In this document: positions 1-64,000 of the stretch, piece by piece
Layout: the number at the start of each line of letters is the position of its first letter
Position numbering within the stretch: the stretch's first letter is position 1
NCBI RefSeq assembly: GCF_025195095.1
Contig: NZ_JANAVZ010000001.1
Coordinates: 186,001-250,000 of the forward strand
From: Paracoccus maritimus
Lineage (GTDB): Bacteria; Pseudomonadota; Alphaproteobacteria; Rhodobacterales; Rhodobacteraceae
Reading direction: 5' to 3'
DNA length: 64,000 nt
Translations under genes and position numbers: made by a program
Notes under the pieces: generated by a model
The model's input: only the letters and a program-made list of their open reading frames with translations
What the model was told of the DNA's origin: nothing
Databases searched by the model: none

Positions 1-1997
1 GGCTATGTGCGCTTTACGGGGTCGAGACGCTGGACGGGTTCGGCAATTTCAGCCGGGCCGAACTGGCCGCGATGGGCGCGATCGTCGATTACCTGGACAT
101 GACGCAGAAGGGCAGGCTGCCGCTGATGCGCCCGCCGCTGCGCGAGAACGCAGGCGGCGCGATGCAGATCGATGCCGCGACGCGCCGCAACCTGGAACTG
201 ACCCAGGCCCTGTCGGGTGGGCGCGAGGGGTCGTTGCTGACCGCCATCGATCGCACCGTGACGGCGGCCGGGGCGCGGCTGCTGGAACGGCGCATCAGCG
301 CGCCAAGCCGTGATCTGGCGCTGATCCATGCGCGGCAGGAGGCGGTGTCGCTGCTGGTCGATGACGCGCGGCTGTCGGCGGATCTGCGCGCCGCGTTGGG
401 ACACGTGCCCGACATGGATCGCGCGCTGTCGCGCCTGGCATTGGACCGGGGCGGGCCGCGGGATCTGGCGGCGATCCGTGCCGGGCTGACACAGGGCGCC
501 GGGATCGCCACGCGGATGCCGGCGGATGCAACCCGGGTGCTGGCCCGGGCCGCGCGGGATCTGACCGGCCATGACGAGCTGATCGACCTGCTGGACGATG
601 CGCTGGTGGCCGAGCCGCCTCTGCTGGCCCGCGACGGCGGATTCGTCGCCCCCGAATACGACGAAGATCTGGATCAGACCCGCCGACTGCGCGACGAGGG
701 GCGCGGCGTGATCGCCTCGATGCAGGCGGACTATGCCGCGAAATCCGGTGTGCAAAGCCTGAAGATCCGGCATAACAACGTGCTGGGATACTTCATCGAG
801 ACGACGACCACGCATGCCGACCGGATGCGGGCGATGTCCGATATCTTCATTCACCGCCAGACCACCGCCAACCAGATCCGCTTCACCACGGTCGAGCTGT
901 CCGAGCTGGAAACCCGGATCCTGAACGCCCGCGACCGCGCGCTGCAGATCGAAAGGAACATCTTTGCCCGGCTGCGCGATGCGGTGCTGGACCGCGCGGC
1001 GCAGATCGGGCAGGCGGCACGGGCGCTGGCCGAGATCGATCTGGCCGCGGCCTTCGCCGACATCGCCACCGGCGAGGGATGGACGCGCCCGCGGGTCGAT
1101 GACAGCCGGGCCTTTCAGATCGAGGGCGGACGCCATCCCGTGGTCGAACGCGCGTTGAAGCGGAAATCCGAAAGCTTTGTCGCCAATGACTGCGATCTGA
1201 CGGCGGGCGATACCCCCGCGATCTGGCTGCTGACCGGCCCGAACATGGCCGGTAAATCGACCTTTCTGCGGCAGAACGCGCTGATCGCGGTGCTGGCGCA
1301 GGCCGGGGCCTTCGTGCCCGCGCGTCATGCCCATATCGGCATGGTCAGCCAGTTGTTCAGCCGCGTGGGGGCCGCCGACGATCTGGCGCGGGGCCGGTCC
1401 ACCTTCATGGTCGAGATGGTCGAGACGGCGGCGATCCTCAATCAGGCCGACGATCATGCGCTGGTCATCCTGGACGAGATCGGGCGTGGCACGGCGACCT
1501 GGGACGGGCTGTCGATCGCCTGGGCCGTGATGGAGCATCTGCACGCCGTCAACCGATGCCGCGCGCTGTTTGCCACGCATTACCACGAAATGACCGCCCT
1601 GACTGCCAAGCTGGACGGGGTCGAGAACGCCACCGTCGCGGTTCGCGAATGGGACGGCGACGTGATCTTTCTTCACGAGGTTCGCAAGGGCGCGGCGGAC
1701 CGGTCCTATGGTGTGCAGGTCGCACGGCTGGCTGGGCTGCCGGCCTCGGTCGTGGATCGCGCGCGAGAGGTTCTGGACGCCTTGGAGTCGGGCGAACGGG
1801 AAGGTGCGGCACGGCCGGCCGCGCTGATCGACGATCTGCCCCTGTTCCGCGCCGTGCCGCCCGCACCCGCGCCGTCGAAGGCGAAGGACGGTCCTCTGGA
1901 CGCGCGCATGAAAGACGTGCATCCCGATGCGATGTCCCCGCGCGAGGCGCTGGACCTGATCTATGAACTGAAGGCCCTGACCGGAGAACAGCCATGA
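1..1997 (+). CDS. mutS: DNA mismatch repair ATPase MutS (5' end cut by window)
   Basis: MutS binds mismatches and, with MutL, starts mismatch repair. The reading frame is open from position 3, where it already reads [21 protein letters not shown] core sequence, so the N-terminal mismatch-binding part lies outside the window. Visible are the helical lever/clamp region, then the ATPase domain: Walker [10 protein letters not shown] (about 1236-1262), Walker [12 protein letters not shown] (about 1461-1493) and the FATHYHEM motif near 1570. The C-terminal tail ends in a short helical stretch typical of the dimer/tetramer region. The stop codon overlaps the aroC start as ATGA (1994-1997), implying translational coupling. 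Truncation is a window effect, not a pseudogene. Confidence 0.97.
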
Positions 1998-3094
1998 GCT
2001 TCAACACATTCGGCCGCGAGTTCCGGTTCACCACCTGGGGCGAAAGCCACGGCCCCGCGCTGGGCGCGACGGTCGATGGCGTGCCGCCCGGTGTCGCGCT
2101 GGACGAAGACTTTATCCAGCAATTCCTGGATCGCCGCCGTCCCGGCACCAGCAAGCACACCACCCAGCGCCGCGAGGCGGATCAGGTGCGGATCCTGTCG
2201 GGCGTCTTCGAGGGCCGCACCACTGGAACGCCGATCCAGCTGATGATCGAAAACACCGATCAGCGCAGCAAGGATTACGGGGATATCGCGACCAGCTTCC
2301 GCCCCGGCCATGCCGATATCGCCTATCACCTGAAATACGGGCTGCGCGACTATCGCGGTGGCGGGCGGTCGTCGGCGCGAGAAACGGCGGCGCGGGTCGC
2401 CGCCGGGGGCGTGGCGCAGGCGGTTCTGGCCCATCTGCTGCCGGATCTGAAGATCATCGGCTACATGGTGCAGATGGGCGACATGCATCTGGACCGCGCG
2501 AAATTCGATGCGCGCGCGATCCCGGAAAACCCGTTCTTCCTGCCCGATGCAACGGCGGCAGATGCCTGGTCGGATTACCTGGACGGCATCCGCAAGGATC
2601 AAAACAGCGTCGGCGCCGCGATCGAGGTGCTGGTCGAAGGCTGCCCACCCGGCCTTGGCGCACCGGTCTATGCCAAGCTGGACACCGACTTGGCCGCCGC
2701 GATGATGTCGATCAACGCGGTCAAGGGGGTCGAGATCGGGGAAGGGATGGCTGCGGCCGCCCTGACCGGCACCGCCAATGCCGACGAGATGCGGATGGGC
2801 AATGACGGGCCGATCTTTCTGTCGAACCATGCGGGCGGCATTCTGGGCGGAATCAGCACCGGGCAGCCCATCGTGGTGCGGTTCTCGGTCAAGCCGACCA
2901 GTTCCATCACCACGCCGCGCCGCACCATCAACCGGCAGGGCGAAGAGATCGAGCTGATCACCAAGGGCCGCCACGATCCTTGTGTCGGTATTCGCGCGGT
3001 GCCTGTGGCTGAGGCGATGGCTGCCTGCGTGATCCTGGATCACCTGCTGATGGATCGCGCTCAGACCGGCGGCGTTCGGGGCGAAATCGGCTGA
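1994..3094 (+). CDS. aroC: Chorismate synthase
   Basis: Converts 5-enolpyruvylshikimate-3-phosphate to chorismate, the last step of the shikimate pathway, in the cytosol using reduced FMN. The 366-residue length is normal. The N-terminus [19 protein letters not shown] is the family signature, followed by the RRRPG and RPGHAD segments and the central [17 protein letters not shown] motif. The C-terminal part has [19 protein letters not shown]. The start ATG overlaps the mutS stop by 4 bp, so the two are probably co-transcribed although functionally unrelated. Confidence 0.98.
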
Positions 3095-3211
3095 TCGGGC
3101 TGCGGCGCCCGGCTCACCGGGTTGTGATCACGGGCTAAAAATGCTGTCATGTTCCATGTTCTGCCGTCCTGGCGAGACGTCGGGCGGATCCTTATCGCAG
3201 GCGGGGACGAC

Positions 3212-4801
3212 ATGACCGATACAAACAAAATTCCGGATCCCGATCCGAGGGTGATGGATTTCGATACCGATTACGAACTGGGCCAGGACAATATCCGACC
3301 GCTGGGGCTGGATATCCACAACCCGGTCTTTGTCATATCGGCGGGCGTGATCGTGCTGTTCGTCGTGGTCGCGCTGTTGAACCAAGAGGCGTCGGCGGCG
3401 TTTTTCGGCTGGTTGCGGCCTTTCCTGACCAGCACATTCGACTGGTATCTGATGTGGTCGGTCAACCTGCTGCTGCTGTTCTGTGTCTTCATCGCCGTCA
3501 CCCCCTTGGGCAAGGTCAGGATCGGCGGGCGTGACGCGCGGCCCGATTACAGCCTGCCGGGCTGGATCGCGATGCTGTTTTCCGCCGGGATGGGGATCGG
3601 GTTGCTGTTCTTCAGCGTGCTTGAGCCGATGTATTACACGCTGCCCGAGCTGAATGCCTGGCCGCTTGGTCTTGATCCCGCTGTCGCGGGCAACGAGACG
3701 ATGGGGATCGTCGGCACGATCTTTCACTGGGGGCTGAATGCCTGGGCCGTCTATGTGGTGGTCGGGCTGGCACTGGCGATCTTCTATTTCAACCTGGGCC
3801 TGCCGATGACGCTGCGCTCGGCGTTCTACCCGGTTCTGGGCGAGCGCGTCTGGGGCTGGCCCGGCCATGTCATCGACACGCTGGCGGTGTTCGCGACGCT
3901 GTTCGGGCTGACCACCACGCTGGGGCTTGGCGCGCAGCAGGTTGCGGCGGGGCTGAACGATGTGTTCGGGGTGCCGGTGTCCGATACGCTGATCGTCGGG
4001 CTGATCGTCGGCATAACCGCCATCGCGCTGGGTTCGGTTCTTCTGGGCATGGATGCCGGCGTCAAACGCCTGTCCGAAATCAACATGGCGCTGGCGGCGG
4101 TGCTGTTCGTGTTCGTCCTGCTGGTCGGACCGACGCTGTTTCTGCTGACGAATTTCGGGGCCGTGCTGCGCGACTACCTGATCCAGCTTGCACCGCTGTC
4201 CAGCCCCATAGGCCGCGCGGACGATGGCTACATGCATGGCTGGACGACCTTCTACTGGGCGTGGTGGATCGCCTGGTCACCCTTTGTCGGCATGTTCATC
4301 GCACGCATCTCGAAGGGGCGGACGGTGCGCGAATTCGTGCTGTATGTCCTGGTGGTACCGTCATTCGTCTGCGCGTTGTGGATGTCGGTGTTCGGCGGTC
4401 TGGCGCTGCACCAGATGGCAGGCGGCTATGACGGCGTGGCCGAGGTGGTCGCGGCATACAAGCCCGAACTGACGCTGTTCAGGATGCTGGATCAGTTGCC
4501 GCTTTACAGCATCACCGCGCCGGTCTCGCTGGTGCTGATCGTTGTGTTCTTCGTCACATCGTCGGATTCCGGGTCGCTGGTGATCGACACGATCACCGCC
4601 GGCGGCAAGATGGACGCCCCGGTGGCGCAGCGCGTGTTCTGGTGCACGTTCGAGGGGCTGGTGGCCATCGCGCTGCTGCTGGGTGGCGGGCTGAACGCCC
4701 TGCAGGGGGCCGCCGTGTCGATGGGGATTCCCTTCACGATCGTGGTGCTGGCGATGGCTTGGTGTCTGTTCCTGGCGCTGAGGTCCGAACGTCACAAATG
4801 A
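3212..4801 (+). CDS. BCCT-family betaine/choline/carnitine transporter
   Basis: A secondary carrier of about 529 residues that should import a trimethylammonium compound such as glycine betaine or choline with a sodium or proton gradient. It has about 12 hydrophobic segments, the early BCCT motif GMGIGLLFFSVLEP, and the signature WAWWIAWSPFVGMFIARIS followed by KGRTVREF. The in-frame start at 3149 lacks a convincing ribosome site and adds a non-membrane leader. I prefer ATG 3212 (MTDTNKIPDPDP), preceded by a GCGGGGA stretch. It stands alone between aroC and the pst operon. Exact substrate cannot be told from sequence; no osmosensory C-terminal extension is obvious. Confidence 0.9.
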   Translation: MTDTNKIPDPDPRVMDFDTDYELGQDNIRPLGLDIHNPVFVISAGVIVLFVVVALLNQEASAAFFGWLRPFLTSTFDWYLMWSVNLLLLFCVFIAVTPLGKVRIGGRDARPDYSLPGWIAMLFSAGMGIGLLFFSVLEPMYYTLPELNAWPLGLDPAVAGNETMGIVGTIFHWGLNAWAVYVVVGLALAIFYFNLGLPMTLRSAFYPVLGERVWGWPGHVIDTLAVFATLFGLTTTLGLGAQQVAAGLNDVFGVPVSDTLIVGLIVGITAIALGSVLLGMDAGVKRLSEINMALAAVLFVFVLLVGPTLFLLTNFGAVLRDYLIQLAPLSSPIGRADDGYMHGWTTFYWAWWIAWSPFVGMFIARISKGRTVREFVLYVLVVPSFVCALWMSVFGGLALHQMAGGYDGVAEVVAAYKPELTLFRMLDQLPLYSITAPVSLVLIVVFFVTSSDSGSLVIDTITAGGKMDAPVAQRVFWCTFEGLVAIALLLGGGLNALQGAAVSMGIPFTIVVLAMAWCLFLALRSERHK

Positions 4802-4889
4802 TCGCCTGAAACTGGCAGGTTGTATGGATCCGGGCGCGCGCAACCGCGCGTCCGGACGCATTTCGCCCAGCAATCGCTGAGTTAGTCGA

Positions 4890-4933
4890 TTGTCATCTAA
4901 TCGTCACATAACGGTCGCATAGCCGTCACCTGC
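4890..4933 (+). promoter_or_regulatory. Tandem Pho box upstream of pstS
   Basis: Four consecutive 11-bp units, TTGTCATCTAA, TCGTCACATAA, CGGTCGCATAG and CCGTCACCTGC, match the direct-repeat PhoB-binding pattern (TGTCA-type heptamer plus AT-rich spacer). The first two are closest to consensus and the last two more degenerate. The block lies 57 bp before the pstS start, so it should activate the operon under phosphate limitation. PhoB itself is the last gene of the operon, giving positive autoregulation. The -10 element is not clear; the TCTAGG at 4938-4943 is a possible one. Confidence 0.85.
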
Positions 4934-4989
4934 CGGGTCTAGGTCAGCAGCAGCCCCATACTGGGCAATGACCGACTCAGGAGAGATCC

Positions 4990-6033
4990 ATGAACACCGC
5001 GAAATTCACCGTCTCGGCGCTGGCCATCGTCGCCGCCTCGGCCACCGCCGCTGCTGCACGCGACAATATCCAGACCGCTGGTTCATCGACCGTGCTGCCC
5101 TACGCGACCATCGTCGCCGAATCGTTCGGCGAGAACTTCGACTTCCCGACCCCGGTCGTCGAATCCGGCGGATCGGGTGCCGGCCGCAAGAAGCTGTGCG
5201 AAGGCGTCGGCGAGAACACAATCGACATCGCCAACTCGTCCAGCCGCATCAGCCAGTCGGACATCGACACCTGCGCCCAGAACGGCGTGACCGAGATCAT
5301 GGAAGTCCGCATCGGCTATGACGGGATCGTCTTCGCCAGCGACATCGAGGGACCCGACTTCGCCTTTACCCCGGCCGACTGGTTCAACGCGCTGGCCAAG
5401 GACATCGTCGTGGACGGCGAAGTCAAGGCCAACGACAATGCCAGTTGGTCCGACGTGAACGGCGACCTGCCCGACCAGCAGATCCTGGCCTTCGTTCCCG
5501 GCACCAAGCACGGCACCCGTGAAGTGTTCGACGAGAAGGTGATCCTGGCGGGCTGCGAGGAATCCGGCGCCATGGAAGTCTTCGCCGAACAGAACGGCGG
5601 CGACGAGGACAAGGCCGAGGAAATGTGCACCTCGCTGCGCACCGATGGCGTGTCGGTCGATATCGACGGCGACTATACCGAAACGCTGGCGCGCATCGAC
5701 GCCAACAAGAACGCCATCGGCGTGTTCGGCCTGTCGTTCTACGAGAACAACACCGACAAGCTGAAGGTCGCGACCATGTCCGGCATCAACCCCTCGACCG
5801 AGACCATCGCCTCGGGCGAATATCCGGTGTCGCGTCCGCTGTACTTCTATGTGAAGAACGCGCATCTGGACGTGATCCCCGGCCTGCAGGAATATATCGA
5901 GTTCTTCGTGTCTGACGACATGGCTGGCCCGGACGGCCCGCTGGCCAATTATGGCCTGGTGTCCGACCCGGAACTGGCCGCCACGCAGGAAATGGTTGCC
6001 AACCGCACCCCGATGGGCCCGCTGGACGAATAA
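4990..6033 (+). CDS. pstS: Phosphate ABC transporter substrate-binding protein PstS
   Basis: Periplasmic phosphate-binding protein of 347 residues. The N-terminus has a Sec signal (MNTAKFTVSALAIVAASATA, cleavage near AAA-RDN). The phosphate-binding loop AGSSTVLPYA and the later SGGSGAGRKKLCEG, IDIANSSSRI and GTREVFDEKV segments are PstS-like. A good ribosome site AGGAGAGA sits just before the ATG. It is first in the operon, directly under the Pho box, and is separated from pstC by a strong hairpin, which is expected to let PstS be made in excess over the membrane components. Confidence 0.96.
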   Translation: MNTAKFTVSALAIVAASATAAAARDNIQTAGSSTVLPYATIVAESFGENFDFPTPVVESGGSGAGRKKLCEGVGENTIDIANSSSRISQSDIDTCAQNGVTEIMEVRIGYDGIVFASDIEGPDFAFTPADWFNALAKDIVVDGEVKANDNASWSDVNGDLPDQQILAFVPGTKHGTREVFDEKVILAGCEESGAMEVFAEQNGGDEDKAEEMCTSLRTDGVSVDIDGDYTETLARIDANKNAIGVFGLSFYENNTDKLKVATMSGINPSTETIASGEYPVSRPLYFYVKNAHLDVIPGLQEYIEFFVSDDMAGPDGPLANYGLVSDPELAATQEMVANRTPMGPLDE

Positions 6034-6050
6034 TTCCATCCCACACAGCT

Positions 6051-6075
6051 GGGGCGACGGCAGCGCCGTCGCCCC
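6051..6075 (+). terminator. pstS-pstC intercistronic hairpin (attenuator or mRNA stabiliser)
   Basis: Perfect 11-bp inverted repeat GGGGCGACGGC / GCCGTCGCCCC with a 3-base loop. It lies between the pstS stop and the pstC start and is followed by only a weak T-run (TTCACCCATTG). It is therefore more likely a partial terminator or an RNA end that protects the upstream pstS message than a full stop. Confidence 0.65.
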
Positions 6076-6099
6076 TTCACCCATTGTGACAGGTACCCC

Positions 6100-7557
6100 A
6101 TGAGCATTGGCCTTATCCTGCTGTTCGTGGTCGGACTGGGCGTCATCGGCTTCTATCTGGGCCGACGCCGCGCGCTGACCAGCGTATCGGGCGATCCCCG
6201 CAAGCTTCATTCGCTTCCCAGCCAGTATGGCCAGTCGGTCTTTCTGTTCACCGTCGTTCCGGCATTGCTGTTGCTGGCGGTCTGGCTGCTGGCCGAGCCG
6301 CGCGTGATCGACAGCCGCGTGCGCGGCGTTGTCGAGGCCACCGGCGCGACAGGGTCCGAACTTGATCTGAAGATGGCCGACGTGACCCGCATCTCGGAAG
6401 GGCTGGATGCACTGGTTCAGCGTTCGACCCTGACCGAAGATCAGCTTACGCAGATGCGCGCCGATATGGCGGATGTCCGCGGGCGTCTGGCCGATGTGGG
6501 TGTCGCGCTGGGGTCCGCCGTCGAGCCTGCAGTGTTTCAGGCCGCCAAGCAGCGCCGCGCTCTGGTCCAGACAAGCAGCCTGCTGAAAGGTGCCGGGGTG
6601 GCGCTGTTCGCCATCGCGGGCTTTGCCTTTGCCATCAGCCGCATCAATCCCACTTTCAGGGCCCGGAACGTGTCCGAAGGGGTGGTGATGGCGTTGCTGA
6701 TCGGGTCGTCGCTGGTCGCCATCCTGACCACGGTCGGGATCGTGCTGTCGCTGGTCTTCGAGACCGCAAGTTTCTTCCGGATGTATCCGGCGAAGGATTT
6801 CTTCCTGTCGCTGACCTGGAACCCACAGTTCCGCGGTGGTTCGGATCTGGGCATCTGGCCGCTGCTGTGGGGCACGCTGTATGTCTCGTTCATCGCGCTG
6901 CTGGTGGCCGTGCCGATCGGTCTGCTGGCCGCGATCTATCTGGCTGAATACGCCAGCAAACGTGTCCGCAGCGTTGCCAAGCCCGCCATCGAGATCCTGG
7001 CAGGTATCCCGACGATCGTTTACGGCCTTTTCGCGCTGATCACCGTCGGGCCGGCACTGCGCGACTATTTCGCGCAACCGCTTGGCCTGGGCAGTTCCTC
7101 GTCCTCGGTCATGACGGCGGGGCTGGTCATGGGCATCATGCTGATCCCCTTTGTCAGTTCGCTGTCCGACGACATCATCAATTCGGTTCCGCAGGCGATG
7201 CGTGACGGGTCTTACGGGCTGGGCGCGACGAAATCGGAAAGCATCAAGCAGGTGATCCTGCCTGCCGCTCTGCCGGGTGTGGTCGGTGCGGTTCTGCTGG
7301 CCGCCAGCCGCGCCATCGGCGAGACCATGATCGTGGTGCTGGGTGCGGGCGCAGCCGCAAAGCTGTCTTTGAACCCGTTCGAGGCGATGACAACGATCAC
7401 CGTCAAGATCGTCAGCCAGTTGACCGGCGACACCGAATTCGCAAGTCCCGAAACGCTGGTCGCCTTTGCGCTTGGCCTGACGCTGTTCGTGTTCACGCTG
7501 GGGCTGAACGTGCTGGCCCTTTATATCGTCCGCAAATACCGGGAGCAGTACGAATGA
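6100..7557 (+). CDS. pstC: Phosphate ABC transporter permease PstC
   Basis: Inner-membrane permease subunit of the high-affinity phosphate importer. At 485 residues it is the long form seen in alphaproteobacteria. N-terminal membrane segments and a periplasmic charged region (about residues 75-145) precede the ABC permease core. The core contains LAAIYLAEYAS, the EILAGIPTIVYGLFAL segment and the EAA-type loop SYGLGATKSESIKQVILPAA, which contacts PstB. The stop overlaps the pstA start as ATGA. Confidence 0.95.
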   Translation: MSIGLILLFVVGLGVIGFYLGRRRALTSVSGDPRKLHSLPSQYGQSVFLFTVVPALLLLAVWLLAEPRVIDSRVRGVVEATGATGSELDLKMADVTRISEGLDALVQRSTLTEDQLTQMRADMADVRGRLADVGVALGSAVEPAVFQAAKQRRALVQTSSLLKGAGVALFAIAGFAFAISRINPTFRARNVSEGVVMALLIGSSLVAILTTVGIVLSLVFETASFFRMYPAKDFFLSLTWNPQFRGGSDLGIWPLLWGTLYVSFIALLVAVPIGLLAAIYLAEYASKRVRSVAKPAIEILAGIPTIVYGLFALITVGPALRDYFAQPLGLGSSSSSVMTAGLVMGIMLIPFVSSLSDDIINSVPQAMRDGSYGLGATKSESIKQVILPAALPGVVGAVLLAASRAIGETMIVVLGAGAAAKLSLNPFEAMTTITVKIVSQLTGDTEFASPETLVAFALGLTLFVFTLGLNVLALYIVRKYREQYE

Positions 7558-8903
7558 CCGACGCGACCGCACAGAACACCCCCGCGCCATCGGGGAAATC
7601 GCTGCTGAGCCTGGATCAGCGCACGCGCCGTCGCAACGCGTCCGAACGCCGCTTCCGGCTTTACGGGGCCGTTGCCATCTGCCTGTCCATCGCTGCCCTG
7701 GTCATGTTGCTGACCTCGGTCATCGGAAACGGCGCCTCGGCGTTCTTTCAGACCTATGCCAAGATCGAGCTGACGCTGGACCCCGCAGAGCTGGACCCGG
7801 AAGGCAATCGCAACCCCGACGAGATGGGCAAGGTCACCACGCTGCGCTATGGCAACCTGATGAAGGCGGCCTTTCCCGCGTCACTTCAGGCCGCCGGAAT
7901 CTCGACCGAGGGGATATCGGACACCGAGATCGGCGACATGCTGTCGAAAGAGGCGCCCGCGCAGCTTCGCGACCGGGTGCTGAGCGATCCCGACATGCTG
8001 GGCGAAAGCGTCGAGTTCTGGGCCTTGGCCAACGGTCGCATCGACGGGTATATCAAGGGCCGCGTTTCGATGGCCTCGGCCGAACGCGACAGCAATGTCA
8101 GTCCGGCACAATTGCAGCTTGCCGACCGGATGCGCGAGGCGGGTCTGCTGACGACGCGCTTCAACTGGGATTTCATCACCTTCCCGGACGCATCCGAACT
8201 GCGTCCCGAGGCCGCCGGCCTGGGCGTGGCGATCGTCGGATCGGCCTACATGATGCTGATCGTGCTGTTCCTTGCGCTGCCGATCGGTGTCGCGGCCAGC
8301 ATCTATCTTGAGGAATTCGCCCCTCAGAACCGCTTCACGGACCTTATCGAGGTGAACATCTCGAACCTTGCCGCGGTGCCCTCCATCGTCTTCGGTATCC
8401 TGGGCCTTGCAGTGTTCATCAACTATGCGGGCCTGCCCGCCTCGGCGCCCATCGTCGGCGGTCTGGTGCTGACCCTGATGACATTGCCGACGATCATCAT
8501 CTCGACCCGCGCCGCGCTGAAGGCGGTGCCGCCGTCGATCCGGTCGGCCGCGCTTGGTGTCGGCGCCTCGAAGATGCAGACGGTGTTCCATCATGTGCTG
8601 CCGCTGGCTATGCCCGGCATCCTGACCGGCACGATCCTTGGACTGGCGCAGGCCTTGGGCGAAACCGCGCCCCTGCTTCTGATCGGCATGGTCGCCTTTG
8701 TACGCGACTATCCAAGCTGGCCGATCGATGGTTTCTTCGATCCCGCCTCGGCGTTGCCGGTGCAGGTCTACAACTTCACGACGCGCGGTGATCCGGCCTT
8801 TGTCGAACGCGCCTCGGGTGCGATCATCGTGTTGTTGGTCTTCCTGCTGTGCATGAACCTGCTGGCCATCTATCTGCGCCGCAAGTTCGAGCGGCGTTGG
8901 TAA
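7554..8903 (+). CDS. pstA: Phosphate ABC transporter permease PstA
   Basis: Second permease subunit, 449 residues. One N-terminal membrane helix is followed by a soluble periplasmic region (about residues 65-210) that is larger than in the short E. coli type. The permease core has GVAASIYLEEFAP, NLAAVPSIVFGILGLAVF and the ATPase-contact loop RSAALGVGASKMQTVFHHVLP. The 4-bp overlap with pstC suggests translational coupling and equal stoichiometry. Confidence 0.95.
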   Translation: MTDATAQNTPAPSGKSLLSLDQRTRRRNASERRFRLYGAVAICLSIAALVMLLTSVIGNGASAFFQTYAKIELTLDPAELDPEGNRNPDEMGKVTTLRYGNLMKAAFPASLQAAGISTEGISDTEIGDMLSKEAPAQLRDRVLSDPDMLGESVEFWALANGRIDGYIKGRVSMASAERDSNVSPAQLQLADRMREAGLLTTRFNWDFITFPDASELRPEAAGLGVAIVGSAYMMLIVLFLALPIGVAASIYLEEFAPQNRFTDLIEVNISNLAAVPSIVFGILGLAVFINYAGLPASAPIVGGLVLTLMTLPTIIISTRAALKAVPPSIRSAALGVGASKMQTVFHHVLPLAMPGILTGTILGLAQALGETAPLLLIGMVAFVRDYPSWPIDGFFDPASALPVQVYNFTTRGDPAFVERASGAIIVLLVFLLCMNLLAIYLRRKFERRW

Positions 8904-8924
8904 CATGGCCGAAAGGAGGCCGGT

Positions 8925-9722
8925 ATGTACGACATGAATCGAGTGGAGAACGCCGTGGGACAGGACGAAATCAAGATCTCGGCCAGGAAGGTGCAGGTCT
9001 ATTACGGCGACACGCACGCCATCAAGGATGTCGATGTGGACATCCTGGACAAGACCGTGACCGCCTTCATCGGCCCCTCGGGCTGCGGGAAATCGACCTT
9101 CCTGCGCTGTTTGAACCGCATGAACGACACGATTGCCGCCGCGCGGGTCGAAGGCAAGATCGCCCTTGACGGTGAGGACATCTATGACCGTCGCGTCGAT
9201 CCGGTGCAGCTGCGCGCCAAGGTCGGCATGGTGTTCCAGAAGCCGAACCCGTTCCCGAAGTCGATCTATGACAACGTGGCCTACGGTCCGCGCATTCACG
9301 GCCTTGCCCGCAACAAGGCCGAACTGGACGAGATCGTCGAACGCAGCCTGCGCGGCGCGGCATTGTGGAACGAGGCCAAGGACCGCCTGCAGGAACCGGG
9401 AACCGGCCTGTCGGGCGGCCAGCAGCAGCGCCTGTGCATCGCGCGCGCCGTCGCGACCTCGCCCGAAGTGCTGCTGATGGACGAGCCGTGTTCCGCGCTG
9501 GACCCGATCGCCACCGGCCAGGTCGAAGAACTGATCGAACAGCTGCGCCAGCAATTCTCGGTCGTGATCGTGACCCATTCGATGCAGCAGGCCGCGCGCG
9601 TCAGCCAGAAGACGGCGTTCTTCCATCTCGGCAATCTGGTGGAATACGGCGAAACCGACGACATCTTCACCAAGCCGAAGGACTCGCGCACGGAATCCTA
9701 TATTTCCGGTCGAATCGGCTGA
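8925..9722 (+). CDS. pstB: Phosphate ABC transporter ATP-binding protein PstB
   Basis: Cytoplasmic ATPase driving phosphate import; 265 residues. It has Walker [10 protein letters not shown] (about residue 50), the Q-loop context [26 protein letters not shown] signature LSGGQQQRL (about 162), Walker [14 protein letters not shown] and the switch histidine in [14 protein letters not shown] strong AAGGAGG ribosome site precedes ATG 8925. It lies 21 bp after pstA and 18 bp before phoU. Confidence 0.97.
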
Positions 9723-9740
9723 CGAGCAGGAGGCAGGCAC

Positions 9741-10463
9741 ATGAACCGGGACAAACACATATCCTCGGCTTTCGACCGCGATCTGGAAACGATCCAGGCG
9801 CAGGTCGTGAAAATGGGCGGCATGGTCGAGGCCGCGATCACCGACGCCGCGACCGCGCTGGAGACGCGCGACGAGGAGCTGGCCGAACAGGTCCGCCGCC
9901 GCGACAAGGCCATCGATGCGATGGAGACGCAGATCAACGAAGACGCCGCGCGGCTGATCGCCCTGCGCGCGCCGACGGCAACGGATCTGCGGATGGTCCT
10001 TGCGGTCATCAAGATCAGTGCGTCGCTGGAACGGGTGGGCGACTATGCCAAGAACATGGCCAAGCGCACGGCCGTCCTGTCGCAGCTGCCCTATATCGAC
10101 GGATCGGGACTGGCGCTGCGCCGGATGAACCTGGCGGTCAACAAGATGCTGCAGGACGCGCTGGACAGCTACATCCGCCGCGATGCGGATCTGGCAGGGG
10201 ACGTCCGGATGCGCGATCTGGAGGTTGACCAGATGTATAATGCGCTGTTCCGCGAATTCCTGACCCACATGATGGAAGATCCGCGCAACATCACCGCCTG
10301 CATGCATCTGCATTTCCTGGCCAAGAATACCGAACGGATGGGCGATCACGCGACCTCGATCGCCGAGCAGGTCATCTATCTTGTGACCGGCGACCTGCCC
10401 GACGAGGCGCGGCCCAAGGCCAACAGCGTTCCATCGGATGCGCCGGTCGTCGGCGAGGGTTAA
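9741..10463 (+). CDS. phoU: Phosphate signalling regulator PhoU
   Basis: Cytoplasmic all-helical protein of 240 residues that links Pst transporter state to PhoR/PhoB signalling and represses the Pho response when phosphate is plentiful. Two PhoU repeats are visible: LETIQAQVVKMGGMVEAAIT ... SASLERVGDYAKNMAKR and VNKMLQDALDSYI ... HFLAKNTERMGDHATSIAEQ. The E-RxGD motifs of each repeat are intact. An AGGAGG ribosome site precedes the start. Confidence 0.95.
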   Translation: MNRDKHISSAFDRDLETIQAQVVKMGGMVEAAITDAATALETRDEELAEQVRRRDKAIDAMETQINEDAARLIALRAPTATDLRMVLAVIKISASLERVGDYAKNMAKRTAVLSQLPYIDGSGLALRRMNLAVNKMLQDALDSYIRRDADLAGDVRMRDLEVDQMYNALFREFLTHMMEDPRNITACMHLHFLAKNTERMGDHATSIAEQVIYLVTGDLPDEARPKANSVPSDAPVVGEG

Positions 10464-10469
10464 GGACCG

Positions 10470-11159
10470 ATGTCGCGTCAAACACCCTGCGTTCTGGTGG
10501 TCGAGGACGAAGGCGCACAGCGCGAGGTGCTGCAATACAACCTTGAATCCGAAGGGTTCGATGTTGTCGTGGCCGACAATGGCGAGGATGCGTTGCTTCT
10601 GGTGCAGGAAGAGCAGCCGGACCTGATGGTGCTGGACTGGATGTTGCCCAAGGTTTCCGGGATCGAGGTCTGCCGGCAGGTCAAGGCCGATCCCGCGACC
10701 CGCGGCATCCCGATTATCATGCTGTCCGCGCGCAGCGAGGAAACCGACCGGGTGCGCGGGTTGGAAACCGGCGCCGACGATTATGTCGTCAAGCCCTACT
10801 CGGTGGTCGAGCTGATGGCGCGGCTGCGCACCCAACTGCGCCGCACCCGCCCGGCCAGCATGGGCGAACGGCTCAGTTTCGGCGATATCATTCTGGACGC
10901 GTCGGAACATCGCGTGTTCCGCGCCGGGCAGCCGCTGCATCTGGGCCCGACCGAGTTCCGGCTGCTGTCCACGCTGATGGAAAAACCGGGTCGTGTCTGG
11001 ACACGCGAACAGTTGCTGGACCGGGTCTGGGGCCGCGACATCTACGTCGATACCCGCACCATCGATGTGCATGTGGGGCGGCTGCGCAAGGCGCTGATGC
11101 AGAACGGCGGCGACAACCCGGTGCGCACGGTGCGTGGCACCGGCTACGCGCTGGGGTAA
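10470..11159 (+). CDS. phoB: Phosphate regulon response regulator PhoB
   Basis: OmpR/PhoB-type two-component regulator, 229 residues. The receiver domain (1-125) has the acidic pocket E12/D13, phospho-acceptor D56 in LMVLDWMLP, and the conserved K in YVVKPYS. The C-terminal winged helix (about 135-229) has LGPTEFRLLSTLME and TIDVHVGRLRKAL. It lies 6 bp after phoU with AAGGA as ribosome site. No phoR kinase gene is next to it in this window. Its own operon carries the Pho box, so positive feedback is expected. Confidence 0.94.
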   Translation: MSRQTPCVLVVEDEGAQREVLQYNLESEGFDVVVADNGEDALLLVQEEQPDLMVLDWMLPKVSGIEVCRQVKADPATRGIPIIMLSARSEETDRVRGLETGADDYVVKPYSVVELMARLRTQLRRTRPASMGERLSFGDIILDASEHRVFRAGQPLHLGPTEFRLLSTLMEKPGRVWTREQLLDRVWGRDIYVDTRTIDVHVGRLRKALMQNGGDNPVRTVRGTGYALG

Positions 11160-11162
11160 CGC

Positions 11163-12044
11163 TCAGCCGGTTTCGTGCTGGCGAATGAAGTCCTGAACCT
11201 CTTCCAGCTTCGGGATCGCGTCGCCGGCGCCGGCCCGCGTCACCTTCAGCGCGGCGGCGGCAGAGGCCAGATGCAACGCCTCGGCGATGTCGCAGCCGCG
11301 GTCCAGTGAGGCAGCGAAATACCCCGCGAAGGTGTCGCCCGCGGCCGTTGTGTCCACCGGCGTCACACGGAAGGCCGGCTGAAATTCCGTGCTGCCGCCC
11401 CGCAGGTCGCGATATTCGGCGCCGTCGCCGCCGCGCGTGATCAGCACGCCCTCCACCGGCAGCGGTCCCGGCATTTCGGCGAACAGGCGTTCCGCCTCGC
11501 CTGCATTCATCGCCAGGATCGAGACATGCGGCAGGACATCGCGAACCGCCTCGATGTCGAACGGCGCGGCCGAATAGATGACACGCGCGCCGGCATTGCG
11601 GGCGGCGCGCGCCGCCTCGACCTGGCAATTGGTTTCATTCTGCAACAGCAGCGTGTCGCCCGCCGCGATCAGGGCCATCGCCTCGCGCAGGGGGGCAGGG
11701 GCGATCGCCCGATTCGCGCCCGGATGGATCACGATTGAATTCTCGCCCGCGCCATCCAGCAGGATGATCGCATGCCCCGTCGCGTCGCGCGGCAGCCGCT
11801 GGATCGCTGCGGTGCAGATCCCGGCCTCGGCCAGACGATCGATCACCCAGCCATCTGCCGCACCCATTGCGCCAAGATGATGCGTCACAGCGCCCGCGCC
11901 TGCGGCAGCCAGCGACTGATTTGCACCCTTGCCGCCCAAGCCCACCGCATAGCCCGACGCGGCCGATGTCTCGCCCGGCTGCGGCAGGTGATCCAGACGA
12001 TAGACATGGTCGATATTGATAGAACCCAGGTTCCAGATTGACAT
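11163..12044 (-). CDS. Ribokinase-type PfkB-family sugar kinase
   Basis: PfkB-family carbohydrate kinase of 293 residues, best matching ribokinase. It has the GGKGANQSLAAAGAGA motif of PfkB signature 1, the EQ-type NETN segment (QNETNCQVEAARAA), and signature 2 DTTAAGDTFAGYF with the catalytic base at about D237. I chose ATG 12044 (MSIWNLGSINIDHV) because AAAAGGGAA lies just upstream; a longer in-frame start at 12068 adds MQIQKGKR. It converges on phoB with only 3 bp between stops and stands alone, so the substrate (ribose or another pentose/nucleoside) is inferred only from family. Confidence 0.85.
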   Translation of the reverse strand: MSIWNLGSINIDHVYRLDHLPQPGETSAASGYAVGLGGKGANQSLAAAGAGAVTHHLGAMGAADGWVIDRLAEAGICTAAIQRLPRDATGHAIILLDGAGENSIVIHPGANRAIAPAPLREAMALIAAGDTLLLQNETNCQVEAARAARNAGARVIYSAAPFDIEAVRDVLPHVSILAMNAGEAERLFAEMPGPLPVEGVLITRGGDGAEYRDLRGGSTEFQPAFRVTPVDTTAAGDTFAGYFAASLDRGCDIAEALHLASAAAALKVTRAGAGDAIPKLEEVQDFIRQHETG

Positions 12045-12195
12045 GCGTTTTCCCTTTTGGATCTGCACCAGAAGATCGCCGTCATCTTCGCTTGTCCAGT
12101 GCCGCGCGGCAAATCACCGTCGCGACGCCGGCTTCGTCCTTGTCCAGCGGCCCTCGACCTGCGCGCCTAGCGTCCCCGTCGACGCCCAAACGAAA

Positions 12196-12220
12196 GACGC
12201 GCCCCGATCCGGGGCGCGTC
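12196..12220 (-). terminator. Rho-independent terminator of petABC
   Basis: An 11-bp perfect stem GACGCGCCCCG / CGGGGCGCGTC with a 3-base loop. Read on the minus strand it is followed by TTTCGTTT. It lies 33 bp past the cytochrome c1 stop codon. Confidence 0.85.
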
Positions 12221-12253
12221 CTGTCTGCGATCGCTGATCGACCGAAGCGGGTA

Positions 12254-13666
12254 TTACCGCTCCAGCTTCTTGCCCTTGTGAGGCGCCCAGATGCGCTTGT
12301 TGGTCAGATACAGCAGTGCGGTCAGCACGATCAGGAACAGCACCGACACGAGGCCGACCATCTTGCGGTCCATCATCTTCGGCTCGGCGGTCCACATCAG
12401 GAAGGCCGACACGTCACGGGCCATCTGGTCGACCGTCGCCGGGGTGCCATCCTCGTAGGTCACGAGATCCTCGGACAGAGGAGGGGGCATCGAGATCGCG
12501 CCCGACGGAAACGCGGTGTTGCCGTAGAAGATGCTGCCCGCCTGCTCGATCTCTTCGCCGGTGTAGCCGACCAGAAGGGCGTGGATATATTCCGGTCCGC
12601 CGATCCCGTTGAACAACTGGCTGAGGCCGGTCCCGTAGGGTCCGTGGAATCCGGCGCGGGCCTTGGCCATCAGGGACAGATCCGGCCCCATGCCCATCCC
12701 GCTGACGGCCGGGAAATGGTCGGTCGGCAGGCGGGTCCGGTCTTCGCCGGTCTCTTCGTCGGTGATCTCGGCCAGACCGGCGGCATAGGCGCGGACCTGA
12801 TCCTCGGGCAGAGCGGGGCCGCCTTCGTCGGCAAGGCTGCGGATCGACACGAACTTCATGCCGTGGCAGGCCGAGCAAACCTCGGTATAGACCTGCAGTC
12901 CGCGCTGCAGCTGGAACTGGTCGTATTTGCCGAACGGCCCTTCGAAGCTGAACGAGATGTCCTCGATATGGCCGGCGCCATGTCCACCGCCGTCGGCATG
13001 CTCCTCGGCTTCGGCCTCGGCTGCATGTTCCTCGTCCTCGGCGGCAGAATCCTCGGCGACGGTTGGCTCCTCGGCCGATTCCGCCTCGACGGCGGTCTCG
13101 GCGTCAGCGCCTGCGGGCTGTTCCTGCTGCGCTTCGGTTTCCTCGACCGCGGTTTCGTCCGTGGCAGGGGCGGGCTCGTCCTGAAGCTCTTCCTCGGCCT
13201 CGGGCTGATCGGCCGATTCGTCAGCCGGCAGCGTCTCTGAGGCTTCTTCCTCGGCAACAGTTTCATCCGGCGCTGCGTCGGCCGCCTGATCTTCTTCGGC
13301 CGCATCTTCTGCTGCGGGAGCCCCTGCCTCTGCTTCGTCCGCAGCAGGTTCTTGCGCGGCAGGATCGTCGGCAGCGGGGGTGTCCGCTGCCGGTTCTTCT
13401 TCAGCCGCCGGTTCCTGCGCGGCCGCGTCTTCCGACGCCGGATCTTCGGCTTCTGCGTCTTCGGGTGCCGCGTCCTCGGGCGCTGCCTCCTGGGTTGCCG
13501 CGTCGTCCGTTGCCGGGGCCTCAGTCTGGCCCGACGGCGCGGTCTGCGCGGTATCGGGCTGCTGCTCGGGGCTTGCGGTGGTCGCGCCGTCCTGCGCCAT
13601 CGCGAAGCCGGCCACAGAGATCGTCAGGGCCGCAACGGCCGTGAGCGTCTTGGTTCTCAGGGTCAT
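12254..13666 (-). CDS. petC: Cytochrome c1 of the bc1 complex with long acidic N-terminal domain
   Basis: Membrane-anchored periplasmic c-type cytochrome that passes electrons from the Rieske centre to cytochrome c; 470 residues. A Sec signal (to about A24) is followed by a low-complexity Ala/Glu/Asp/Pro domain of about 200 residues (roughly 28-225), which almost lacks basic residues. The normal core begins at [15 protein letters not shown], with haem site CSACH (C264-H268) and sixth-ligand region near [16 protein letters not shown]-terminal anchor ([15 protein letters not shown]) ends the protein. The acidic insertion is a known feature of Paracoccus cytochrome c1. A good AAGGAGA ribosome site lies before the ATG. 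Last gene of the operon. Confidence 0.96.
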
Positions 13667-13678
13667 CTATGGCTCTCC

Positions 13679-15001
13679 TTACTCGGCCGGATGCGCTTTG
13701 GCGCCGTAGTGATCGTTGAAGTCTTCCTCGATCGTCGCGGGCATCGGTTCGGGTTTCTCGATCACCCCCAGCAGCGGCAGGATCACGAGGAAATAGGCGA
13801 ACCAGTAGGCCGCGCCAGCCAGTGCGATATAGGGATAGATCCCCTCGGCCGGCATCGCGCCCGCCCACATCAGCACCACGAAATCGACGCAAAGCAGCCA
13901 GAACCACCACTTGAACTGCGGGCGATAGCGGCCCGAGCGCACGCGGCTGGTGTCAAGCCACGGCACCAGAGCCATCACCAGGATGGCACCGAACATCGCG
14001 ATCACGCCGAAGAACTTGGCGTCGATGATGCCGAACGACAGGAAGCTGACCAGCTGCACCAGCCACACCTCGCTGTCGAAGGCGCGCAGGATCGCGTAGA
14101 ACGGCAGGAAATACCATTCCGGCACGATATGGGCGGGCGTCGCCAGCGGGTTTGCCTCGATATAGTTGTCGGGGTGGCCCAGATAGTTGGGCATGAAGCC
14201 CACGATCGCGAAGAACACGATCAGCACCACACCAAGCGCGAAAAGGTCCTTCATCACGAAATACGGCCAGAACGGCAGCGTATCCTTTTCCGCCTCTTCC
14301 TTGCTGGTCCGACGGACTTCGACGCCGGTCGGGTTGTTGTTGCCGGTGGTGTGGAAGGCCCAGATATGGACCACGACCAGCGCGGCAATGATGAACGGCA
14401 GCAGGTAGTGCAGAGAGAAGAAGCGGTTCAGCGTGGCGTTGTCCACGGCCGGTCCGCCCAGAAGCCAGGTCTGGATCGACGGCCCGATGCCGGGGATCGC
14501 GCCGAACAGACCGGTGATCACCGTGGCGCCCCAGAACGACATCTGGCCCCAGGGAAGCACATAGCCCATGAAGGCGGTGCCCATCATGCACAGATAGATC
14601 AGCATGCCGATGATCCAGGTCACCTCGCGCGGGGCCTTGTAGCTGCCGTAGTACAGGCCGCGGAAGATGTGCAGGTACACGGCGACGAAGAACAGCGATG
14701 CACCGTTTGCGTGCAGGTAACGCAGCATGTAGCCGCCGTTCACGTTGCGGGTGATATGTTCGACGCTGGCGAACGCCAGATCGACATGCGGCGTATAGTG
14801 CATCGCCAGGACGATGCCCGTGACGATCTGCAAGGCAAGGCAGAACGCCAGAACGATGCCCCAGATCCACATCCAGTTCAGGTTCTTGGGCGTGGGGATC
14901 ATCAGTGTGTCATACAGGATGCCAGCCACCGGAAGACGGCGGTGCAGCCAGCGTTCGAAGCCCGATTTGGGCTCGTAATGGTCGTGCGGAATACCGGCCA
15001 T
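13679..15001 (-). CDS. petB: Cytochrome b of the bc1 complex
   Basis: Catalytic membrane subunit that carries out the Q-cycle; 440 residues, eight predicted helices. Haem-ligand histidines are H97/H111 ([19 protein letters not shown]) and H198/H212 ([20 protein letters not shown]), the numbering usual for Rhodobacterales proteins. The quinol-site motif PEWY is present in [23 protein letters not shown] precedes the ATG. It lies between petA and petC with 12-bp gaps each side. Confidence 0.97.
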
Positions 15002-15013
15002 GTGGAACCCTCC

Positions 15014-15574
15014 TCAGCCCAGCTTGATGGTCGTGTCGTCGAGGAACTCGGCGACGGGAATATGCAGGTTCTGCGGGGCGGGTCCGCGCCGGATACGCCC
15101 GGCCGTGTCATAGTGCGACCCGTGGCAGGGGCAGAACCAGCCGCCGAAATCGCCCGCGCCGTCACCGATGGGAACGCAGCCCAGATGGGTGCAGACACCG
15201 ATCTGCACCAGCCACTCGCCCGCTTCGTCCAGCGAACGGTTTTCGTCGGTGGCCGGTTCGCCGGGCTTGTTGGCGTTCTCGGCGTTCTGGTCGATCAGCT
15301 CACCAAGATCGACGGCCCGCGCGGCCTCGATTTCCTCGGGGGTCCGGCGGCGGATGAACACGGGCTTGCCCAACCATTTGACGGTCAGCTGGGTGCCGGT
15401 ATCGACGCCGCTGACATCAACCTGGATCGAGGACAATGCCTGGACGTCGGCCGATGGGTTCATCTGGTTCACAAGCGTCCAGGCGGCGGCTCCGGCAGCC
15501 ACCGTGCCTGCGCCCGCCGTGGCATAGTAGAGGAAATCCCTCCGGGTGCCTACGTGGTCATCTGCGTGGGACAC
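15014..15574 (-). CDS. petA: Rieske iron-sulfur protein of the bc1 complex (GTG start)
   Basis: Ubiquinol-cytochrome c reductase iron-sulfur subunit, 186 residues. A Tat-like N-terminus [20 protein letters not shown] also serves as the membrane anchor. The cluster ligands are C128-T-H130 ... C133 and C148-P-C150-H151 (CTHLGC, CPCHGSH). Start is GTG at 15574 (MSHADDH), preceded by GGAGA at proper spacing; the nearby ATG is out of frame. The sequence is close to the P. denitrificans subunit as I remember it, which supports the genus guess. First gene of petABC. Confidence 0.96.
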
Positions 15575-15955
15575 GGGTCATTCTCCAATTCGGGCCGGAA
15601 GCCCGGCCGATACGACAATCCGGGCCGCGTATCATCGCAGCCTTCGCGACGGCGGTTCTAGCTGTCAATTCTTCGTCAGTCCAGCCGGTAACCCCGTCCA
15701 TGCGCGCGCATATCGCCGCATCTGTTGGAATTTTGTCGCGGCGATGGCCCGCTGGCAGCTTTGCGGCCTGATGGTGTCACGCGCGTCGCAGCCCGTGGAT
15801 GCGACGATTCCCGTGCAAGGACGTTCTTCGCGCCAGACCCGTTGCCGATCCGACCCGGATCGCGACCGTGGCTTGGCTTTCGCTGGACGCAAGCCCGCGA
15901 TCACGCTAATGTTTATCGCAATAGCGGGGCACAAGACCCCGAAAGCGAGGCAGTC
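15575..15955. promoter_or_regulatory. Divergent intergenic region between petA and the aminotransferase gene
   Basis: A 381-bp stretch with no supportable gene. It must hold the petABC promoter (minus) and the promoter of the downstream aminotransferase (plus). A weak plus-strand candidate is CTGGAC (15883-15888) with TAATGT (15907-15912) at 18-bp spacing. I could not pick out a petABC promoter or any FnrL-type palindrome. Confidence 0.4.
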
Positions 15956-17155
15956 ATGGCAATTCCCGAGCGGTTCTCGAACCTGCCGGAATACGCGTTT
16001 CCGCGCCTGCGGGCGCTGTTGTCGGGTATCGAACCGGACCTGCGGGCCGGCGATGCTCCGATGGTCATGACCATCGGAGAGCCGCGCCATGAGATGCCGG
16101 AATTCGTCGGCCGGGTCATGGAAGCACATATCGGCCAGTTCGCGAAATATCCCAGCAACGAGGGCACACCCGCCCTGCTTGACGCCATCGGGAACTGGCT
16201 GCAGCGTCGCTATGGAATCACCATGTCTGCCGACCGGATCATGGCGCTGAACGGCACCCGAGAGGGCCTGTTCAACGCCGCGCTGGCGCTGTGCCCCGAA
16301 ACGAAGAACGGCCAGCGTCCGGCGATCCTTGTTCCGAACCCGTTCTATCAGGTCTATGCGGTCGCCGCGGCGGCGGTCGGGGCCGACCCCATCTTTGTCC
16401 CGGCGACGCCAGCAACCGGCAACCTGCCAGACTATGCCGCGCTGCCCGCCGATCTGCTGGACCGGGTGGCCATCGCCTATCTGTGTTCGCCGGCCAATCC
16501 GCAAGGTGCGGTGGCGTCGCGCGATGATCTGAAGACATTGCTGCGGCTGGCCGAGGCGCATGATTTCCTGATCTTCGCCGACGAATGCTATTCCGAGATC
16601 TATCGCGACACGCCGCCGCCCGGCGCGCTGGCGGTCGCGACCGAGATGGGCTTGGCCGACCGTGTGGTGATGTTCAATTCATTGTCAAAGCGGTCGAACC
16701 TGCCGGGGCTGCGGTCGGGCTTTGCCGCTGGCAGCGCCGCGAATATCGCCCTGATGCGGCGGTTGCGCAGCTATGCGGGCGCGCCCTTGTCGCTGCCGGC
16801 CCAGGCGGTCAGCGAGGCGGCCTGGCAGGACGAGGCGCATGTCGCGGCCAGCCGCGCGCTGTATCAGCAGAAATACCGCATCGCGGACCGCGTTCTTGGC
16901 AATGTGCCGGGCTATCGTCCGGTCGAAGCCGGGTTCTTTCTGTGGCTGCCGGTCGCGGATGGCGAGGAAGCCGCGGTGAAATTATGGCGTCGTGCAGGCA
17001 TACAGGTGCTGCCGGGCGCATATCTGTCGCGCGAGGTGGGCGGTGAAAATCCCGGTCGCGGATTTGTCCGGGTGGCGCTGGTCGCAAGCCCGGATGAGAC
17101 CGACACAGCCCTGACGCGGTTGCGAGAGGTGTTGTATGATGACGATCAGGATTGA
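15956..17155 (+). CDS. Class I/II PLP-dependent aminotransferase (DapC-like)
   Basis: Fold-type I aminotransferase, 399 residues. It has the N-cap [10 protein letters not shown], the [18 protein letters not shown] substrate loop, [12 protein letters not shown], the [10 protein letters not shown] motif and the PLP lysine in [17 protein letters not shown] (about K245). The [12 protein letters not shown] pattern is typical of succinyldiaminopimelate transaminase-like proteins, so a role in lysine/diaminopimelate synthesis is possible but unproven. I chose ATG 15956 ([13 protein letters not shown]), which starts where family homology begins; longer in-frame starts have no homology-like sequence. 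ftsK starts 20 bp downstream. Confidence 0.87.
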
Positions 17156-17175
17156 GTGCGGGGAAGGATAACGGC

Positions 17176-19863
17176 ATGGCAAGCTGGCAGGCGAAACACC
17201 GCGATCCATTGTTCGACCAGAACACGCAGGCGGCGCTGGAACGGCGCGGCAAGGAGCTGGCAGGTGCCGGGCTGATCGTGCTGGGTGTGTTGATCGCGAT
17301 GATGCTGGGCAGCTGGTCGGCCGAGGACCCCAGCTTCCTGTCGGCGACGGATGCCCCTGCGCAGAATCTTCTGGGCAGTTTCGGGGCCTATGTCGCCTCG
17401 CCGCTGATGATGATCGCGGGATACGGGTCGTGGGTGCTGGTTCTTGCGGCGTTCGTCTGGGGGTTGCGGCTGATGCTGCACCGCTCGGAAGAACGCATCA
17501 TGCGCGGGATCTTCACGCCGATCGCGGTGGCGCTGGCGTCCGTGTATTGCAGCACCCTGACGCCGACGCCGGACTGGCAGCAGAATTATGGCCTTGGCGG
17601 ACATTTCGGCGACATGGTGATGGGCGCAATGTTGAACGTCATCCCGATGAAGGCGCAGATCGGAATTCGTCTTGCCGCGCTGATCGTCGCGGCGGGGGCG
17701 CTGGCTGCCGTGGTGTTCGTGCTTGGCTTCGACAGAACCGAAATCCGGGCCATCTGGCGGCGCTTCCTGATCGGGCTTGTCACCGCCTATGACGTTGCGA
17801 TGCGGCTGGCAGGGCGCGGCGCGGTCGCGTCGGCGGGAATGGCGCAGCGGGTGCGTGCGCGGCGGGCTCAGCCGGTGGCTGCGGCGGATGCGTCGCCTCG
17901 GGCGGGGTCCGGACCGTCGCCCCGCATAGGTGTGCGAGCGCGCCGCGCGGCACAGGCGCAGCCAGAGGATTTCGAGCTGCAGGAAGAAATGCCGGAACCC
18001 GAACTGATCGAGCGGGATGCCGATTACGATGGTGACGGACCGTCCGCCGAGGAGGTCAGCGGCAGGATCAGCGACGCGATCCGCAACCGGACCGGAAAAC
18101 CTTCGGTGCTGGCCGCGGTGGCCGCGCGTCTTGCACGCGAAGGTGCGCGCGATCTGCCCCGCGCCGAACCGCCGGTGACCGCCGCCACGCCGCCCCAGGA
18201 CGAGGAATTCGCGATCGAGCCCGCCGAACCCGTGCCGTTCGGTGCGGATCATCAGCGCGTGGTGGTGCCGCCTGCCCGCAAGCCGATCTCGGGCAGCTCG
18301 AAACAGGCCCGGGCCGAGGCCGAGCCGCAATTGCGATTCGACGAGACAGAGACCGCGTATGAGCGGCCGCCCCTGGCGCTGCTGACCGCGCCCACGACCA
18401 GCGACCGGACGCAGATCTCGGAAGAGGCGCTGATGGAAAACGCCCGCATGCTGGAGGCGGTGCTGGACGATTACGGCGTCAAGGGCCAGATCACCGAGGT
18501 TCGCCCCGGCCCGGTCGTCACGCTTTACGAACTGGAACCCGCGCCGGGCCTGAAGGCCAGCAGGGTCATCGGTCTGGCGGATGATATCGCGCGGTCGATG
18601 TCGGCGCTGTCGGCGCGCGTCTCGACCGTTCCGGGGCGCAGTGTGATCGGGATCGAACTGCCCAATGCGCGGCGCGAAAAGGTGCTGCTGCGCGAGATCT
18701 TTGCCAGCCGCGCCTTTGGCGACGGCACCCAGCCGCTGCCCCTTGCGCTGGGCAAGGATATCGGCGGCGATCCGATCGTGGCCAATCTGGCCAAGATGCC
18801 GCATCTGCTGATCGCGGGGACCACGGGTTCGGGGAAATCGGTCGCGATCAACACCATGATCCTGTCGCTGCTTTACAAGCTGACACCGGATGAATGCCGG
18901 CTGATCATGATCGACCCCAAGATGCTGGAACTGTCGGTCTATGACGGTATCCCGCATCTGCTGTCACCGGTCGTCACCGACCCCAAGAAGGCCGTCGTGG
19001 CGCTGAAATGGGTCGTCGGCGAGATGGAGGACCGTTACCGCAAGATGTCCAAGATGGGCGTGCGGAACATCGAGGGCTATAACGGCCGCGTCCGCGAGGC
19101 GCTGTCCAAGAACGAGATGTTCAAGCGCACCGTCCAGACCGGCTTTGACGAGGATACCGGCGAGCCGATCTTCGAGACCGAGGAGTTCCAGCCCGAGACC
19201 TTCCCCTATATCGTCGTGATCGTTGACGAGATGGCCGACCTGATGATGGTCGCGGGCAAGGAAATCGAGGCCTGCATCCAGCGCCTTGCGCAGATGGCGC
19301 GGGCATCGGGCATCCACCTGATCATGGCCACGCAGCGCCCGTCGGTCGACGTGATCACCGGCACGATCAAGGCCAACTTCCCGACCCGGATCAGCTTCCA
19401 GGTGACCTCGAAGATCGACAGCCGCACGATTCTGGGCGAACAGGGGGCCGAACAACTGCTGGGTCAGGGCGACATGCTGTATATGGGCAACGGCGCGCGG
19501 ATCACCCGCGTCCATGGTCCCTTCGTCAGCGATGAAGAGGTCGAAGAGGTCGTGACGCAACTGAAATCCTTTGGCCCGCCCAGCTATCAGTCGGGCGTCG
19601 TCGAGGGGCCGGACGAAGAGAAGGCCGACAATATCGATGCCGTTCTGGGGCTTGGCAGCGGCGACGGCGGCGACGACCAGCTTTACGATCAGGCGGTGAT
19701 GATCGTCGCCAAGGACCGCAAATGTTCGACCAGCTATATCCAGCGCAAGCTGGCCATCGGCTATAACAAGGCCGCGCGACTGGTCGAGCAAATGGAGGAT
19801 CAGGGTGTCGTCTCGTCCGCGAACCATGTCGGCAAGCGCGAAGTTCTTGTGCCAGAGGTCTGA
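17176..19863 (+). CDS. ftsK: DNA translocase FtsK
   Basis: Septum-anchored DNA pump that clears and aligns chromosome ends for XerCD recombination at division; 895 residues. The N-terminal part has four hydrophobic helices (about 30-200). A proline/glutamate-rich linker follows (about 215-410). The motor domain has Walker A GTTGSGKS (about 548-556), [20 protein letters not shown], and Walker [16 protein letters not shown]. The C-terminal gamma winged helix ([21 protein letters not shown]) reads KOPS sites. Start ATG 17176 is preceded by GGAAGGA; a slightly longer in-frame start at 17152 is less likely. Confidence 0.96.
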
Positions 19864-19977
19864 GATTTGCGCGGATGGCAGTGGTCGGCCGGTTGCCGGG
19901 CCACCGCCGGTGGCACATGACATCACTTGTCGGCCTGTGGCATCACCGGCGGCGACACAAGGCGGGCGGAAGGCAAG

Positions 19978-21147
19978 ATGACGAAAATCGCCGTTGCGGG
20001 GCTGGGATATGTCGGTCTGTCCAACGCCGTTCTACTGGCTCAGTCGCATGATGTGAGGGCGCTTGATGTCGATGCCGGGCGCGTGGCGTCGGTCAATGCC
20101 GGCAAGTCGCCGATCGAGGATGTCGAGATTACCGAGCATCTGTCGGCAGGCGGCCTGCAACTGACCGCAACCACCAATCCCGAGCAGGCGTTCGACGGCG
20201 CGGAATTCGTCATCGTCGCCACGCCCACGAACTACGACCCGGCGACCAACCGCTTTGATACCTCGACGGTCGTTTCGGTGATCGAACGGGCCCGGCAACT
20301 GGCGCCCGATGCTACCATCATCGTCAAATCCACGGTGCCGGTCGGTTTTGTGGTGCGGATGCGCGCGGAAACGGGATACGAGGGGATCATCTTTTCGCCC
20401 GAGTTCCTGCGCGAGGGGCGGGCGCTTTACGACAACCTGTATCCGTCCCGGATCGTCGTCGGGGATCACGGTCCGGCCGCGCGGCGCTTTGCCAAGCTGA
20501 TGGTCGAGGGCGCGATCCGCAAGGACATGCCGGTACTGTTCACCGGCCCGGTCGAGGCCGAGGCGGTCAAGCTGTTCTCGAACACCTTTCTTGCCCTGCG
20601 CGTCGCCTATTTCAACGAGTTGGACACCTATGCGGTCCGAAATGGCCTGAACACGCGCGAGATCATCGAGGGCGTCGGCCTGGACCCGCGAATCGGCAAT
20701 CACTACAACAATCCAAGCTTCGGATATGGCGGGTATTGCCTGCCCAAGGACACCAAGCAGCTTCTGGCGAACTATGAGGATGTGCCGCAAAACCTGATTT
20801 CCGCGATCGTGCAATCAAATACCACGCGCAAGGATTTCATCGCCGATCAGATCCTGGCGCGGAAACCGCGGGTGGTGGGCGTCTATCGGCTGGTGATGAA
20901 GGCGGGATCGGACAATTTCCGCGACAGCTCGATCCAGGGCGTGATGAAGCGGATCAAGGCCAAGGGGATCGAGTTGATCGTCTATGAGCCGGTGCTGAAA
21001 GAGGATCGGTTCTTCAACAGCAGGGTGGTCCGCGATCTGGATGCGTTCAAGGCCGAGGCCGACCTGATCCTGGCCAATCGCCGCACCGATCTGCTGTCGG
21101 ATGTCGCCGACAAGGTCTATACCCGCGACCTTTTCGGCGTGGACTGA
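19978..21147 (+). CDS. ugd: UDP-glucose 6-dehydrogenase (short Ugd type)
   Basis: NAD-dependent dehydrogenase oxidising UDP-glucose to UDP-glucuronate for surface polysaccharides; 389 residues, the short enterobacterial-type length. The Rossmann motif is [15 protein letters not shown] at the N-terminus. Other marks are [31 protein letters not shown], and the catalytic cysteine C254 in [13 protein letters not shown] chose ATG 19978 ([13 protein letters not shown]), preceded by GGCGGAAGG. No other polysaccharide genes are adjacent. GDP-mannose or UDP-ManNAc dehydrogenase is a less likely alternative. Confidence 0.87.
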
Positions 21148-21198
21148 TTGCCGCGTCGGCGCGGATATGATCGTCGCGCTTCGGGGGCCTGCGCCGCG

Positions 21199-22272
21199 TC
21201 AGGCCGTGACCGGGACCAGATGGTGATCCCATGCGCGGCCGCCCCGCTTGGCCAGCGGCGTGATCCGGTCGTCCGCGCGGGTCAGCCCGCCCAGCCCGTC
21301 CGAGATGAAAAAGCCCCGCCCCGCTGGCGCAAGGCCGCAGACATCCTCGCGCAGGATGGTGCGCAGATGTCCGCCGGTATCGTCGAAGATCTGGACCCGT
21401 CCGCCGCGAGGTGAACTGATCGCGACCTGCCGTCGCGTGGCATCGAACGCGACCGAGCCGACATAGCCGGCCATCGCCATCGCCTCGTGGATCGGCATGC
21501 GGTCCAGCACCGCGGGACCGCCACGCCTGTGCAGGCCCATCAGGGGCACGCCCTCGGCCGGATCGCCCTGCCATTGCATGCCGAACGCGACCAGCCCGTC
21601 GCGACCCAGCGCGATATGACGGATCGAGTTCAGCCGCAGCGATTCGTCCAGTTCCACCTTGTCCAGCAGATCCCCATCGGCGCTGACATAGGCAAGGTTC
21701 GGCCGCATCTCTGCCACGCCCAGCTTGACGCCGGGACTGTCGGGGTGATTGCGATACCCGCCATTCGCGGCGACCAGGACATCGCCCGGCATGCGCCGGA
21801 TCTCGTGCGGGCCGGTGCCGTGGGTCGGGATCTCGCCCACGCGCCGCCAGCCTTGGCTGCGCGACCACAGCCCGATCCGGCCCTGCCCGGCCTGATAATC
21901 GTTCTCGGACGTGCACAGGATGTCGCCGTCCGCGATGAACGTGCCATGGCCATAGAAATGCCGGCCCTGCGGGGCGTGCAGGCGGGCCATGACCTTGCCC
22001 GTCGCGCAGTTCAGAACCAGCGCGAAGGTGCCGGGGCTGCGCGCGAAGGCGACGGCTTCGGGGGCGGTCGGATGCGCCGCGGCGGCGTGGCCGCGCGCCG
22101 GCAGCGGGATGCGGAACGTGTCCGCGCCCTGTGCGGTCAGACCGAACAGCGCGTAGGTTCCGTCCGCCTCGCGGGCCGCGCCAAGGATCGCAGGGCTGCC
22201 GGCATCGGCCCATGACAGGCGCGGGGCGACGGCGCCCGCCATCAGCGCGGTCAGAAAGCTTCGCCGCCGCAT
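21199..22272 (-). CDS. DUF1513 domain periplasmic protein of the imelysin cluster
   Basis: 357-residue secreted protein of the DUF1513 type, function unknown. The N-terminus MRRRSFLTALMAGAVAP looks like a Tat signal. The body looks like a beta-propeller: repeated blocks such as HFYGHGTFIADGDILCTSEND, GPHEIRRMPGDVLVAANGG and PRGGRVQIFDDTGGHL. Start ATG 22272 overlaps the preceding imelysin stop as ATGA. It is the last gene of the four-gene iron-linked cluster; proteins of this family are regularly found with imelysins, so a role in iron uptake is inferred from context. Confidence 0.83.
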   Translation of the reverse strand: MRRRSFLTALMAGAVAPRLSWADAGSPAILGAAREADGTYALFGLTAQGADTFRIPLPARGHAAAAHPTAPEAVAFARSPGTFALVLNCATGKVMARLHAPQGRHFYGHGTFIADGDILCTSENDYQAGQGRIGLWSRSQGWRRVGEIPTHGTGPHEIRRMPGDVLVAANGGYRNHPDSPGVKLGVAEMRPNLAYVSADGDLLDKVELDESLRLNSIRHIALGRDGLVAFGMQWQGDPAEGVPLMGLHRRGGPAVLDRMPIHEAMAMAGYVGSVAFDATRRQVAISSPRGGRVQIFDDTGGHLRTILREDVCGLAPAGRGFFISDGLGGLTRADDRITPLAKRGGRAWDHHLVPVTA

Positions 22273-23261
22273 CAGTCGCCATCCCGTGAATTGAAGCCCG
22301 CCGTCAGGCCCAGCCCGCCGCCGATCTCGCCCCGGACCGCATCGCCGATCGCGCGGATCTGCTGTTGCAGGATCTCGATCTTCAGGCGGGATTGCGGATC
22401 CGCGACGCCTGCAAGACGTGCATCGTCCAGCGCCATCGCCGTCTGCTGCGCGGTCTCGAACGCCGTCTCGGTCACCGGGATCGGGGTGTCGGACATGTGG
22501 ATCGCCAGGTCGCGCAGCGCCGCTAGCGACAGGCGGATATTGCGCAACGGGCGGTCCGACCGCCATGCCTCGGCCGATTTCGGGCGCGGTTTGTCGAACG
22601 TGCCCATGGGGCGGCCGATCCGCTGGTCCGCATCGAATTCGATCGCCGACAGCAACGCGGTGTACAACGCCTGTTCCGGTTCCTTCGCCGACAGATAACG
22701 GCTGTTGTCCGCCGTGCCGGCGGTCAGCATCAGCTGCGCATGTTCGGCCCAGTCGGTCCTGATGTCCGCCGCGATGGCCGCCAGATCGACGGCGATGGCG
22801 CGGGCATATCGGCATTCATAATCGTCAAGCCCGTAGTCCGCATTGTCGCCGTGGATCACGCGCTCCAGCGCCATCAGACCGCGCCCGGCAATCGACACCT
22901 CGGCAAAAGCCTGCGGACCGTCCACCACCGGATCGGCGTCCGCCACCAGGCCCCTGACCGTGCGCGCCACGAGGCCGCGCGGATCGGGCCAGAATTCGAT
23001 CGTCAGGGCGCGCCCGTCCTGCTCCAACGGGCCAAAGCCCAGATGCGACAGGCCCATCCAGCCGTCAAAGGCGTCCTGATAGGCTGGTCGCAAAGACATG
23101 GCGCGGCAATCCGCGGTGGCGGCGTCGGCCAAGGCGTCGGCCGTTTCGGCAAAATGCCGGGCTGCGGGCAGGACATGATCGTTCACCGCCCCCGTCACGT
23201 CCGTCAGGGCGGGCCGCGGCAGAAGGGCAAGGACGAAGACGGAAAGAAGGGCAGCGCGCAT
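22272..23261 (-). CDS. Imelysin-family protein (second copy)
   Basis: 329-residue secreted helical protein with a Sec signal (MRAALLSVFVLALLPRPALT). The DAFDGWMGLSHLGFGP segment is the imelysin/EfeO-type helix, with the GRGLMALERVIHGD segment that corresponds to the GxHxxE-like metal region of the family (here with a changed residue order). The start directly follows the oxidoreductase stop (TAGATG). The family is linked to periplasmic iron binding, not proved peptidase activity. It is shorter and more diverged than the first imelysin of this cluster. Confidence 0.83.
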   Translation of the reverse strand: MRAALLSVFVLALLPRPALTDVTGAVNDHVLPAARHFAETADALADAATADCRAMSLRPAYQDAFDGWMGLSHLGFGPLEQDGRALTIEFWPDPRGLVARTVRGLVADADPVVDGPQAFAEVSIAGRGLMALERVIHGDNADYGLDDYECRYARAIAVDLAAIAADIRTDWAEHAQLMLTAGTADNSRYLSAKEPEQALYTALLSAIEFDADQRIGRPMGTFDKPRPKSAEAWRSDRPLRNIRLSLAALRDLAIHMSDTPIPVTETAFETAQQTAMALDDARLAGVADPQSRLKIEILQQQIRAIGDAVRGEIGGGLGLTAGFNSRDGD

Positions 23262-24809
23262 CTAAAGGCTTTCCACGAATCGGATCAGCGCCGCGCGTTC
23301 GTCGGGCGGCATCTTGGCGACATGGTCGCGCGCCGTCCGGCCCTCGCCGCCATGCCACAGAATGGCTTCGAGGACGGATCGCGCGCGACCGTCATGCAGG
23401 AACATGCTGTGCCCGTTGACCTGCCGGGTCAACCCGATGCCCCACAGGGGCGCGGTGCGCCATTCGCGCCCGTCCGCCAACCCCTCGGGGCGGTCATCGG
23501 CCAATCCCTTGCCCATGTCGTGCAGCAGCATGTCGCTGTAGGGCCAGATCAGCTGGAAACTGTGTTCGGGCCGGTCCTGCATCCGGGCGGTGACGAATTT
23601 CGGGCGATGACAGTCGGCGCATCCGGCCTTGTAGAAGCCCTGCTTGCCGCGCAGAACCTGCGGATCCGCCGGGTCGCGGCGGGCGGGTACGGCAAGATTC
23701 TGGCTGTAGAAGGTGACCAGATCCAGCCCTTCGGCGTCGATCTCGGTGACGCGGGCATCACCATCGCCGTGCGGGGCCTTGATGCAGGGGTGCTGCGCCG
23801 GGGTGCAGTCGCCCGACGGCGCGGGATGCAGCGGCGTCGAGATGCCGATATCCCCGGAAAAGGCGCTGGCCGATTGTTCCTCGATCGTCGGCATACCGGC
23901 CTTCCAGCCAAAGCGGCCCAGCATCGGTTTGTCGTAGCGCGCCGACCATGCGATCTGCGCCCGTCCCGAGATCCCGTCGCCATCGGCATCGTCCGGGTCA
24001 GCGCCCGCGACGATATCGGCGGCGGGCACCGATTCCAGCAGCCCCAGCCCGATCATCTGCGGTGCCACGCGCGGGCTGATCATCAGGTCGTCGCGCAACG
24101 GCCCATAGGCGGCATCCTCGATCCTGTAGGTCGGCCGGCGCAGATGCGCGATCTCGCCACCCGACAATTCCACCGCTTCCTCGGCATAGGTGACGACCAT
24201 GCGCCCTTCGGCCGGCACGCCCGCGACCGACAGATCCTGCAACTGCCCGCCATAGACCGGATCGGGGCGCGTCGGGCGATAGGGATTGCCGGTGCCCGCC
24301 AGATAATCCTCGATTCGGGTTCGTTCGGCGTTGTCGTCGGCCGGAACGGACAGGCGCAGGAACATTGATCCACCGGGCTGGCCCGCCGCGTCCGGCGGAT
24401 GGCCGCGCCCGTCTTTCAGGTGACAGTTCTGGCATCCGCGCGCGTTATACAGCGGCCCCAGCCCGTCCGAGGCCAGCGTGGACGACGGGGATGAGACCCA
24501 CAGCTTGCGAAACAGCCCGTTGCCGATCTTGAACTGCAGCTCGTCCTGAAACGAAATATTGGCTGATGACAGCGAGAACGCGTCGGCATCGTCGCGGGCG
24601 CGCACCGTGGCCGCGCCGCCCGGATTGGCCTCGAACGGCTCGGCCTTGGTGAAGTCGTCGGTCGGGGCGACGACCTCAGCGATCCGCCCGGTTTCGGCGG
24701 GTGTCCGCGGCGTGATGTTCAGATGCAGATCTGAAAGCGTCTGGGCCGGCGTCTGGGCCAGCCCCGCGCTCGTCAGCGCGACCATCGCCAGCGGCATCAG
24801 CCGCCACAT
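23262..24809 (-). CDS. Di-haem oxidoreductase family protein (COG3488 type)
   Basis: Periplasmic c-type di-haem protein, about 515 residues, formerly called thiol oxidoreductase. It has a signal peptide (MWRLMPLAMVALTSAGLAQ) and two haem sites, CQNCH (about C126) and CADCH (about C397). Between them are conserved segments DGLGPLYNARGCQNCHLKDG and GRFGWKAGMPTIEEQSA. I chose ATG 24809 because TAGGA lies 8 bp before it; ATG 24818 and 24836 are in frame alternatives, the latter overlapping the upstream gene. It is flanked by two imelysin genes, an arrangement that suggests redox change of iron during uptake. Confidence 0.85.
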   Translation of the reverse strand: MWRLMPLAMVALTSAGLAQTPAQTLSDLHLNITPRTPAETGRIAEVVAPTDDFTKAEPFEANPGGAATVRARDDADAFSLSSANISFQDELQFKIGNGLFRKLWVSSPSSTLASDGLGPLYNARGCQNCHLKDGRGHPPDAAGQPGGSMFLRLSVPADDNAERTRIEDYLAGTGNPYRPTRPDPVYGGQLQDLSVAGVPAEGRMVVTYAEEAVELSGGEIAHLRRPTYRIEDAAYGPLRDDLMISPRVAPQMIGLGLLESVPAADIVAGADPDDADGDGISGRAQIAWSARYDKPMLGRFGWKAGMPTIEEQSASAFSGDIGISTPLHPAPSGDCTPAQHPCIKAPHGDGDARVTEIDAEGLDLVTFYSQNLAVPARRDPADPQVLRGKQGFYKAGCADCHRPKFVTARMQDRPEHSFQLIWPYSDMLLHDMGKGLADDRPEGLADGREWRTAPLWGIGLTRQVNGHSMFLHDGRARSVLEAILWHGGEGRTARDHVAKMPPDERAALIRFVESL

Positions 24810-24819
24810 CGTCGGCATC

Positions 24820-26076
24820 CTACTGGAAAACGGCATCCGGGTTGTCCAAGCTGTCGGACCCTTCGAATCCGATATCCTGCAGACCCAGAACGTTCACCGC
24901 GCGTTCGATGTCGCGGGTCTGGGAAACCAGCGAATCGACCGCGGCAAGGATCAGTGCCTCGCCATCCTGATTTCCGCGCGCCAGAAGCTGATCGTAGGAC
25001 GTGCCGGCTTCGGCCACGGTTTTCAGACGAGCCAGCTTGGCGACGCTGTCGTTCAGGCCCGCGCGCAGCGAGGCGTCGATCTGGGGGTCGGCGGCGGCGA
25101 CCAGCGATGACAGGCTTTCGCCGGTCACGACGCTGCCGTCCACGCGGGTATATTCGCCCAGATAGACATTCCGGATGCCGATTCCGTCATAGTAATGGCT
25201 GTCATGGGTGTTGTCCGAGAAGCAGTCGTGTTCCTCTTCGGGGTCGTTCAGCATGACGCCCAGCTTCATCCGCTCGCCCGCCAGTTCGCCATAGGACAGG
25301 CTGCCCATCCCGGTCAGCATCGCGCTGATCGCGGCATCGGGATCGGCGGTCAGGGCAGTCGCGGCCTCGCCACCCTCGGCCCATTGAGCGGTCATCCATT
25401 CCAGATCGCTGACCAGCAGATCGGCGGCGGCCTTCAGATAGGCGGCGCGGCGGTCGCAATTGCCGCCGGTGCAGTCCTCGCCCTGCGCATAGTCGGTCCA
25501 GGGGCGTTCGCCGGCGCCGTGATCTGTGCCGTGCAGATCCTGACCCCATAGCAGGAATTCGATGGCGTGGTATCCGGTCGCGACATTCGCCTCGATCGCG
25601 TCGGCCTCGTGCAGCGTGTCCGACAGCAACTCCGGGGTGATCTTGGCGGCGTCCAACTGATTGCCGGACAGGGTGAAGCTTTTCTGGCTGACGACGTTCA
25701 ACGCGGCGTATTCGTTTTCGTCGGACGCGCCGCCATATGACGGATCGACATAGTCGATCAGCCCCTCGTCCAGCGGCCATGCGTTCACCTTGCCTTCCCA
25801 GTCATCGACGATCGCATTGCCGAAACGCAGCGCCTCGGTCTGCATGTAGGGAACGCGCGCGGCCTTCCATGCGGCGCGCGCGGCCGTCAGGTTCTGGGCC
25901 GACGGGTCCGCGATCAGCGCGTCGATGGCGGATTGCAGCTCGCGGGCGGTGGTCAGGCTGTCGTCATAGCTTGCGTGGGCGATCGCGACGTAATTGGCGA
26001 CCACTTCCGGCTTTCCGGCAAGGGCGGGCGCGGCGATCGCACAGGCCAGAGCGGATATGGCGAGGGTGGTTTTCAT
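24820..26076 (-). CDS. Imelysin-family iron-uptake protein (IrpA-like)
   Basis: 418-residue secreted protein opening the cluster. Sec signal MKTTLAISALACAIAAPALA. It contains the conserved imelysin motif GYHAIEFLLWGQD (GxHxxE) plus the EALRFGNAIVDDWEGKVNAWPLDEGLIDYVD and ERMKLGVMLNDPEEEHDCFSDNTH segments, which match IrpA-type proteins. Start ATG 26076 has an AGGAGGA ribosome site. Expected to bind iron in the periplasm or at the outer membrane and to be iron-regulated; I could not identify a convincing Irr, RirA or Fur site in the 167 bp upstream. Confidence 0.88.
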   Translation of the reverse strand: MKTTLAISALACAIAAPALAGKPEVVANYVAIAHASYDDSLTTARELQSAIDALIADPSAQNLTAARAAWKAARVPYMQTEALRFGNAIVDDWEGKVNAWPLDEGLIDYVDPSYGGASDENEYAALNVVSQKSFTLSGNQLDAAKITPELLSDTLHEADAIEANVATGYHAIEFLLWGQDLHGTDHGAGERPWTDYAQGEDCTGGNCDRRAAYLKAAADLLVSDLEWMTAQWAEGGEAATALTADPDAAISAMLTGMGSLSYGELAGERMKLGVMLNDPEEEHDCFSDNTHDSHYYDGIGIRNVYLGEYTRVDGSVVTGESLSSLVAAADPQIDASLRAGLNDSVAKLARLKTVAEAGTSYDQLLARGNQDGEALILAAVDSLVSQTRDIERAVNVLGLQDIGFEGSDSLDNPDAVFQ

Positions 26077-26193
26077 GACGGTCCTCCTGTCAGGTGCGGC
26101 AAGCGCGTGTTGCGCCACTTGTGGGCCGGTTCGGGGGCGCAAGTCAATTCCTGACAGCTTTTCTAGGGCAATTCGGTGCAGCTCACAAGCAAA

Positions 26194-26221
26194 GGGCGAG
26201 CCTTCGCAGGAAGGCTCGCCC
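26194..26221 (-). terminator. Terminator downstream of the NCS1 permease gene
   Basis: A 12-bp perfect stem GGGCGAGCCTTC / GAAGGCTCGCCC with a GCAG loop. It lies 22 bp after the permease stop on the minus strand and is followed there by TTTGCTTG. It also separates this operon from the imelysin cluster. Confidence 0.8.
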
Positions 26222-26243
26222 GGACTTGTGCGTGTGGGGGAAA

Positions 26244-27599
26244 TCAGTCGCGGAACCGGCGCGCGGCGGGCAGGTACTGCATCAGCAGCCAATAGCTGAC
26301 GCCCGCCGGGACCAGGCTTGCATACCAGCTGATCCCCGAGAAGATCAGCGCCGCAATGACGCCGATCACCGTGGCGATGACGGCAGCCGGGTTGAAGCCC
26401 CGATAGGGACCGGTCTCGTCATAAAGATGACCCAGGTTCAGCGTCTGCTTTCGGATGATATAGTAGTCGACCACCAGGATCGCGAAGATCGGGCCAAGGA
26501 AGGCGCTGTAGGTCTGGATGAACAGGCTGAGGCCCGCTGCGGATTCGTCGCGGACCAGCATCCACGGGAAGGTGCAGAAGGCCAGCAGGCCGACCACCAC
26601 CGCCGAGGTCCGGAAGTTCAGCTTGAAGATGTCCATCAGCGCATAGGCGGGCGGGACGACGTTGTTCAGGATGTTCGTCGTGACCTGAGCGAAGGCGATG
26701 AACAGCAGCGTCACGACCAGCAGCAGCTTGTTGTCCACGGCGCTGGAGAAGACCTTGATCGGATCGACCTGGCCGGTGGCGCCCGAGACCATCAGGCCGA
26801 TCAGACCCATGAACAGCGTCGCGGGCAGGATCGAATTCGCATAGATCACAACCTGTCGGACGGGTCCGACCTCGTGGCGCAGTTCCCGGCTGTAGTCGGA
26901 CACGTTCAGCATCATCGTCGAATAGATACCCAGGAACAGCATCGTCGCACCCCAGAACGGTGCTCCCCAGGTGCCGTCCACATTGACCAGGTTTTCGCTG
27001 ATCTCGGTGCCGTATTTGCTGATGACGCTGAAGAACATGTAGACCAGCGACCCGATGATGAAGACCGAGCCGATGTTTTCCAGCCATTTGATGCCGTGAA
27101 AGCCCAGCACCGACAGACCGATCTGCAGGAACTGGAAGCCGATGAAGAAGACCCAGATGTTCGAGTAGCCGAACATCGTCTCGCTGACCAGGTTCAGCGC
27201 GCCCGCGCCGATCCAGCTTTGAAAGCCGAACCAGACGATCGCCGGGACCGACCGGACCAGTGCCGGAAGCCGCGTACCGGAAAAGCCAAAGGCCGACCGC
27301 GCCTGCACCATGAAGGGAATGCCGTATTTGTGACCGGCGCGGCCGTTGATCATCAGCGCGACGCCGATGACGGTACAGCCGATCGCGATGGCCACGAAGG
27401 TCTGCAACAGGTTCAGCGTGCCGACCAGGCCCGAACCGATCGTGAATGTGCCGATCGACACGCAGCCGCCCAGCCAGGCGAACAGGTAGGACCAGGGGTC
27501 CATGATGCGGGTCTGCTGCGGGGCCAGCGATTCCTCGCCCACGCCCTTTTCATGATCTTCGACCGGCACGGCGCCGGCGGTGAAATCGGTCTGGGTCAT
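26244..27599 (-). CDS. NCS1-family nucleobase/hydantoin/allantoin permease
   Basis: Twelve-helix sodium or proton symporter of 451 residues, LeuT fold, NCS1 family. Seen are the SYLFAWLGGCVSIGTFTIGSGL first helix, a YGIPFMVQARSAFGFSG segment typical of NCS1 carriers, and VWFGFQSWIGAGAL with a substrate-site tryptophan. Start ATG 27599 (MTQTDFTAG) has GGGAGTC upstream. It follows a hydantoin-type racemase gene by 29 bp, so hydantoins or allantoin are the likely substrates; this is inferred from context. Cytosine-type permease is the alternative. Confidence 0.85.
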   Translation of the reverse strand: MTQTDFTAGAVPVEDHEKGVGEESLAPQQTRIMDPWSYLFAWLGGCVSIGTFTIGSGLVGTLNLLQTFVAIAIGCTVIGVALMINGRAGHKYGIPFMVQARSAFGFSGTRLPALVRSVPAIVWFGFQSWIGAGALNLVSETMFGYSNIWVFFIGFQFLQIGLSVLGFHGIKWLENIGSVFIIGSLVYMFFSVISKYGTEISENLVNVDGTWGAPFWGATMLFLGIYSTMMLNVSDYSRELRHEVGPVRQVVIYANSILPATLFMGLIGLMVSGATGQVDPIKVFSSAVDNKLLLVVTLLFIAFAQVTTNILNNVVPPAYALMDIFKLNFRTSAVVVGLLAFCTFPWMLVRDESAAGLSLFIQTYSAFLGPIFAILVVDYYIIRKQTLNLGHLYDETGPYRGFNPAAVIATVIGVIAALIFSGISWYASLVPAGVSYWLLMQYLPAARRFRD

Positions 27600-27628
27600 A
27601 TCAGACTCCCTGTCTTGGGTGATGTGGA

Positions 27629-28327
27629 TTATTTCTTGTTGGGCACCGCGTAGGCGCCGATCTTGCTGGTCTTCAGCCCGGCGCCCACCAGCGCCTCGGC
27701 AAATTTCGTGGCGACGGTCACGCCGTCGATGACCGGAATGCCGGTTTCCTGGGACAGCCATTCGGTCAGGTCGGACATCCCGGCGCAGCCAAGCACGACG
27801 GCTTCGCAGTTATCCTCGTCGATGGCGCGCAGGATCTCGTCGCGGACAAGCTGGCGTGCATTCGATCCGGGTTCCTCCAGCGCAAGGACGGGGATCGCGG
27901 CCGAGCGGACCTTGCGGCACTGATGGTCCAGCCCGTATTTGCGGACCAGTTCCTCGATGATCGGGACCGACCGGGGCAGGGTCGTGATGACCGAGAACGA
28001 TGTCGCGATCATGCTGGCCGCCTTGCAGGCTGCCTCGCAGATCCCCAGGACGGGGCCGGTGGCGATTTCGCGGCATGCGCCGATGGACGGATCGTCAAAG
28101 CACGCGACGACGATGGCGTCGGCATGGGCGGCCTCGGCCTCCTGAACTTCGCGCAGAAGATGGGCCGCCGACATCACCTCGTCGAAATGGCCCTCGATGC
28201 TGGCGGGGGCGCCATGGGCTGTGCGGCCTTCGACCTGCACATGATCGCCGGCGGCGGCGCGGGCCGAGTCGATGATCTTGTCGGTCATCGACTGGGTCGA
28301 GTTGGGGTTGATGACAACCAGTTTCAT
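27629..28327 (-). CDS. Aspartate/glutamate/hydantoin racemase family protein
   Basis: 232-residue cofactor-independent racemase, closest to hydantoin or allantoin racemases (HyuE/HpxA type). The N-terminus MKLVVINPNSTQSMTDKI is characteristic. The two catalytic cysteines lie in VVACFDDPSIGACRE and VVLGCAGMSDLTEWL. A GGAGGGAA ribosome site precedes ATG 28327. It is co-directional with the NCS1 permease and divergent from a GntR gene. No hydantoinase or carbamoylase is present in the window. Confidence 0.87.
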   Translation of the reverse strand: MKLVVINPNSTQSMTDKIIDSARAAAGDHVQVEGRTAHGAPASIEGHFDEVMSAAHLLREVQEAEAAHADAIVVACFDDPSIGACREIATGPVLGICEAACKAASMIATSFSVITTLPRSVPIIEELVRKYGLDHQCRKVRSAAIPVLALEEPGSNARQLVRDEILRAIDEDNCEAVVLGCAGMSDLTEWLSQETGIPVIDGVTVATKFAEALVGAGLKTSKIGAYAVPNKK

Positions 28328-28363
28328 GCGTTTCCCTCCGTGAGTCGCATTATTGATAGCACA

Positions 28364-28377
28364 GATTGTTAACAATC
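28364..28377. promoter_or_regulatory. Palindromic operator candidate between racemase and GntR genes
   Basis: Perfect 14-bp palindrome GATTGTTAACAATC centred in the 124-bp divergent intergenic region. It is AT-rich, unlike its surroundings, and sits where both promoters should lie (TTGATA at 28353-28358, TATTAT at 28381-28386). The size and symmetry suit binding of a dimeric FCD-type GntR protein, presumably the product of the adjacent gene. Confidence 0.6.
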
Positions 28378-28451
28378 CAATATTATTTTTCTGCCAATGC
28401 GCTGTGCGCGAGGCTGTTGCGTGCGCCCGTTCGGCGTGCAATCTGAGTCCA

Positions 28452-29132
28452 ATGGACAAGCCGCTTGAGACAATCATCGTTGACAGCATCCTGGACGCGA
28501 TCGCCGATCAGCGGCTGCGCGCCGGGACCAAGCTGGGTGAACAGGCGTTGTCAGACCTGTTTGCCTGCAACCGTGCCCAGGTGCGCCGGGCGCTGGCGAC
28601 GCTGACCGCCTATCAGGTGGTCGATCACCTGCCCAATCGCGGCGCCTATGTCGCGACGCCGACGCCGCAGGACGCGCGCAACATCTTCCAGGCCCGCCGT
28701 GCCATCGAGACGGTCACCTGCCGCAATGCGGTGCGCGAGGCCACGGATGACGACATCACCGCCCTGCGCGCCCATCTGGCCGAGGAAGACGCCGCGAAGG
28801 GCCGCGACAACCGCCCGGCCGCTGTCAGGCTGTCGCGCGGGTTCCACGTGCTGCTGGGGCGGATCGGACGAAACCCGGTTCTGGCCCGCTATCTGGAAGA
28901 GTTGACGATGCGCAGTTCGTTGATCATCGGGCTTTATGCGTCGGGGCAGGCGACGCTGTGCGCCGAAGACGAACACGCGCAGATCGTCGAGGCGATTGAA
29001 CGGCGTGACGAGGCCGAGGCGCAGCGCCTGCTGGACCAGCATCTGCGCCATATCGAGTCGGGTATTGCCTTCGATGACAATCCGCCGGCGACGGGGGCAC
29101 TGTCGGCCGTGCTTGGCGACTGGCGCGGCTGA
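28452..29132 (+). CDS. GntR-family regulator with FCD domain
   Basis: 226-residue transcription factor. The N-terminal winged helix (IIVDSILDAIADQRLRAGTKL, then LSDLFACNRAQVRRALATLTAYQVV) is followed by RGAYVATPTPQDARNIFQAR and an all-helical FCD ligand domain (about 85-215). I chose ATG 28452 (MDKPLETII); an in-frame TTG at 28353 would place the operator inside the gene. It is divergent from the racemase/permease pair and probably controls it in response to the transported compound or a breakdown product. Confidence 0.88.
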   Translation: MDKPLETIIVDSILDAIADQRLRAGTKLGEQALSDLFACNRAQVRRALATLTAYQVVDHLPNRGAYVATPTPQDARNIFQARRAIETVTCRNAVREATDDDITALRAHLAEEDAAKGRDNRPAAVRLSRGFHVLLGRIGRNPVLARYLEELTMRSSLIIGLYASGQATLCAEDEHAQIVEAIERRDEAEAQRLLDQHLRHIESGIAFDDNPPATGALSAVLGDWRG

Positions 29133-29626
29133 TCCGTCGACTCGCCCATTGCGGGTGAAGGAAACCGCCGATCTGGCAGTAAACCCGGTTCTTGAGTCGT
29201 CTCGAAATAATCTTTTCCGATCCCACAAGTTAATCGCGGACTTCGCCCCTGCATCTGAAGGGAAGTGCTTCAGTCACTTGTGCCAAATACCCAGCTTCGC
29301 GTCAGATTTTCTTAGGATTTGTGAAAACAACACCCGAAAATTACAGCGGATTTCTGTCGTCTTGCCAACCTTGCGTGTTGGCGTGTTCATGCAAAACCCA
29401 TGTAGTCAAGGGGTTTACCTCGCCGGTAGCTTGCGCGGTATTCCGCCGAGATCTGGGCGCGACTCGGGATTGCGAAAATACGTTTTTGCGCGAACTTCAA
29501 GTTAAAAAATCCGAAGAATTATCAGAAAATTTATTGACATGGCAGGCTTGGCAGAGCTTTTTGGAAGGCGAGTTCGCGGCATCACCCCAACGCTGCGACA
29601 CCGCGAAATCAAATCGGTAGGTTGTT
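29133..29626 (+). promoter_or_regulatory. AT-richer leader region of the giant autotransporter gene
   Basis: 494 bp with no convincing gene and visibly lower GC than the rest of the window. It contains several inverted repeats: CACAAGT (29224-29230) with ACTTGTG (29276-29282) enclosing CTGAAG/CTTCAG (29255-29260, 29268-29273); GCCAAC/GTTGGC (29364-29369, 29377-29382); AAACCC/GGGTTT (29394-29399, 29411-29416). TTGACA at 29534-29539 is a good -35 element, but no clear -10 follows at the right distance. The ribosome site before ATG 29627 is weak (GGTAGG). Confidence 0.55.
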
Positions 29627-32600
29627 ATGCAACGTTTCGTCTGCACAACCGCACGGGGTGCGCTGTTGATGTTTACTTCGCTGGTTCCGCTGGGTGCATA
29701 CGCCCCCGGAACGTTGATGGTGACAGCGCTCGCCATATCGGTCGGCGTCGCCCAGCCCGTCCAGGCACAGACCACGCCCCCCCCGGATCCCTCCGTAACT
29801 TCTGCTGTTGGCGATCCGGTCACGAACCCGGTCACTGGAACCGAGACGACGGTCAGCGCGCTGCTGGTCGATCCGGCGGGCACACCGACAGCCGGCGACA
29901 CGGCCTTCGTCCAGACCGCAGATGGATATACGTTCCTGGTCAAGGCGGCGGGCGAGACGTTCTATAACAGCGACAGCCCGCCCGTCGCCTTCACCATCGG
30001 CAGCATAAGCGGCGGCGACGCCGAGGTCACCAGCCCCGGCGCGACAGGCACGCAGGCTTTTCCGCTGGGACAGACGACGACCGCGTTCAACGATGATTTC
30101 AACAGCACCGGAACGCCCGGAGACCTGACCCCGCCGGTGGATGTCAGCGGTCCGAACGGCGTGCGGCAGGTGGTCTTCGGTCGCGACGGCAGCAATGGAC
30201 GCGCGGGCGCGCTGTTCGTGCCGCCCAGTTCGGGCGGTGACGGGGCGGTGGGACCGACCCAGGTCCAGACACTAAGCAGCGACGTCAACGCGACCTCGAA
30301 TATCGGCTGGGAAATCGGCAGCGTCGGTGGCGCGGGTGGGCGCGGCGGCGATTCCTATCTCAGCTTCTGGGACGGTCGCGATGGCGGCGATGGCGGTGCA
30401 GGCGGTCGGGTGATCGCCACGCAGAGCGCCACCAGCACCATCCAGACCGCCGGAACAAACAACTACGGCATCTTCGCCTACAGCCGCAGCGGCCGCGCCG
30501 GCGACGGCGGCAGCGGCTTCGCGGCGCCCGGCGGCGGCACCGGCGGGCACAGTTCCGACGGCGGTTATGTCACCGTGAACCAGTCTGGCGAAATCTCGAC
30601 CAGCGGCACGAACGCGCATGGCATCTATGCACTCAGCGTCAGCAATAACGGCGGAAACGGCGGCAACCAATGGGGGCTTGTCGGCCAGTCCGGCAGCGGC
30701 GGCTTTGGCGGCGACGGCGGGCAGGTCGATGTGAATACCATGGCCGGTGCCACGATCCTGACGACCGGCGATTTCGCCAACGGCATTCTGGCGCAGTCGA
30801 TCGGCGGCTCGGGCGGGTCGGCGGGGATCAGTGGCAATCTGCTGGTGTCGCTGGTCGGCAGCGCCGACAACGGCGGCAACGCATCTGCGGTCAATGTCAG
30901 CAACGCGGGTGCGATCCAGACCCAGGGCGCGTTGTCGCGCGGGATCATGGCACAGTCCATCGGCGGCGGTGGCGGCGCGGGAGGCACGGCGGCCGGTCTG
31001 GTATCGCTGGCGCTGGGTGGCGTGGGATCGAACGGCGGGTCGGGCGGCGCGGTCAGCGTCACCAATACCGGCACCGGGTCGATCGTCACGACCGGTCTTC
31101 TGTCTGACGGGATCATGGCGCAATCGATCGGTGGCAGCGGCGGGCAGGGCGCGAATGCGTTCGGCCTTGTCGGGATCGGCGGCACCGGGTCGCGCGGCGG
31201 GAGCGGCGCGGCCGTCAGCGTCACCAATCTGGGCCGGATCGAGACAACGGGTGACGGCGCGCGCGGTATCGTCGCGCAATCCATCGGTGGCGGTGGTGGC
31301 GATGGCGGGTCGTCTGCGGGCATGGTCGCCGTCGGCGGAACGGGATCGGGCGGCGGCAGTGGCAACACCGTGACCATCGTCAACGACGGTGTCATCACCA
31401 CGCGCGGCGACGACGCGATGGGCATTCTTGCGCAATCCATCGGCGGTGGCGGCGGAAATGGCGGATCGGCCGGTGCAGTCGGCGCCTTTGTGGGCGTTGC
31501 CGTCGGCGGTGGCGGCGCGGCGGGTGGCGCGGGCGGCACCGCGAATGTCACGCTGTCCGACACGGATGCCAGCCAGCCATCGCAGATCCGGACCGAAGGC
31601 GACCGCGCGACTGGCGTCTTCGTGCAGTCCGTGGGCGGCGGCGGCGGCAATGGCGGCGGCGCGGTGTCGGTGGCCGTGGGCGCGTTCGGCGCCGCCTCGG
31701 TGTCGGTCGGCGGGTCAGGTGGCGCCGGCGGCGCGGGCGGCACGGCAATCCTGACCGGCAGCGGCGATGCCTCGGTCCAGACCGCCGGTGACGACGCCAC
31801 GGGCATCCTGATGCAATCCGTAGGCGGTGGCGGTGGCAATGGCGGCTATTCGGTCGCGGCGGCGGCATCGGGCGGACCGGTTTCCGGATCGCTGGCGGTG
31901 GGCGTTGGCGGATCGGGCGCCGCCGGTGGTGCGGGCGGCGAAGTGCGCGTCGGCACGATCGACGGCGGCGGCAACCTGACCGCGCCCGGATTTTCCGGCA
32001 GCGTGGTCACGACGGGTGATCGCTCGACGGGGATGTTGTTCCAGTCGATCGGCGGTGGCGGCGGCAATGGCGGGCTGGCGGTTGCCGGTTCGGGCGGCGG
32101 CTCGCTGATCTTCTCGGGCAGCGTGTCGGTCGGCGTGGGCGGCTCGGCCTCTGGTGGGGGTGCCGGAGGCCGGGTCCGCGTCTACACCGATTCGAACATC
32201 AACACGGTGGGCGACAGTTCGACCGCGCTGATGGTTCAGTCCATTGGCGGCGGCGGCGGCAATGGCGGTGGCAGCATCGCCGCGGGCGTCAACGGCAGTG
32301 CAGGCGGCGCGGCAGGCATCAATGTCGCGGTCGCGGGCAGCGGTGCTGCGGCGAGCGCGGGCGGTGACGTGAACCTGATCGCGGGCGGCGACCTGATCCG
32401 CACGCGCGGTCGCTTCTCGACTGGCGTTCTGGCGCAATCCGTGGGTGGCGGCGGCGGTAATGGCGGCTATGCGATTGCAGCCGGGGCCGACGGTGCCGGT
32501 GCGGGCGCGGGCAACGTCAATGTCGAGATCGGCGCCTCGGCCGGCGGTGGCGGCGCGGGCGGTGTGGTCGACGCGCGCGTAGACGCCGCCGTGGATACGC

Positions 32601-35600
32601 TTGGCGACGATTCAGGCGCCATCGTGGTGCAGTCCGTGGGCGGCGGTGGCGGCAATGGTGGCTTCGGCATCGCTGCTGGTGCTGCGGGCGGCGGGGCCGG
32701 GGCAGGCAATGTGACTGTGGGGCTGGGCGGTTCAGGCGGGTCGGGCGGCGCGGGCAACACCGTGATCGCGGCCGTGAACGGCGACGTGTCGACCCAGGGC
32801 GACCGGTCTGCGGGCGTTGTCGCGCAGTCCATCGGCGGCGGTGGCGGCAATGGCGGATTTGCCGTGTCGGGCGCGGTCTCTGGTGCGGGCGTCGGCAGCG
32901 GCTCGGTCGCGGTCGGTCTGGGCGGTGGCGCAGGCTCGGGAGGCGCGGGCGGCGCGGTGACCACGACGGTTACTGGCGACGTCACGACCGAGGGAACCGA
33001 TTCGACCGCCATTCTTGCGCAATCCGTCGGCGGCGGTGGCGGCAATGGCGGCTTCAGCGTGGCCGGAACCATTACCGGCAGCGGAACCGGCAGCGGCGCG
33101 GTCAGCGTAGGCCTTGGCGGTGGCGGCGGCGCAGGTGCTGCGGCAGGCGCCGTGACCTTGACCAGCGATGGCGCGGTCTGGACGCAGGGCGACCGGTCGT
33201 CGGGTGTCGTGGCGCAGTCGATCGGCGGCGGCGGCGGCAATGGTGGCTTCAGCGTGGCGGGCTCGGTCGCGGGCGCGGGCGTCGGCGCGGGCACGGTCAG
33301 TGTCGGGCTGGGCGGCAGCGGTGCCGGAGGCGGCGCTGCGGGTGCGGTCGATGCGACCTCGAACGGGACCATCCTGACCTATGGTTTCGCCTCGTCAGGC
33401 TTTGTCGCACAATCCATTGGCGGCGGCGGCGGCAATGGCGGTTTTACGGTCAGTGCGGCCCTGTCGTTTGCTGGCACCGGTGCGGGCAGTGTCGGAGTGG
33501 GACTTGGCGGCAGCGGCGCAGGCGGCGGTGACGGCGCGTCGGTGACCGCAGCGACATCGGCGAATGTCGAAACGCGCGGCGATGCGTCGACCGGCATTCT
33601 GGCCCAATCCATCGGCGGCGGCGGCGGCAATGGCGGCTTCAGCATCACGCCGACGCTGACCGGCGCTGGCGTCGGATCGGGCGCGATCTCGGTCGGGCTG
33701 GGCGGCAGCGGCGCTGGCGGCGGCAATGGCGGCAGCGTCGCTCTGACGGTCGCCAACGGCGTGTTGACGCGGGGCGATCAATCGGCGGCGGTGGTCGCGC
33801 AGTCGGTCGGTGGCGGCGGCGGCAATGGCGGCTTCAACGTCACGGCGGCGGGTACCGGCGCAGGCACGGGTTCGGGTGCCGTCGGCGTCGGGATGGGCGG
33901 GCGCGGTGCCGGTGGCGGCGCTGGCGGGACAGTGACCAGCGATGTGACAGGAAGCCTGACCACGCTTGGCGACAGTTCGGGCGGGCTGGTCGTGCAGTCG
34001 CTTGGCGGCGGTGGCGGCAATGGCGGCATGAATGTTAGCGCGGCGGTCGCGGTCGCGGGCGTGGGATCGGGTGGCGCGTCAGTCGGTCTTGGCGGCGCGG
34101 CGGGCGCGGGCGGCGATGCGGGCACGGTTACATCGTCGCTGACCGGCGATGTCGCGACCGTGGGCATCAACTCGGGCGGCGTGACCGTGCAATCGCTTGG
34201 CGGCGGCGGCGGCAATGGCGGGCTGAACGTCTCGGCCATCCTGACCGGCGCCGGGACCGGATCGGGCGGGGTTTCGGTAGGTCTTGGCGGCAGTGGCGGT
34301 GACGGCGGTGACGGCGCGGCCGCGGACAGCACGGTCACCGGCAATGTCGTGACCTTTGGCGCAAACTCGTCAGGCGTTGTCGTGCAATCCGCGGGCGGCG
34401 GTGGCGGCAATGGCGGCATCAGCGTTTCTGCCGCAGTCAACCTTAGCGGCACCGGAGGCGGTGCGCTGGCCGTGGGCCTTGGCGGCAGCGGCGGCGGCGG
34501 CGGCGATGCGGACACGGCGACCGGGCGGGTGACGGGCGATATCACTACGGTCGGCCTGAACTCTTCGGGCATGGCCGTGCAATCGCTTGGCGGCGGTGGC
34601 GGCAATGGCGGGATCAGCATAGCTGGCGCGCTGAACGCGGCCGGGACGGGCGGCGGCGCGGCCTCGGTCGGGATCGGCGGGTTTGGCGGTGACGGGGGAC
34701 TGGCCTCGGCGGCATCCGGCACGTTGACGGGCGACGTGACGACGCTGGGCGACAGCTCGGGCGGCGTGCTGGTGCAATCGGCCGGTGGCGGCGGTGGCAA
34801 TGGCGGACTCAGCGTGTCCGGCACCGTAAACCTGGCGGGCACTGGCGGCGGCGGTGTGGCCGTCGGGGTCGGGGGCTTTGGTGGCGGCGGCGGCGCTGCC
34901 GGGACGGCGACCGGAGAAGTCACCGGCAACGTGGCGACGGCGGGTACGGATTCCTCGGCCTTCACGGTGCAGTCGCTTGGCGGCGGTGGCGGCAATGGCG
35001 GCCTCAGCGTCGCCGGAACGCTCAGCGCGGCGGGCACGGGGTCTGGCGCGGTGTCGATCGGTGTCGGTGGCTTCGGCGGCGATGGCGGCGCGGCCGCGGC
35101 TGCGTCGGGAACGATGTCGGGCGATATCGTCACCGCCGGGGACCGGTCCGGCGGGGTGCTGGTGCAGTCGGCCGGTGGCGGCGGCGGCAATGGCGGGTTG
35201 AATGTCAGCGGTGCGGTCAGCCTTGCTGGCACGGGTTCGGGCGTTGCGTCGGTCGGGATCGGCGGCGCGGGCGGCGGTGGCGGTGCGGCCGACACGGCCA
35301 CGGGCAGCGTGACCGGAGATGTTGAAACGGCGGGCGTCGATTCCGCCGGAATTACGGTTCAGTCGCTGGGTGGCGGCGGTGGCAATGGCGGGATCAACGT
35401 CTCGGCCAGCCTGACCGCGTCCGGCAGCGGCGGTGGCGGTGCGGCCATTGGGGTCGGCGGTTTCGGAGGCGCCGGTGGGGACGCCGCTGCGGCACAGGCC
35501 AGCGTCGAGGGCGATGTGCTGACCGAGGGGGATCGTTCCGGCGGGGTGCTGGTGCAGTCGGCCGGCGGCGGTGGCGGCAATGGCGGCCTGAGCGTCGCAG

Positions 35601-38600
35601 GTTTCGTCAACCTGTCCGGCAGTGGCGGCGGCGGGGCTTCGATCGGCATCGGCGGCATGGGCGGCGGCGGCGGCAATGCCGGGACGGCCAGCGGCACGAT
35701 GACCGGCAATGTGACCACGGCCGGGGCGGATTCCGCCGGCTATTCCATCCAGTCGCTTGGCGGCGGTGGCGGCAATGGCGGCATCAACGTGTCCGGCACG
35801 CTGAGCGCGACGGGCAGCGGCGGCGGCGGCGCTGCCATTGGCGTGGGTGGCTTTGGCGGCGGTGGCGGCGACGCGGCTTCGGCCTTTGGCGCGCTGACCG
35901 GAGATGTCGCTACGGCGGGCGACCGTTCGGGCGGGGTGCTTGTGCAGTCGCTTGGCGGTGGCGGCGGCAATGGTGGGCTGAATGTCAGCGGTGCGGTCAG
36001 TGTTGCCGGAAGCGGCGGCGGCGCGGCGGCCATCGGCGTCGGCGGCATGGGTGGCGGCGGCGGCGCGGCGGACAGTGCGACCGGCAGCATGAGCGGCAAT
36101 GTCCTGACGCTTGGAAACGATTCGACGGGCATGACCGTGCAATCGCTTGGCGGTGGCGGCGGCAATGGCGGCATCAACGTGTCTGCCGCGATCAGCGCCG
36201 CCAGCAGCGGCAGCGGTGCGGCGGCCATCGGCGTCGGCGGCTTCGGCGGCAGCGGCGGCGATGCGGCCGCAGCCACAGGAACCATGGCTGGTGACGTACG
36301 GACCGAGGGCGACCGCTCGGGCGGTGTGCTTGTGCAGTCGCTTGGCGGCGGCGGCGGCAATGGCGGGCTGAACGTCAGTGGCGCGGTCAGCCTGTCCAGC
36401 CAGTCCAGCGGCGCGGTCGGCCTTGGGATCGGCGGGGCCGGCGGTCTGGGCGGAGCGGGCAGCACCGCGACCGGCCGCGTGACCGGCGACGTGACCACGC
36501 TGGGGGAAAATTCAACGGGCGTGATGGTGCAGTCTGTCGGCGGCGGCGGCGGCAATGGCGGGCTGAATGTCAGCGGCGCGGTCAGCATCGCGGGCAACGG
36601 CAGTGGCGCGGCGGCCATCGGCGTCGGCGGCTTCGGCGGTGGCGGCGGGATCTCGGGCGACGTGACTGGTGCCTATACCGGCACCGCGCTGACCTTCGGG
36701 GACCGCTCGGCCGGGGTTGTGGCACAATCGCTTGGCGGCGGCGGCGGCAATGGCGGCATCAACGTCTCGGCCGGCATTTCGGTCGGGTCCAGCTTCTCGG
36801 GGGCGGTCGGCCTTGGCGTCGGCGGGTTCGGCGGCGGCGGCGGACAGGCCGGTTCGGTCGATCACACGGTCGCGGGCTATGCCCAGACGTCGGGCGACGA
36901 TTCGATTGGCGTTCTCAGCCAGAGCCTTGGCGGCGGTGGCGGCAATGGCGGGCTGAATGTCAGCGGTGCCGTGTCGCTGTCGCGCCAGACCAGCGCGGCG
37001 GTTGGGCTGGGTGTCGGCGGGTTCGGCGGCAGCGGTGCCGATGCCGGCGCCCTGACGGCCTCGACCTATACCGGCGGTGTGCTAACCTTTGGCGACCGCA
37101 GTTCGGGCATCGTCACCCAAAGCCTTGGTGGCGGTGGCGGCAACGGCGGCACCAATGTCACCGGCAGCATCAACCTGACGCAGCAGAACGGCGGCGCGGG
37201 ATCGCTTGGCGTTGGTGGCTTTGGCGGAGGCGGCGGAAATGGCGGCGCGGTGACCAGCACTGTCGCGACCAGTGCCGCGACCGAAAGCTTCCAGACGCGC
37301 GGCGATGACAGCATCGGGGTTCTGGCGCAGTCGGTGGGCGGCGGCGGTGGCGCGGGTGGTCTGAATGTCAGCGGCGCGGTCAGCCTGACCGGCCAGTCAG
37401 GCGCTGCTGTGGCGCTTGGCGTCGGCGGCTTCGGCGGCGCGGGCGGCGACGCGGGAACGGTCGGCCTGGACGTGACCGGCACGGTCGGCACGATGGGCAA
37501 CCGCGCGCATGGCCTGATGGCGCAGTCGCTTGGCGGCGGCGGCGGCACGGGCGGCACGAATATCTCTGGCACGCTGGCGCTGACCAAACCGTCGGGGTCG
37601 AACACAATCTTTTCCATCGCGGCCGGTGTCGGCGGCTTCGGCGGCGGGGGCGGAGATGCCGGTGCGGTCGAACTTGGATATTCGGGCGCGCTGACCGCGC
37701 TGCCGCGCACGGTGAACGGCGACGGCACGATCACGCTGAACCAGACGCAGGGCGCGAACGGCATCGTCGCGCAATCCATCGGCGGCGGCGGCGGCGACGG
37801 CGGTGTGAACGTGACGGCGGGCGTCGCGATCAGCAGCAAGCCCGGCGCGGGCCAGACCGACCGCAGCAAGTCTTATGGCGTGCTGGTCGGTGTGGGCGGC
37901 TTTGGCGGAACGGGCGGCAACGCGGGCACGGTCGGTGTGGACGTGGCCGAAGGCAGCACAATCACCGCGCACGGCACCGGACGCTCGGGCATTCTGGCGC
38001 AGTCGGTCGGCGGCGGCGGCGGCAATGGCGGTCTGAACGTGTCGGGCGGAATCGTGTCCGACACGTCGTTGATCGTGGGTGTCGGTGGCATGGGCGGCAA
38101 TGCCGGACGCGCCGACGATGTGACCGTGACGGCGCGCGCCGATATCGGCGTGACCACCGATCCGGACGATTTCGGCGAACCCGACGATGATAGTTTCGAG
38201 GCCAAGCTGCGCGACATCTTGGGTGATACCATCGTCGATGAAGCCGAAGACATGGTCGATTCAAAGGGTCTCAAGACGCTGTTCGTGGATCTGGGCCTGT
38301 TCAAGGGTGACGAACTGCCGGAATCCGAGGGCTCGGCCGGCCTGCTGGCGCAGTCGATCGGCGGCGGCGGCGGCAATGGCGGCCTGAACGTGTCGGGCGG
38401 CATCGCGCTGAGCAAGGACGGCAAGATCCCGTCGGTGACCTTCGGAATCGGCGGCTTTGGTGGCGCGGCGAATGTCTCGGGCGATGTCCTGGCCGATCAT
38501 GTCGGCACGATCGGTGTCGAAGGCAACTGGAAGCACGGCATCTTCGCGCAATCGGTCGCCGGTGGCGGCGGCAATGGCGGGATGAATGTGAGCGGCCAGC

Positions 38601-41600
38601 TGAACTGGGGCAGTTCCGAAGGCACGGGCGGCGCCACCGATCTCAGCGTCGTGGCGGGGCTGGGCGGCCATGGCGGCGTCGGCGCGGATGCGGGCGATGT
38701 GGATGTGATCTCGGACGGCGATATCGCCACGCGCGGCTATCACGCACGCGGCATCTTCGCGCAATCCATCGGCGGTGGCGGCGGCACGGGCGGCATGAAT
38801 GTCACGGCGGTCGGCACCAAGGACAGCTCTCCGGTGGCGATCGGGGTCGGCGGCTTCGGGGCCAGCGGCGGTGATGCGGGCGATGTCAGCGTGACGCGCG
38901 GCACCGAGACGGCAGCGGCGGGACGGATCGACACCGATGGCGTCGGCGCGCACGGGATCGAGGCCAGCAGCATCGGCGGCGGCGGCGGCGACGCCGGGAT
39001 CAACGCGGTGCTGGGCTTCAGCAAGACGACCGGATCGGGCAGCAATGGCGGCACCGCGGGGGACCGCAAGACGCCCACCAATACCGGTGTCGATGACAGC
39101 GTGATCGCCAATTTCAACTCGGTCCTTGACGAACTTGAAGGCAAGACCAGCACCACCACCCCCAGCGGCGGCAAGCAGGTGAATTCGGCTGTCGTCGCCA
39201 TCGGCGGCTCGGCCGGGAACGCGGGGAATGGCGGGCAGGTCGATGTGACCCATTTCGGCGATGTCGAAACCCGGCAGAACGGCAGTCACGGCGTGTTCGC
39301 GCAATCGCTTGGCGGGGGCGGCGGCAACGCGGCCTTCAATCTGGGCCTGATCTTCGAAACCGGCAACACTGACAAGAACAAGGGCTTCGGCCTTGCCATC
39401 GGCGGTGGCACCGGCGATGGCGGCTCGGGCGGCGATGTCGCCGTCGCCAATACCGGCGACGTGGACACCCATGGCGATGACGCGCACGGCATCTTTGCGC
39501 AGTCGGTCGGCGGCGGCGGCGGCAATGCCGGCTATACCTCGCTGACCAATGGCGGCGAGGGCGGCAATGTCGCGATCCAGATCGGCCGCACCGGCGGAAC
39601 GGGCGGCACCGCGGGCGATGTCATCGCCAGCAGCGATGGGGACGTGGTGACGCGCGGCGCCCGTTCGCACGGGCTGTTCGCGCAGTCGATCGGCAATGGC
39701 GGCGGCAATTCCAGCGCGACCTCGGTTTCGCTGACCACGCCCAAGACGAACGACAAGAAGGGCACGACCTTCAAGCTGAGCGTTGGCCTTGAAGGCGGAG
39801 AAGGCGGCGCGTCCGGTAATGTCACGGCCGGAGCGGACGGTCTGATCTATACGATGGGCGATGATTCCCACGGCGTCTTTGCGCAATCGGTGGGCGGCGG
39901 CGGCGGCACCGGCGGTGGCGCGGGCGGTGCGGCGGGTGCGGGCACCTCCTATTCGTTGAATATCGGCGGCAGCGGCGGCACCGGCGGCGTATCCGGCACG
40001 GTCGATGTGACCAGCACGGCCCGGATTGCGACCGAAGGTGCGCGCGCCACCGCCATCATGGCACAATCCGTGGGTGGGGCGGGCGGCACCGGCGGCTATG
40101 TGAAAAGCGGTACCACGGCGCTCAGCATCGCCAAGAACCTGATCAAGGGGGCCGAGATCGGCACCACCGCCTCGATCAATATCGGCGGCAGCGGCGGTGA
40201 GGGCATGACCTCGGACGACGTGACGGTGGACAGCGGCGGGATCGTGACGACCCTGGGCGAATCCGCGCATGGGATCTTTGCGCAGTCGGTCGGCGGCGGT
40301 GGCGGCATGGGCGGTCTGGTGGACAACACCATCGTCAATCTGCGCTCGACCATCGCGACGACCGCCACGCTGTCGATCGGCGGCAGCGGCGGCACCGGCG
40401 CGGTGTCGGGCGATGTCGACGTCACCAACCGCAGCACGATCATCACCTCGGGCAAGAAATCCGCAGGCATCCTTGCGATGGCCGTGGGCGGCGGCGGTGG
40501 CGACGCGCAATATGTGCGCAACATCATCGCCGGGCCGAATGCCGACAACAGTTCCCGCAATGCGCTGCTGATCGGCGGCTCGGGCGGGACGGGCGCGGCA
40601 GGCGGCGCGGTCAGCGTGGCCAACATCTCGGGCGCGCGCATCCAGACCTCTGGCGCGGAAAGCCACGGCATCTTCGCGCAATCGGTGGGCGGCGGCGGCG
40701 GCAACGGCAGCGATGTCCTGTCGGTATCGGTCAGCCGTCCCGGCAGCACCGCCAAGGTCAGGCAGCAGGGTCTGCAATTGGGGATCGGCGGTTCGGGTGG
40801 CACCGGCGGCACCGGCGGCGCGGTCGATGTCCGCAATGACGGGGTGATCGTCACGACGGGCGCGGCTGCACATGGCGTGCTGGCACAGTCTGTCGGCGGC
40901 GGCGGCGGCAATGGCGGCTATTCGATCACCGGCACCGCGACCCTGCAGAAGGGGACGTCTTCGGATCCGACCATGGCACTGAATGTCGGCGGCTCGGGCG
41001 GCAGCGGCAATGCGTCGGGCGCGGTCAGCGTCACGAATGGCGGGCAGATCGACGTCGCGGGCGACGGCGCCTATGGCGTGCTGGCGCAATCCGTCGGCGG
41101 CGGCGGTGGCAATGGCGGCATGGCCATAGCGCTGTCGCTGAACGACCTGGCTGCACAGGCCAAGGGGCAATCCTATACCAAGCTGGCCGTGGGTGGCGCG
41201 GGCGGCGACGGTGCGGATGGCGGCGATGTCACCGTCACCCACAGCGGCATGATCACCGTGCGTGGCGACAACGCTTATGGCATCTTCGCGCAGTCGGTCG
41301 GCGGTGCGGGCGGCAATGCAGGGCTGTCGATCTCGACCCCCGTGGCGATGGCGGCGGACTATGTCATCTCGACCCTTCTGGGCGCACGCACCGGAACCGA
41401 CGGGACGGCGGGCACGGTTACCGTGAACAGCACCGGCGATATCGTCGTGCTGGGCGCGAACAGCCAAGCGATCCTCAGCCAGTCGGTGAATGGCGGCGGT
41501 GGCAACGTCCAGACCTTCCTGGACTTCACCAAGACCGAGGCTGCGTCGGCGCGGGCCTTGGCGGCGGCACCCGAGACCGGCCCCGATGTCGGTGTCACCA

Positions 41601-44485
41601 GTAGCCTGTCGCTTGGCGGCGAGGATGTCAGCGGCAGTGTCGGATCGGACGTAACCCAGGTTCATCGCGGCGACATGCTGACGACGGCGGCGCGGTCAAC
41701 GGGCATGCTGCTGCAAAGCGTCGGCGGCGGCGGCGGCACGGCAGTGACGGATGTGAAGGCCGGCCGCACCGGGGATCTGAGCCTGAATGCCATGCTGGGC
41801 GCGGTGAACACCAATGATGCCGGGGGCGGCGACATCACCGCCCGCCGGAACGGCACGGTCGAGACGCGCGGCGACATGTCTGCCGGCGGGCTGACCCAGT
41901 CCGTGGGTGGTGGTGGTGGTCGCTTGATGCTGAATACCGGCGCCGGGCAAGCCGGATCGGGGCAGCGCAGCGCCAATGTCACGCTGGGTGCCGATCCGTC
42001 CTTCCGCAACGATGGTGGCGACGTGTCGCTGCGCCTGCGCGGCGCGGTCGCGACCCGCGGCGATCACGCCAGCGCCCAGATCGTGCAGTCGATCGGCGCG
42101 GGCGGTGGGCAGGCCATGATGGCAGGGCTGGATCGTGCCCGAGTCACCCTGGGGGCCAGCGACGGCTCGACCGGCGATGGCGGTGCGATCAGGCTGGCCA
42201 ATCGCGGCAACGTGCAGACCGCGGGGGGTGGGGCGCATGGTTTCGTGCTGCAGTCGATCGGTGGCGGTGGCGGCATGGTCGCGACCGACCTGCGTGCCGG
42301 TTCGCTGAGCGTGAACCTGTCCGATGAAAATGGTGGCGACGGCGGCGATATCGGCTTTGAGAATCGCGGCTATGTCCTGACGGCCGGTCGGGATGCGGTC
42401 GGAGTCCTGGCACAAAGCCTTGGCGGCGGCGGCGGTGCGGTGGACGGGCTGTATCGCGGTAGCGCGGGCGGCGCGGGCAGCGGCGGTGCGATCGATATGG
42501 ATCTGACCGGCAACATCCTGTCGCTTGGCCGGGATGGCATCGCCGTGATGGCGCAATCGGCGGGCCGCGATGGCGCGGACAGCATCTCGGTGGCGCTGGA
42601 CGGCGTGATCGTCGGCGGCAGCGGAACAGCGTCGGGCGGCGTATTGTCGGCCCGCGCACCGACCCGGCCCGCGGGATCGACAGCGGGTCCGGCGGCCATC
42701 GTCATTGATGGCGGCACGGTGAACACGGTCGATCTGTCCTCGGGCAGCTTCCTGATGTCGCTCAACGACCGCATCCTTTCGGGCGGCAGCGGTGCCGATC
42801 AGGTGACACTGAACGGCGGCGCGGTCGGCAACGTCGATCTGGGCGGAGGTGCCAACCGGCTGGCGGTGACGCGCGGCGCAAGCTTTACCGCGCTGGACCG
42901 GATCGATCTGGGCGATGACGGTGCGATGCGGATCGACGGCGATCTGTATCTGGGCGGCGATCCTTATCTGGCCGGTGGGCGCAACCTTGGCGTCCGGACC
43001 CGTGCAACCCAGTTCCGACTGACCCAGAATGTCAGCCAGACCACCGAGCTGACCGGATCGCTGAGCTTTGGTCGCAGCGCGACCTATACGCCCGATGTCT
43101 ATTTCCGCACCGATGGCGCGGCGGGCGGTGACAGCGACCTGATCCGTGTGTCCGGCGACGCGACGTTGTCGGGCACGATCCGGCCGGTCCTGCAGTTGTT
43201 GCAGCGCACGGCGCCGCTTGCGCTGATCCAGGCCGAGGGTTCGGCCATCGACGACAGCACGCGCGTCGTCGATACGGTGGTGATCGACTATTCGATCGAT
43301 GTGTCGCGGTCGGGCGGCATCAGCAGCATCAACCTGCTGGCAGATGCCGATTTCGCAGTGGCCGGCAGCAATCGAAACCAACGGCTGCTTGGCGATCACA
43401 TCGGACGGGTTCTGGCCGGGCAGGGGTCGGCGCAGATGGGGCCGATGTTCGCGCTGATCGCGAACATGCAGACCCGCGCCGAGGTGATCGACGCGCTGGA
43501 CCGGCTGAGTTCGGAAGGCTATGCGGCGACGCAGGTCGGCGCGCTGTATTCAGGCCGGCAGTTTGCGCGCACGATGTCGAATTGCGACAAGGCGAACATG
43601 GCTGGCGCGGCGGACGATCCGCGCGCCTGTTACTGGATCGCGGCCGAAGCCGCCAATCTGGATCGCGACGCGACCAGCGAAAGCAAGCGTTTTGCGCTGG
43701 ACACCTCGACCTTCTCGGCGGGAATGCGGATGCCGGTCGGGGACGAGCTGTATCTGGGCATGGCCGCCGGGTTCGAGAATTACAGCATGTCGAACGGCGA
43801 CCGGTTCATGGCCGATGGCAAGCGTGCCCATCTTGGCGTCTCGCTGGCGACCTATCGCGGCCCGTGGGAGGTGTATGGCCAGCTGTCCGGCAGCAAAGGC
43901 GATGCGGATGCGACCCGCGTGATCGGCATCTCGGGGGTGCTGCCCAACGGCGATGTCGTGACGGCGGGCACGGCCCATGTCAGCCAGACCATCAGCCAGG
44001 CCAATATCCGGCTTGGCGGCGGCTATCGCTATCAGCCGGCGGGCAGCAATTTCTATCTGCGGCCCGGCCTGGACCTGGATGCGACATGGCTGCATTCGGC
44101 CTCGGCCAGTGAAGGCGGCGACCGCTATGGGCTGGAGTTGAAGAAGACCAGCCAGTGGGTCCTGTCGGCGACGCCATCGGTCGAGCTGGGCACCGACATC
44201 GCGACCGATGGCCAGAACCGGATGCGCGCCTATCTGCGCGGCGAGATGACATTCTCGAACGCCGACGACGTGTATGTGAACGCGACCTTCCCGGGCGCGG
44301 ACCCGTCCGACGGCACGTTCCGCAACTACAGCCAGATCAGCGACCGTACCCGCCGCTTGAAGGCCGGAATGACCTTCTATGGCAAGGACGGGGACGGCTA
44401 CATGAATGTCGGCTATCAGGGCGAATGGGGACGTCAGGGAACTGTCGGTCATACCGCCAGCCTCAGCTTCGGAATGCGTTTCTGA
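29627..44485 (+). CDS. Giant glycine-rich repeat autotransporter (type Va-like, 4952 residues)
   Basis: A very large outer-membrane autotransporter. Residues 1-47 are a long signal peptide (cleavage about VQA-QTT). Residues about 390-4310 are a passenger with about 60 copies of a GIxxQS(I/V/L)GGGGGNGG-type motif, alternating with short beta-strand-like segments (NVSGAVS, AAIGVGGFGG, VTGDVTT). The passenger is almost free of cysteine. Residues about 4330-4650 are a non-repeat linker ending in helical MGPMFALIANMQTRAEVIDA. The last 300 residues form the beta-barrel, ending in LSFGMRF with terminal Phe. The reading frame is unbroken through 14.9 kb. Likely an adhesin, biofilm or surface-layer fibre; function is inference. 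Repeat family members with QSIGGGGG motifs occur in other alphaproteobacteria. Confidence 0.93.
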   Translation: MQRFVCTTARGALLMFTSLVPLGAYAPGTLMVTALAISVGVAQPVQAQTTPPPDPSVTSAVGDPVTNPVTGTETTVSALLVDPAGTPTAGDTAFVQTADGYTFLVKAAGETFYNSDSPPVAFTIGSISGGDAEVTSPGATGTQAFPLGQTTTAFNDDFNSTGTPGDLTPPVDVSGPNGVRQVVFGRDGSNGRAGALFVPPSSGGDGAVGPTQVQTLSSDVNATSNIGWEIGSVGGAGGRGGDSYLSFWDGRDGGDGGAGGRVIATQSATSTIQTAGTNNYGIFAYSRSGRAGDGGSGFAAPGGGTGGHSSDGGYVTVNQSGEISTSGTNAHGIYALSVSNNGGNGGNQWGLVGQSGSGGFGGDGGQVDVNTMAGATILTTGDFANGILAQSIGGSGGSAGISGNLLVSLVGSADNGGNASAVNVSNAGAIQTQGALSRGIMAQSIGGGGGAGGTAAGLVSLALGGVGSNGGSGGAVSVTNTGTGSIVTTGLLSDGIMAQSIGGSGGQGANAFGLVGIGGTGSRGGSGAAVSVTNLGRIETTGDGARGIVAQSIGGGGGDGGSSAGMVAVGGTGSGGGSGNTVTIVNDGVITTRGDDAMGILAQSIGGGGGNGGSAGAVGAFVGVAVGGGGAAGGAGGTANVTLSDTDASQPSQIRTEGDRATGVFVQSVGGGGGNGGGAVSVAVGAFGAASVSVGGSGGAGGAGGTAILTGSGDASVQTAGDDATGILMQSVGGGGGNGGYSVAAAASGGPVSGSLAVGVGGSGAAGGAGGEVRVGTIDGGGNLTAPGFSGSVVTTGDRSTGMLFQSIGGGGGNGGLAVAGSGGGSLIFSGSVSVGVGGSASGGGAGGRVRVYTDSNINTVGDSSTALMVQSIGGGGGNGGGSIAAGVNGSAGGAAGINVAVAGSGAAASAGGDVNLIAGGDLIRTRGRFSTGVLAQSVGGGGGNGGYAIAAGADGAGAGAGNVNVEIGASAGGGGAGGVVDARVDAAVDTLGDDSGAIVVQSVGGGGGNGGFGIAAGAAGGGAGAGNVTVGLGGSGGSGGAGNTVIAAVNGDVSTQGDRSAGVVAQSIGGGGGNGGFAVSGAVSGAGVGSGSVAVGLGGGAGSGGAGGAVTTTVTGDVTTEGTDSTAILAQSVGGGGGNGGFSVAGTITGSGTGSGAVSVGLGGGGGAGAAAGAVTLTSDGAVWTQGDRSSGVVAQSIGGGGGNGGFSVAGSVAGAGVGAGTVSVGLGGSGAGGGAAGAVDATSNGTILTYGFASSGFVAQSIGGGGGNGGFTVSAALSFAGTGAGSVGVGLGGSGAGGGDGASVTAATSANVETRGDASTGILAQSIGGGGGNGGFSITPTLTGAGVGSGAISVGLGGSGAGGGNGGSVALTVANGVLTRGDQSAAVVAQSVGGGGGNGGFNVTAAGTGAGTGSGAVGVGMGGRGAGGGAGGTVTSDVTGSLTTLGDSSGGLVVQSLGGGGGNGGMNVSAAVAVAGVGSGGASVGLGGAAGAGGDAGTVTSSLTGDVATVGINSGGVTVQSLGGGGGNGGLNVSAILTGAGTGSGGVSVGLGGSGGDGGDGAAADSTVTGNVVTFGANSSGVVVQSAGGGGGNGGISVSAAVNLSGTGGGALAVGLGGSGGGGGDADTATGRVTGDITTVGLNSSGMAVQSLGGGGGNGGISIAGALNAAGTGGGAASVGIGGFGGDGGLASAASGTLTGDVTTLGDSSGGVLVQSAGGGGGNGGLSVSGTVNLAGTGGGGVAVGVGGFGGGGGAAGTATGEVTGNVATAGTDSSAFTVQSLGGGGGNGGLSVAGTLSAAGTGSGAVSIGVGGFGGDGGAAAAASGTMSGDIVTAGDRSGGVLVQSAGGGGGNGGLNVSGAVSLAGTGSGVASVGIGGAGGGGGAADTATGSVTGDVETAGVDSAGITVQSLGGGGGNGGINVSASLTASGSGGGGAAIGVGGFGGAGGDAAAAQASVEGDVLTEGDRSGGVLVQSAGGGGGNGGLSVAGFVNLSGSGGGGASIGIGGMGGGGGNAGTASGTMTGNVTTAGADSAGYSIQSLGGGGGNGGINVSGTLSATGSGGGGAAIGVGGFGGGGGDAASAFGALTGDVATAGDRSGGVLVQSLGGGGGNGGLNVSGAVSVAGSGGGAAAIGVGGMGGGGGAADSATGSMSGNVLTLGNDSTGMTVQSLGGGGGNGGINVSAAISAASSGSGAAAIGVGGFGGSGGDAAAATGTMAGDVRTEGDRSGGVLVQSLGGGGGNGGLNVSGAVSLSSQSSGAVGLGIGGAGGLGGAGSTATGRVTGDVTTLGENSTGVMVQSVGGGGGNGGLNVSGAVSIAGNGSGAAAIGVGGFGGGGGISGDVTGAYTGTALTFGDRSAGVVAQSLGGGGGNGGINVSAGISVGSSFSGAVGLGVGGFGGGGGQAGSVDHTVAGYAQTSGDDSIGVLSQSLGGGGGNGGLNVSGAVSLSRQTSAAVGLGVGGFGGSGADAGALTASTYTGGVLTFGDRSSGIVTQSLGGGGGNGGTNVTGSINLTQQNGGAGSLGVGGFGGGGGNGGAVTSTVATSAATESFQTRGDDSIGVLAQSVGGGGGAGGLNVSGAVSLTGQSGAAVALGVGGFGGAGGDAGTVGLDVTGTVGTMGNRAHGLMAQSLGGGGGTGGTNISGTLALTKPSGSNTIFSIAAGVGGFGGGGGDAGAVELGYSGALTALPRTVNGDGTITLNQTQGANGIVAQSIGGGGGDGGVNVTAGVAISSKPGAGQTDRSKSYGVLVGVGGFGGTGGNAGTVGVDVAEGSTITAHGTGRSGILAQSVGGGGGNGGLNVSGGIVSDTSLIVGVGGMGGNAGRADDVTVTARADIGVTTDPDDFGEPDDDSFEAKLRDILGDTIVDEAEDMVDSKGLKTLFVDLGLFKGDELPESEGSAGLLAQSIGGGGGNGGLNVSGGIALSKDGKIPSVTFGIGGFGGAANVSGDVLADHVGTIGVEGNWKHGIFAQSVAGGGGNGGMNVSGQLNWGSSEGTGGATDLSVVAGLGGHGGVGADAGDVDVISDGDIATRGYHARGIFAQSIGGGGGTGGMNVTAVGTKDSSPVAIGVGGFGASGGDAGDVSVTRGTETAAAGRIDTDGVGAHGIEASSIGGGGGDAGINAVLGFSKTTGSGSNGGTAGDRKTPTNTGVDDSVIANFNSVLDELEGKTSTTTPSGGKQVNSAVVAIGGSAGNAGNGGQVDVTHFGDVETRQNGSHGVFAQSLGGGGGNAAFNLGLIFETGNTDKNKGFGLAIGGGTGDGGSGGDVAVANTGDVDTHGDDAHGIFAQSVGGGGGNAGYTSLTNGGEGGNVAIQIGRTGGTGGTAGDVIASSDGDVVTRGARSHGLFAQSIGNGGGNSSATSVSLTTPKTNDKKGTTFKLSVGLEGGEGGASGNVTAGADGLIYTMGDDSHGVFAQSVGGGGGTGGGAGGAAGAGTSYSLNIGGSGGTGGVSGTVDVTSTARIATEGARATAIMAQSVGGAGGTGGYVKSGTTALSIAKNLIKGAEIGTTASINIGGSGGEGMTSDDVTVDSGGIVTTLGESAHGIFAQSVGGGGGMGGLVDNTIVNLRSTIATTATLSIGGSGGTGAVSGDVDVTNRSTIITSGKKSAGILAMAVGGGGGDAQYVRNIIAGPNADNSSRNALLIGGSGGTGAAGGAVSVANISGARIQTSGAESHGIFAQSVGGGGGNGSDVLSVSVSRPGSTAKVRQQGLQLGIGGSGGTGGTGGAVDVRNDGVIVTTGAAAHGVLAQSVGGGGGNGGYSITGTATLQKGTSSDPTMALNVGGSGGSGNASGAVSVTNGGQIDVAGDGAYGVLAQSVGGGGGNGGMAIALSLNDLAAQAKGQSYTKLAVGGAGGDGADGGDVTVTHSGMITVRGDNAYGIFAQSVGGAGGNAGLSISTPVAMAADYVISTLLGARTGTDGTAGTVTVNSTGDIVVLGANSQAILSQSVNGGGGNVQTFLDFTKTEAASARALAAAPETGPDVGVTSSLSLGGEDVSGSVGSDVTQVHRGDMLTTAARSTGMLLQSVGGGGGTAVTDVKAGRTGDLSLNAMLGAVNTNDAGGGDITARRNGTVETRGDMSAGGLTQSVGGGGGRLMLNTGAGQAGSGQRSANVTLGADPSFRNDGGDVSLRLRGAVATRGDHASAQIVQSIGAGGGQAMMAGLDRARVTLGASDGSTGDGGAIRLANRGNVQTAGGGAHGFVLQSIGGGGGMVATDLRAGSLSVNLSDENGGDGGDIGFENRGYVLTAGRDAVGVLAQSLGGGGGAVDGLYRGSAGGAGSGGAIDMDLTGNILSLGRDGIAVMAQSAGRDGADSISVALDGVIVGGSGTASGGVLSARAPTRPAGSTAGPAAIVIDGGTVNTVDLSSGSFLMSLNDRILSGGSGADQVTLNGGAVGNVDLGGGANRLAVTRGASFTALDRIDLGDDGAMRIDGDLYLGGDPYLAGGRNLGVRTRATQFRLTQNVSQTTELTGSLSFGRSATYTPDVYFRTDGAAGGDSDLIRVSGDATLSGTIRPVLQLLQRTAPLALIQAEGSAIDDSTRVVDTVVIDYSIDVSRSGGISSINLLADADFAVAGSNRNQRLLGDHIGRVLAGQGSAQMGPMFALIANMQTRAEVIDALDRLSSEGYAATQVGALYSGRQFARTMSNCDKANMAGAADDPRACYWIAAEAANLDRDATSESKRFALDTSTFSAGMRMPVGDELYLGMAAGFENYSMSNGDRFMADGKRAHLGVSLATYRGPWEVYGQLSGSKGDADATRVIGISGVLPNGDVVTAGTAHVSQTISQANIRLGGGYRYQPAGSNFYLRPGLDLDATWLHSASASEGGDRYGLELKKTSQWVLSATPSVELGTDIATDGQNRMRAYLRGEMTFSNADDVYVNATFPGADPSDGTFRNYSQISDRTRRLKAGMTFYGKDGDGYMNVGYQGEWGRQGTVGHTASLSFGMRF
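32405..37110 (+). repeat. 24-unit tandem coding repeat, exact 195-bp period
   Basis: The codon for the Gln of the QS-GGGGG motif occurs at 32435, 32630, 32825 and then every 195 bp up to 36920, with no exception over 23 intervals. The next spacing on each side is 198 bp. Each 65-residue unit reads roughly DRSGGVLVQSxGGGGGNGG, then an xVSGAVxLAG strand, a VGxGGFGGGGGxA turn and TGxVTGDVxTxG. Units differ by substitutions but contain no length change. Confidence 0.92.
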
Positions 44486-44510
44486 CAATTGCAAATATGG
44501 AAAGGACGAC

Positions 44511-45053
44511 ATGATCTGGAATACCGCGACGACGCTGGCCGTGGCGCTGACATTGCTGACCGGGACCGACGCGACCGCGCAGGGCGAAGCGCCCCAGGCG
44601 CAGCCGGCCGAGCAGCAGGCACCGGCGGCGGAAACCCCGCCCGAAGCGCCGCTCTGGCTGATTTCCTGTTCGAACCAGGCAAACCCGGACCAGTTGCTGT
44701 GCGAATTCTCGCAAAGCCTGATCGTCTCGGAGGGGAACCAGCGACTGGCGACGGCATCTTTCACGCGCGTGGCCGGACAGGATGCGACAGAGGCCGTGCT
44801 GACGGTGCCGTTCGGTGTGTCCCTGTCGGAAGGCGTAACGGTGTCTGTGGACGACAATGACGTGGGAACCCTGCAATATGACAGCTGCGACGGGCAGGGC
44901 TGCTATGCCACTGGCCCGGTCGATGATGCGTGGTTGCAGGCGATGCGTGCAGGGGAACAGCTGACTGCGTCGGTCAGGGGCCGCGACGGTCGCGATATCG
45001 CCCTGAGTTTCCAGCTGAGGGGCTTCAGCAAGGCCGACGACATGCTGCCCTGA
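44511..45053 (+). CDS. IalB-family (invasion-associated locus B) periplasmic protein
   Basis: 180-residue secreted protein. Signal peptide MIWNTATTLAVALTLLTGTDATAQ, then a Pro/Ala/Gln-rich spacer (to about 50). The IalB domain has WLISCSNQANPDQLLCEFSQSL, PFGVSLSEGVTVSVDD and YDSCDGQGCYATGPVDDAWLQAM; the four cysteines probably form two disulfides. Start ATG 44511 follows GGAAAGGA and lies 25 bp after the autotransporter stop, so the two are probably one operon. IalB proteins were named from a Bartonella invasion locus; their molecular role is unclear. Confidence 0.85.
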   Translation: MIWNTATTLAVALTLLTGTDATAQGEAPQAQPAEQQAPAAETPPEAPLWLISCSNQANPDQLLCEFSQSLIVSEGNQRLATASFTRVAGQDATEAVLTVPFGVSLSEGVTVSVDDNDVGTLQYDSCDGQGCYATGPVDDAWLQAMRAGEQLTASVRGRDGRDIALSFQLRGFSKADDMLP

Positions 45054-45070
45054 GCGACGGTGTCTCGCGG

Positions 45071-45090
45071 GGCCGGATCATTTTCCGGCC
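45071..45090 (+). terminator. Possible terminator hairpin after the IalB gene
   Basis: GGCCGGA / TCCGGCC 7-bp stem with a 6-base loop, 18 bp after the stop codon. There is no T-run after the stem, so this may be a weak or Rho-assisted terminator. The rest of 45054-45226 shows nothing else I can support. Confidence 0.4.
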
Positions 45091-45226
45091 AAGGCTGCCA
45101 TCGTCCGCAAGATCGTCGGCGGGCTTCAGAAGTGGCGGCATGAGCAGCGATGTTCCGCCCCGCCGCTGTTGCGCGAAAAGTGGCGGTGTTCCGATCAACC
45201 ATCCCCATGCTTGCGGGGGCCGCGCG

Positions 45227-45697
45227 TTATCGGCCCAGTGTCTGAGCGTATTCCTCAAGCTGGGTGACAACCGTGCCCCAGCCATCGAAGAAGCCCATGT
45301 CCTCGTGTGTCTGTCGCGCCTGCGCAGACCGATGCCGGGCGATCGCGGTATAGGTCGTGCCGCCATTCCCATCGTCCTCGAATTCGATGATGGCGGTCAT
45401 GAACGGATCGGCGGCGGGCACCCAGCCCTCGCTGTAGCCGTCGGTGAACACAAGGCGCTTGCCGTTGATGATCTCTAGGAAGACCCCGGTGTTTTCGATA
45501 TGGGCGCCATCGACATTCATGGTGGTGTTGAACTTGCCGCCGACCCGCAGATCGATATCGCAGGCGACAAGGCTGTGGGGTCTTGGCACGAAGAAATTCA
45601 TCAGGTGCTTTGGCGTGGTCCAGCATTCCCACAGCACCGAACGGGGTGCATTCAATGTGCGCGCGAAGCTGAGATCGCGTTCAGGGTCCAGGTTCAT
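45227..45697 (-). CDS. SRPBCC/AHSA1-family protein
   Basis: 156-residue small helix-grip (START-like) protein. The N-terminus DLSFARTLNAPRSVLWECWTTPKHLMNFFVP and DLRVGGKFNTTMNVDG are typical of the AHSA1 branch, often annotated as polyketide cyclase or activator of Hsp90 ATPase-like. Substrate unknown. Its start overlaps the stop of the upstream ArsR gene by 4 bp, the usual ArsR-SRPBCC operon in which the regulator controls its partner. Confidence 0.88.
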   Translation of the reverse strand: MNLDPERDLSFARTLNAPRSVLWECWTTPKHLMNFFVPRPHSLVACDIDLRVGGKFNTTMNVDGAHIENTGVFLEIINGKRLVFTDGYSEGWVPAADPFMTAIIEFEDDGNGGTTYTAIARHRSAQARQTHEDMGFFDGWGTVVTQLEEYAQTLGR

Positions 45698-46035
45698 TTG
45701 CTGCGTTCCTTCATCAGGTCGGTGACGTAGTCATCGAATCGGTCAAGACGGCCCTCCCAGATGTCGCGCTGTTCCGTCAGCCAGTCCCTTGCGGGCGTGA
45801 AGGCATCGGGGGCCAGCCGGCAGATGCGGGTTCTGCCCTGCTTGGTAGAGATGACCAGTCCGGCCTCTTCCAGCTTCCGCAGGTGGCCCATGAAGGATGG
45901 CAGCGCCATGTCGTGGGGCGCGGCCAATTCGCTGACGCTGGCATCGCCCCGCGCAAGGCGGTGCAGGATCATGCGACGTGTCGGATCACCCAGCGCGGAA
46001 AAGCACAGGTCGAGGTTCGGGTCTGACTTAGCCAT
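45694..46035 (-). CDS. ArsR-family winged-helix regulator
   Basis: 113-residue dimeric repressor-type protein. Visible are FSALGDPTRRMILHRLARGDASVSELA, the recognition helix ALPSFMGHLRKLEEAGLV and the wing STKQGRTRICRL. There are no metal-binding cysteine clusters (only single Cys), so it is not a classical metal sensor. The start codon lies within a palindrome and no ribosome site precedes it, suggesting a leaderless, self-regulated message. Confidence 0.88.
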   Translation of the reverse strand: MAKSDPNLDLCFSALGDPTRRMILHRLARGDASVSELAAPHDMALPSFMGHLRKLEEAGLVISTKQGRTRICRLAPDAFTPARDWLTEQRDIWEGRLDRFDDYVTDLMKERSK

Positions 46036-46044
46036 ATGACTAAG
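46027..46044 (-). promoter_or_regulatory. Palindrome overlapping the ArsR start codon (auto-operator candidate)
   Basis: CTTAGCCATATGACTAAG is an inverted repeat with 8 of 9 base pairs matching, and it contains the arsR initiation codon (46033-46035). A GATACT-like -10 (46043-46048) overlaps its upstream edge, with TTGACG at 46064-46069, though at 15-bp spacing. Binding of an ArsR dimer here would block transcription. Confidence 0.55.
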
Positions 46045-46155
46045 TATCGGGCCGCGGTCGGGTCGTCAAGAATTGTTAGCCGTTTGCCTTACTGAAGATG
46101 CGGGCAAGGTAAGGCGTCACAGCCCTGCAACCGGATCGCCGCGATGCGCCGGCTT

Positions 46156-46740
46156 TCAGCCGCCAAAGCCGCGCGATCCGCCGGTGCCGCCGAAGCCGCC
46201 GCGCGAAGCGGCCGTGGCGCGTGTCATCGGCGCCTTGCCCGCGGTGGCCGCGGGGCGCGTGAACTGCTGTGCGCCCATTGTCGCGCGACCCTGATTGGCC
46301 GAAAAGCTGCTGGTCCGGGCCGCGTTGGTGAACCCGCCCGAGGCGTTGCGATACATCGGCTGCGATGCGGCCATGCCGCCGCCGGCGCGGCCCAGCATGC
46401 TGCCGATCAGGTATCCGGCCAGCAGCGGCATGAAGATGCTGCCCGATCCGCCGTTTTGCACCTGTTCGGCTTCGGAGCCGCAGTTTCCTTCGCCATGCTG
46501 TTCCTCGCAGACCGCAAGGCTTTCATATCGGGGCGCGGCCTCGACATGCAGCGTCTCGGCATCGGCGAAGGCCTGCTGGCATTGATCGGCCGTGAACAGG
46601 CCGCCATCGGTCGCCGCCGCCTGGCAGCTGGCAAGGTCGGGAAACGCCTGCGCGTCCACCTGTTCTTCCTTGCAGCCCGCCAGCGCGAACGATGCGGCGC
46701 CGAGAATGGTCAGGGCAACGGTGCTGGAACGTTTTCTCAT
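46156..46740 (-). CDS. DUF1190 (YgiB-like) lipoprotein
   Basis: 194-residue protein with a lipoprotein signal (TILGAASFALAGC lipobox, Cys about 22). The conserved DUF1190 block includes FPDLASCQAAATDGGLFTADQCQQAF and PRYESLAVCEEQHGEGNCG, followed by a hydrophobic GSGSIFMPLLAGYLIGSMLG stretch. The C-terminal tail is low-complexity Ala/Gly/Ser/Arg. It lies 20 bp after the ygiC-like gene, the same pairing as ygiB-ygiC in E. coli. Function unknown; probably envelope-linked. Confidence 0.82.
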   Translation of the reverse strand: MRKRSSTVALTILGAASFALAGCKEEQVDAQAFPDLASCQAAATDGGLFTADQCQQAFADAETLHVEAAPRYESLAVCEEQHGEGNCGSEAEQVQNGGSGSIFMPLLAGYLIGSMLGRAGGGMAASQPMYRNASGGFTNAARTSSFSANQGRATMGAQQFTRPAATAGKAPMTRATAASRGGFGGTGGSRGFGG

Positions 46741-46760
46741 GCTGATATTCCTAGCGTGGA

Positions 46761-47987
46761 TCAGTCGGAAATGAAATGCGGCTTGAAACGGGACAGGTCG
46801 CGGGTGATGCGGTCGCGGTCCTCGCGCATCCCCATCCCCACGCAGGTGTCGCCGACGATCCAGGCGCCGATGACGGGTCGGAACCCGTCCATCACCGGCA
46901 AGGGATGATAGGCCTGCACGATCCGCGGGTGACGGTCGTAATCGCTGGCGGGTGAGGCTTCCGTGACCTCGCCATCCTCGACGATCGACACCGAGGCCCC
47001 TTCGCGCGAGAAGATCGGCTTGACGACATGCCCGGCACGAAGGACATCATTCGCGCGGCCAAAGCTGTCGGCGACATCCGCGACGGGGCGCCCGCCCTCG
47101 ACCAGCGCCCCTGCGACGTCATCGGCGAAGAAGGCGGGCAGCAGGTTGGGATGGCCCTCGAACATCTGCCACAGCACGGGCAGGATGCCCTTGTTCGACA
47201 ACAGGACCTTCCATGCAGGTTCAAGGAACATGCAGCCCGATCCGGCGATCCGCGCGGCATAATCGTCCGCCAGCAGATCCTCCCACGGATACAGCTTGAA
47301 CAAGGTGCCGATCACGCGGTCTTCGGCATCGACGAACTGACCGTCAGGGCTGATGCCGATCTTGTCCAGATCGCTGTAATGCGCGCCCAGCCCGGCCTCG
47401 CGCGCGGCCCAGCCCAACGCCTCGACCGTGGCGTAATCTTCAGGATTGCCGGCAACGGCCGTGAAATGCAGGTCGGTATCCGGGGCGAACAGGGCCCGGA
47501 ACCGTTCGACCAGCGCCTCGTGGATGCCGTTGAACTGATCGGCACCTTGGGGCAGCACACCGGCTGCAAGCTGATCTTCCAGCCACTGCCACTGAAACGC
47601 CGCGCTTTCATAGAGCGAGGTCGGCGTGTCGGCATTGTATTCCAGCAGCTTCGCCGGTCCCTGCCCGTCATAGGCCAGGTCGAAACGGCCATAGATCTCG
47701 GGTTCGTTCCTGCGCCAGCTATCCGCGACCAGATCGCGATGCGGGTCGGGAATCCCCAGCCGCGACATCAGTTCCTCGCTGGTGACGATGCGCGACACGG
47801 CCTCGCGGCACATCTGGTGAAGCTGAGTCGAGGGGTCTTCGATGTCATCCTCGATCTCGCGCAGCGAGAAACGATAGGCCGAGCTTTCGTCCCAGTAGGG
47901 TTCACCATGCATGTCGGCGAAGGTGAAGCCGACCTCGCTGGCGGTGTCGCGCCAGTCGGGGCGCTCGGGCAGGGTGATCTTTTCCAT
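46761..47987 (-). CDS. Glutathionylspermidine synthase-family (YgiC-like) ATP-grasp protein
   Basis: 408-residue protein of the GSP-synthetase ATP-grasp family without the amidase domain of Gss. Marks are PYWDESSAYRFSLREIEDDIE, RFDLAYDGQGPAKLLEYNADTPTSLYE (metal/ATP-binding residues) and KPIFSREGASVSIVEDGE near the C-terminus. The true substrate of YgiC proteins is not established, so glutathionylspermidine synthesis should not be assumed. First gene of the YgiC-YgiB pair. Confidence 0.87.
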   Translation of the reverse strand: MEKITLPERPDWRDTASEVGFTFADMHGEPYWDESSAYRFSLREIEDDIEDPSTQLHQMCREAVSRIVTSEELMSRLGIPDPHRDLVADSWRRNEPEIYGRFDLAYDGQGPAKLLEYNADTPTSLYESAAFQWQWLEDQLAAGVLPQGADQFNGIHEALVERFRALFAPDTDLHFTAVAGNPEDYATVEALGWAAREAGLGAHYSDLDKIGISPDGQFVDAEDRVIGTLFKLYPWEDLLADDYAARIAGSGCMFLEPAWKVLLSNKGILPVLWQMFEGHPNLLPAFFADDVAGALVEGGRPVADVADSFGRANDVLRAGHVVKPIFSREGASVSIVEDGEVTEASPASDYDRHPRIVQAYHPLPVMDGFRPVIGAWIVGDTCVGMGMREDRDRITRDLSRFKPHFISD

Positions 47988-48055
47988 GTGTCTTCCCTAG
48001 CCTGTGGGCGGGCGTTGCGCCAGATCCAAGCGAGGCAGGTTGCGTCCCGCGATGG

Positions 48056-48078
48056 CCGGGGGGCTTGCCGCCCCCCGG
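48056..48078 (-). terminator. GC-rich hairpin between nagA and the ygiC-like gene
   Basis: CCGGGGGG / CCCCCCGG 8-bp stem with a 7-base loop, 47 bp past the nagA stop on the minus strand. It is flanked by GACCCCCCG. The same architecture recurs at 54278-54300, so it is likely a member of the GC-rich REP-like hairpin family common in Rhodobacteraceae, here probably acting as the nagA operon terminator. Confidence 0.6.
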
Positions 48079-48124
48079 ACCCCCCGCCCGCGCGGTCTGG
48101 GCATCGTGCCGAAGGTGTCGTTTA

Positions 48125-49267
48125 TCAGGCGGCCAGCGGTTCCCGCCAGCCATCTTCCTGCCAGATGCCGGTCAGGCACAGATCGTTGCCAAGCAGAACC
48201 AGATCCGCGCGGCGCCCGGCGGCGATCATGCCGAACCTGTCGGACTTTCCGATGGCCCGCGCGGGTTCCGAGGTCGCCATCGCCAGTGCCCGGTCAGGGG
48301 TGATGCCGACCTGACCGACCAGGGTCGCGATGGCGCGATCCATCCGCAGATCCGCACCCGCCAAGGTGCCGTCGGCCAGCGTCAGGCGACCGTTCCCGCG
48401 CAGCACAGGCCGACCGTTCAGGGCCATCCGGGTCATGTCGGTGCCCGCGAAGGCCATGCAGTCGGACACCAGAAAGAGGCCGTCGGTGCGTGCCCGCAGC
48501 GCCGCCCGCATCGCGGCCGGGTGAACATGGATCCCGTCGGCGATCAGCCCTGCGAACCCCTGGCCCGCCAGCACCGCGCCGACCATGCCGGGGCTGCGAT
48601 GGCCCATCTGGCTCATTGCGTTGAACAGATGCGTGGCGCAGTTTGCCCCGGCATCGTAGGCGCGGCATGCGGTTTCATAGTCGCAATCGCTGTGGCCAAG
48701 GCTGACGATCGCGCCAGCCCCCGCAAGCGCCCTGATCTGTCGTGGCGTCGCGGCCTCGGGGGCCAGCGTCACCATCAACGCGGGCAGGGCGCGCGCCGCG
48801 TCGCACAGAATCGCAAGGTCGGCATCCTCCATGGGTCGCACCAGCGCCGGATCATGGGCGCCCTTTCGGCGCGGGTCCAGATGCGGACCTTCCAGATGCA
48901 GCCCGAGAAAGCCGGGCAAGTTCATCCGCGCGGCCTGAACCCCTGCGTCGATCACGCGTGCCGTCGCCTGTGGCGTGTCGGTGATCAGGGTAGGCAGGAC
49001 GCCCGCGCAGCCAAGCTGACGATGTGTGTCGCAGATCGTCCGCAGCGCGTCGACATCCGTCGTGCCATCCACCATCAGCCCGCCGCCGCCATTCACCTGC
49101 AGGTCCAGAAAACCGGGCGCGATGATTCCCTGCACCCTCTCGGTGGGCGTGCCGGCCTCGCCCGCCGGAAGTATCTCGGCGATTCGGCTGCCATCCAGGA
49201 CCAGGGCGTGATCCTGCCAGAAGCGGAAGCCGTCGAAGATTCGTGCGCCCGCAATGACATGTCGCAT
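48125..49267 (-). CDS. nagA: N-acetylglucosamine-6-phosphate deacetylase
   Basis: Removes acetate from GlcNAc-6-phosphate, giving glucosamine-6-phosphate; cytosolic amidohydrolase of 380 residues. Seen are GIIAPGFLDLQVNGGGG (the usual metal HxD is altered to QVN, as in other NagAs), the metal glutamate in GLHLEGPHLDPRRKGAH, SLGHSDCDYE, the metal histidine in ATHLFNAMSQMGHRSPG, and the catalytic Asp region VSDCMAFAGTDM. The start overlaps the SIS gene stop by 1 bp (TGATG). Last gene of the minus-strand arm. Confidence 0.95.
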   Translation of the reverse strand: MRHVIAGARIFDGFRFWQDHALVLDGSRIAEILPAGEAGTPTERVQGIIAPGFLDLQVNGGGGLMVDGTTDVDALRTICDTHRQLGCAGVLPTLITDTPQATARVIDAGVQAARMNLPGFLGLHLEGPHLDPRRKGAHDPALVRPMEDADLAILCDAARALPALMVTLAPEAATPRQIRALAGAGAIVSLGHSDCDYETACRAYDAGANCATHLFNAMSQMGHRSPGMVGAVLAGQGFAGLIADGIHVHPAAMRAALRARTDGLFLVSDCMAFAGTDMTRMALNGRPVLRGNGRLTLADGTLAGADLRMDRAIATLVGQVGITPDRALAMATSEPARAIGKSDRFGMIAAGRRADLVLLGNDLCLTGIWQEDGWREPLAA

Positions 49268-50292
49268 CAGACCGTCTCCGTCACCTTGCGCAGATGCGGC
49301 GGCGTGTCGGGATCAAAGCCGCGCCGCCGTGCCAACCCCTCGACACAGGCATAGAAACTGGCGATCGCGACAAGCGGCGCGACAATCGGGTGCAGTCCGG
49401 GGACCGATGGCAGGCGCGTGGTGCCGGCAGCGTCCGCGCCGGTGACAAATACATCGGCGCCCTGCGCGGCCAACCGTTCAGCCGTGCTGACCACATGCGG
49501 CAGGGCGGCATCCTCGACCCCAAGCGCGAGGACCGGGAAATTCGCCTGCACGATCGCGGCGGGGCCATGAAGCACCTCGGCCGAACTGTAGGCTTCGGCG
49601 TGGATGCCCGAGGTTTCCTTCATCTTCAGGGCCGATTCGCAGGCGATCGCATAGCCGGGGCCGCGTCCAAGGACGAAGGCCGACGATGCGCGCGCAAGGC
49701 GCGACGACAGCGGCGACCAGTCCATCGAAACGGCCTGCGCGAGTGCGTCGGGCAGGTCCGCCACGGCGGCCCGCAGGTCGTCGTCCTGTCGCCATTCGGC
49801 CACCAGGGCCAGCCCCGCCAGGACCGAGTTGACGAAGGTCTTGGTGGCGGCGACGCTTTTTTCCTCGCCCGCCTGCAAGGCAAGGCAGTGGGCCGAGGCG
49901 TCGGCCATCGGGCTGTCCGCATGGTTGGTGATCGCGATCCCCAGCGCCCCGCCCTGACCCGCCGCGCGCATCAGGTCCACGATGTCGGGGCTGCGCCCGG
50001 ATTGCGAAATGCCGACACAGGCCGCACCGCCCAGTCGCAGGGGCCGCTTGTAGATCGAGGCGACCGATGGGCCGACCGACGCGACGGGAATCCCCGCCTG
50101 CAGTTCGATGGCGTATTTCAGATAGGTTGCGGCGTGGTCTGAAGATCCGCGCGCGACGGTCGCGATCACCGTCGGATCGCGCTCGCGCAGCGACTGGCCG
50201 GCCGCGATCACGGCGTCGCGGGACGCATCCATGAAACGGGCGGCGGCCTCGGGGATTTCGGCCACTTCGCGGGCCATGTGGCTTTGGGTCAT
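49267..50292 (-). CDS. SIS-domain sugar-phosphate deaminase/isomerase (NagB-II-like)
   Basis: 341-residue protein with two SIS domains resembling the isomerase half of GlmS without the glutaminase. Key segments: MAREVAEIPEAAARFM, ARGSSDHAATYLKYAIEL, ISQSGRSPDIVDLM, and GRGPGYAIACESALKMKETSGIHAEAYSSAEVLHGP. Given nagA next to it, deamination of glucosamine-6-phosphate to fructose-6-phosphate (NagB-II activity) is the best guess; AgaS-like galactosamine-6-phosphate activity is an alternative. Overlaps the GntR gene by 4 bp. Confidence 0.85.
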   Translation of the reverse strand: MTQSHMAREVAEIPEAAARFMDASRDAVIAAGQSLRERDPTVIATVARGSSDHAATYLKYAIELQAGIPVASVGPSVASIYKRPLRLGGAACVGISQSGRSPDIVDLMRAAGQGGALGIAITNHADSPMADASAHCLALQAGEEKSVAATKTFVNSVLAGLALVAEWRQDDDLRAAVADLPDALAQAVSMDWSPLSSRLARASSAFVLGRGPGYAIACESALKMKETSGIHAEAYSSAEVLHGPAAIVQANFPVLALGVEDAALPHVVSTAERLAAQGADVFVTGADAAGTTRLPSVPGLHPIVAPLVAIASFYACVEGLARRRGFDPDTPPHLRKVTETV

Positions 50293-51059
50293 GTCGATGT
50301 CCTTTCGGCCTCGGGGGCCAGTTTCAGCTCGACGGCGAAATCATAGGCATCGCCGCGATAGAGGGATCGGGTGAATTCGACCACCTGCCCGGAAGGCAGA
50401 TAGGAAACGCGTTCGATCCGCAGGCCTGCCACGCCGGGGGGCACGCCCAGAAGATCGGCGTCCTTGACCGCAAGATTGGCGGCCGAGATGCGCTGCACCG
50501 CGCGCACCGGGCGCAGATTGCGGCCTTCCAGCACGGCGTAAAGGCTGCGGTCCACGCCCTCGGGGTCGGGCAGGATCGAGGCGGGCAACGAGGCGCGTTC
50601 GATGGCCAGGGGAACGCCGTCGGAACTGCGAACCCGTTCCAGCCGGGCGACCCGGTCGTTTGCCCCAAGCCCAAGGGCCATCACCTCTTCTGGGGCGGGG
50701 GCATGCAGGCCGCGCGCGATCCAGCGGCTTTCGACCTGACGTCCGCGCCTTGCCATGTCTTCGGTGAACGAGGTCAGCAGCGACAGCGCCTGTTCCAGTC
50801 GTTCGACCCGGGGCGCGACGAAGGTGCCCGAGCCGCGCTTCTGGATCAGTTGCCCGGACCCGACCAGCGCCTCGACACCCTTGCGCACGGTGACGCGGGA
50901 CAGGCCGGTCATCGCCGCCATCTCACGCTCGGGCGGCAGGTTGTCGCCGGGTTTGAGGCGGCCCGAGGCGATGGCTTCGGCGATCCGTCGGTGCAGCTGC
51001 ACATAAAGCGGCCCGCCGCCGCTGTCGCTGAACGTATCGGGCGAAAACAGGTCGCTCAT
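50289..51059 (-). CDS. GntR/HutC-family regulator with UTRA domain (NagR/NagQ-like)
   Basis: 256-residue regulator. Winged helix: GPLYVQLHRRIAEAIASGRLKPGDNLPPEREMAAMTGLSRVTVRKG, then a UTRA effector domain (about 95-250) with SRWIARGLHAPAPEEVMALGL and ERASLPASILPDPEGVD. I chose ATG 51059 (MSDLFSPDTF), which overlaps the kinase stop by 4 bp. An amino-sugar phosphate such as GlcN6P or GlcNAc6P is the expected effector; the likely operators lie in 51896-52048. Confidence 0.9.
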   Translation of the reverse strand: MSDLFSPDTFSDSGGGPLYVQLHRRIAEAIASGRLKPGDNLPPEREMAAMTGLSRVTVRKGVEALVGSGQLIQKRGSGTFVAPRVERLEQALSLLTSFTEDMARRGRQVESRWIARGLHAPAPEEVMALGLGANDRVARLERVRSSDGVPLAIERASLPASILPDPEGVDRSLYAVLEGRNLRPVRAVQRISAANLAVKDADLLGVPPGVAGLRIERVSYLPSGQVVEFTRSLYRGDAYDFAVELKLAPEAERTST

Positions 51060-51895
51060 GCCCGATCCTCCATCTGCCGGGCCATCGCCAGGGCGCCGTC
51101 GACGCTGCTGCCAAGGGCGGGATGGACCTGCCAAGGACTGTTCAGATGCGCGGCATAAGCCGTGCCCAGCCCGCCGACGAAGACCACCGGCAGGTTGTCG
51201 CCCGCCTGAAGCGTGGTCAGGATGTGGCGTATCTGCCCCACCGCCTCGCCGAAGATGCTGCGTGCGGCCGGGTCGTCGCTGCCCGCGATGCGCGGGGCAA
51301 GCGCGCCGAAATCGCCGGGGCTGGCCTGATTGCCGAATTCGATGATGCCTTCGATGCCGCCATGTTCATCAAGGATCGCCTGAAGAAGCGGGGTCATCGG
51401 TGCGAACCCGTCCTGGGCCCTGATCGCCAGCGCCATCAGGCTGCGGCCCAGAACGGCGCCGCTGCCTTCATCCCCCAGAAGAAAGCCGCGCCCGCCGACC
51501 TGCCGGATCTGGCCTGCGCGCTGGACGGCGAAGACCGATCCGGTGCCGATCGCGGCCAGGATTCCGTCGCCGGGCCCAAGCGCGCCACGCGCCGTGGTGA
51601 TTCCGTCATTGACGATCTGGATACGTGCGAACGGCAGCAACACGGTCAGGCGCTGCGTCGCCTGCCGCATCGTGCCTCCCGCCAGTCCCAGCGTCGCGAT
51701 CAGGTCGCGCGGATCGATGCCGGTGTCTCCCAGTGCCTGATTTGTCGCATCCATGATGCTGGCGGCGGCGCGTTGGACATTGGTGTTGATATTGGCGGGT
51801 CCGCCCGCGCCGCGGCCCAGAATGCGCCCCTGCGCATCGGCCAGCGCCGCGCGGCATCCCGTGCCGCCACCGTCGATTCCCAGAAACAATGCCAT
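51056..51895 (-). CDS. BadF/BadG-type N-acetylglucosamine kinase
   Basis: 279-residue ASKHA-fold sugar kinase. N-terminus MALFLGIDGGGTGCRAALAD is the phosphate-1 loop. Also seen are NDGITTARGALGPGDGILAAIGTGSVFAV (phosphate-2) and GGRGFLLGDEGSGAVLGRSLM. This family includes eukaryotic-type and bacterial GlcNAc/MurNAc kinases, which would supply the sugar-6-phosphate that NagA and MurQ need after ABC import. First gene of the minus arm; ATG 51895 (an in-frame start at 51973 would intrude into the promoter region). Confidence 0.87.
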   Translation of the reverse strand: MALFLGIDGGGTGCRAALADAQGRILGRGAGGPANINTNVQRAAASIMDATNQALGDTGIDPRDLIATLGLAGGTMRQATQRLTVLLPFARIQIVNDGITTARGALGPGDGILAAIGTGSVFAVQRAGQIRQVGGRGFLLGDEGSGAVLGRSLMALAIRAQDGFAPMTPLLQAILDEHGGIEGIIEFGNQASPGDFGALAPRIAGSDDPAARSIFGEAVGQIRHILTTLQAGDNLPVVFVGGLGTAYAAHLNSPWQVHPALGSSVDGALAMARQMEDRA

Positions 51896-51919
51896 TCGGG
51901 CCTCCTTGAGGCATAAGAT

Positions 51920-52021
51920 ACCAAAGCAATACCAAATGAAAAGAGGAAAGTTCGATAGCACTGTAAAATCCAAATTTCAGTGGATTTCACGAAGGGGGTT
52001 TACAATTGGTATTGTTTTGGC
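51920..52021. promoter_or_regulatory. Divergent control region of the amino-sugar locus with paired operators
   Basis: Two 16-bp arms, ACCAAAGCAATACCAA (51920-51935) and TTGGTATTGTTTTGGC (52006-52021), are inverted copies matching at 14 of 16 positions and face opposite genes. Between them lies a 7-bp perfect inverted repeat AAATCCA / TGGATTT (51966-51972, 51981-51987). The TGGTATT/AATACCA half-sites resemble those bound by GntR/HutC regulators of the NagR/NagQ group, so the product of the nearby GntR gene is the likely ligand. Confidence 0.65.
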
Positions 52022-52048
52022 ATTATCTAGCGAAACAGGAGGAATCAC

Positions 52049-52930
52049 ATGGCCGACCCCAGCACCGAAGCGAGGCACCCCGAATCCGACCGCCTGCATT
52101 TGCAGCCGGCGGGGCGCGTGCTGTCGCTGCTGCTGCAGGGTCAGGTCGACGCCTTGAACGCCTTGCGCCCGGCCTTGCCGGCGATCGAGCGCGCGGCAGA
52201 GGCCGGCGCGCGGGCATTGGGGGCCGGCGGCCGGATGGGCTATGCCGGGGCGGGCAGTTCGGGGCTGATGGCGATGGCCGATTGTCTGGAGCTTTCGGGC
52301 ACGTTCGGTCTGCCGCCGGACCGGACGCCGATGCTGTTCGCGGGAGGTGCGGACGCACTGCTGCACATGAAGGGCAGTGTCGAGGATGACCCGGATCTGG
52401 CGCGGGCGGATGTCGAACGCGCAGGCCTGGTGGCGGGCGATCTTTTGCTGGTTTTGTCCGCGTCGGGAACGACCCCCTATGCGCTGGCTGCCGCCCACGC
52501 GGCACAGGCACGCGGCGTGACGGTGGCGGGCTTCGCCAATGTCCCCGGATCGGACCTGCTGCAGGTCGCCGATATCGCGGTGCTGATCGAAACCGGGGCC
52601 GAAATCATCGCTGGCTCGACCCGGATGGGCGCCGCAAGCGCACAGAAGGTGGCGTTGAACCTGCTGTCGGTTCTGGTCGCGATCCGGCTGGGTCACGTTC
52701 ACGACGGTCACATGGTCAATGTCGTGGCCGACAACGCCAAGCTGGTCGCCCGTGCGGCCCGCATCGTCGCCGATGTGGCCGGGGTTCCGTCCGCGCAGGC
52801 CGAAGCGGCATTGACCGCGACCGGCGGTGCGGTGAAGCCTGCAATTCTGGTGGCGCGGGGGATGGACCCGGACAGGGCGCGCGCTGCGCTGGAGGAGACA
52901 GGCGGGCATCTTGGCCCGCTGATGAAATGA
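52049..52930 (+). CDS. murQ: N-acetylmuramic acid 6-phosphate etherase family protein (MurQ-like)
   Basis: 293-residue SIS-domain lyase. MurQ cleaves the lactyl ether of MurNAc-6-phosphate, giving GlcNAc-6-phosphate and lactate. Family marks: RLHLQPAGRVLSLLLQGQ, the catalytic Glu in DCLELSGTFGLPPD, a second Glu in KGSVEDDPDLARAD, LLLVLSASGTTPYALAA, and STRMGAASAQKVALNLLS. The first SIS loop reads GAGSSGLMAMADC, where typical MurQ has GAGTSGRLGVLDA, so the usual Arg is missing. AGGAGGAA precedes the ATG. First gene of the plus arm. Confidence 0.85.
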   Translation: MADPSTEARHPESDRLHLQPAGRVLSLLLQGQVDALNALRPALPAIERAAEAGARALGAGGRMGYAGAGSSGLMAMADCLELSGTFGLPPDRTPMLFAGGADALLHMKGSVEDDPDLARADVERAGLVAGDLLLVLSASGTTPYALAAAHAAQARGVTVAGFANVPGSDLLQVADIAVLIETGAEIIAGSTRMGAASAQKVALNLLSVLVAIRLGHVHDGHMVNVVADNAKLVARAARIVADVAGVPSAQAEAALTATGGAVKPAILVARGMDPDRARAALEETGGHLGPLMK

Positions 52931-52986
52931 CGATTTTCGGATTTCAACCACGGGCCGGGACAAGGCCCGAACTCAGGGAGACGACC

Positions 52987-54246
52987 ATGACAGGAACACT
53001 TCGCCTTGCATTGCTGGCCAGCACGGTGCTTGCCGGCGCGGCATCGGCCCAGGATGTGACGCTGACCATCGAAAGCTGGCGCAATGACGACCTGCAGATC
53101 TGGCAGGACACGATCATCCCTGCCTTCGAGGAGGCCAATCCCGGCATCAAGATCGATTTCGCGCCGACCGCTCCGGCGGAATACAATGCCGTGCTGAATT
53201 CCAAGCTGGATGCCGGCTCGGCGGGCGACCTGATCACCTGCCGGCCCTTCGATGCATCGCTGGACCTGTTCAAGAGCGGCAAGCTGGCCGACCTGACCGA
53301 TCTCGAGGCGATGTCGAACTTCTCGAACGTGGCGAAGTCGGCCTGGCAGACGGATGACGGCGCCTCGACCTTCTGCGTGCCGATGGCTTCGGTCATCCAT
53401 GGCTTCATGTACAACAAGCAGGCCTTCGAAGAGCTTGGCATCCAGCCGCCAAAGACCGTGGACGAATTCTATGCGGTTCTGGACAAGATCAAGGAAGACG
53501 GCAGCTATATCCCGATGGCGATGGGCACCGCCGATCAGTGGGAAGCCGCGACCATGGGCTATCAGAACATCGGTCCGACCTACTGGAAGGGCGAACAGGG
53601 CCGTCAGGCGCTGATCGATGGCAGCCAGAAGCTGACGGACGAGGGCTGGGTAGAACCCTTCCGGCAGTTGGCCCGGTGGAAGGATTATCTGGGCGACGGG
53701 TTCGAGGCGCAGACCTATCCCGACAGCCAGAACCTGTTCACGCTGGGGCGCGCGGCGATCTATCCCGCCGGTTCGTGGGAGATCGGCGTCTTTACTCCGC
53801 AGATCGATGGCGCGTTCGAGATGGGGGCGTTCCCGCCACCCGTCCCCGCCGCGGGCGACACCTGCTATATCAGCGACCACACCGACATCGCCATGGGGAT
53901 GAACGCCGCGACCGAGCATCCCGAAGCGGCCAGGACGTTCCTGAACTGGGTCGGCTCGCCCGAATTCGCGACGCTATACGCCAATTCGCTGCCGGGATTC
54001 TTCTCGCTGAATTCGACACCGGTCGAGATGCAGGATCCGTTGGCGCAGGAATTCGTCAGCTGGCGCGAAAGCTGCGAACCGACGATCCGGTCCACCTACC
54101 AGATCCTGTCGCGCGGCACCCCGAATCTGGAAAACGAGACATGGAACGCCAGCGCGAACGTCATCAACGGCGTCGAAACGCCCGAGGATGCGGCCGCGCG
54201 CCTGCAGGAAGGCCTCGCGTCGTGGTACGAGCCGCAGCAGCAGTGA
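52987..54246 (+). CDS. Sugar ABC transporter substrate-binding protein
   Basis: 419-residue periplasmic binding protein of the CUT1 (extracellular family 1) type. Signal peptide MTGTLRLALLASTVLAGAASA. Family features include LTIESWRNDDLQIWQDTIIPAFEEANPGI, LITCRPFDASLDLFKSGKLADLT, YNKQAFEELGIQPPKTVDEF and AIYPAGSWEIGVF. Start ATG 52987 has GGGAGA upstream. It follows murQ by 56 bp and precedes two permeases. The transported sugar is inferred to be an amino sugar, MurNAc or a peptidoglycan disaccharide. Confidence 0.92.
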   Translation: MTGTLRLALLASTVLAGAASAQDVTLTIESWRNDDLQIWQDTIIPAFEEANPGIKIDFAPTAPAEYNAVLNSKLDAGSAGDLITCRPFDASLDLFKSGKLADLTDLEAMSNFSNVAKSAWQTDDGASTFCVPMASVIHGFMYNKQAFEELGIQPPKTVDEFYAVLDKIKEDGSYIPMAMGTADQWEAATMGYQNIGPTYWKGEQGRQALIDGSQKLTDEGWVEPFRQLARWKDYLGDGFEAQTYPDSQNLFTLGRAAIYPAGSWEIGVFTPQIDGAFEMGAFPPPVPAAGDTCYISDHTDIAMGMNAATEHPEAARTFLNWVGSPEFATLYANSLPGFFSLNSTPVEMQDPLAQEFVSWRESCEPTIRSTYQILSRGTPNLENETWNASANVINGVETPEDAAARLQEGLASWYEPQQQ

Positions 54247-54252
54247 TCCGCA

Positions 54253-54332
54253 GCCGGGCCTGACGGCCCGGCGGCCGCCGGGGGGCGTTCCGTCCCCCGG
54301 TCCCCCCGAGGGTATTTTCACAAAGAAGAAGG
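54253..54332. repeat. Double GC-rich hairpin (REP-like element) before the permease genes
   Basis: Two hairpins in tandem: GCCGGGCC / GGCCCGGC (54253-54260, 54265-54272), then CCGGGGG / CCCCCGG (54278-54284, 54294-54300). The second is followed by TCCCCCCGAGGGTATTTTC and CAAAGAAGAAG. The second hairpin plus the GGGTATTT...AAGAAG tail recalls an element I know as frequent in intergenic DNA of Rhodobacter and Paracoccus relatives. Between the binding-protein and permease genes it may favour higher levels of the binding protein. Confidence 0.6.
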
Positions 54333-54340
54333 GATGCGTC

Positions 54341-55258
54341 ATGGCGCAGCGGAAATCGTTTCGCTGGCATATCGCGGTGTTTCTTGCGCCCGCTGTGCTG
54401 GTTTACACGGCGATCATGATCGTGCCGCTGATCGGCACGCTGAACCTGTCGCTGTTCAATCTGGACGAGGGCAACCGCATCTTTGTCGGCCTGCGGAACT
54501 TCGCCACGCTGTTCGGCGATCCGCGCTGGTCGGGGGCGTTCTGGAACGCGCTTGCCAACAACGCCTGGTTCTTCCTGGTCCACATGCTGGTGCAGAACCC
54601 GGTCGGTGTGATGCTGGCGGCGCTGCTGTCTTCGCCCCGGCTGCGGATGGCCGCGTTCTATCGCACGGCGATCTTCATTCCCACCATCCTGTCCTTCGTG
54701 ATCGTCGGCTTCGTCTGGAAGCTGATCCTGTCGCCGATCTGGGGGATCGCGCCGGGCATGCTGGACGCCGTCGGGCTGAAATCGCTGTTCGCGCCGTGGC
54801 TGGGCCGGGAAGGCACCGCGCTGACGACGCTGGCGCTGATCTCGGTCTGGCAGTTCGTCGGTATTCCGATGATGCTGATCTATGCGGCGCTGCTGTCGAT
54901 CCCGGACGAGGTGATCGAAGCCGCCGAGATGGACGGCGTCACCGGCTGGTCGCAGTTCTGGAAGATCAAGCTGCCGCTGATCCTGCCCTCGATCGGGATC
55001 ATCTCGATCCTGACCTTCGTCGGCAACTTCAACGCATTCGACCTGATCTATGTCAGCCAGGGGGCTCTGGCGGGACCGAATTTCTCGACCGATATCCTTG
55101 GCACGTTCCTGTATCGCACCTTCTTTGGGTTCCAGCTGCAACTGGGCGATCCGCATATGGGGGCGACGATCGCGACCGCGATGTTCGGGATCATCCTGGT
55201 CGGGGTCTGCCTGTATCTTTTCACCATCCAGACGCGGCTGCGCCGCTATCAGTTCTGA
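54341..55258 (+). CDS. Sugar ABC transporter permease (MalF/UgpA type)
   Basis: 305-residue inner-membrane permease with six predicted helices. Early segment FRWHIAVFLAPAVLVYTAIMIVPLIGTL; ATPase-contact EAA loop EVIEAAEMDGVTGWSQFWKIKLPLILPS. Start ATG 54341 (MAQRKSFRWH) with AAGAAGGG upstream. It lies 10 bp before the second permease gene. Forms the channel with its partner and the MalK-type ATPase three genes on. Confidence 0.93.
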   Translation: MAQRKSFRWHIAVFLAPAVLVYTAIMIVPLIGTLNLSLFNLDEGNRIFVGLRNFATLFGDPRWSGAFWNALANNAWFFLVHMLVQNPVGVMLAALLSSPRLRMAAFYRTAIFIPTILSFVIVGFVWKLILSPIWGIAPGMLDAVGLKSLFAPWLGREGTALTTLALISVWQFVGIPMMLIYAALLSIPDEVIEAAEMDGVTGWSQFWKIKLPLILPSIGIISILTFVGNFNAFDLIYVSQGALAGPNFSTDILGTFLYRTFFGFQLQLGDPHMGATIATAMFGIILVGVCLYLFTIQTRLRRYQF

Positions 55259-55268
55259 GGTCGGAGAC

Positions 55269-56108
55269 ATGAGCACCGCACGTCAATCCACCACCCGCAC
55301 GATCGCGGCCCACGGCGTCCTGATCCTGTACACGCTGATCGCGCTGTTCCCGGTCTTCGTGATCGTCGTCAACAGCTTCAAGTCGCGTCGCGCCATCTTC
55401 GCCGATCCGCTGGCGCTGCCGACAGCCGAAACCTTCGACCTGATCGGTTACCGCACGGTCCTGCAGCAGGGCGACTTCCTGCTGTATTTCCAGAACTCGA
55501 TGATCGTGACGGTCGGCAGCCTGTTCTTTGTGCTGCTGTTCGGCGCGATGGCCGCCTTTGCGCTGTCCGAATATCGGTTCCGTGGAAATTCGCTGATGGG
55601 TCTGTATCTGGCGCTGGGGATCATGATCCCGATCCGGCTGGGAACCGTGGCGATCCTGCAGATGATGGTCGCCTCTGGGCTGGTCAACACGCTGACGGCG
55701 CTGATCCTGGTCTATACCGCGCAGGGGCTGCCGCTGGCCGTCTTCATCCTGTCCGAGTTCATGCGGTCCGTGTCGGACGATCTGAAGAACGCGGGTCGCA
55801 TCGACGGGCTTTCCGAATACACCATCTTCTTCCGTCTGGTCCTGCCGCTGGTGCGGCCCGCCATGGCGACGGTCGCGGTGTTCACGATGATCCCCATCTG
55901 GAACGATCTGTGGTTCCCGCTGATTCTTGCGCCGTCCGAAGAGACGAAGACCATCACGCTGGGAAGCCAGGTGTTCATCGGGCAGTTCGTCACCAATTGG
56001 AACGCGGTGCTGGCGGCGCTGGGGCTGGCCATCGTGCCGGTGCTGGTCCTGTACCTGATCTTCTCGCGCCAGCTGATCCGCGGCATCACCGCAGGAGCCG
56101 TGAAATGA
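55269..56108 (+). CDS. Sugar ABC transporter permease (MalG/UgpE type)
   Basis: 279-residue inner-membrane permease. The N-terminal helix AAHGVLILYTLIALFPVFVIVVNSFKS is typical of MalG-type subunits; the EAA loop reads DLKNAGRIDGLSEYTIFFRLVLPLVRPA, and IWNDLWFPLI is conserved. Start ATG 55269 with GGAG just upstream. The stop overlaps the oxidoreductase start as ATGA. Confidence 0.93.
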   Translation: MSTARQSTTRTIAAHGVLILYTLIALFPVFVIVVNSFKSRRAIFADPLALPTAETFDLIGYRTVLQQGDFLLYFQNSMIVTVGSLFFVLLFGAMAAFALSEYRFRGNSLMGLYLALGIMIPIRLGTVAILQMMVASGLVNTLTALILVYTAQGLPLAVFILSEFMRSVSDDLKNAGRIDGLSEYTIFFRLVLPLVRPAMATVAVFTMIPIWNDLWFPLILAPSEETKTITLGSQVFIGQFVTNWNAVLAALGLAIVPVLVLYLIFSRQLIRGITAGAVK

Positions 56109-57127
56109 TCCGTGTCCTTGTCGCCGGTCTGGGAAACATGGGCGTCAGCCATGCGCTGGCCTATCACCAGAACCCGGATTTCCAGATCGTCGGGCTGGTC
56201 AATCGCAGCCTGCCCGACCTGCCCGATGCGCTGCGGGACTATCCGCTGAGCCATGACTATGCCGAGGCGCTGGACCGGTTGAGGCCCGATCTGGTCTGCG
56301 TCGCGACCTATTCGGACAGCCATGCCGACTATGCGGTGGCGGCGATGCGGGCGGGCGCGCATGTCTTCGTGGAAAAGCCGCTGGCCACGACCGTCGCGGA
56401 TGCGCAGCGTGTGGTGGATTGCGCCGTCGAAACCGGGCGAAAGCTGGTGGTCGGCTATATCCTGCGCCACCACCCAAGCTGGCAGCGGCTGATCGCCGAG
56501 GCACGCGATCTGGGCGGACCCTATGTGTTCCGGCTGAACCTGAACCAGCAGTCCAGCGGGCCGACCTGGGCGGTCCACAAGGCCCTGATGCAGACCACAT
56601 CGCCGATCGTCGATTGCGGCGTGCACTATGTCGACGTGATGTGCCAGATCACCGATTCCGCCCCCGTCGAGGTGCGCGGCATGGGGTTGCGCCTGTCCGA
56701 CGAGATCGCCCCCGAGATGTATAACTACGGCCATTTCCAGGTGATCTTCGCGGACGGGTCTTGCGGTTGGTACGAGGCCGGCTGGGGGCCGATGATGTCG
56801 GATACGGCCTTCTTCGTGAAGGATGTCGTCTCGCCCCAAGGTGCGGTCTCGATCCGGATGCCGCATGACGCGCGCTCGGACGATATCGACACCCACACCA
56901 AGACCTCGACCCTGCGCGTCCATCGCGTCGGGCAAGGTGACGAAGACCTGAACATGCAGGATGAACCCGGCCATCAGGATCTGTGCGACGCCGAACAGGC
57001 TTTCGTCGCCCGCGCCATCGCCGACGACATCGACCTGTCCCGCCATATGACCGACGCCGTCCGTTCGCTGGCCGTCTGCCTTGCGGCAGATGAAAGCGTG
57101 CGGACCGGCGCCCCCGTGAAATTGTGA
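56105..57127 (+). CDS. Gfo/Idh/MocA-family oxidoreductase
   Basis: 340-residue NAD(P)-dependent sugar oxidoreductase. The Rossmann motif is [20 protein letters not shown]. The conserved lysine lies in [20 protein letters not shown], and [15 protein letters not shown] contains the HxxD-like catalytic part. The placement inside the ABC operon, translationally coupled to the permease, points to oxidation or reduction of the imported sugar or of a side-product. Which sugar cannot be told. It is an unusual addition to a MurNAc/GlcNAc route. Confidence 0.88.
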
Positions 57128-57138
57128 AGGAGACCCCG

Positions 57139-58137
57139 ATGGGAGCCCTGACCCTGAAAAACGTCACCAAGGCCTTCGGCAAGACCGAAGTCATCAAGGG
57201 TGTCGATCTGGACGTGAAAGACGGCGAATTCTGCGTGTTCGTTGGGCCTTCGGGCTGCGGGAAATCCACCCTGCTGCGGATGATCGCGGGGCTGGAGGAC
57301 GTGACCTCGGGCGATGTCGAGATCGACGGAGAGCGGATCAACGATCTGGCCCCGGCCCGCCGAGAGATCGCGATGGTGTTCCAGTCCTATGCGCTTTATC
57401 CGCATTTGACGGTGCGCGACAACATGGGGCTGGCCCTGAAGCAGTTGGGCACGCCCAAGGCGCAGATCGTCGAGGCTGCCGACAAGGCTGCCGCGATGCT
57501 GGATCTGGGTCCGCTGATGGAGCGCAGGCCGTCGGAACTGTCGGGCGGCCAGCGGCAGCGTGTCGCCATCGGCCGCGCCATCGTTCGCACGCCAAAGCTG
57601 TTCCTGTTTGACGAGCCGCTGTCCAACCTGGATGCCGCGCTGCGCGTCGCCACCCGGATCGAGATCGCGCGGCTGCACCGCGATCTGGGCGCGACGATGA
57701 TCTATGTCACCCATGACCAGGTCGAGGCGATGACGCTGGCCGACAAGATCGTGGTGCTGCGCGCGGGCCGGGTGGAACAGGTGGGCCGGCCGATGGATCT
57801 GTACAACGATCCCGACAACACCTTCGTGGCCGGGTTCATCGGCAGCCCGCAGATGAACTTCCTCAAAGCCGGATTGTTGGGCCTGTCATCCGACACGGTG
57901 GGCATCAGGCCCGAACATCTTGCCATCTCGGCGACCGAAGGCCCGATCGAAGGCAGCGTCAGTCATCTAGAGAAGCTGGGCGGCGAGACGCTGACCTATG
58001 TCCGCACGCCCGATCACGGATTGCTGACGGTGCGCCAGTTCGGCGAACATGATCACCCGGTGGACAGCACGGTCAGGCTGACGCCCGACCAGTCGCGCGC
58101 CTTTCATTTCGACGCCGATGGTCAACGGCTGCGCTAG
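57139..58137 (+). CDS. Sugar ABC transporter ATP-binding protein (MalK/UgpC/MsmX type)
   Basis: 332-residue ATPase with a C-terminal regulatory OB-like (TOBE) domain. Walker [10 protein letters not shown] (about residue 36), Q-loop [17 protein letters not shown] signature LSGGQRQR (about 134), Walker [17 protein letters not shown], and switch His in [18 protein letters not shown]-type transition [13 protein letters not shown] and the VGIRPEHL motif are present. Start ATG 57139 with AAGGAGA. Last gene of the plus arm; it converges on tonB with 6 bp between stops. Confidence 0.94.
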
Positions 58138-58143
58138 ACCGGA

Positions 58144-59064
58144 TCAGCGCGAGTTGAAGGGCAGAGTGAATGAATAGCTGGACTCTGTCAGTCCGGCAGC
58201 GGCCGCCGGGCAGCGCGCCCGCTGCGCCCGACGCGCGATCTCGCGGTCGATGCGGGCATTGCCGGTCGATCCGGTGACGCGCGCGCCCTGAACACGTCCG
58301 TTGCGACCGATGGTGAGGGTGATCACGCCGCGAGTGCCGGGCGCGCCCGAGGTGCGGGCGATGCTGCGCAGCAGGCAGGACTTCAACTGCCCCTGCCAGC
58401 GGGCCATCAGGCTGGCGCGCTGGCCGGCGGTCAGGCCGCTGCCGCCTCCGCCGCCGCCCGATGATCGTTGCGTCGCGGTTCCGCCCGCGCCGCCGCCCTG
58501 CGTGGCCCGTCTTGGTTCGGCCGCCTGACGGGCGGGCTGCTGATGGCGTTGTGGCTGTTCGCGCTGAACCTCGCGACGGGGTTCGGGGTCGGGGCGCTGC
58601 GGTCGCCGCTGCGGGCGGTCGGACGCCTGCAGGGCCAGGGTCGGCTCGGCGTCGATCTGCGGCGGCTCGAAGCTTTGCAGCTCGGGCAGTTCGGGGTCGA
58701 CAGACGCGGGTTGCGGTTCCGGCGGTTCGGGCAGGTTGGGTTGTGCCGGGCTAGGCTGGGGCGCGATCGGCTGCGGCGGCTGCATGGCCGCCGTCACCGG
58801 TGGCTCCTCTGGGGCGGGCGGTTCGATGTTGGGTTCGGCGATGTCTTCGGCTTGCTGCATTTGGGTCGCGGTCTCCGCCTCGGGCGGTCGTTCCCATTCT
58901 TTGACCAGATCCGCCATGTCGCCCGACCCCGCCGAGATCGGCGCCGGCGCGCTGTTCAGCGGAGCGCCTGCGGCGGGCGGATCGGTCAGGATCATGGCCG
59001 CCGCCGACACATGCAGCGCGGCGGCGATGGTCACGAACCCGGCGATTTCCCAACTGCGGTGCAT
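58144..59064 (-). CDS. TonB-family energy transducer
   Basis: 306-residue protein spanning from inner membrane to receptor. N-terminal helix IAGFVTIAAALHVSAAAMIL; long periplasmic Pro/Glu/Gln/Arg-rich spacer (about 45-210); C-terminal TonB domain with RWQGQLKSCLLRSIAR and GVITLTIGRNGRVQGARVTGSTGNARIDREI. I chose ATG 59064 because GGAGG lies 9 bp upstream; an in-frame TTG three codons earlier is too close to it. Last gene of a haem receptor-exbB-exbD-exbD-tonB operon, so it is likely dedicated to that receptor. Confidence 0.88.
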   Translation of the reverse strand: MHRSWEIAGFVTIAAALHVSAAAMILTDPPAAGAPLNSAPAPISAGSGDMADLVKEWERPPEAETATQMQQAEDIAEPNIEPPAPEEPPVTAAMQPPQPIAPQPSPAQPNLPEPPEPQPASVDPELPELQSFEPPQIDAEPTLALQASDRPQRRPQRPDPEPRREVQREQPQRHQQPARQAAEPRRATQGGGAGGTATQRSSGGGGGGSGLTAGQRASLMARWQGQLKSCLLRSIARTSGAPGTRGVITLTIGRNGRVQGARVTGSTGNARIDREIARRAQRARCPAAAAGLTESSYSFTLPFNSR

Positions 59065-59069
59065 TCGGT

Positions 59070-59450
59070 TCAACCTCCGTTCACGACCAGCTGCGCGCCG
59101 GTCTGGCTGATGTCGCGAAGACGCTTCAGCAGCGCGGCGATGCGCCTGGCCTCTGTGGCCCCATCGGCACGGATTTCCAGCGGCTCGTCGCTGTCGCGGG
59201 CCACGATCAGCGGCCAGACGGCGTCGCCGCGCGCCTCGTCATAGGCCAGTTCCCCTTCGGCAGAGACATACAGCACGCCGCGATCCTGCGACGGAAGATC
59301 CGAGGCGCTATCCGGCGGCGTCAGGTCGAACGGTTCAGGCGGGCTGAGCTGCGCGGTCAGCAGGAAGAACACCAGCAACAGGAAGACCACGTTGATCATC
59401 GGGATGATCGATTCGCTGCGCGGGCGCCGTTTGGGCATGTCGATCTGCAT
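59070..59450 (-). CDS. ExbD-type biopolymer transport protein (second copy)
   Basis: 126 residues: a short cytoplasmic N-terminus (KRRPRSESIIPMINVVF), one transmembrane helix (FLLLVFFLLTAQL) and a small periplasmic domain. The helix begins with NVVF where the usual ExbD proton-pathway Asp (MIDVVF) would be, so the key Asp is replaced by Asn in this copy. It lies 4 bp after the first exbD and 5 bp before tonB. Confidence 0.85.
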   Translation of the reverse strand: MQIDMPKRRPRSESIIPMINVVFLLLVFFLLTAQLSPPEPFDLTPPDSASDLPSQDRGVLYVSAEGELAYDEARGDAVWPLIVARDSDEPLEIRADGATEARRIAALLKRLRDISQTGAQLVVNGG

Positions 59451-59454
59451 GGGG

Positions 59455-59850
59455 CTACTCGACCAGGATCATGTTCTGAAGACCGTCCCCGCGCAGCTGG
59501 TCCATGACATCCACCAGCCGTTGCAGGTCGGCGCCGTCGCGGGGCCGCAGGATCACCGCCGCATCCGCCGACGGCATCAGCGGCGCCAATTCGACGGCAA
59601 GCGCGTCGATATCGGTTGCCACGCCGTTCAGGCTGACCGTGTCGGGGGCGATGTCGATCAGCCTGGGCGCACCCTGCCATTCGCTGCCCGCGCCTTCGGC
59701 GCCGCCCGCGATCGGCAGAACCGCGTCCATCCCGAAGCGCGACGACAGCATGAAAAAGATCAGCAGCAGGAAGACGACGTCGATCATCGGCGTCAGCGAC
59801 ATGCGGCGCGGATGCGGGCGCGGGCCGAAATCGAAGCCGCCTGTGCTCAT
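59455..59850 (-). CDS. ExbD-type biopolymer transport protein (first copy)
   Basis: 131 residues with the standard ExbD layout: RRMSLTPMIDVVFLLLIFFML with the conserved proton-pathway Asp in MIDVVF, then a periplasmic domain containing DAAVILRPRDGADLQRLVDVMDQLR. The start overlaps the exbB stop by 4 bp. With ExbB it should form the proton-driven motor that powers TonB. Confidence 0.9.
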   Translation of the reverse strand: MSTGGFDFGPRPHPRRMSLTPMIDVVFLLLIFFMLSSRFGMDAVLPIAGGAEGAGSEWQGAPRLIDIAPDTVSLNGVATDIDALAVELAPLMPSADAAVILRPRDGADLQRLVDVMDQLRGDGLQNMILVE

Positions 59851-60530
59851 TCCGCGGCCTCGAACAGGCGCGGCTTGCGGGGGGCGTCGGGCGCCTTGAC
59901 GAAGATGCGGGTCGCAAGATCCTCAAGATCGGCCTGCAACCGGTCGGCCAGCGATTCGAACCAGCTCAGCGCGATGCCCGCCGGGATGGCCACCGACATG
60001 CCTGCGGCGGTGGTCAGCAGCGCCTCCCAGATGCCGCCGGCAAGTGCCGAGGGATCGGCCCGGTTGCCGGATTCCTGCAAGACCTGAAACGCCGCGATCA
60101 TCCCAAGCACGGTTCCCAGCAGCCCCAGAAGCGGCGCGATCGTCGAGATCAGTTCCAGCGCGCGCAACCCTTCGCGGGCGCGATACAGGGTCTGGCGGGC
60201 GACCCGGCCGGTTTCCTCGCGCGCCGTCTTGTCGTCAATGGCCGGATCCAGCGATGTGCCGATGGCGGCCTGTGCGACGCGCGCGCGCGCCGATGGGCGG
60301 CCCCGCACCTCGGCCAAGGCATCGTGCCTGCGGCCCTCGGCCCACAACGCCAGGGCGCGGCGCGAATGGCTGCCGCCCCACATCCCCAGCCGCCACAGCG
60401 ACCACAATTTCCACAGCACGACGGCCAGCGTCAGGACCGACAGCGCGGCGATCAGCCACATGGTCCAGCCGCCGTCGCGGATCATCGCGATCAGCGGCAG
60501 GCTGGCAAGGGTGGGGGCGATGTCGTTCAT
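59847..60530 (-). CDS. ExbB/MotA/TolQ proton-channel protein
   Basis: 227 residues, three predicted membrane helices (about 20-40, 110-135, 150-175). The conserved ExbB/TolQ part reads LRALELISTIAPLLGLLGTVLGMI and GGIWEALLTTAAGMSVAIPAGIALSWFE. Start ATG 60530 has GGAGA upstream. It follows the haem receptor gene by 111 bp on the same strand and is coupled to exbD by ATGA. Confidence 0.92.
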   Translation of the reverse strand: MNDIAPTLASLPLIAMIRDGGWTMWLIAALSVLTLAVVLWKLWSLWRLGMWGGSHSRRALALWAEGRRHDALAEVRGRPSARARVAQAAIGTSLDPAIDDKTAREETGRVARQTLYRAREGLRALELISTIAPLLGLLGTVLGMIAAFQVLQESGNRADPSALAGGIWEALLTTAAGMSVAIPAGIALSWFESLADRLQADLEDLATRIFVKAPDAPRKPRLFEAAE

Positions 60531-60641
60531 CTGGGTCTCCGTCGGGATATGAGTCCGGTTGCGGGGGCTGCCGCCGCCGTCCCGGTGGGTGCGGCGGAAA
60601 TGGTGCGACCTTGATGCGATATGGTGAAATTCATGACGTCC

Positions 60642-62669
60642 TCAGAAGCTGCGCGACAGGGAAATCTTGAAGTTGCGACCCGGGGCGGGGCCAGTCAGCC
60701 ATGTCGCAGGGACGTAGTCGCGGTCGGTCACGTTGTCGATGCCCAGATTTACCTCGATCCCATGTGCGGGACCGGTTCGGGGCGTCCAGGTGGCAAAGAT
60801 GTCATGGACCCCGTAACCCGACCGATGCGCGCCGCCGGGTTTGTCGCGGCCATCGGCCAGCGTGCTGCGCGCGCCAAGTCGCCAGGCCGGGCTTGCCTGC
60901 CATGCCGCCGACAGCACCACCCGATCGTTGGGCAGCGTGTCCAGTACCTTGCCATCCTGATCTTCGCCGTCCACGACAGACACCGCCGCACCAAGCTGCC
61001 AGCCGCCACTGCGATAGCTGGCCTCCAACTCGCCGCCGCGCAGATAGGCCCGGTCGATATTGATGTAGGCAGGGACCGGCGCGGGCATGTTGGTGCGCAT
61101 GATCATGTCGTCGATATGGTTGCGGAACAGGGTCAGCTTCATAGCGGCCTCGTCGCCCGCGCGCAGCAGGTCGGCGGCCCGATAGCTGACACCGATCTCG
61201 ATGTTCTTGCCCTTCTCGTCCTTCAGGCCGGGCGAGGCCGCACCGCCGGAGAATCCGTCATAAAGCTCGTCCACGGTGGGCAACCTGTTCACGAACGCGA
61301 CCGATCCGAACACCGACCAATTGTCGTTCAGCCGATACATCAGCGCCACCTGCGGCTCTATCGATTCCGAATCGACACGGTCCGAAGACACCGTGACGCT
61401 GTCCTTGGGCTGGGTCCGCTGGCGTTCGTATCGCAGGCCGGAATTCATCGTGAACCGGCCCCAATCCATTTCTGACCAGGCAAAGACGGCCGCTGCGCGC
61501 GTATATCCTTCGGGATGCGAGGCCGAAAGGGTGGTGCTGGCCCGATCCTGTCGGAATGTTTCGGCGCCGACGGTCAGGAAATGGTCATGGCTGGCGGTGG
61601 ACAGGTCCGCGGTATTCTGCGCCTTCAGCCGCCACAGCGCATAGTCACGCCGCCCCAGAAGACTGTCCATGATCGGCTCGGACGGGTCGTCGCCCTGCTG
61701 CACGTCCTTGATCGTGTTGGTGTAGGACAGCGTGACCTTTGTGTCGATGTAGCGGTTGTTGGCGGGGTTCCAGCCCCATTCCAGCCGCGCCACTTGATCG
61801 CGGGTCAGGATGTCGCCGACGCCCCAGCCGGTAAAGCCCGGAAACAGGCCGGGTTGAGCGCCTTCCAACTGGTTGAAATCCTGATCATCGCCCCTCGCTT
61901 CAAGATGCTGATACGACGCCTCTAGATAGTGATCGCCGAATGTCTTGCGCGCCTTCAGCAGCAGGTTGGGACTGTCGGAATTGGCCCGAACCAGCGTATC
62001 GCCATCGGGCGTTTCCGTCTCGCCCAGCTTGCGCCATGCGAAGGCGGCCAGCGCCTCGAAGCCCTCGGTCGGCCGCCAGCCCCAGGCGATGCTGCCGAAC
62101 GCCGTGTCCGGGTTCGAGGCATAGCCCAGCTTGACCCGGCCGCCGCTGGTCCGGCCCTCGGAGATCACGTCCCCCGCGTCGATCGTCTCCATCGCGATCA
62201 CGCCCCCCAGCGCGCCCGATCCATACAAGGTCGAGGCGCCTGGACCGCGCAGAACCTCGACCCGTTTCAGGAAATCCGGTTCCACGAACAGCGAACCCTG
62301 GCGATAGGATTCATAGTATTTCTTTTCGCCGTCGATCAGCTGAACGATCCCGGCTTCGGATGCCGCCGTGCCGGATGAGCCAAAGCCGCGGATGTTGAAA
62401 CCCTGTCCGAAAAAGCTTGAGGAACCGACGCCTGCGACACCCGGCACCGTTGCCAGCACGTCGCCGATATTGCCCGGCTGCAGATCGTCCAGATCCTGAT
62501 CATCGATCACGCTGACCGATTGCGGGACCGAGGACGCAACCTTCTGGGTGCCGGCGCGCAACACGATCGGATCCAGCGGAATGCTGTTTCCTTCCTGCTG
62601 TGCGTGGGCCGGTGCGGCCAGATATGTCGTTCCAAGCAGCAAGGCGATCGCCTTTTTCGTCATGTTCAT
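60642..62669 (-). CDS. TonB-dependent haem/haemoglobin receptor
   Basis: 675-residue outer-membrane receptor. Signal peptide MNMTKKAIALLLGTTYLAAPAHA; a TonB-box-like DPIVLRAG; plug domain with VSVIDDQDLDDLQPGNIGDVL, FGQGFNIRGFGSSGT and VEVLRGPGASTLYGSGALGG; then a 22-strand barrel ending in GRNFKISLSRSF. The FRAP/NPNL haem-receptor region is present in changed form (NRLPTVDELYDGF, SPGLKDEKGKNIE). Haem as ligand is supported by divergent hmuS-hmuT. ATG 62669 is preceded by GAGGGA. Confidence 0.9.
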   Translation of the reverse strand: MNMTKKAIALLLGTTYLAAPAHAQQEGNSIPLDPIVLRAGTQKVASSVPQSVSVIDDQDLDDLQPGNIGDVLATVPGVAGVGSSSFFGQGFNIRGFGSSGTAASEAGIVQLIDGEKKYYESYRQGSLFVEPDFLKRVEVLRGPGASTLYGSGALGGVIAMETIDAGDVISEGRTSGGRVKLGYASNPDTAFGSIAWGWRPTEGFEALAAFAWRKLGETETPDGDTLVRANSDSPNLLLKARKTFGDHYLEASYQHLEARGDDQDFNQLEGAQPGLFPGFTGWGVGDILTRDQVARLEWGWNPANNRYIDTKVTLSYTNTIKDVQQGDDPSEPIMDSLLGRRDYALWRLKAQNTADLSTASHDHFLTVGAETFRQDRASTTLSASHPEGYTRAAAVFAWSEMDWGRFTMNSGLRYERQRTQPKDSVTVSSDRVDSESIEPQVALMYRLNDNWSVFGSVAFVNRLPTVDELYDGFSGGAASPGLKDEKGKNIEIGVSYRAADLLRAGDEAAMKLTLFRNHIDDMIMRTNMPAPVPAYINIDRAYLRGGELEASYRSGGWQLGAAVSVVDGEDQDGKVLDTLPNDRVVLSAAWQASPAWRLGARSTLADGRDKPGGAHRSGYGVHDIFATWTPRTGPAHGIEVNLGIDNVTDRDYVPATWLTGPAPGRNFKISLSRSF

Positions 62670-62731
62670 ACGCCATTCCCTCGCAAAGCGTTGTCGTGAA
62701 CTCGCTTGCGGATGCTGGCGTCTTGCGTCGG

Positions 62732-62757
62732 CTAATTATTCTTACTAAAGATGTCAA
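62732..62757. promoter_or_regulatory. AT-rich promoter/operator candidate of the divergent haem genes
   Basis: CTAATTATTCTTACTAAAG (62732-62750) is an AT-rich, roughly palindromic island in a GC-rich intergenic region. A minus-strand -35 TTGACA (62757-62752) overlaps its edge. An iron-dependent repressor (Irr, RirA or Fur type) would be expected to act here, but the match to any one consensus is not good enough to name it. Confidence 0.45.
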
Positions 62758-62816
62758 GAATGGCAACCGGCGCTGCTGCCGGATGCCGGCGGACTTGCAT
62801 GATGCAGAGGCAGTTG

Positions 62817-63851
62817 ATGAACGATCTGACCCCGGCGCGCCTGCGCGAACTGAAACGCGAGGCAACGATCCGACCTTTCGATCTGGCCGAACAGCTGGGT
62901 CTGCCCGAAGCCGCGCTGGTCGAGGCCGATCTTGGGCAGGGCGCGACCCGCCTTGACCCCGCGCTGGCCCGGCTGATCCCGGCCATCGGCGCGCTGGGCG
63001 AGGTGATGGCGCTGACCCGCAACAGGTCCTGCGTGATCGAGAAGGTCGGAACCTATAACGATTTCCATGACGGCGATCATGCCGCGATGACGCTTGATCC
63101 CGAAATCGACCTGCGGATGTTCCCGTCGCGCTGGGTGCATGCCTATGCGGTGGAAACCGAAGGCAAGGATGGTCCGCGCCGGTCGGTCCAGGTGTTCAAC
63201 AGGGCCGGGGATGCCGTTCACAAGGTGCATCTGCGCGCCGGGTCCGATCTGCGCGCGTGGCAGGCATTGCGCCGCGGCCTGGCCCTGGATGACCAGCAGA
63301 CCTTGTCCGAGTTCGGCCAGCGCGCGGCCCCGATGGGGGCGAAGATCGCCGAGGGCCGCGCTGACACGCTGCGCGCCGAATGGGTGAAGATGACCGACAC
63401 TCATCAGTTCAATGCACTGGTGGCGCGGCTGAAGATGAACCGTCTTGGGGCCTATCGCACGGTCGGTGCCCCGCATGCACGGCCCTTGACTGCCGGCGCG
63501 GTTCCCGCCCTGTTCGACGCTGTCCGCGATCAGGCCCAGCAGGTGATGCTGTTCGTCGGAAATCTGGGCTGTATCCAGATCCATTCCGGTCCGATCCGCA
63601 ACATTCAACCCTTGGGTCCGTGGCTGAATGTGCTGGACGACCGTTTCAACCTGCATCTTCGCGCAGACCACATCACCGAGGTCTGGCTTGTCGACAAGCC
63701 TACCAAGCGCGGTCCCGCCATCTCGGTCGAGGCGTTCGACGGGGACGGAGACCTGGTATTCCAGTGTTTCGGGATGCGCCCCGAGAAGGGCGGCGACGCC
63801 GAAGGCTGGGCCCGGTTGGTGGCAGGTTTGCCCGCGGCGGAGCATGCATGA
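62817..63851 (+). CDS. hmuS: Haem-degrading/haem-trafficking factor HmuS
   Basis: 344-residue cytoplasmic protein of the HemS/ChuX-like family made of two similar halves. Features: TPARLRELKREATIRPFDLAEQLGLPEAALV, VMALTRNRSCVIEKVGTYNDF, the first-half MFPSRWVHAYAVE, and the matching second-half LFVGNLGCIQIHSGPIRNIQPLGPWLNVLDDRFNLHL. It takes haem from the importer and either degrades it or passes it on. I chose ATG 62817 (MNDLTPARL) with AGAGG 6 bp upstream; in-frame ATGs at 62799/62802 are alternatives. Its stop overlaps hmuT by ATGA. Confidence 0.9.
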   Translation: MNDLTPARLRELKREATIRPFDLAEQLGLPEAALVEADLGQGATRLDPALARLIPAIGALGEVMALTRNRSCVIEKVGTYNDFHDGDHAAMTLDPEIDLRMFPSRWVHAYAVETEGKDGPRRSVQVFNRAGDAVHKVHLRAGSDLRAWQALRRGLALDDQQTLSEFGQRAAPMGAKIAEGRADTLRAEWVKMTDTHQFNALVARLKMNRLGAYRTVGAPHARPLTAGAVPALFDAVRDQAQQVMLFVGNLGCIQIHSGPIRNIQPLGPWLNVLDDRFNLHLRADHITEVWLVDKPTKRGPAISVEAFDGDGDLVFQCFGMRPEKGGDAEGWARLVAGLPAAEHA

Positions 63852-64000
63852 AACTGATCGCCGCCCGTGTCGCAATCCCGCACGTTCCCCGTCTGATCCG
63901 GGCGATGCTGCCGTTCGCCGCTTCGGCGGTCCTGCTGGCACAGGCTGCCTTCGCTGACCCGCATCCCGGTGCCCGGCGTGTCCTGTCGATCGGCGGCTCG
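63848..64000 (+). CDS. hmuT: Haem ABC transporter substrate-binding protein HmuT (3' end cut by window)
   Basis: Only the first 51 codons are present. They show a long signal peptide (basic start MKLIAARVAIPHVPRLIRAM, then hydrophobic LPFAASAVLLAQAAFA) and the beginning of the mature protein, RRVLSIGGS, which matches the start of HmuT-type periplasmic haem-binding proteins. The start overlaps the hmuS stop by 4 bp. hmuU and hmuV would be expected further downstream. Confidence 0.82.
   Translation, partial: MKLIAARVAIPHVPRLIRAMLPFAASAVLLAQAAFADPHPGARRVLSIGGS

Follow-up and report, generated by a model that had tools for sequence, protein, structure and literature searches.

A giant glycine-rich autotransporter of Paracoccus maritimus with a passenger predicted to pair a β-helix with a polyglycine-II slab

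The stretch of Paracoccus maritimus DNA analysed here (64,000 bases, hereafter the window) carries one giant autotransporter gene of 14,859 bases, 23% of its length. A six-frame check finds a single 4,952-codon frame on the forward strand at 29627–44485, its sole stop at its end, with 13 to 163 stops in each of the remaining five frames, bearing out the original prediction of one unbroken 4,952-residue frame covering 23% of the window. The product is 27.8% glycine and 0.1% cysteine, and terminates in phenylalanine. The features of the gene and its upstream flank are:

28452–29132, + strand: GntR/FCD-type regulator upstream of the autotransporter (Pfam FCD 2.1e-21, GntR 1.1e-10)
29133–29626, + strand: 494-base intergenic stretch, presumed promoter region (from sequence)
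29627–44485, + strand: giant autotransporter gene, 4,952 aa (frame check, relatives, equal frame length in assembly G078)
29627–29770, + strand: likely signal peptide, residues 1–48, with an AxA-like end (VQA/Q), by eye from the sequence
29771–30316, + strand: N-terminal part before the units, residues 49–230, conserved (median non-glycine identity 0.64), the predicted distal tip
30317–30760, + strand: degenerate glycine-rich units, residues 231–378 (GGx runs at residues 234, 253, 303, 342 and 358)
30761–42496, + strand: 60 units detected by the unit profile, residues 379–4290
32435–37117, + strand: regular array, residues 937–2497, made of 24 units, 23 spaced by 65 and the last by 66 (motif spacings)
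34421–36919, + strand: site of whole-unit losses in seven relatives, residues 1599–2431 (pairwise alignments)
35750–36919, + strand: six units modelled by AlphaFold2, residues 2042–2431 (alignment and model)
42587–43366, + strand: strand-rich, glycine-poorer stretch between units and linker, residues 4321–4580 (C-terminal model)
43373–43576, + strand: predicted helical linker/plug region, residues 4583–4650 (helices 321–388 of the C-terminal model)
43628–44482, + strand: translocator barrel, residues 4668–4952, 12 long strands by our count, ending in Phe

An assembly artefact is unlikely, because a second Paracoccus assembly (G078) has an open frame of equal length (4,954 codons by the tool's count in both). 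Part of that frame, L002 from Paracoccus sp. R12_2, has a 361-residue C terminus identical to that of the window protein, and its motif spacings match throughout except for one of 68 where the window has 69. The N-terminal residues of a P. salsus relative are nearly identical to those of the window protein, which supports the chosen start codon.

The GntR/FCD regulator is a neighbour of the autotransporter gene by position. Divergent upstream genes encode an Asp/Glu racemase family protein and an NCS1-type permease; an AHSA1-family gene and an ArsR-type regulator gene lie downstream. No sigma-70-like site was found on the + strand of 29133–29626; promoter and terminator scans gave one promoter-like site on the other strand and no terminators, and Rfam and tRNA scans of the window found nothing. 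We compared the loci of four other Paracoccus (about 12 kb upstream and 10 kb downstream, E ≤ 1e-15). The upstream trio of regulator, racemase and permease is common to R12_2 and P. salsus, and the six downstream genes tested are common to R12_2 only. The P. onchidii locus has in common only an imelysin and a di-haem oxidoreductase gene, further out, and the P. homiensis locus none of the tested neighbour genes. A fifth, distant locus (G099) has nothing in common upstream within 7.6 kb, and the regulator was not found in the P. homiensis, P. onchidii or G099 stretches. The barrel occurs in seven of 125 Paracoccus genomes (five close, counting its own genome, and two only at 25% identity), and the unit profile matches 12 of 295 family genomes (nearly one per genus) and five of 289 class genomes, each count including its own genome. 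With neighbours little shared and few genomes having the barrel or units, the gene stands alone and its distribution is patchy.

Elsewhere in the window, 22275–26292 holds a cluster of two imelysin-family genes and a di-haem oxidoreductase gene; the P. onchidii autotransporter likewise has one imelysin gene and the oxidoreductase gene upstream. A probable amino-sugar cluster occupies 48128–54243 (NagA, two SIS-domain proteins, a GntR/UTRA regulator and a solute-binding protein).

Scanned whole with hmmscan, the protein matches no Pfam family at E ≤ 0.001. We rejected this null as a sign that the protein has no barrel, since scanning the C-terminal region separately recovers PF03797 (E 8.4e-20, 72 bits against a cut-off of 26), the only PF03797 match at E ≤ 0.001 in the 3.93-Mb genome. 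No other Pfam family matches the C-terminal 661 residues at that threshold. Together with the terminal phenylalanine, this agrees with the C-terminal β-barrel ending in Phe that had been proposed. The C-terminal model predicts the whole barrel from one chain, preceded by a helical linker, and its structural matches cover only model residues 362–690. Residues 4321–4580, on the same model, are probably the end of the β-helix. The protein thus has the 12-stranded PF03797 barrel, helical linker and terminal aromatic of type Va autotransporters, with a β-helical passenger predicted and a Sec signal peptide at residues 1–48 that is plausible by eye alone. In place of the short YadA-type anchor of trimeric type Vc proteins, only PF03797 matches, and a single chain gives the whole barrel. 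Two cysteines (C4653 and C4668; window 43583–43585 and 43628–43630) lie where the last linker helix gives way to the first barrel strand and are nearly invariant in the C-terminal alignment (C391 and C406 there). A disulphide at the base of the autotransporter is possible.

The passenger gives no such matches: four pieces (from residues 1–600 and 2426–4325) have no Pfam family at E ≤ 0.1, and NCBIfam has no model for four pieces of the autotransporter. Searching barrel and passenger apart, as had been proposed, therefore places the barrel in PF03797 and leaves the passenger pieces without a Pfam or NCBIfam match. Sequence searches of the PDB with the N-terminal part and the C-terminal 690 residues gave best E values of 0.12 and 0.022, which we read as chance; the unit profile found no PDB sequence at E ≤ 1, in a search for which short glycine-rich sequences are hard. 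A viral structure library returned weak matches, one at E ≤ 0.001. Judged by title and start of abstract, searches on the motif, on polyglycine in adhesins or autotransporters and on glycine-rich giant autotransporters, in a literature covering few subscription journals, gave no paper on this repeat; PMC13243192 does not mention autotransporters.

Of 1,297 candidates scored, 671 are proteins similar in length that match at E ≤ 0.001. Named sources among the best 120 of these 671 include Paracoccus, Ruegeria, Roseovarius, Tropicimonas, Ochrobactrum/Brucella and Martelella and, outside the class, Prosthecobacter, Luteolibacter, Rubritalea and a cyanobacterium. Within the same 120, the eight longest have 5,492–7,036 residues, the highest QSxGGGGG count is 67, the median glycine fraction is 0.26 and the C-terminal residue is Phe in 107. 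Uncharacterised relatives, recorded as 'autotransporter outer membrane beta-barrel domain-containing protein' or as 'beta strand repeat-containing protein', combine the same kind of unit with the barrel. The window protein belongs to a widespread, apparently unstudied family, and we rejected the idea that its length is extreme, with relatives among the best 120 of 671 reaching 7,036 residues. The original prediction of undescribed biology is fair for function, given the Pfam, NCBIfam and literature nulls for the passenger. Length and regularity, which it had called extreme, are not. Some record names are odd: P0005, a close relative in Ochrobactrum quorumnocens, carries the source name 'sperm-activating peptides family', probably a misnaming from short glycine-rich matches, and two partial relatives filed as Salmonella enterica (P0045, which stands for 117 member sequences, and P0127) are possibly mislabelled or contaminated.

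The passenger is built from repeat units. A profile made from the units of 121 proteins, the window protein among them, detects 60 in the window protein at domain E ≤ 0.01. The expectation of about 60 motif copies holds for these units but not for the exact motif, which is rarer (QSxGGGGGNGG 34, QSxGGGGG 49, QSxGG 53). Of the 55 spacings found with a loose motif, 26 are exactly 65 residues; across the best 120 of 671 relatives plus the window protein, 65 is the commonest spacing (1,793 of 5,109) and 66 the second (328). The window protein contains 106 GGx runs of two or more triplets. In residues 1522–2301, units two apart are more alike (0.70) than neighbours (0.61), so pairs were probably duplicated together. 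Third-codon-position identity between units is only 0.44–0.51 which, read without a baseline for unrelated codons, suggests that the duplications are old; on the same reading we rejected recent gene conversion among units. Within the array, QSA and QSL units alternate at window 34190–36529 as a 130-residue super-repeat, even lags being more alike than odd. Long inserts, poorer in glycine and helical-looking by eye, enlarge two units, at residues 2792–2908 (117 residues) and 3114–3225 (112). P. salsus and P. homiensis have the same 117-residue spacing, and P. onchidii has one of 118.

Six consecutive units were modelled with AlphaFold2, following the proposal to predict such a stretch. One of the five models is confident and shows a glycine slab beside a β-helix, but the other four are of low confidence (mean pLDDT 63, 62, 54 and 37). 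In the six-unit model, 125 residues superpose at 1.6 Å on a nine-helix polyglycine bundle, the best structural match being the springtail antifreeze protein 7jjv. Foldseek alone returned no match for this model at E ≤ 0.001 (best 0.036; 7jjv E 0.052, probability 0.08), and polyglycine bundles may have entered AlphaFold's training through earlier springtail structures. The model predicts two-layer packing of left-handed three-residue helices, as in polyglycine II, and agrees, as a prediction, with the proposal that glycine turns stack along one face between short β-strands. An extended fibre, as originally envisaged, is not what it suggests: its residue ranges and counts point to one turn per 65-residue unit, in which case 60 units would rise only about 29 nm.

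We lean towards the following reading, as the probable one. The protein is a PF03797 autotransporter whose 65-residue units would each make one turn, comprising a β-helix wall and two polyglycine-II helices, with about 60 turns stacked into a rigid surface blade of roughly 30 nm. A turn would start with β-helix strands at unit positions 45–65 and 1–3 and continue into a first glycine helix at positions 4–11, GGGGGNGG. A β-hairpin tip would follow at positions 12–32 (mostly absent, by eye, from 52-residue units), and a second glycine helix would run back through GGX triplets at positions 33–43. The slab would have two layers, one made of the first helices and the other of the second. β-strands and polyglycine-II helices are both spaced by about 4.8 Å; slab and β-helix can therefore grow in step. 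A continuous glycine slab along a β-helix would amount to a novel design for a stiff rod on the cell surface, and would explain why relatives (best 120 of 671) are about a quarter glycine and favour a unit length of 65. Sequence itself establishes the frame, the units, the GGX pattern, the whole-unit changes and the barrel family; the folds are predictions, and one turn per unit, blade size, surface display and the spacer and adhesive roles are inferences.

The alternative closest to hand is an ordinary β-helix adhesin whose turns bear flexible glycine loops without an ordered slab. Four or five strands per 65 residues could form two short turns, and about two small β-helix turns per unit would give a longer, thinner fibre of 55–60 nm. 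β-helix passengers are the rule in the type Va class, and the four low-confidence models and weak Foldseek matches also sit comfortably with loops of this kind. Against them stands the 1.6 Å superposition of 125 residues on a nine-helix bundle, which is specific. The glycine pattern also argues against them. Units for the glycine statistics (1,761 distinct units from 121 proteins, including the window's) were picked with QS.G.GG at spacing 65, so glycine at unit positions 4, 6 and 7 is fixed by construction, and the first motif, which reads GGG GGN GGF (N at 0.87, F at 0.50), fits inward-facing glycine partly through the search pattern. Glycine fractions along the second motif are 1.00, 0.98, 0.05; 0.89, 0.70, 0.40; 0.92, 0.86, 0.02; and 0.55, 0.61, 0.02. 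These fit GGX triplets, glycine being high at inward and low at outward positions, with some looseness (still 0.40 at position 38, only 0.55–0.61 at 42–43).

Flexible loops should also accept insertions. Of insertions of three or more residues, 30 of 820 fall in the glycine segments over 5,888 profile matches; a rotated profile (6,546 matches) places 29 of 848 there, 26 of these 29 at position 43, which closes the second segment. The insertions lie in the hairpin tip and β-helix loops. A first count had suggested that the β-helix part never takes insertions of this size; we rejected this when the rotated profile gave 816 there, the apparent absence being a profile-end effect. Deletions do not single out the glycine segments (19 of 65 positions of the unit), since the two registers disagree: 267 of 9,239 deleted positions in one and 64 of 160 in the other. 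Scarcity of insertions in both registers is confined to the glycine segments. We therefore consider flexible loops doubtful, while taking them seriously as an alternative to the ordered slab.

The passenger changes length by whole units. The P. salsus relative (4,560 residues, 0.86 identity over aligned residues) has six fewer central units, seen as one gap of 390 residues, the sole gap of ten or more. In seven relatives compared singly, 16 of 17 gaps of at least 65 residues lie within residues 1599–2431 and are multiples of 65, the exception being a 114-residue insertion near residue 103 in P0014. Over 90 relatives, 208 of 341 array gaps of at least 40 residues are multiples of 65, against two of 129 elsewhere. 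Gap placement inside a repeat depends on the aligner, and aligners favour whole periods in repeats; for this reason we turned from counting gaps to span lengths. The span 1002–2498 could be mapped at both ends in 36 of 41 relatives with at least 60% identity over aligned residues. It differs by an exact multiple of 65 in 15 of the 36, by one within a single residue in 17, and is off by 9 to 12 in four. The flanking spans keep their length in 25 of 39 relatives (2800–3960) and 23 of 34 (300–1002), and neither ever shows a difference that is a multiple of 65. Lowering the identity limit to 50% makes the pattern less clear (exact multiples in 22 of 66 mapped), so it is among closer relatives that the span lengths mark the central array as the part that changes, by whole units.

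Variation in repeat number between species would suit a variable, host-specific adhesin or antigen, of the kind represented by PE_PGRS or classical virulence autotransporters; PGRS domains, too, are proposed as polyglycine-II slabs (PMC9436101). Conservation points the other way. Across up to 49 relatives, the 49 best of 120, median non-glycine identity is 0.64 for residues 49–230, 0.65 for 231–936, 0.50 for 937–1630, 0.60 for 2301–3951, 0.45 for 4321–4580 and 0.35 for the barrel. At non-glycine positions, all 43 relatives mapped have residues 231–936 better conserved than the barrel (43 of 43), and for the N-terminal part this holds in 37 of 41. Because the words used to find relatives came from the entire protein, most of which is passenger, those with diverged passengers may be missed. 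A rapidly varying ligand binder would show the reverse, and we hold this alternative improbable; distal conservation beyond that of the barrel speaks for the distal part having a conserved role.

On our preferred blade reading, and by analogy with the class, export would proceed by the predicted signal peptide and then by the barrel; autotransporters of this class cross the inner membrane via a signal peptide and the outer membrane via the barrel, and their biology places the N-terminal end of the passenger distally. The passenger would stack outward from the barrel (about 60 turns × 0.48 nm = 29 nm, to which the strand-rich stretch next to the barrel would add), stiffened by its hydrogen-bonded glycine slab, with the conserved N-terminal part at the blade's far end. 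Gain or loss of whole units would alter blade length and leave the stack intact. Because the central array gains and loses whole units, it would most likely serve as a stiff spacer of adjustable length, carrying the conserved distal part off the membrane. By analogy, the blade's likely use is adhesion or contact between cells.

The slab's own surface invites a further comparison. A protein binding ice or crystalline surfaces, its flat slab acting as in springtail antifreeze proteins, would account for the best structural match; the outward residues of the second-motif layer are A/S/T/V at 0.53 in the window and 0.46 over the 1,761 units, and in FcAFP it is the even-numbered layer that binds ice (PMC10235112). 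This second layer is also 0.17–0.32 polar or charged and 0.10–0.14 large hydrophobic, so the face is not uniform, while in the first-motif layer A/S/T/V reaches only 0.01 (window) and 0.06 (all units), one of its three positions being glycine by the search pattern. To our knowledge Ruegeria, Ochrobactrum/Brucella, Prosthecobacter and other named relatives are not obviously cold-living, and we give ice binding very little credence. A broader proposal, unlikely as we see it, is that around a hundred two-layer glycine helices in step with a β-helix form a new surface architecture with a flat, crystal-like face for binding ordered partners, be it an identical blade on an adjacent cell, a crystalline polysaccharide or ice.

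Among known systems, the protein shares its PF03797 barrel, helical linker and terminal Phe with type Va autotransporters (NalP and EstA barrels), and the passenger strands of the six-unit model superpose on the β-helices of Vag8, Fap2 and pertactin. It differs from them in its passenger of about 4,500 residues, in a distal passenger more conserved than the barrel, and in two glycine helices per turn, predicted to pack as a continuous slab. Polyglycine-II bundles are known in a few solved proteins. Beside the springtail (Granisotoma) antifreeze protein 7jjv, whose odd and even helices are the counterpart of the slab's two layers, glycine-rich PPII-bundle proteins named in PMC8409303 include Obg, acetophenone carboxylase and the phage S16 adhesin. 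GGX triplets and two layers of alternating short helices would be common to these proteins and our units; in the window protein the helices would be borne on a β-helix and number about a hundred (106 GGx runs), the unit profile matches no PDB sequence at E ≤ 1, in a search ill-suited to short glycine-rich sequences, and the outward faces differ. With the PE_PGRS proteins of mycobacteria it would share a polyglycine-II sandwich, proposed there too, at an outer membrane and tolerant of length change (PMC9436101). The largest PGRS slab named in that paper has 54 helices, about half as many as predicted here. No Pfam family, and so no PE domain, is found at E ≤ 0.1 in residues 1–600; the export route differs, and the slab of the window protein would grow along a β-helix.
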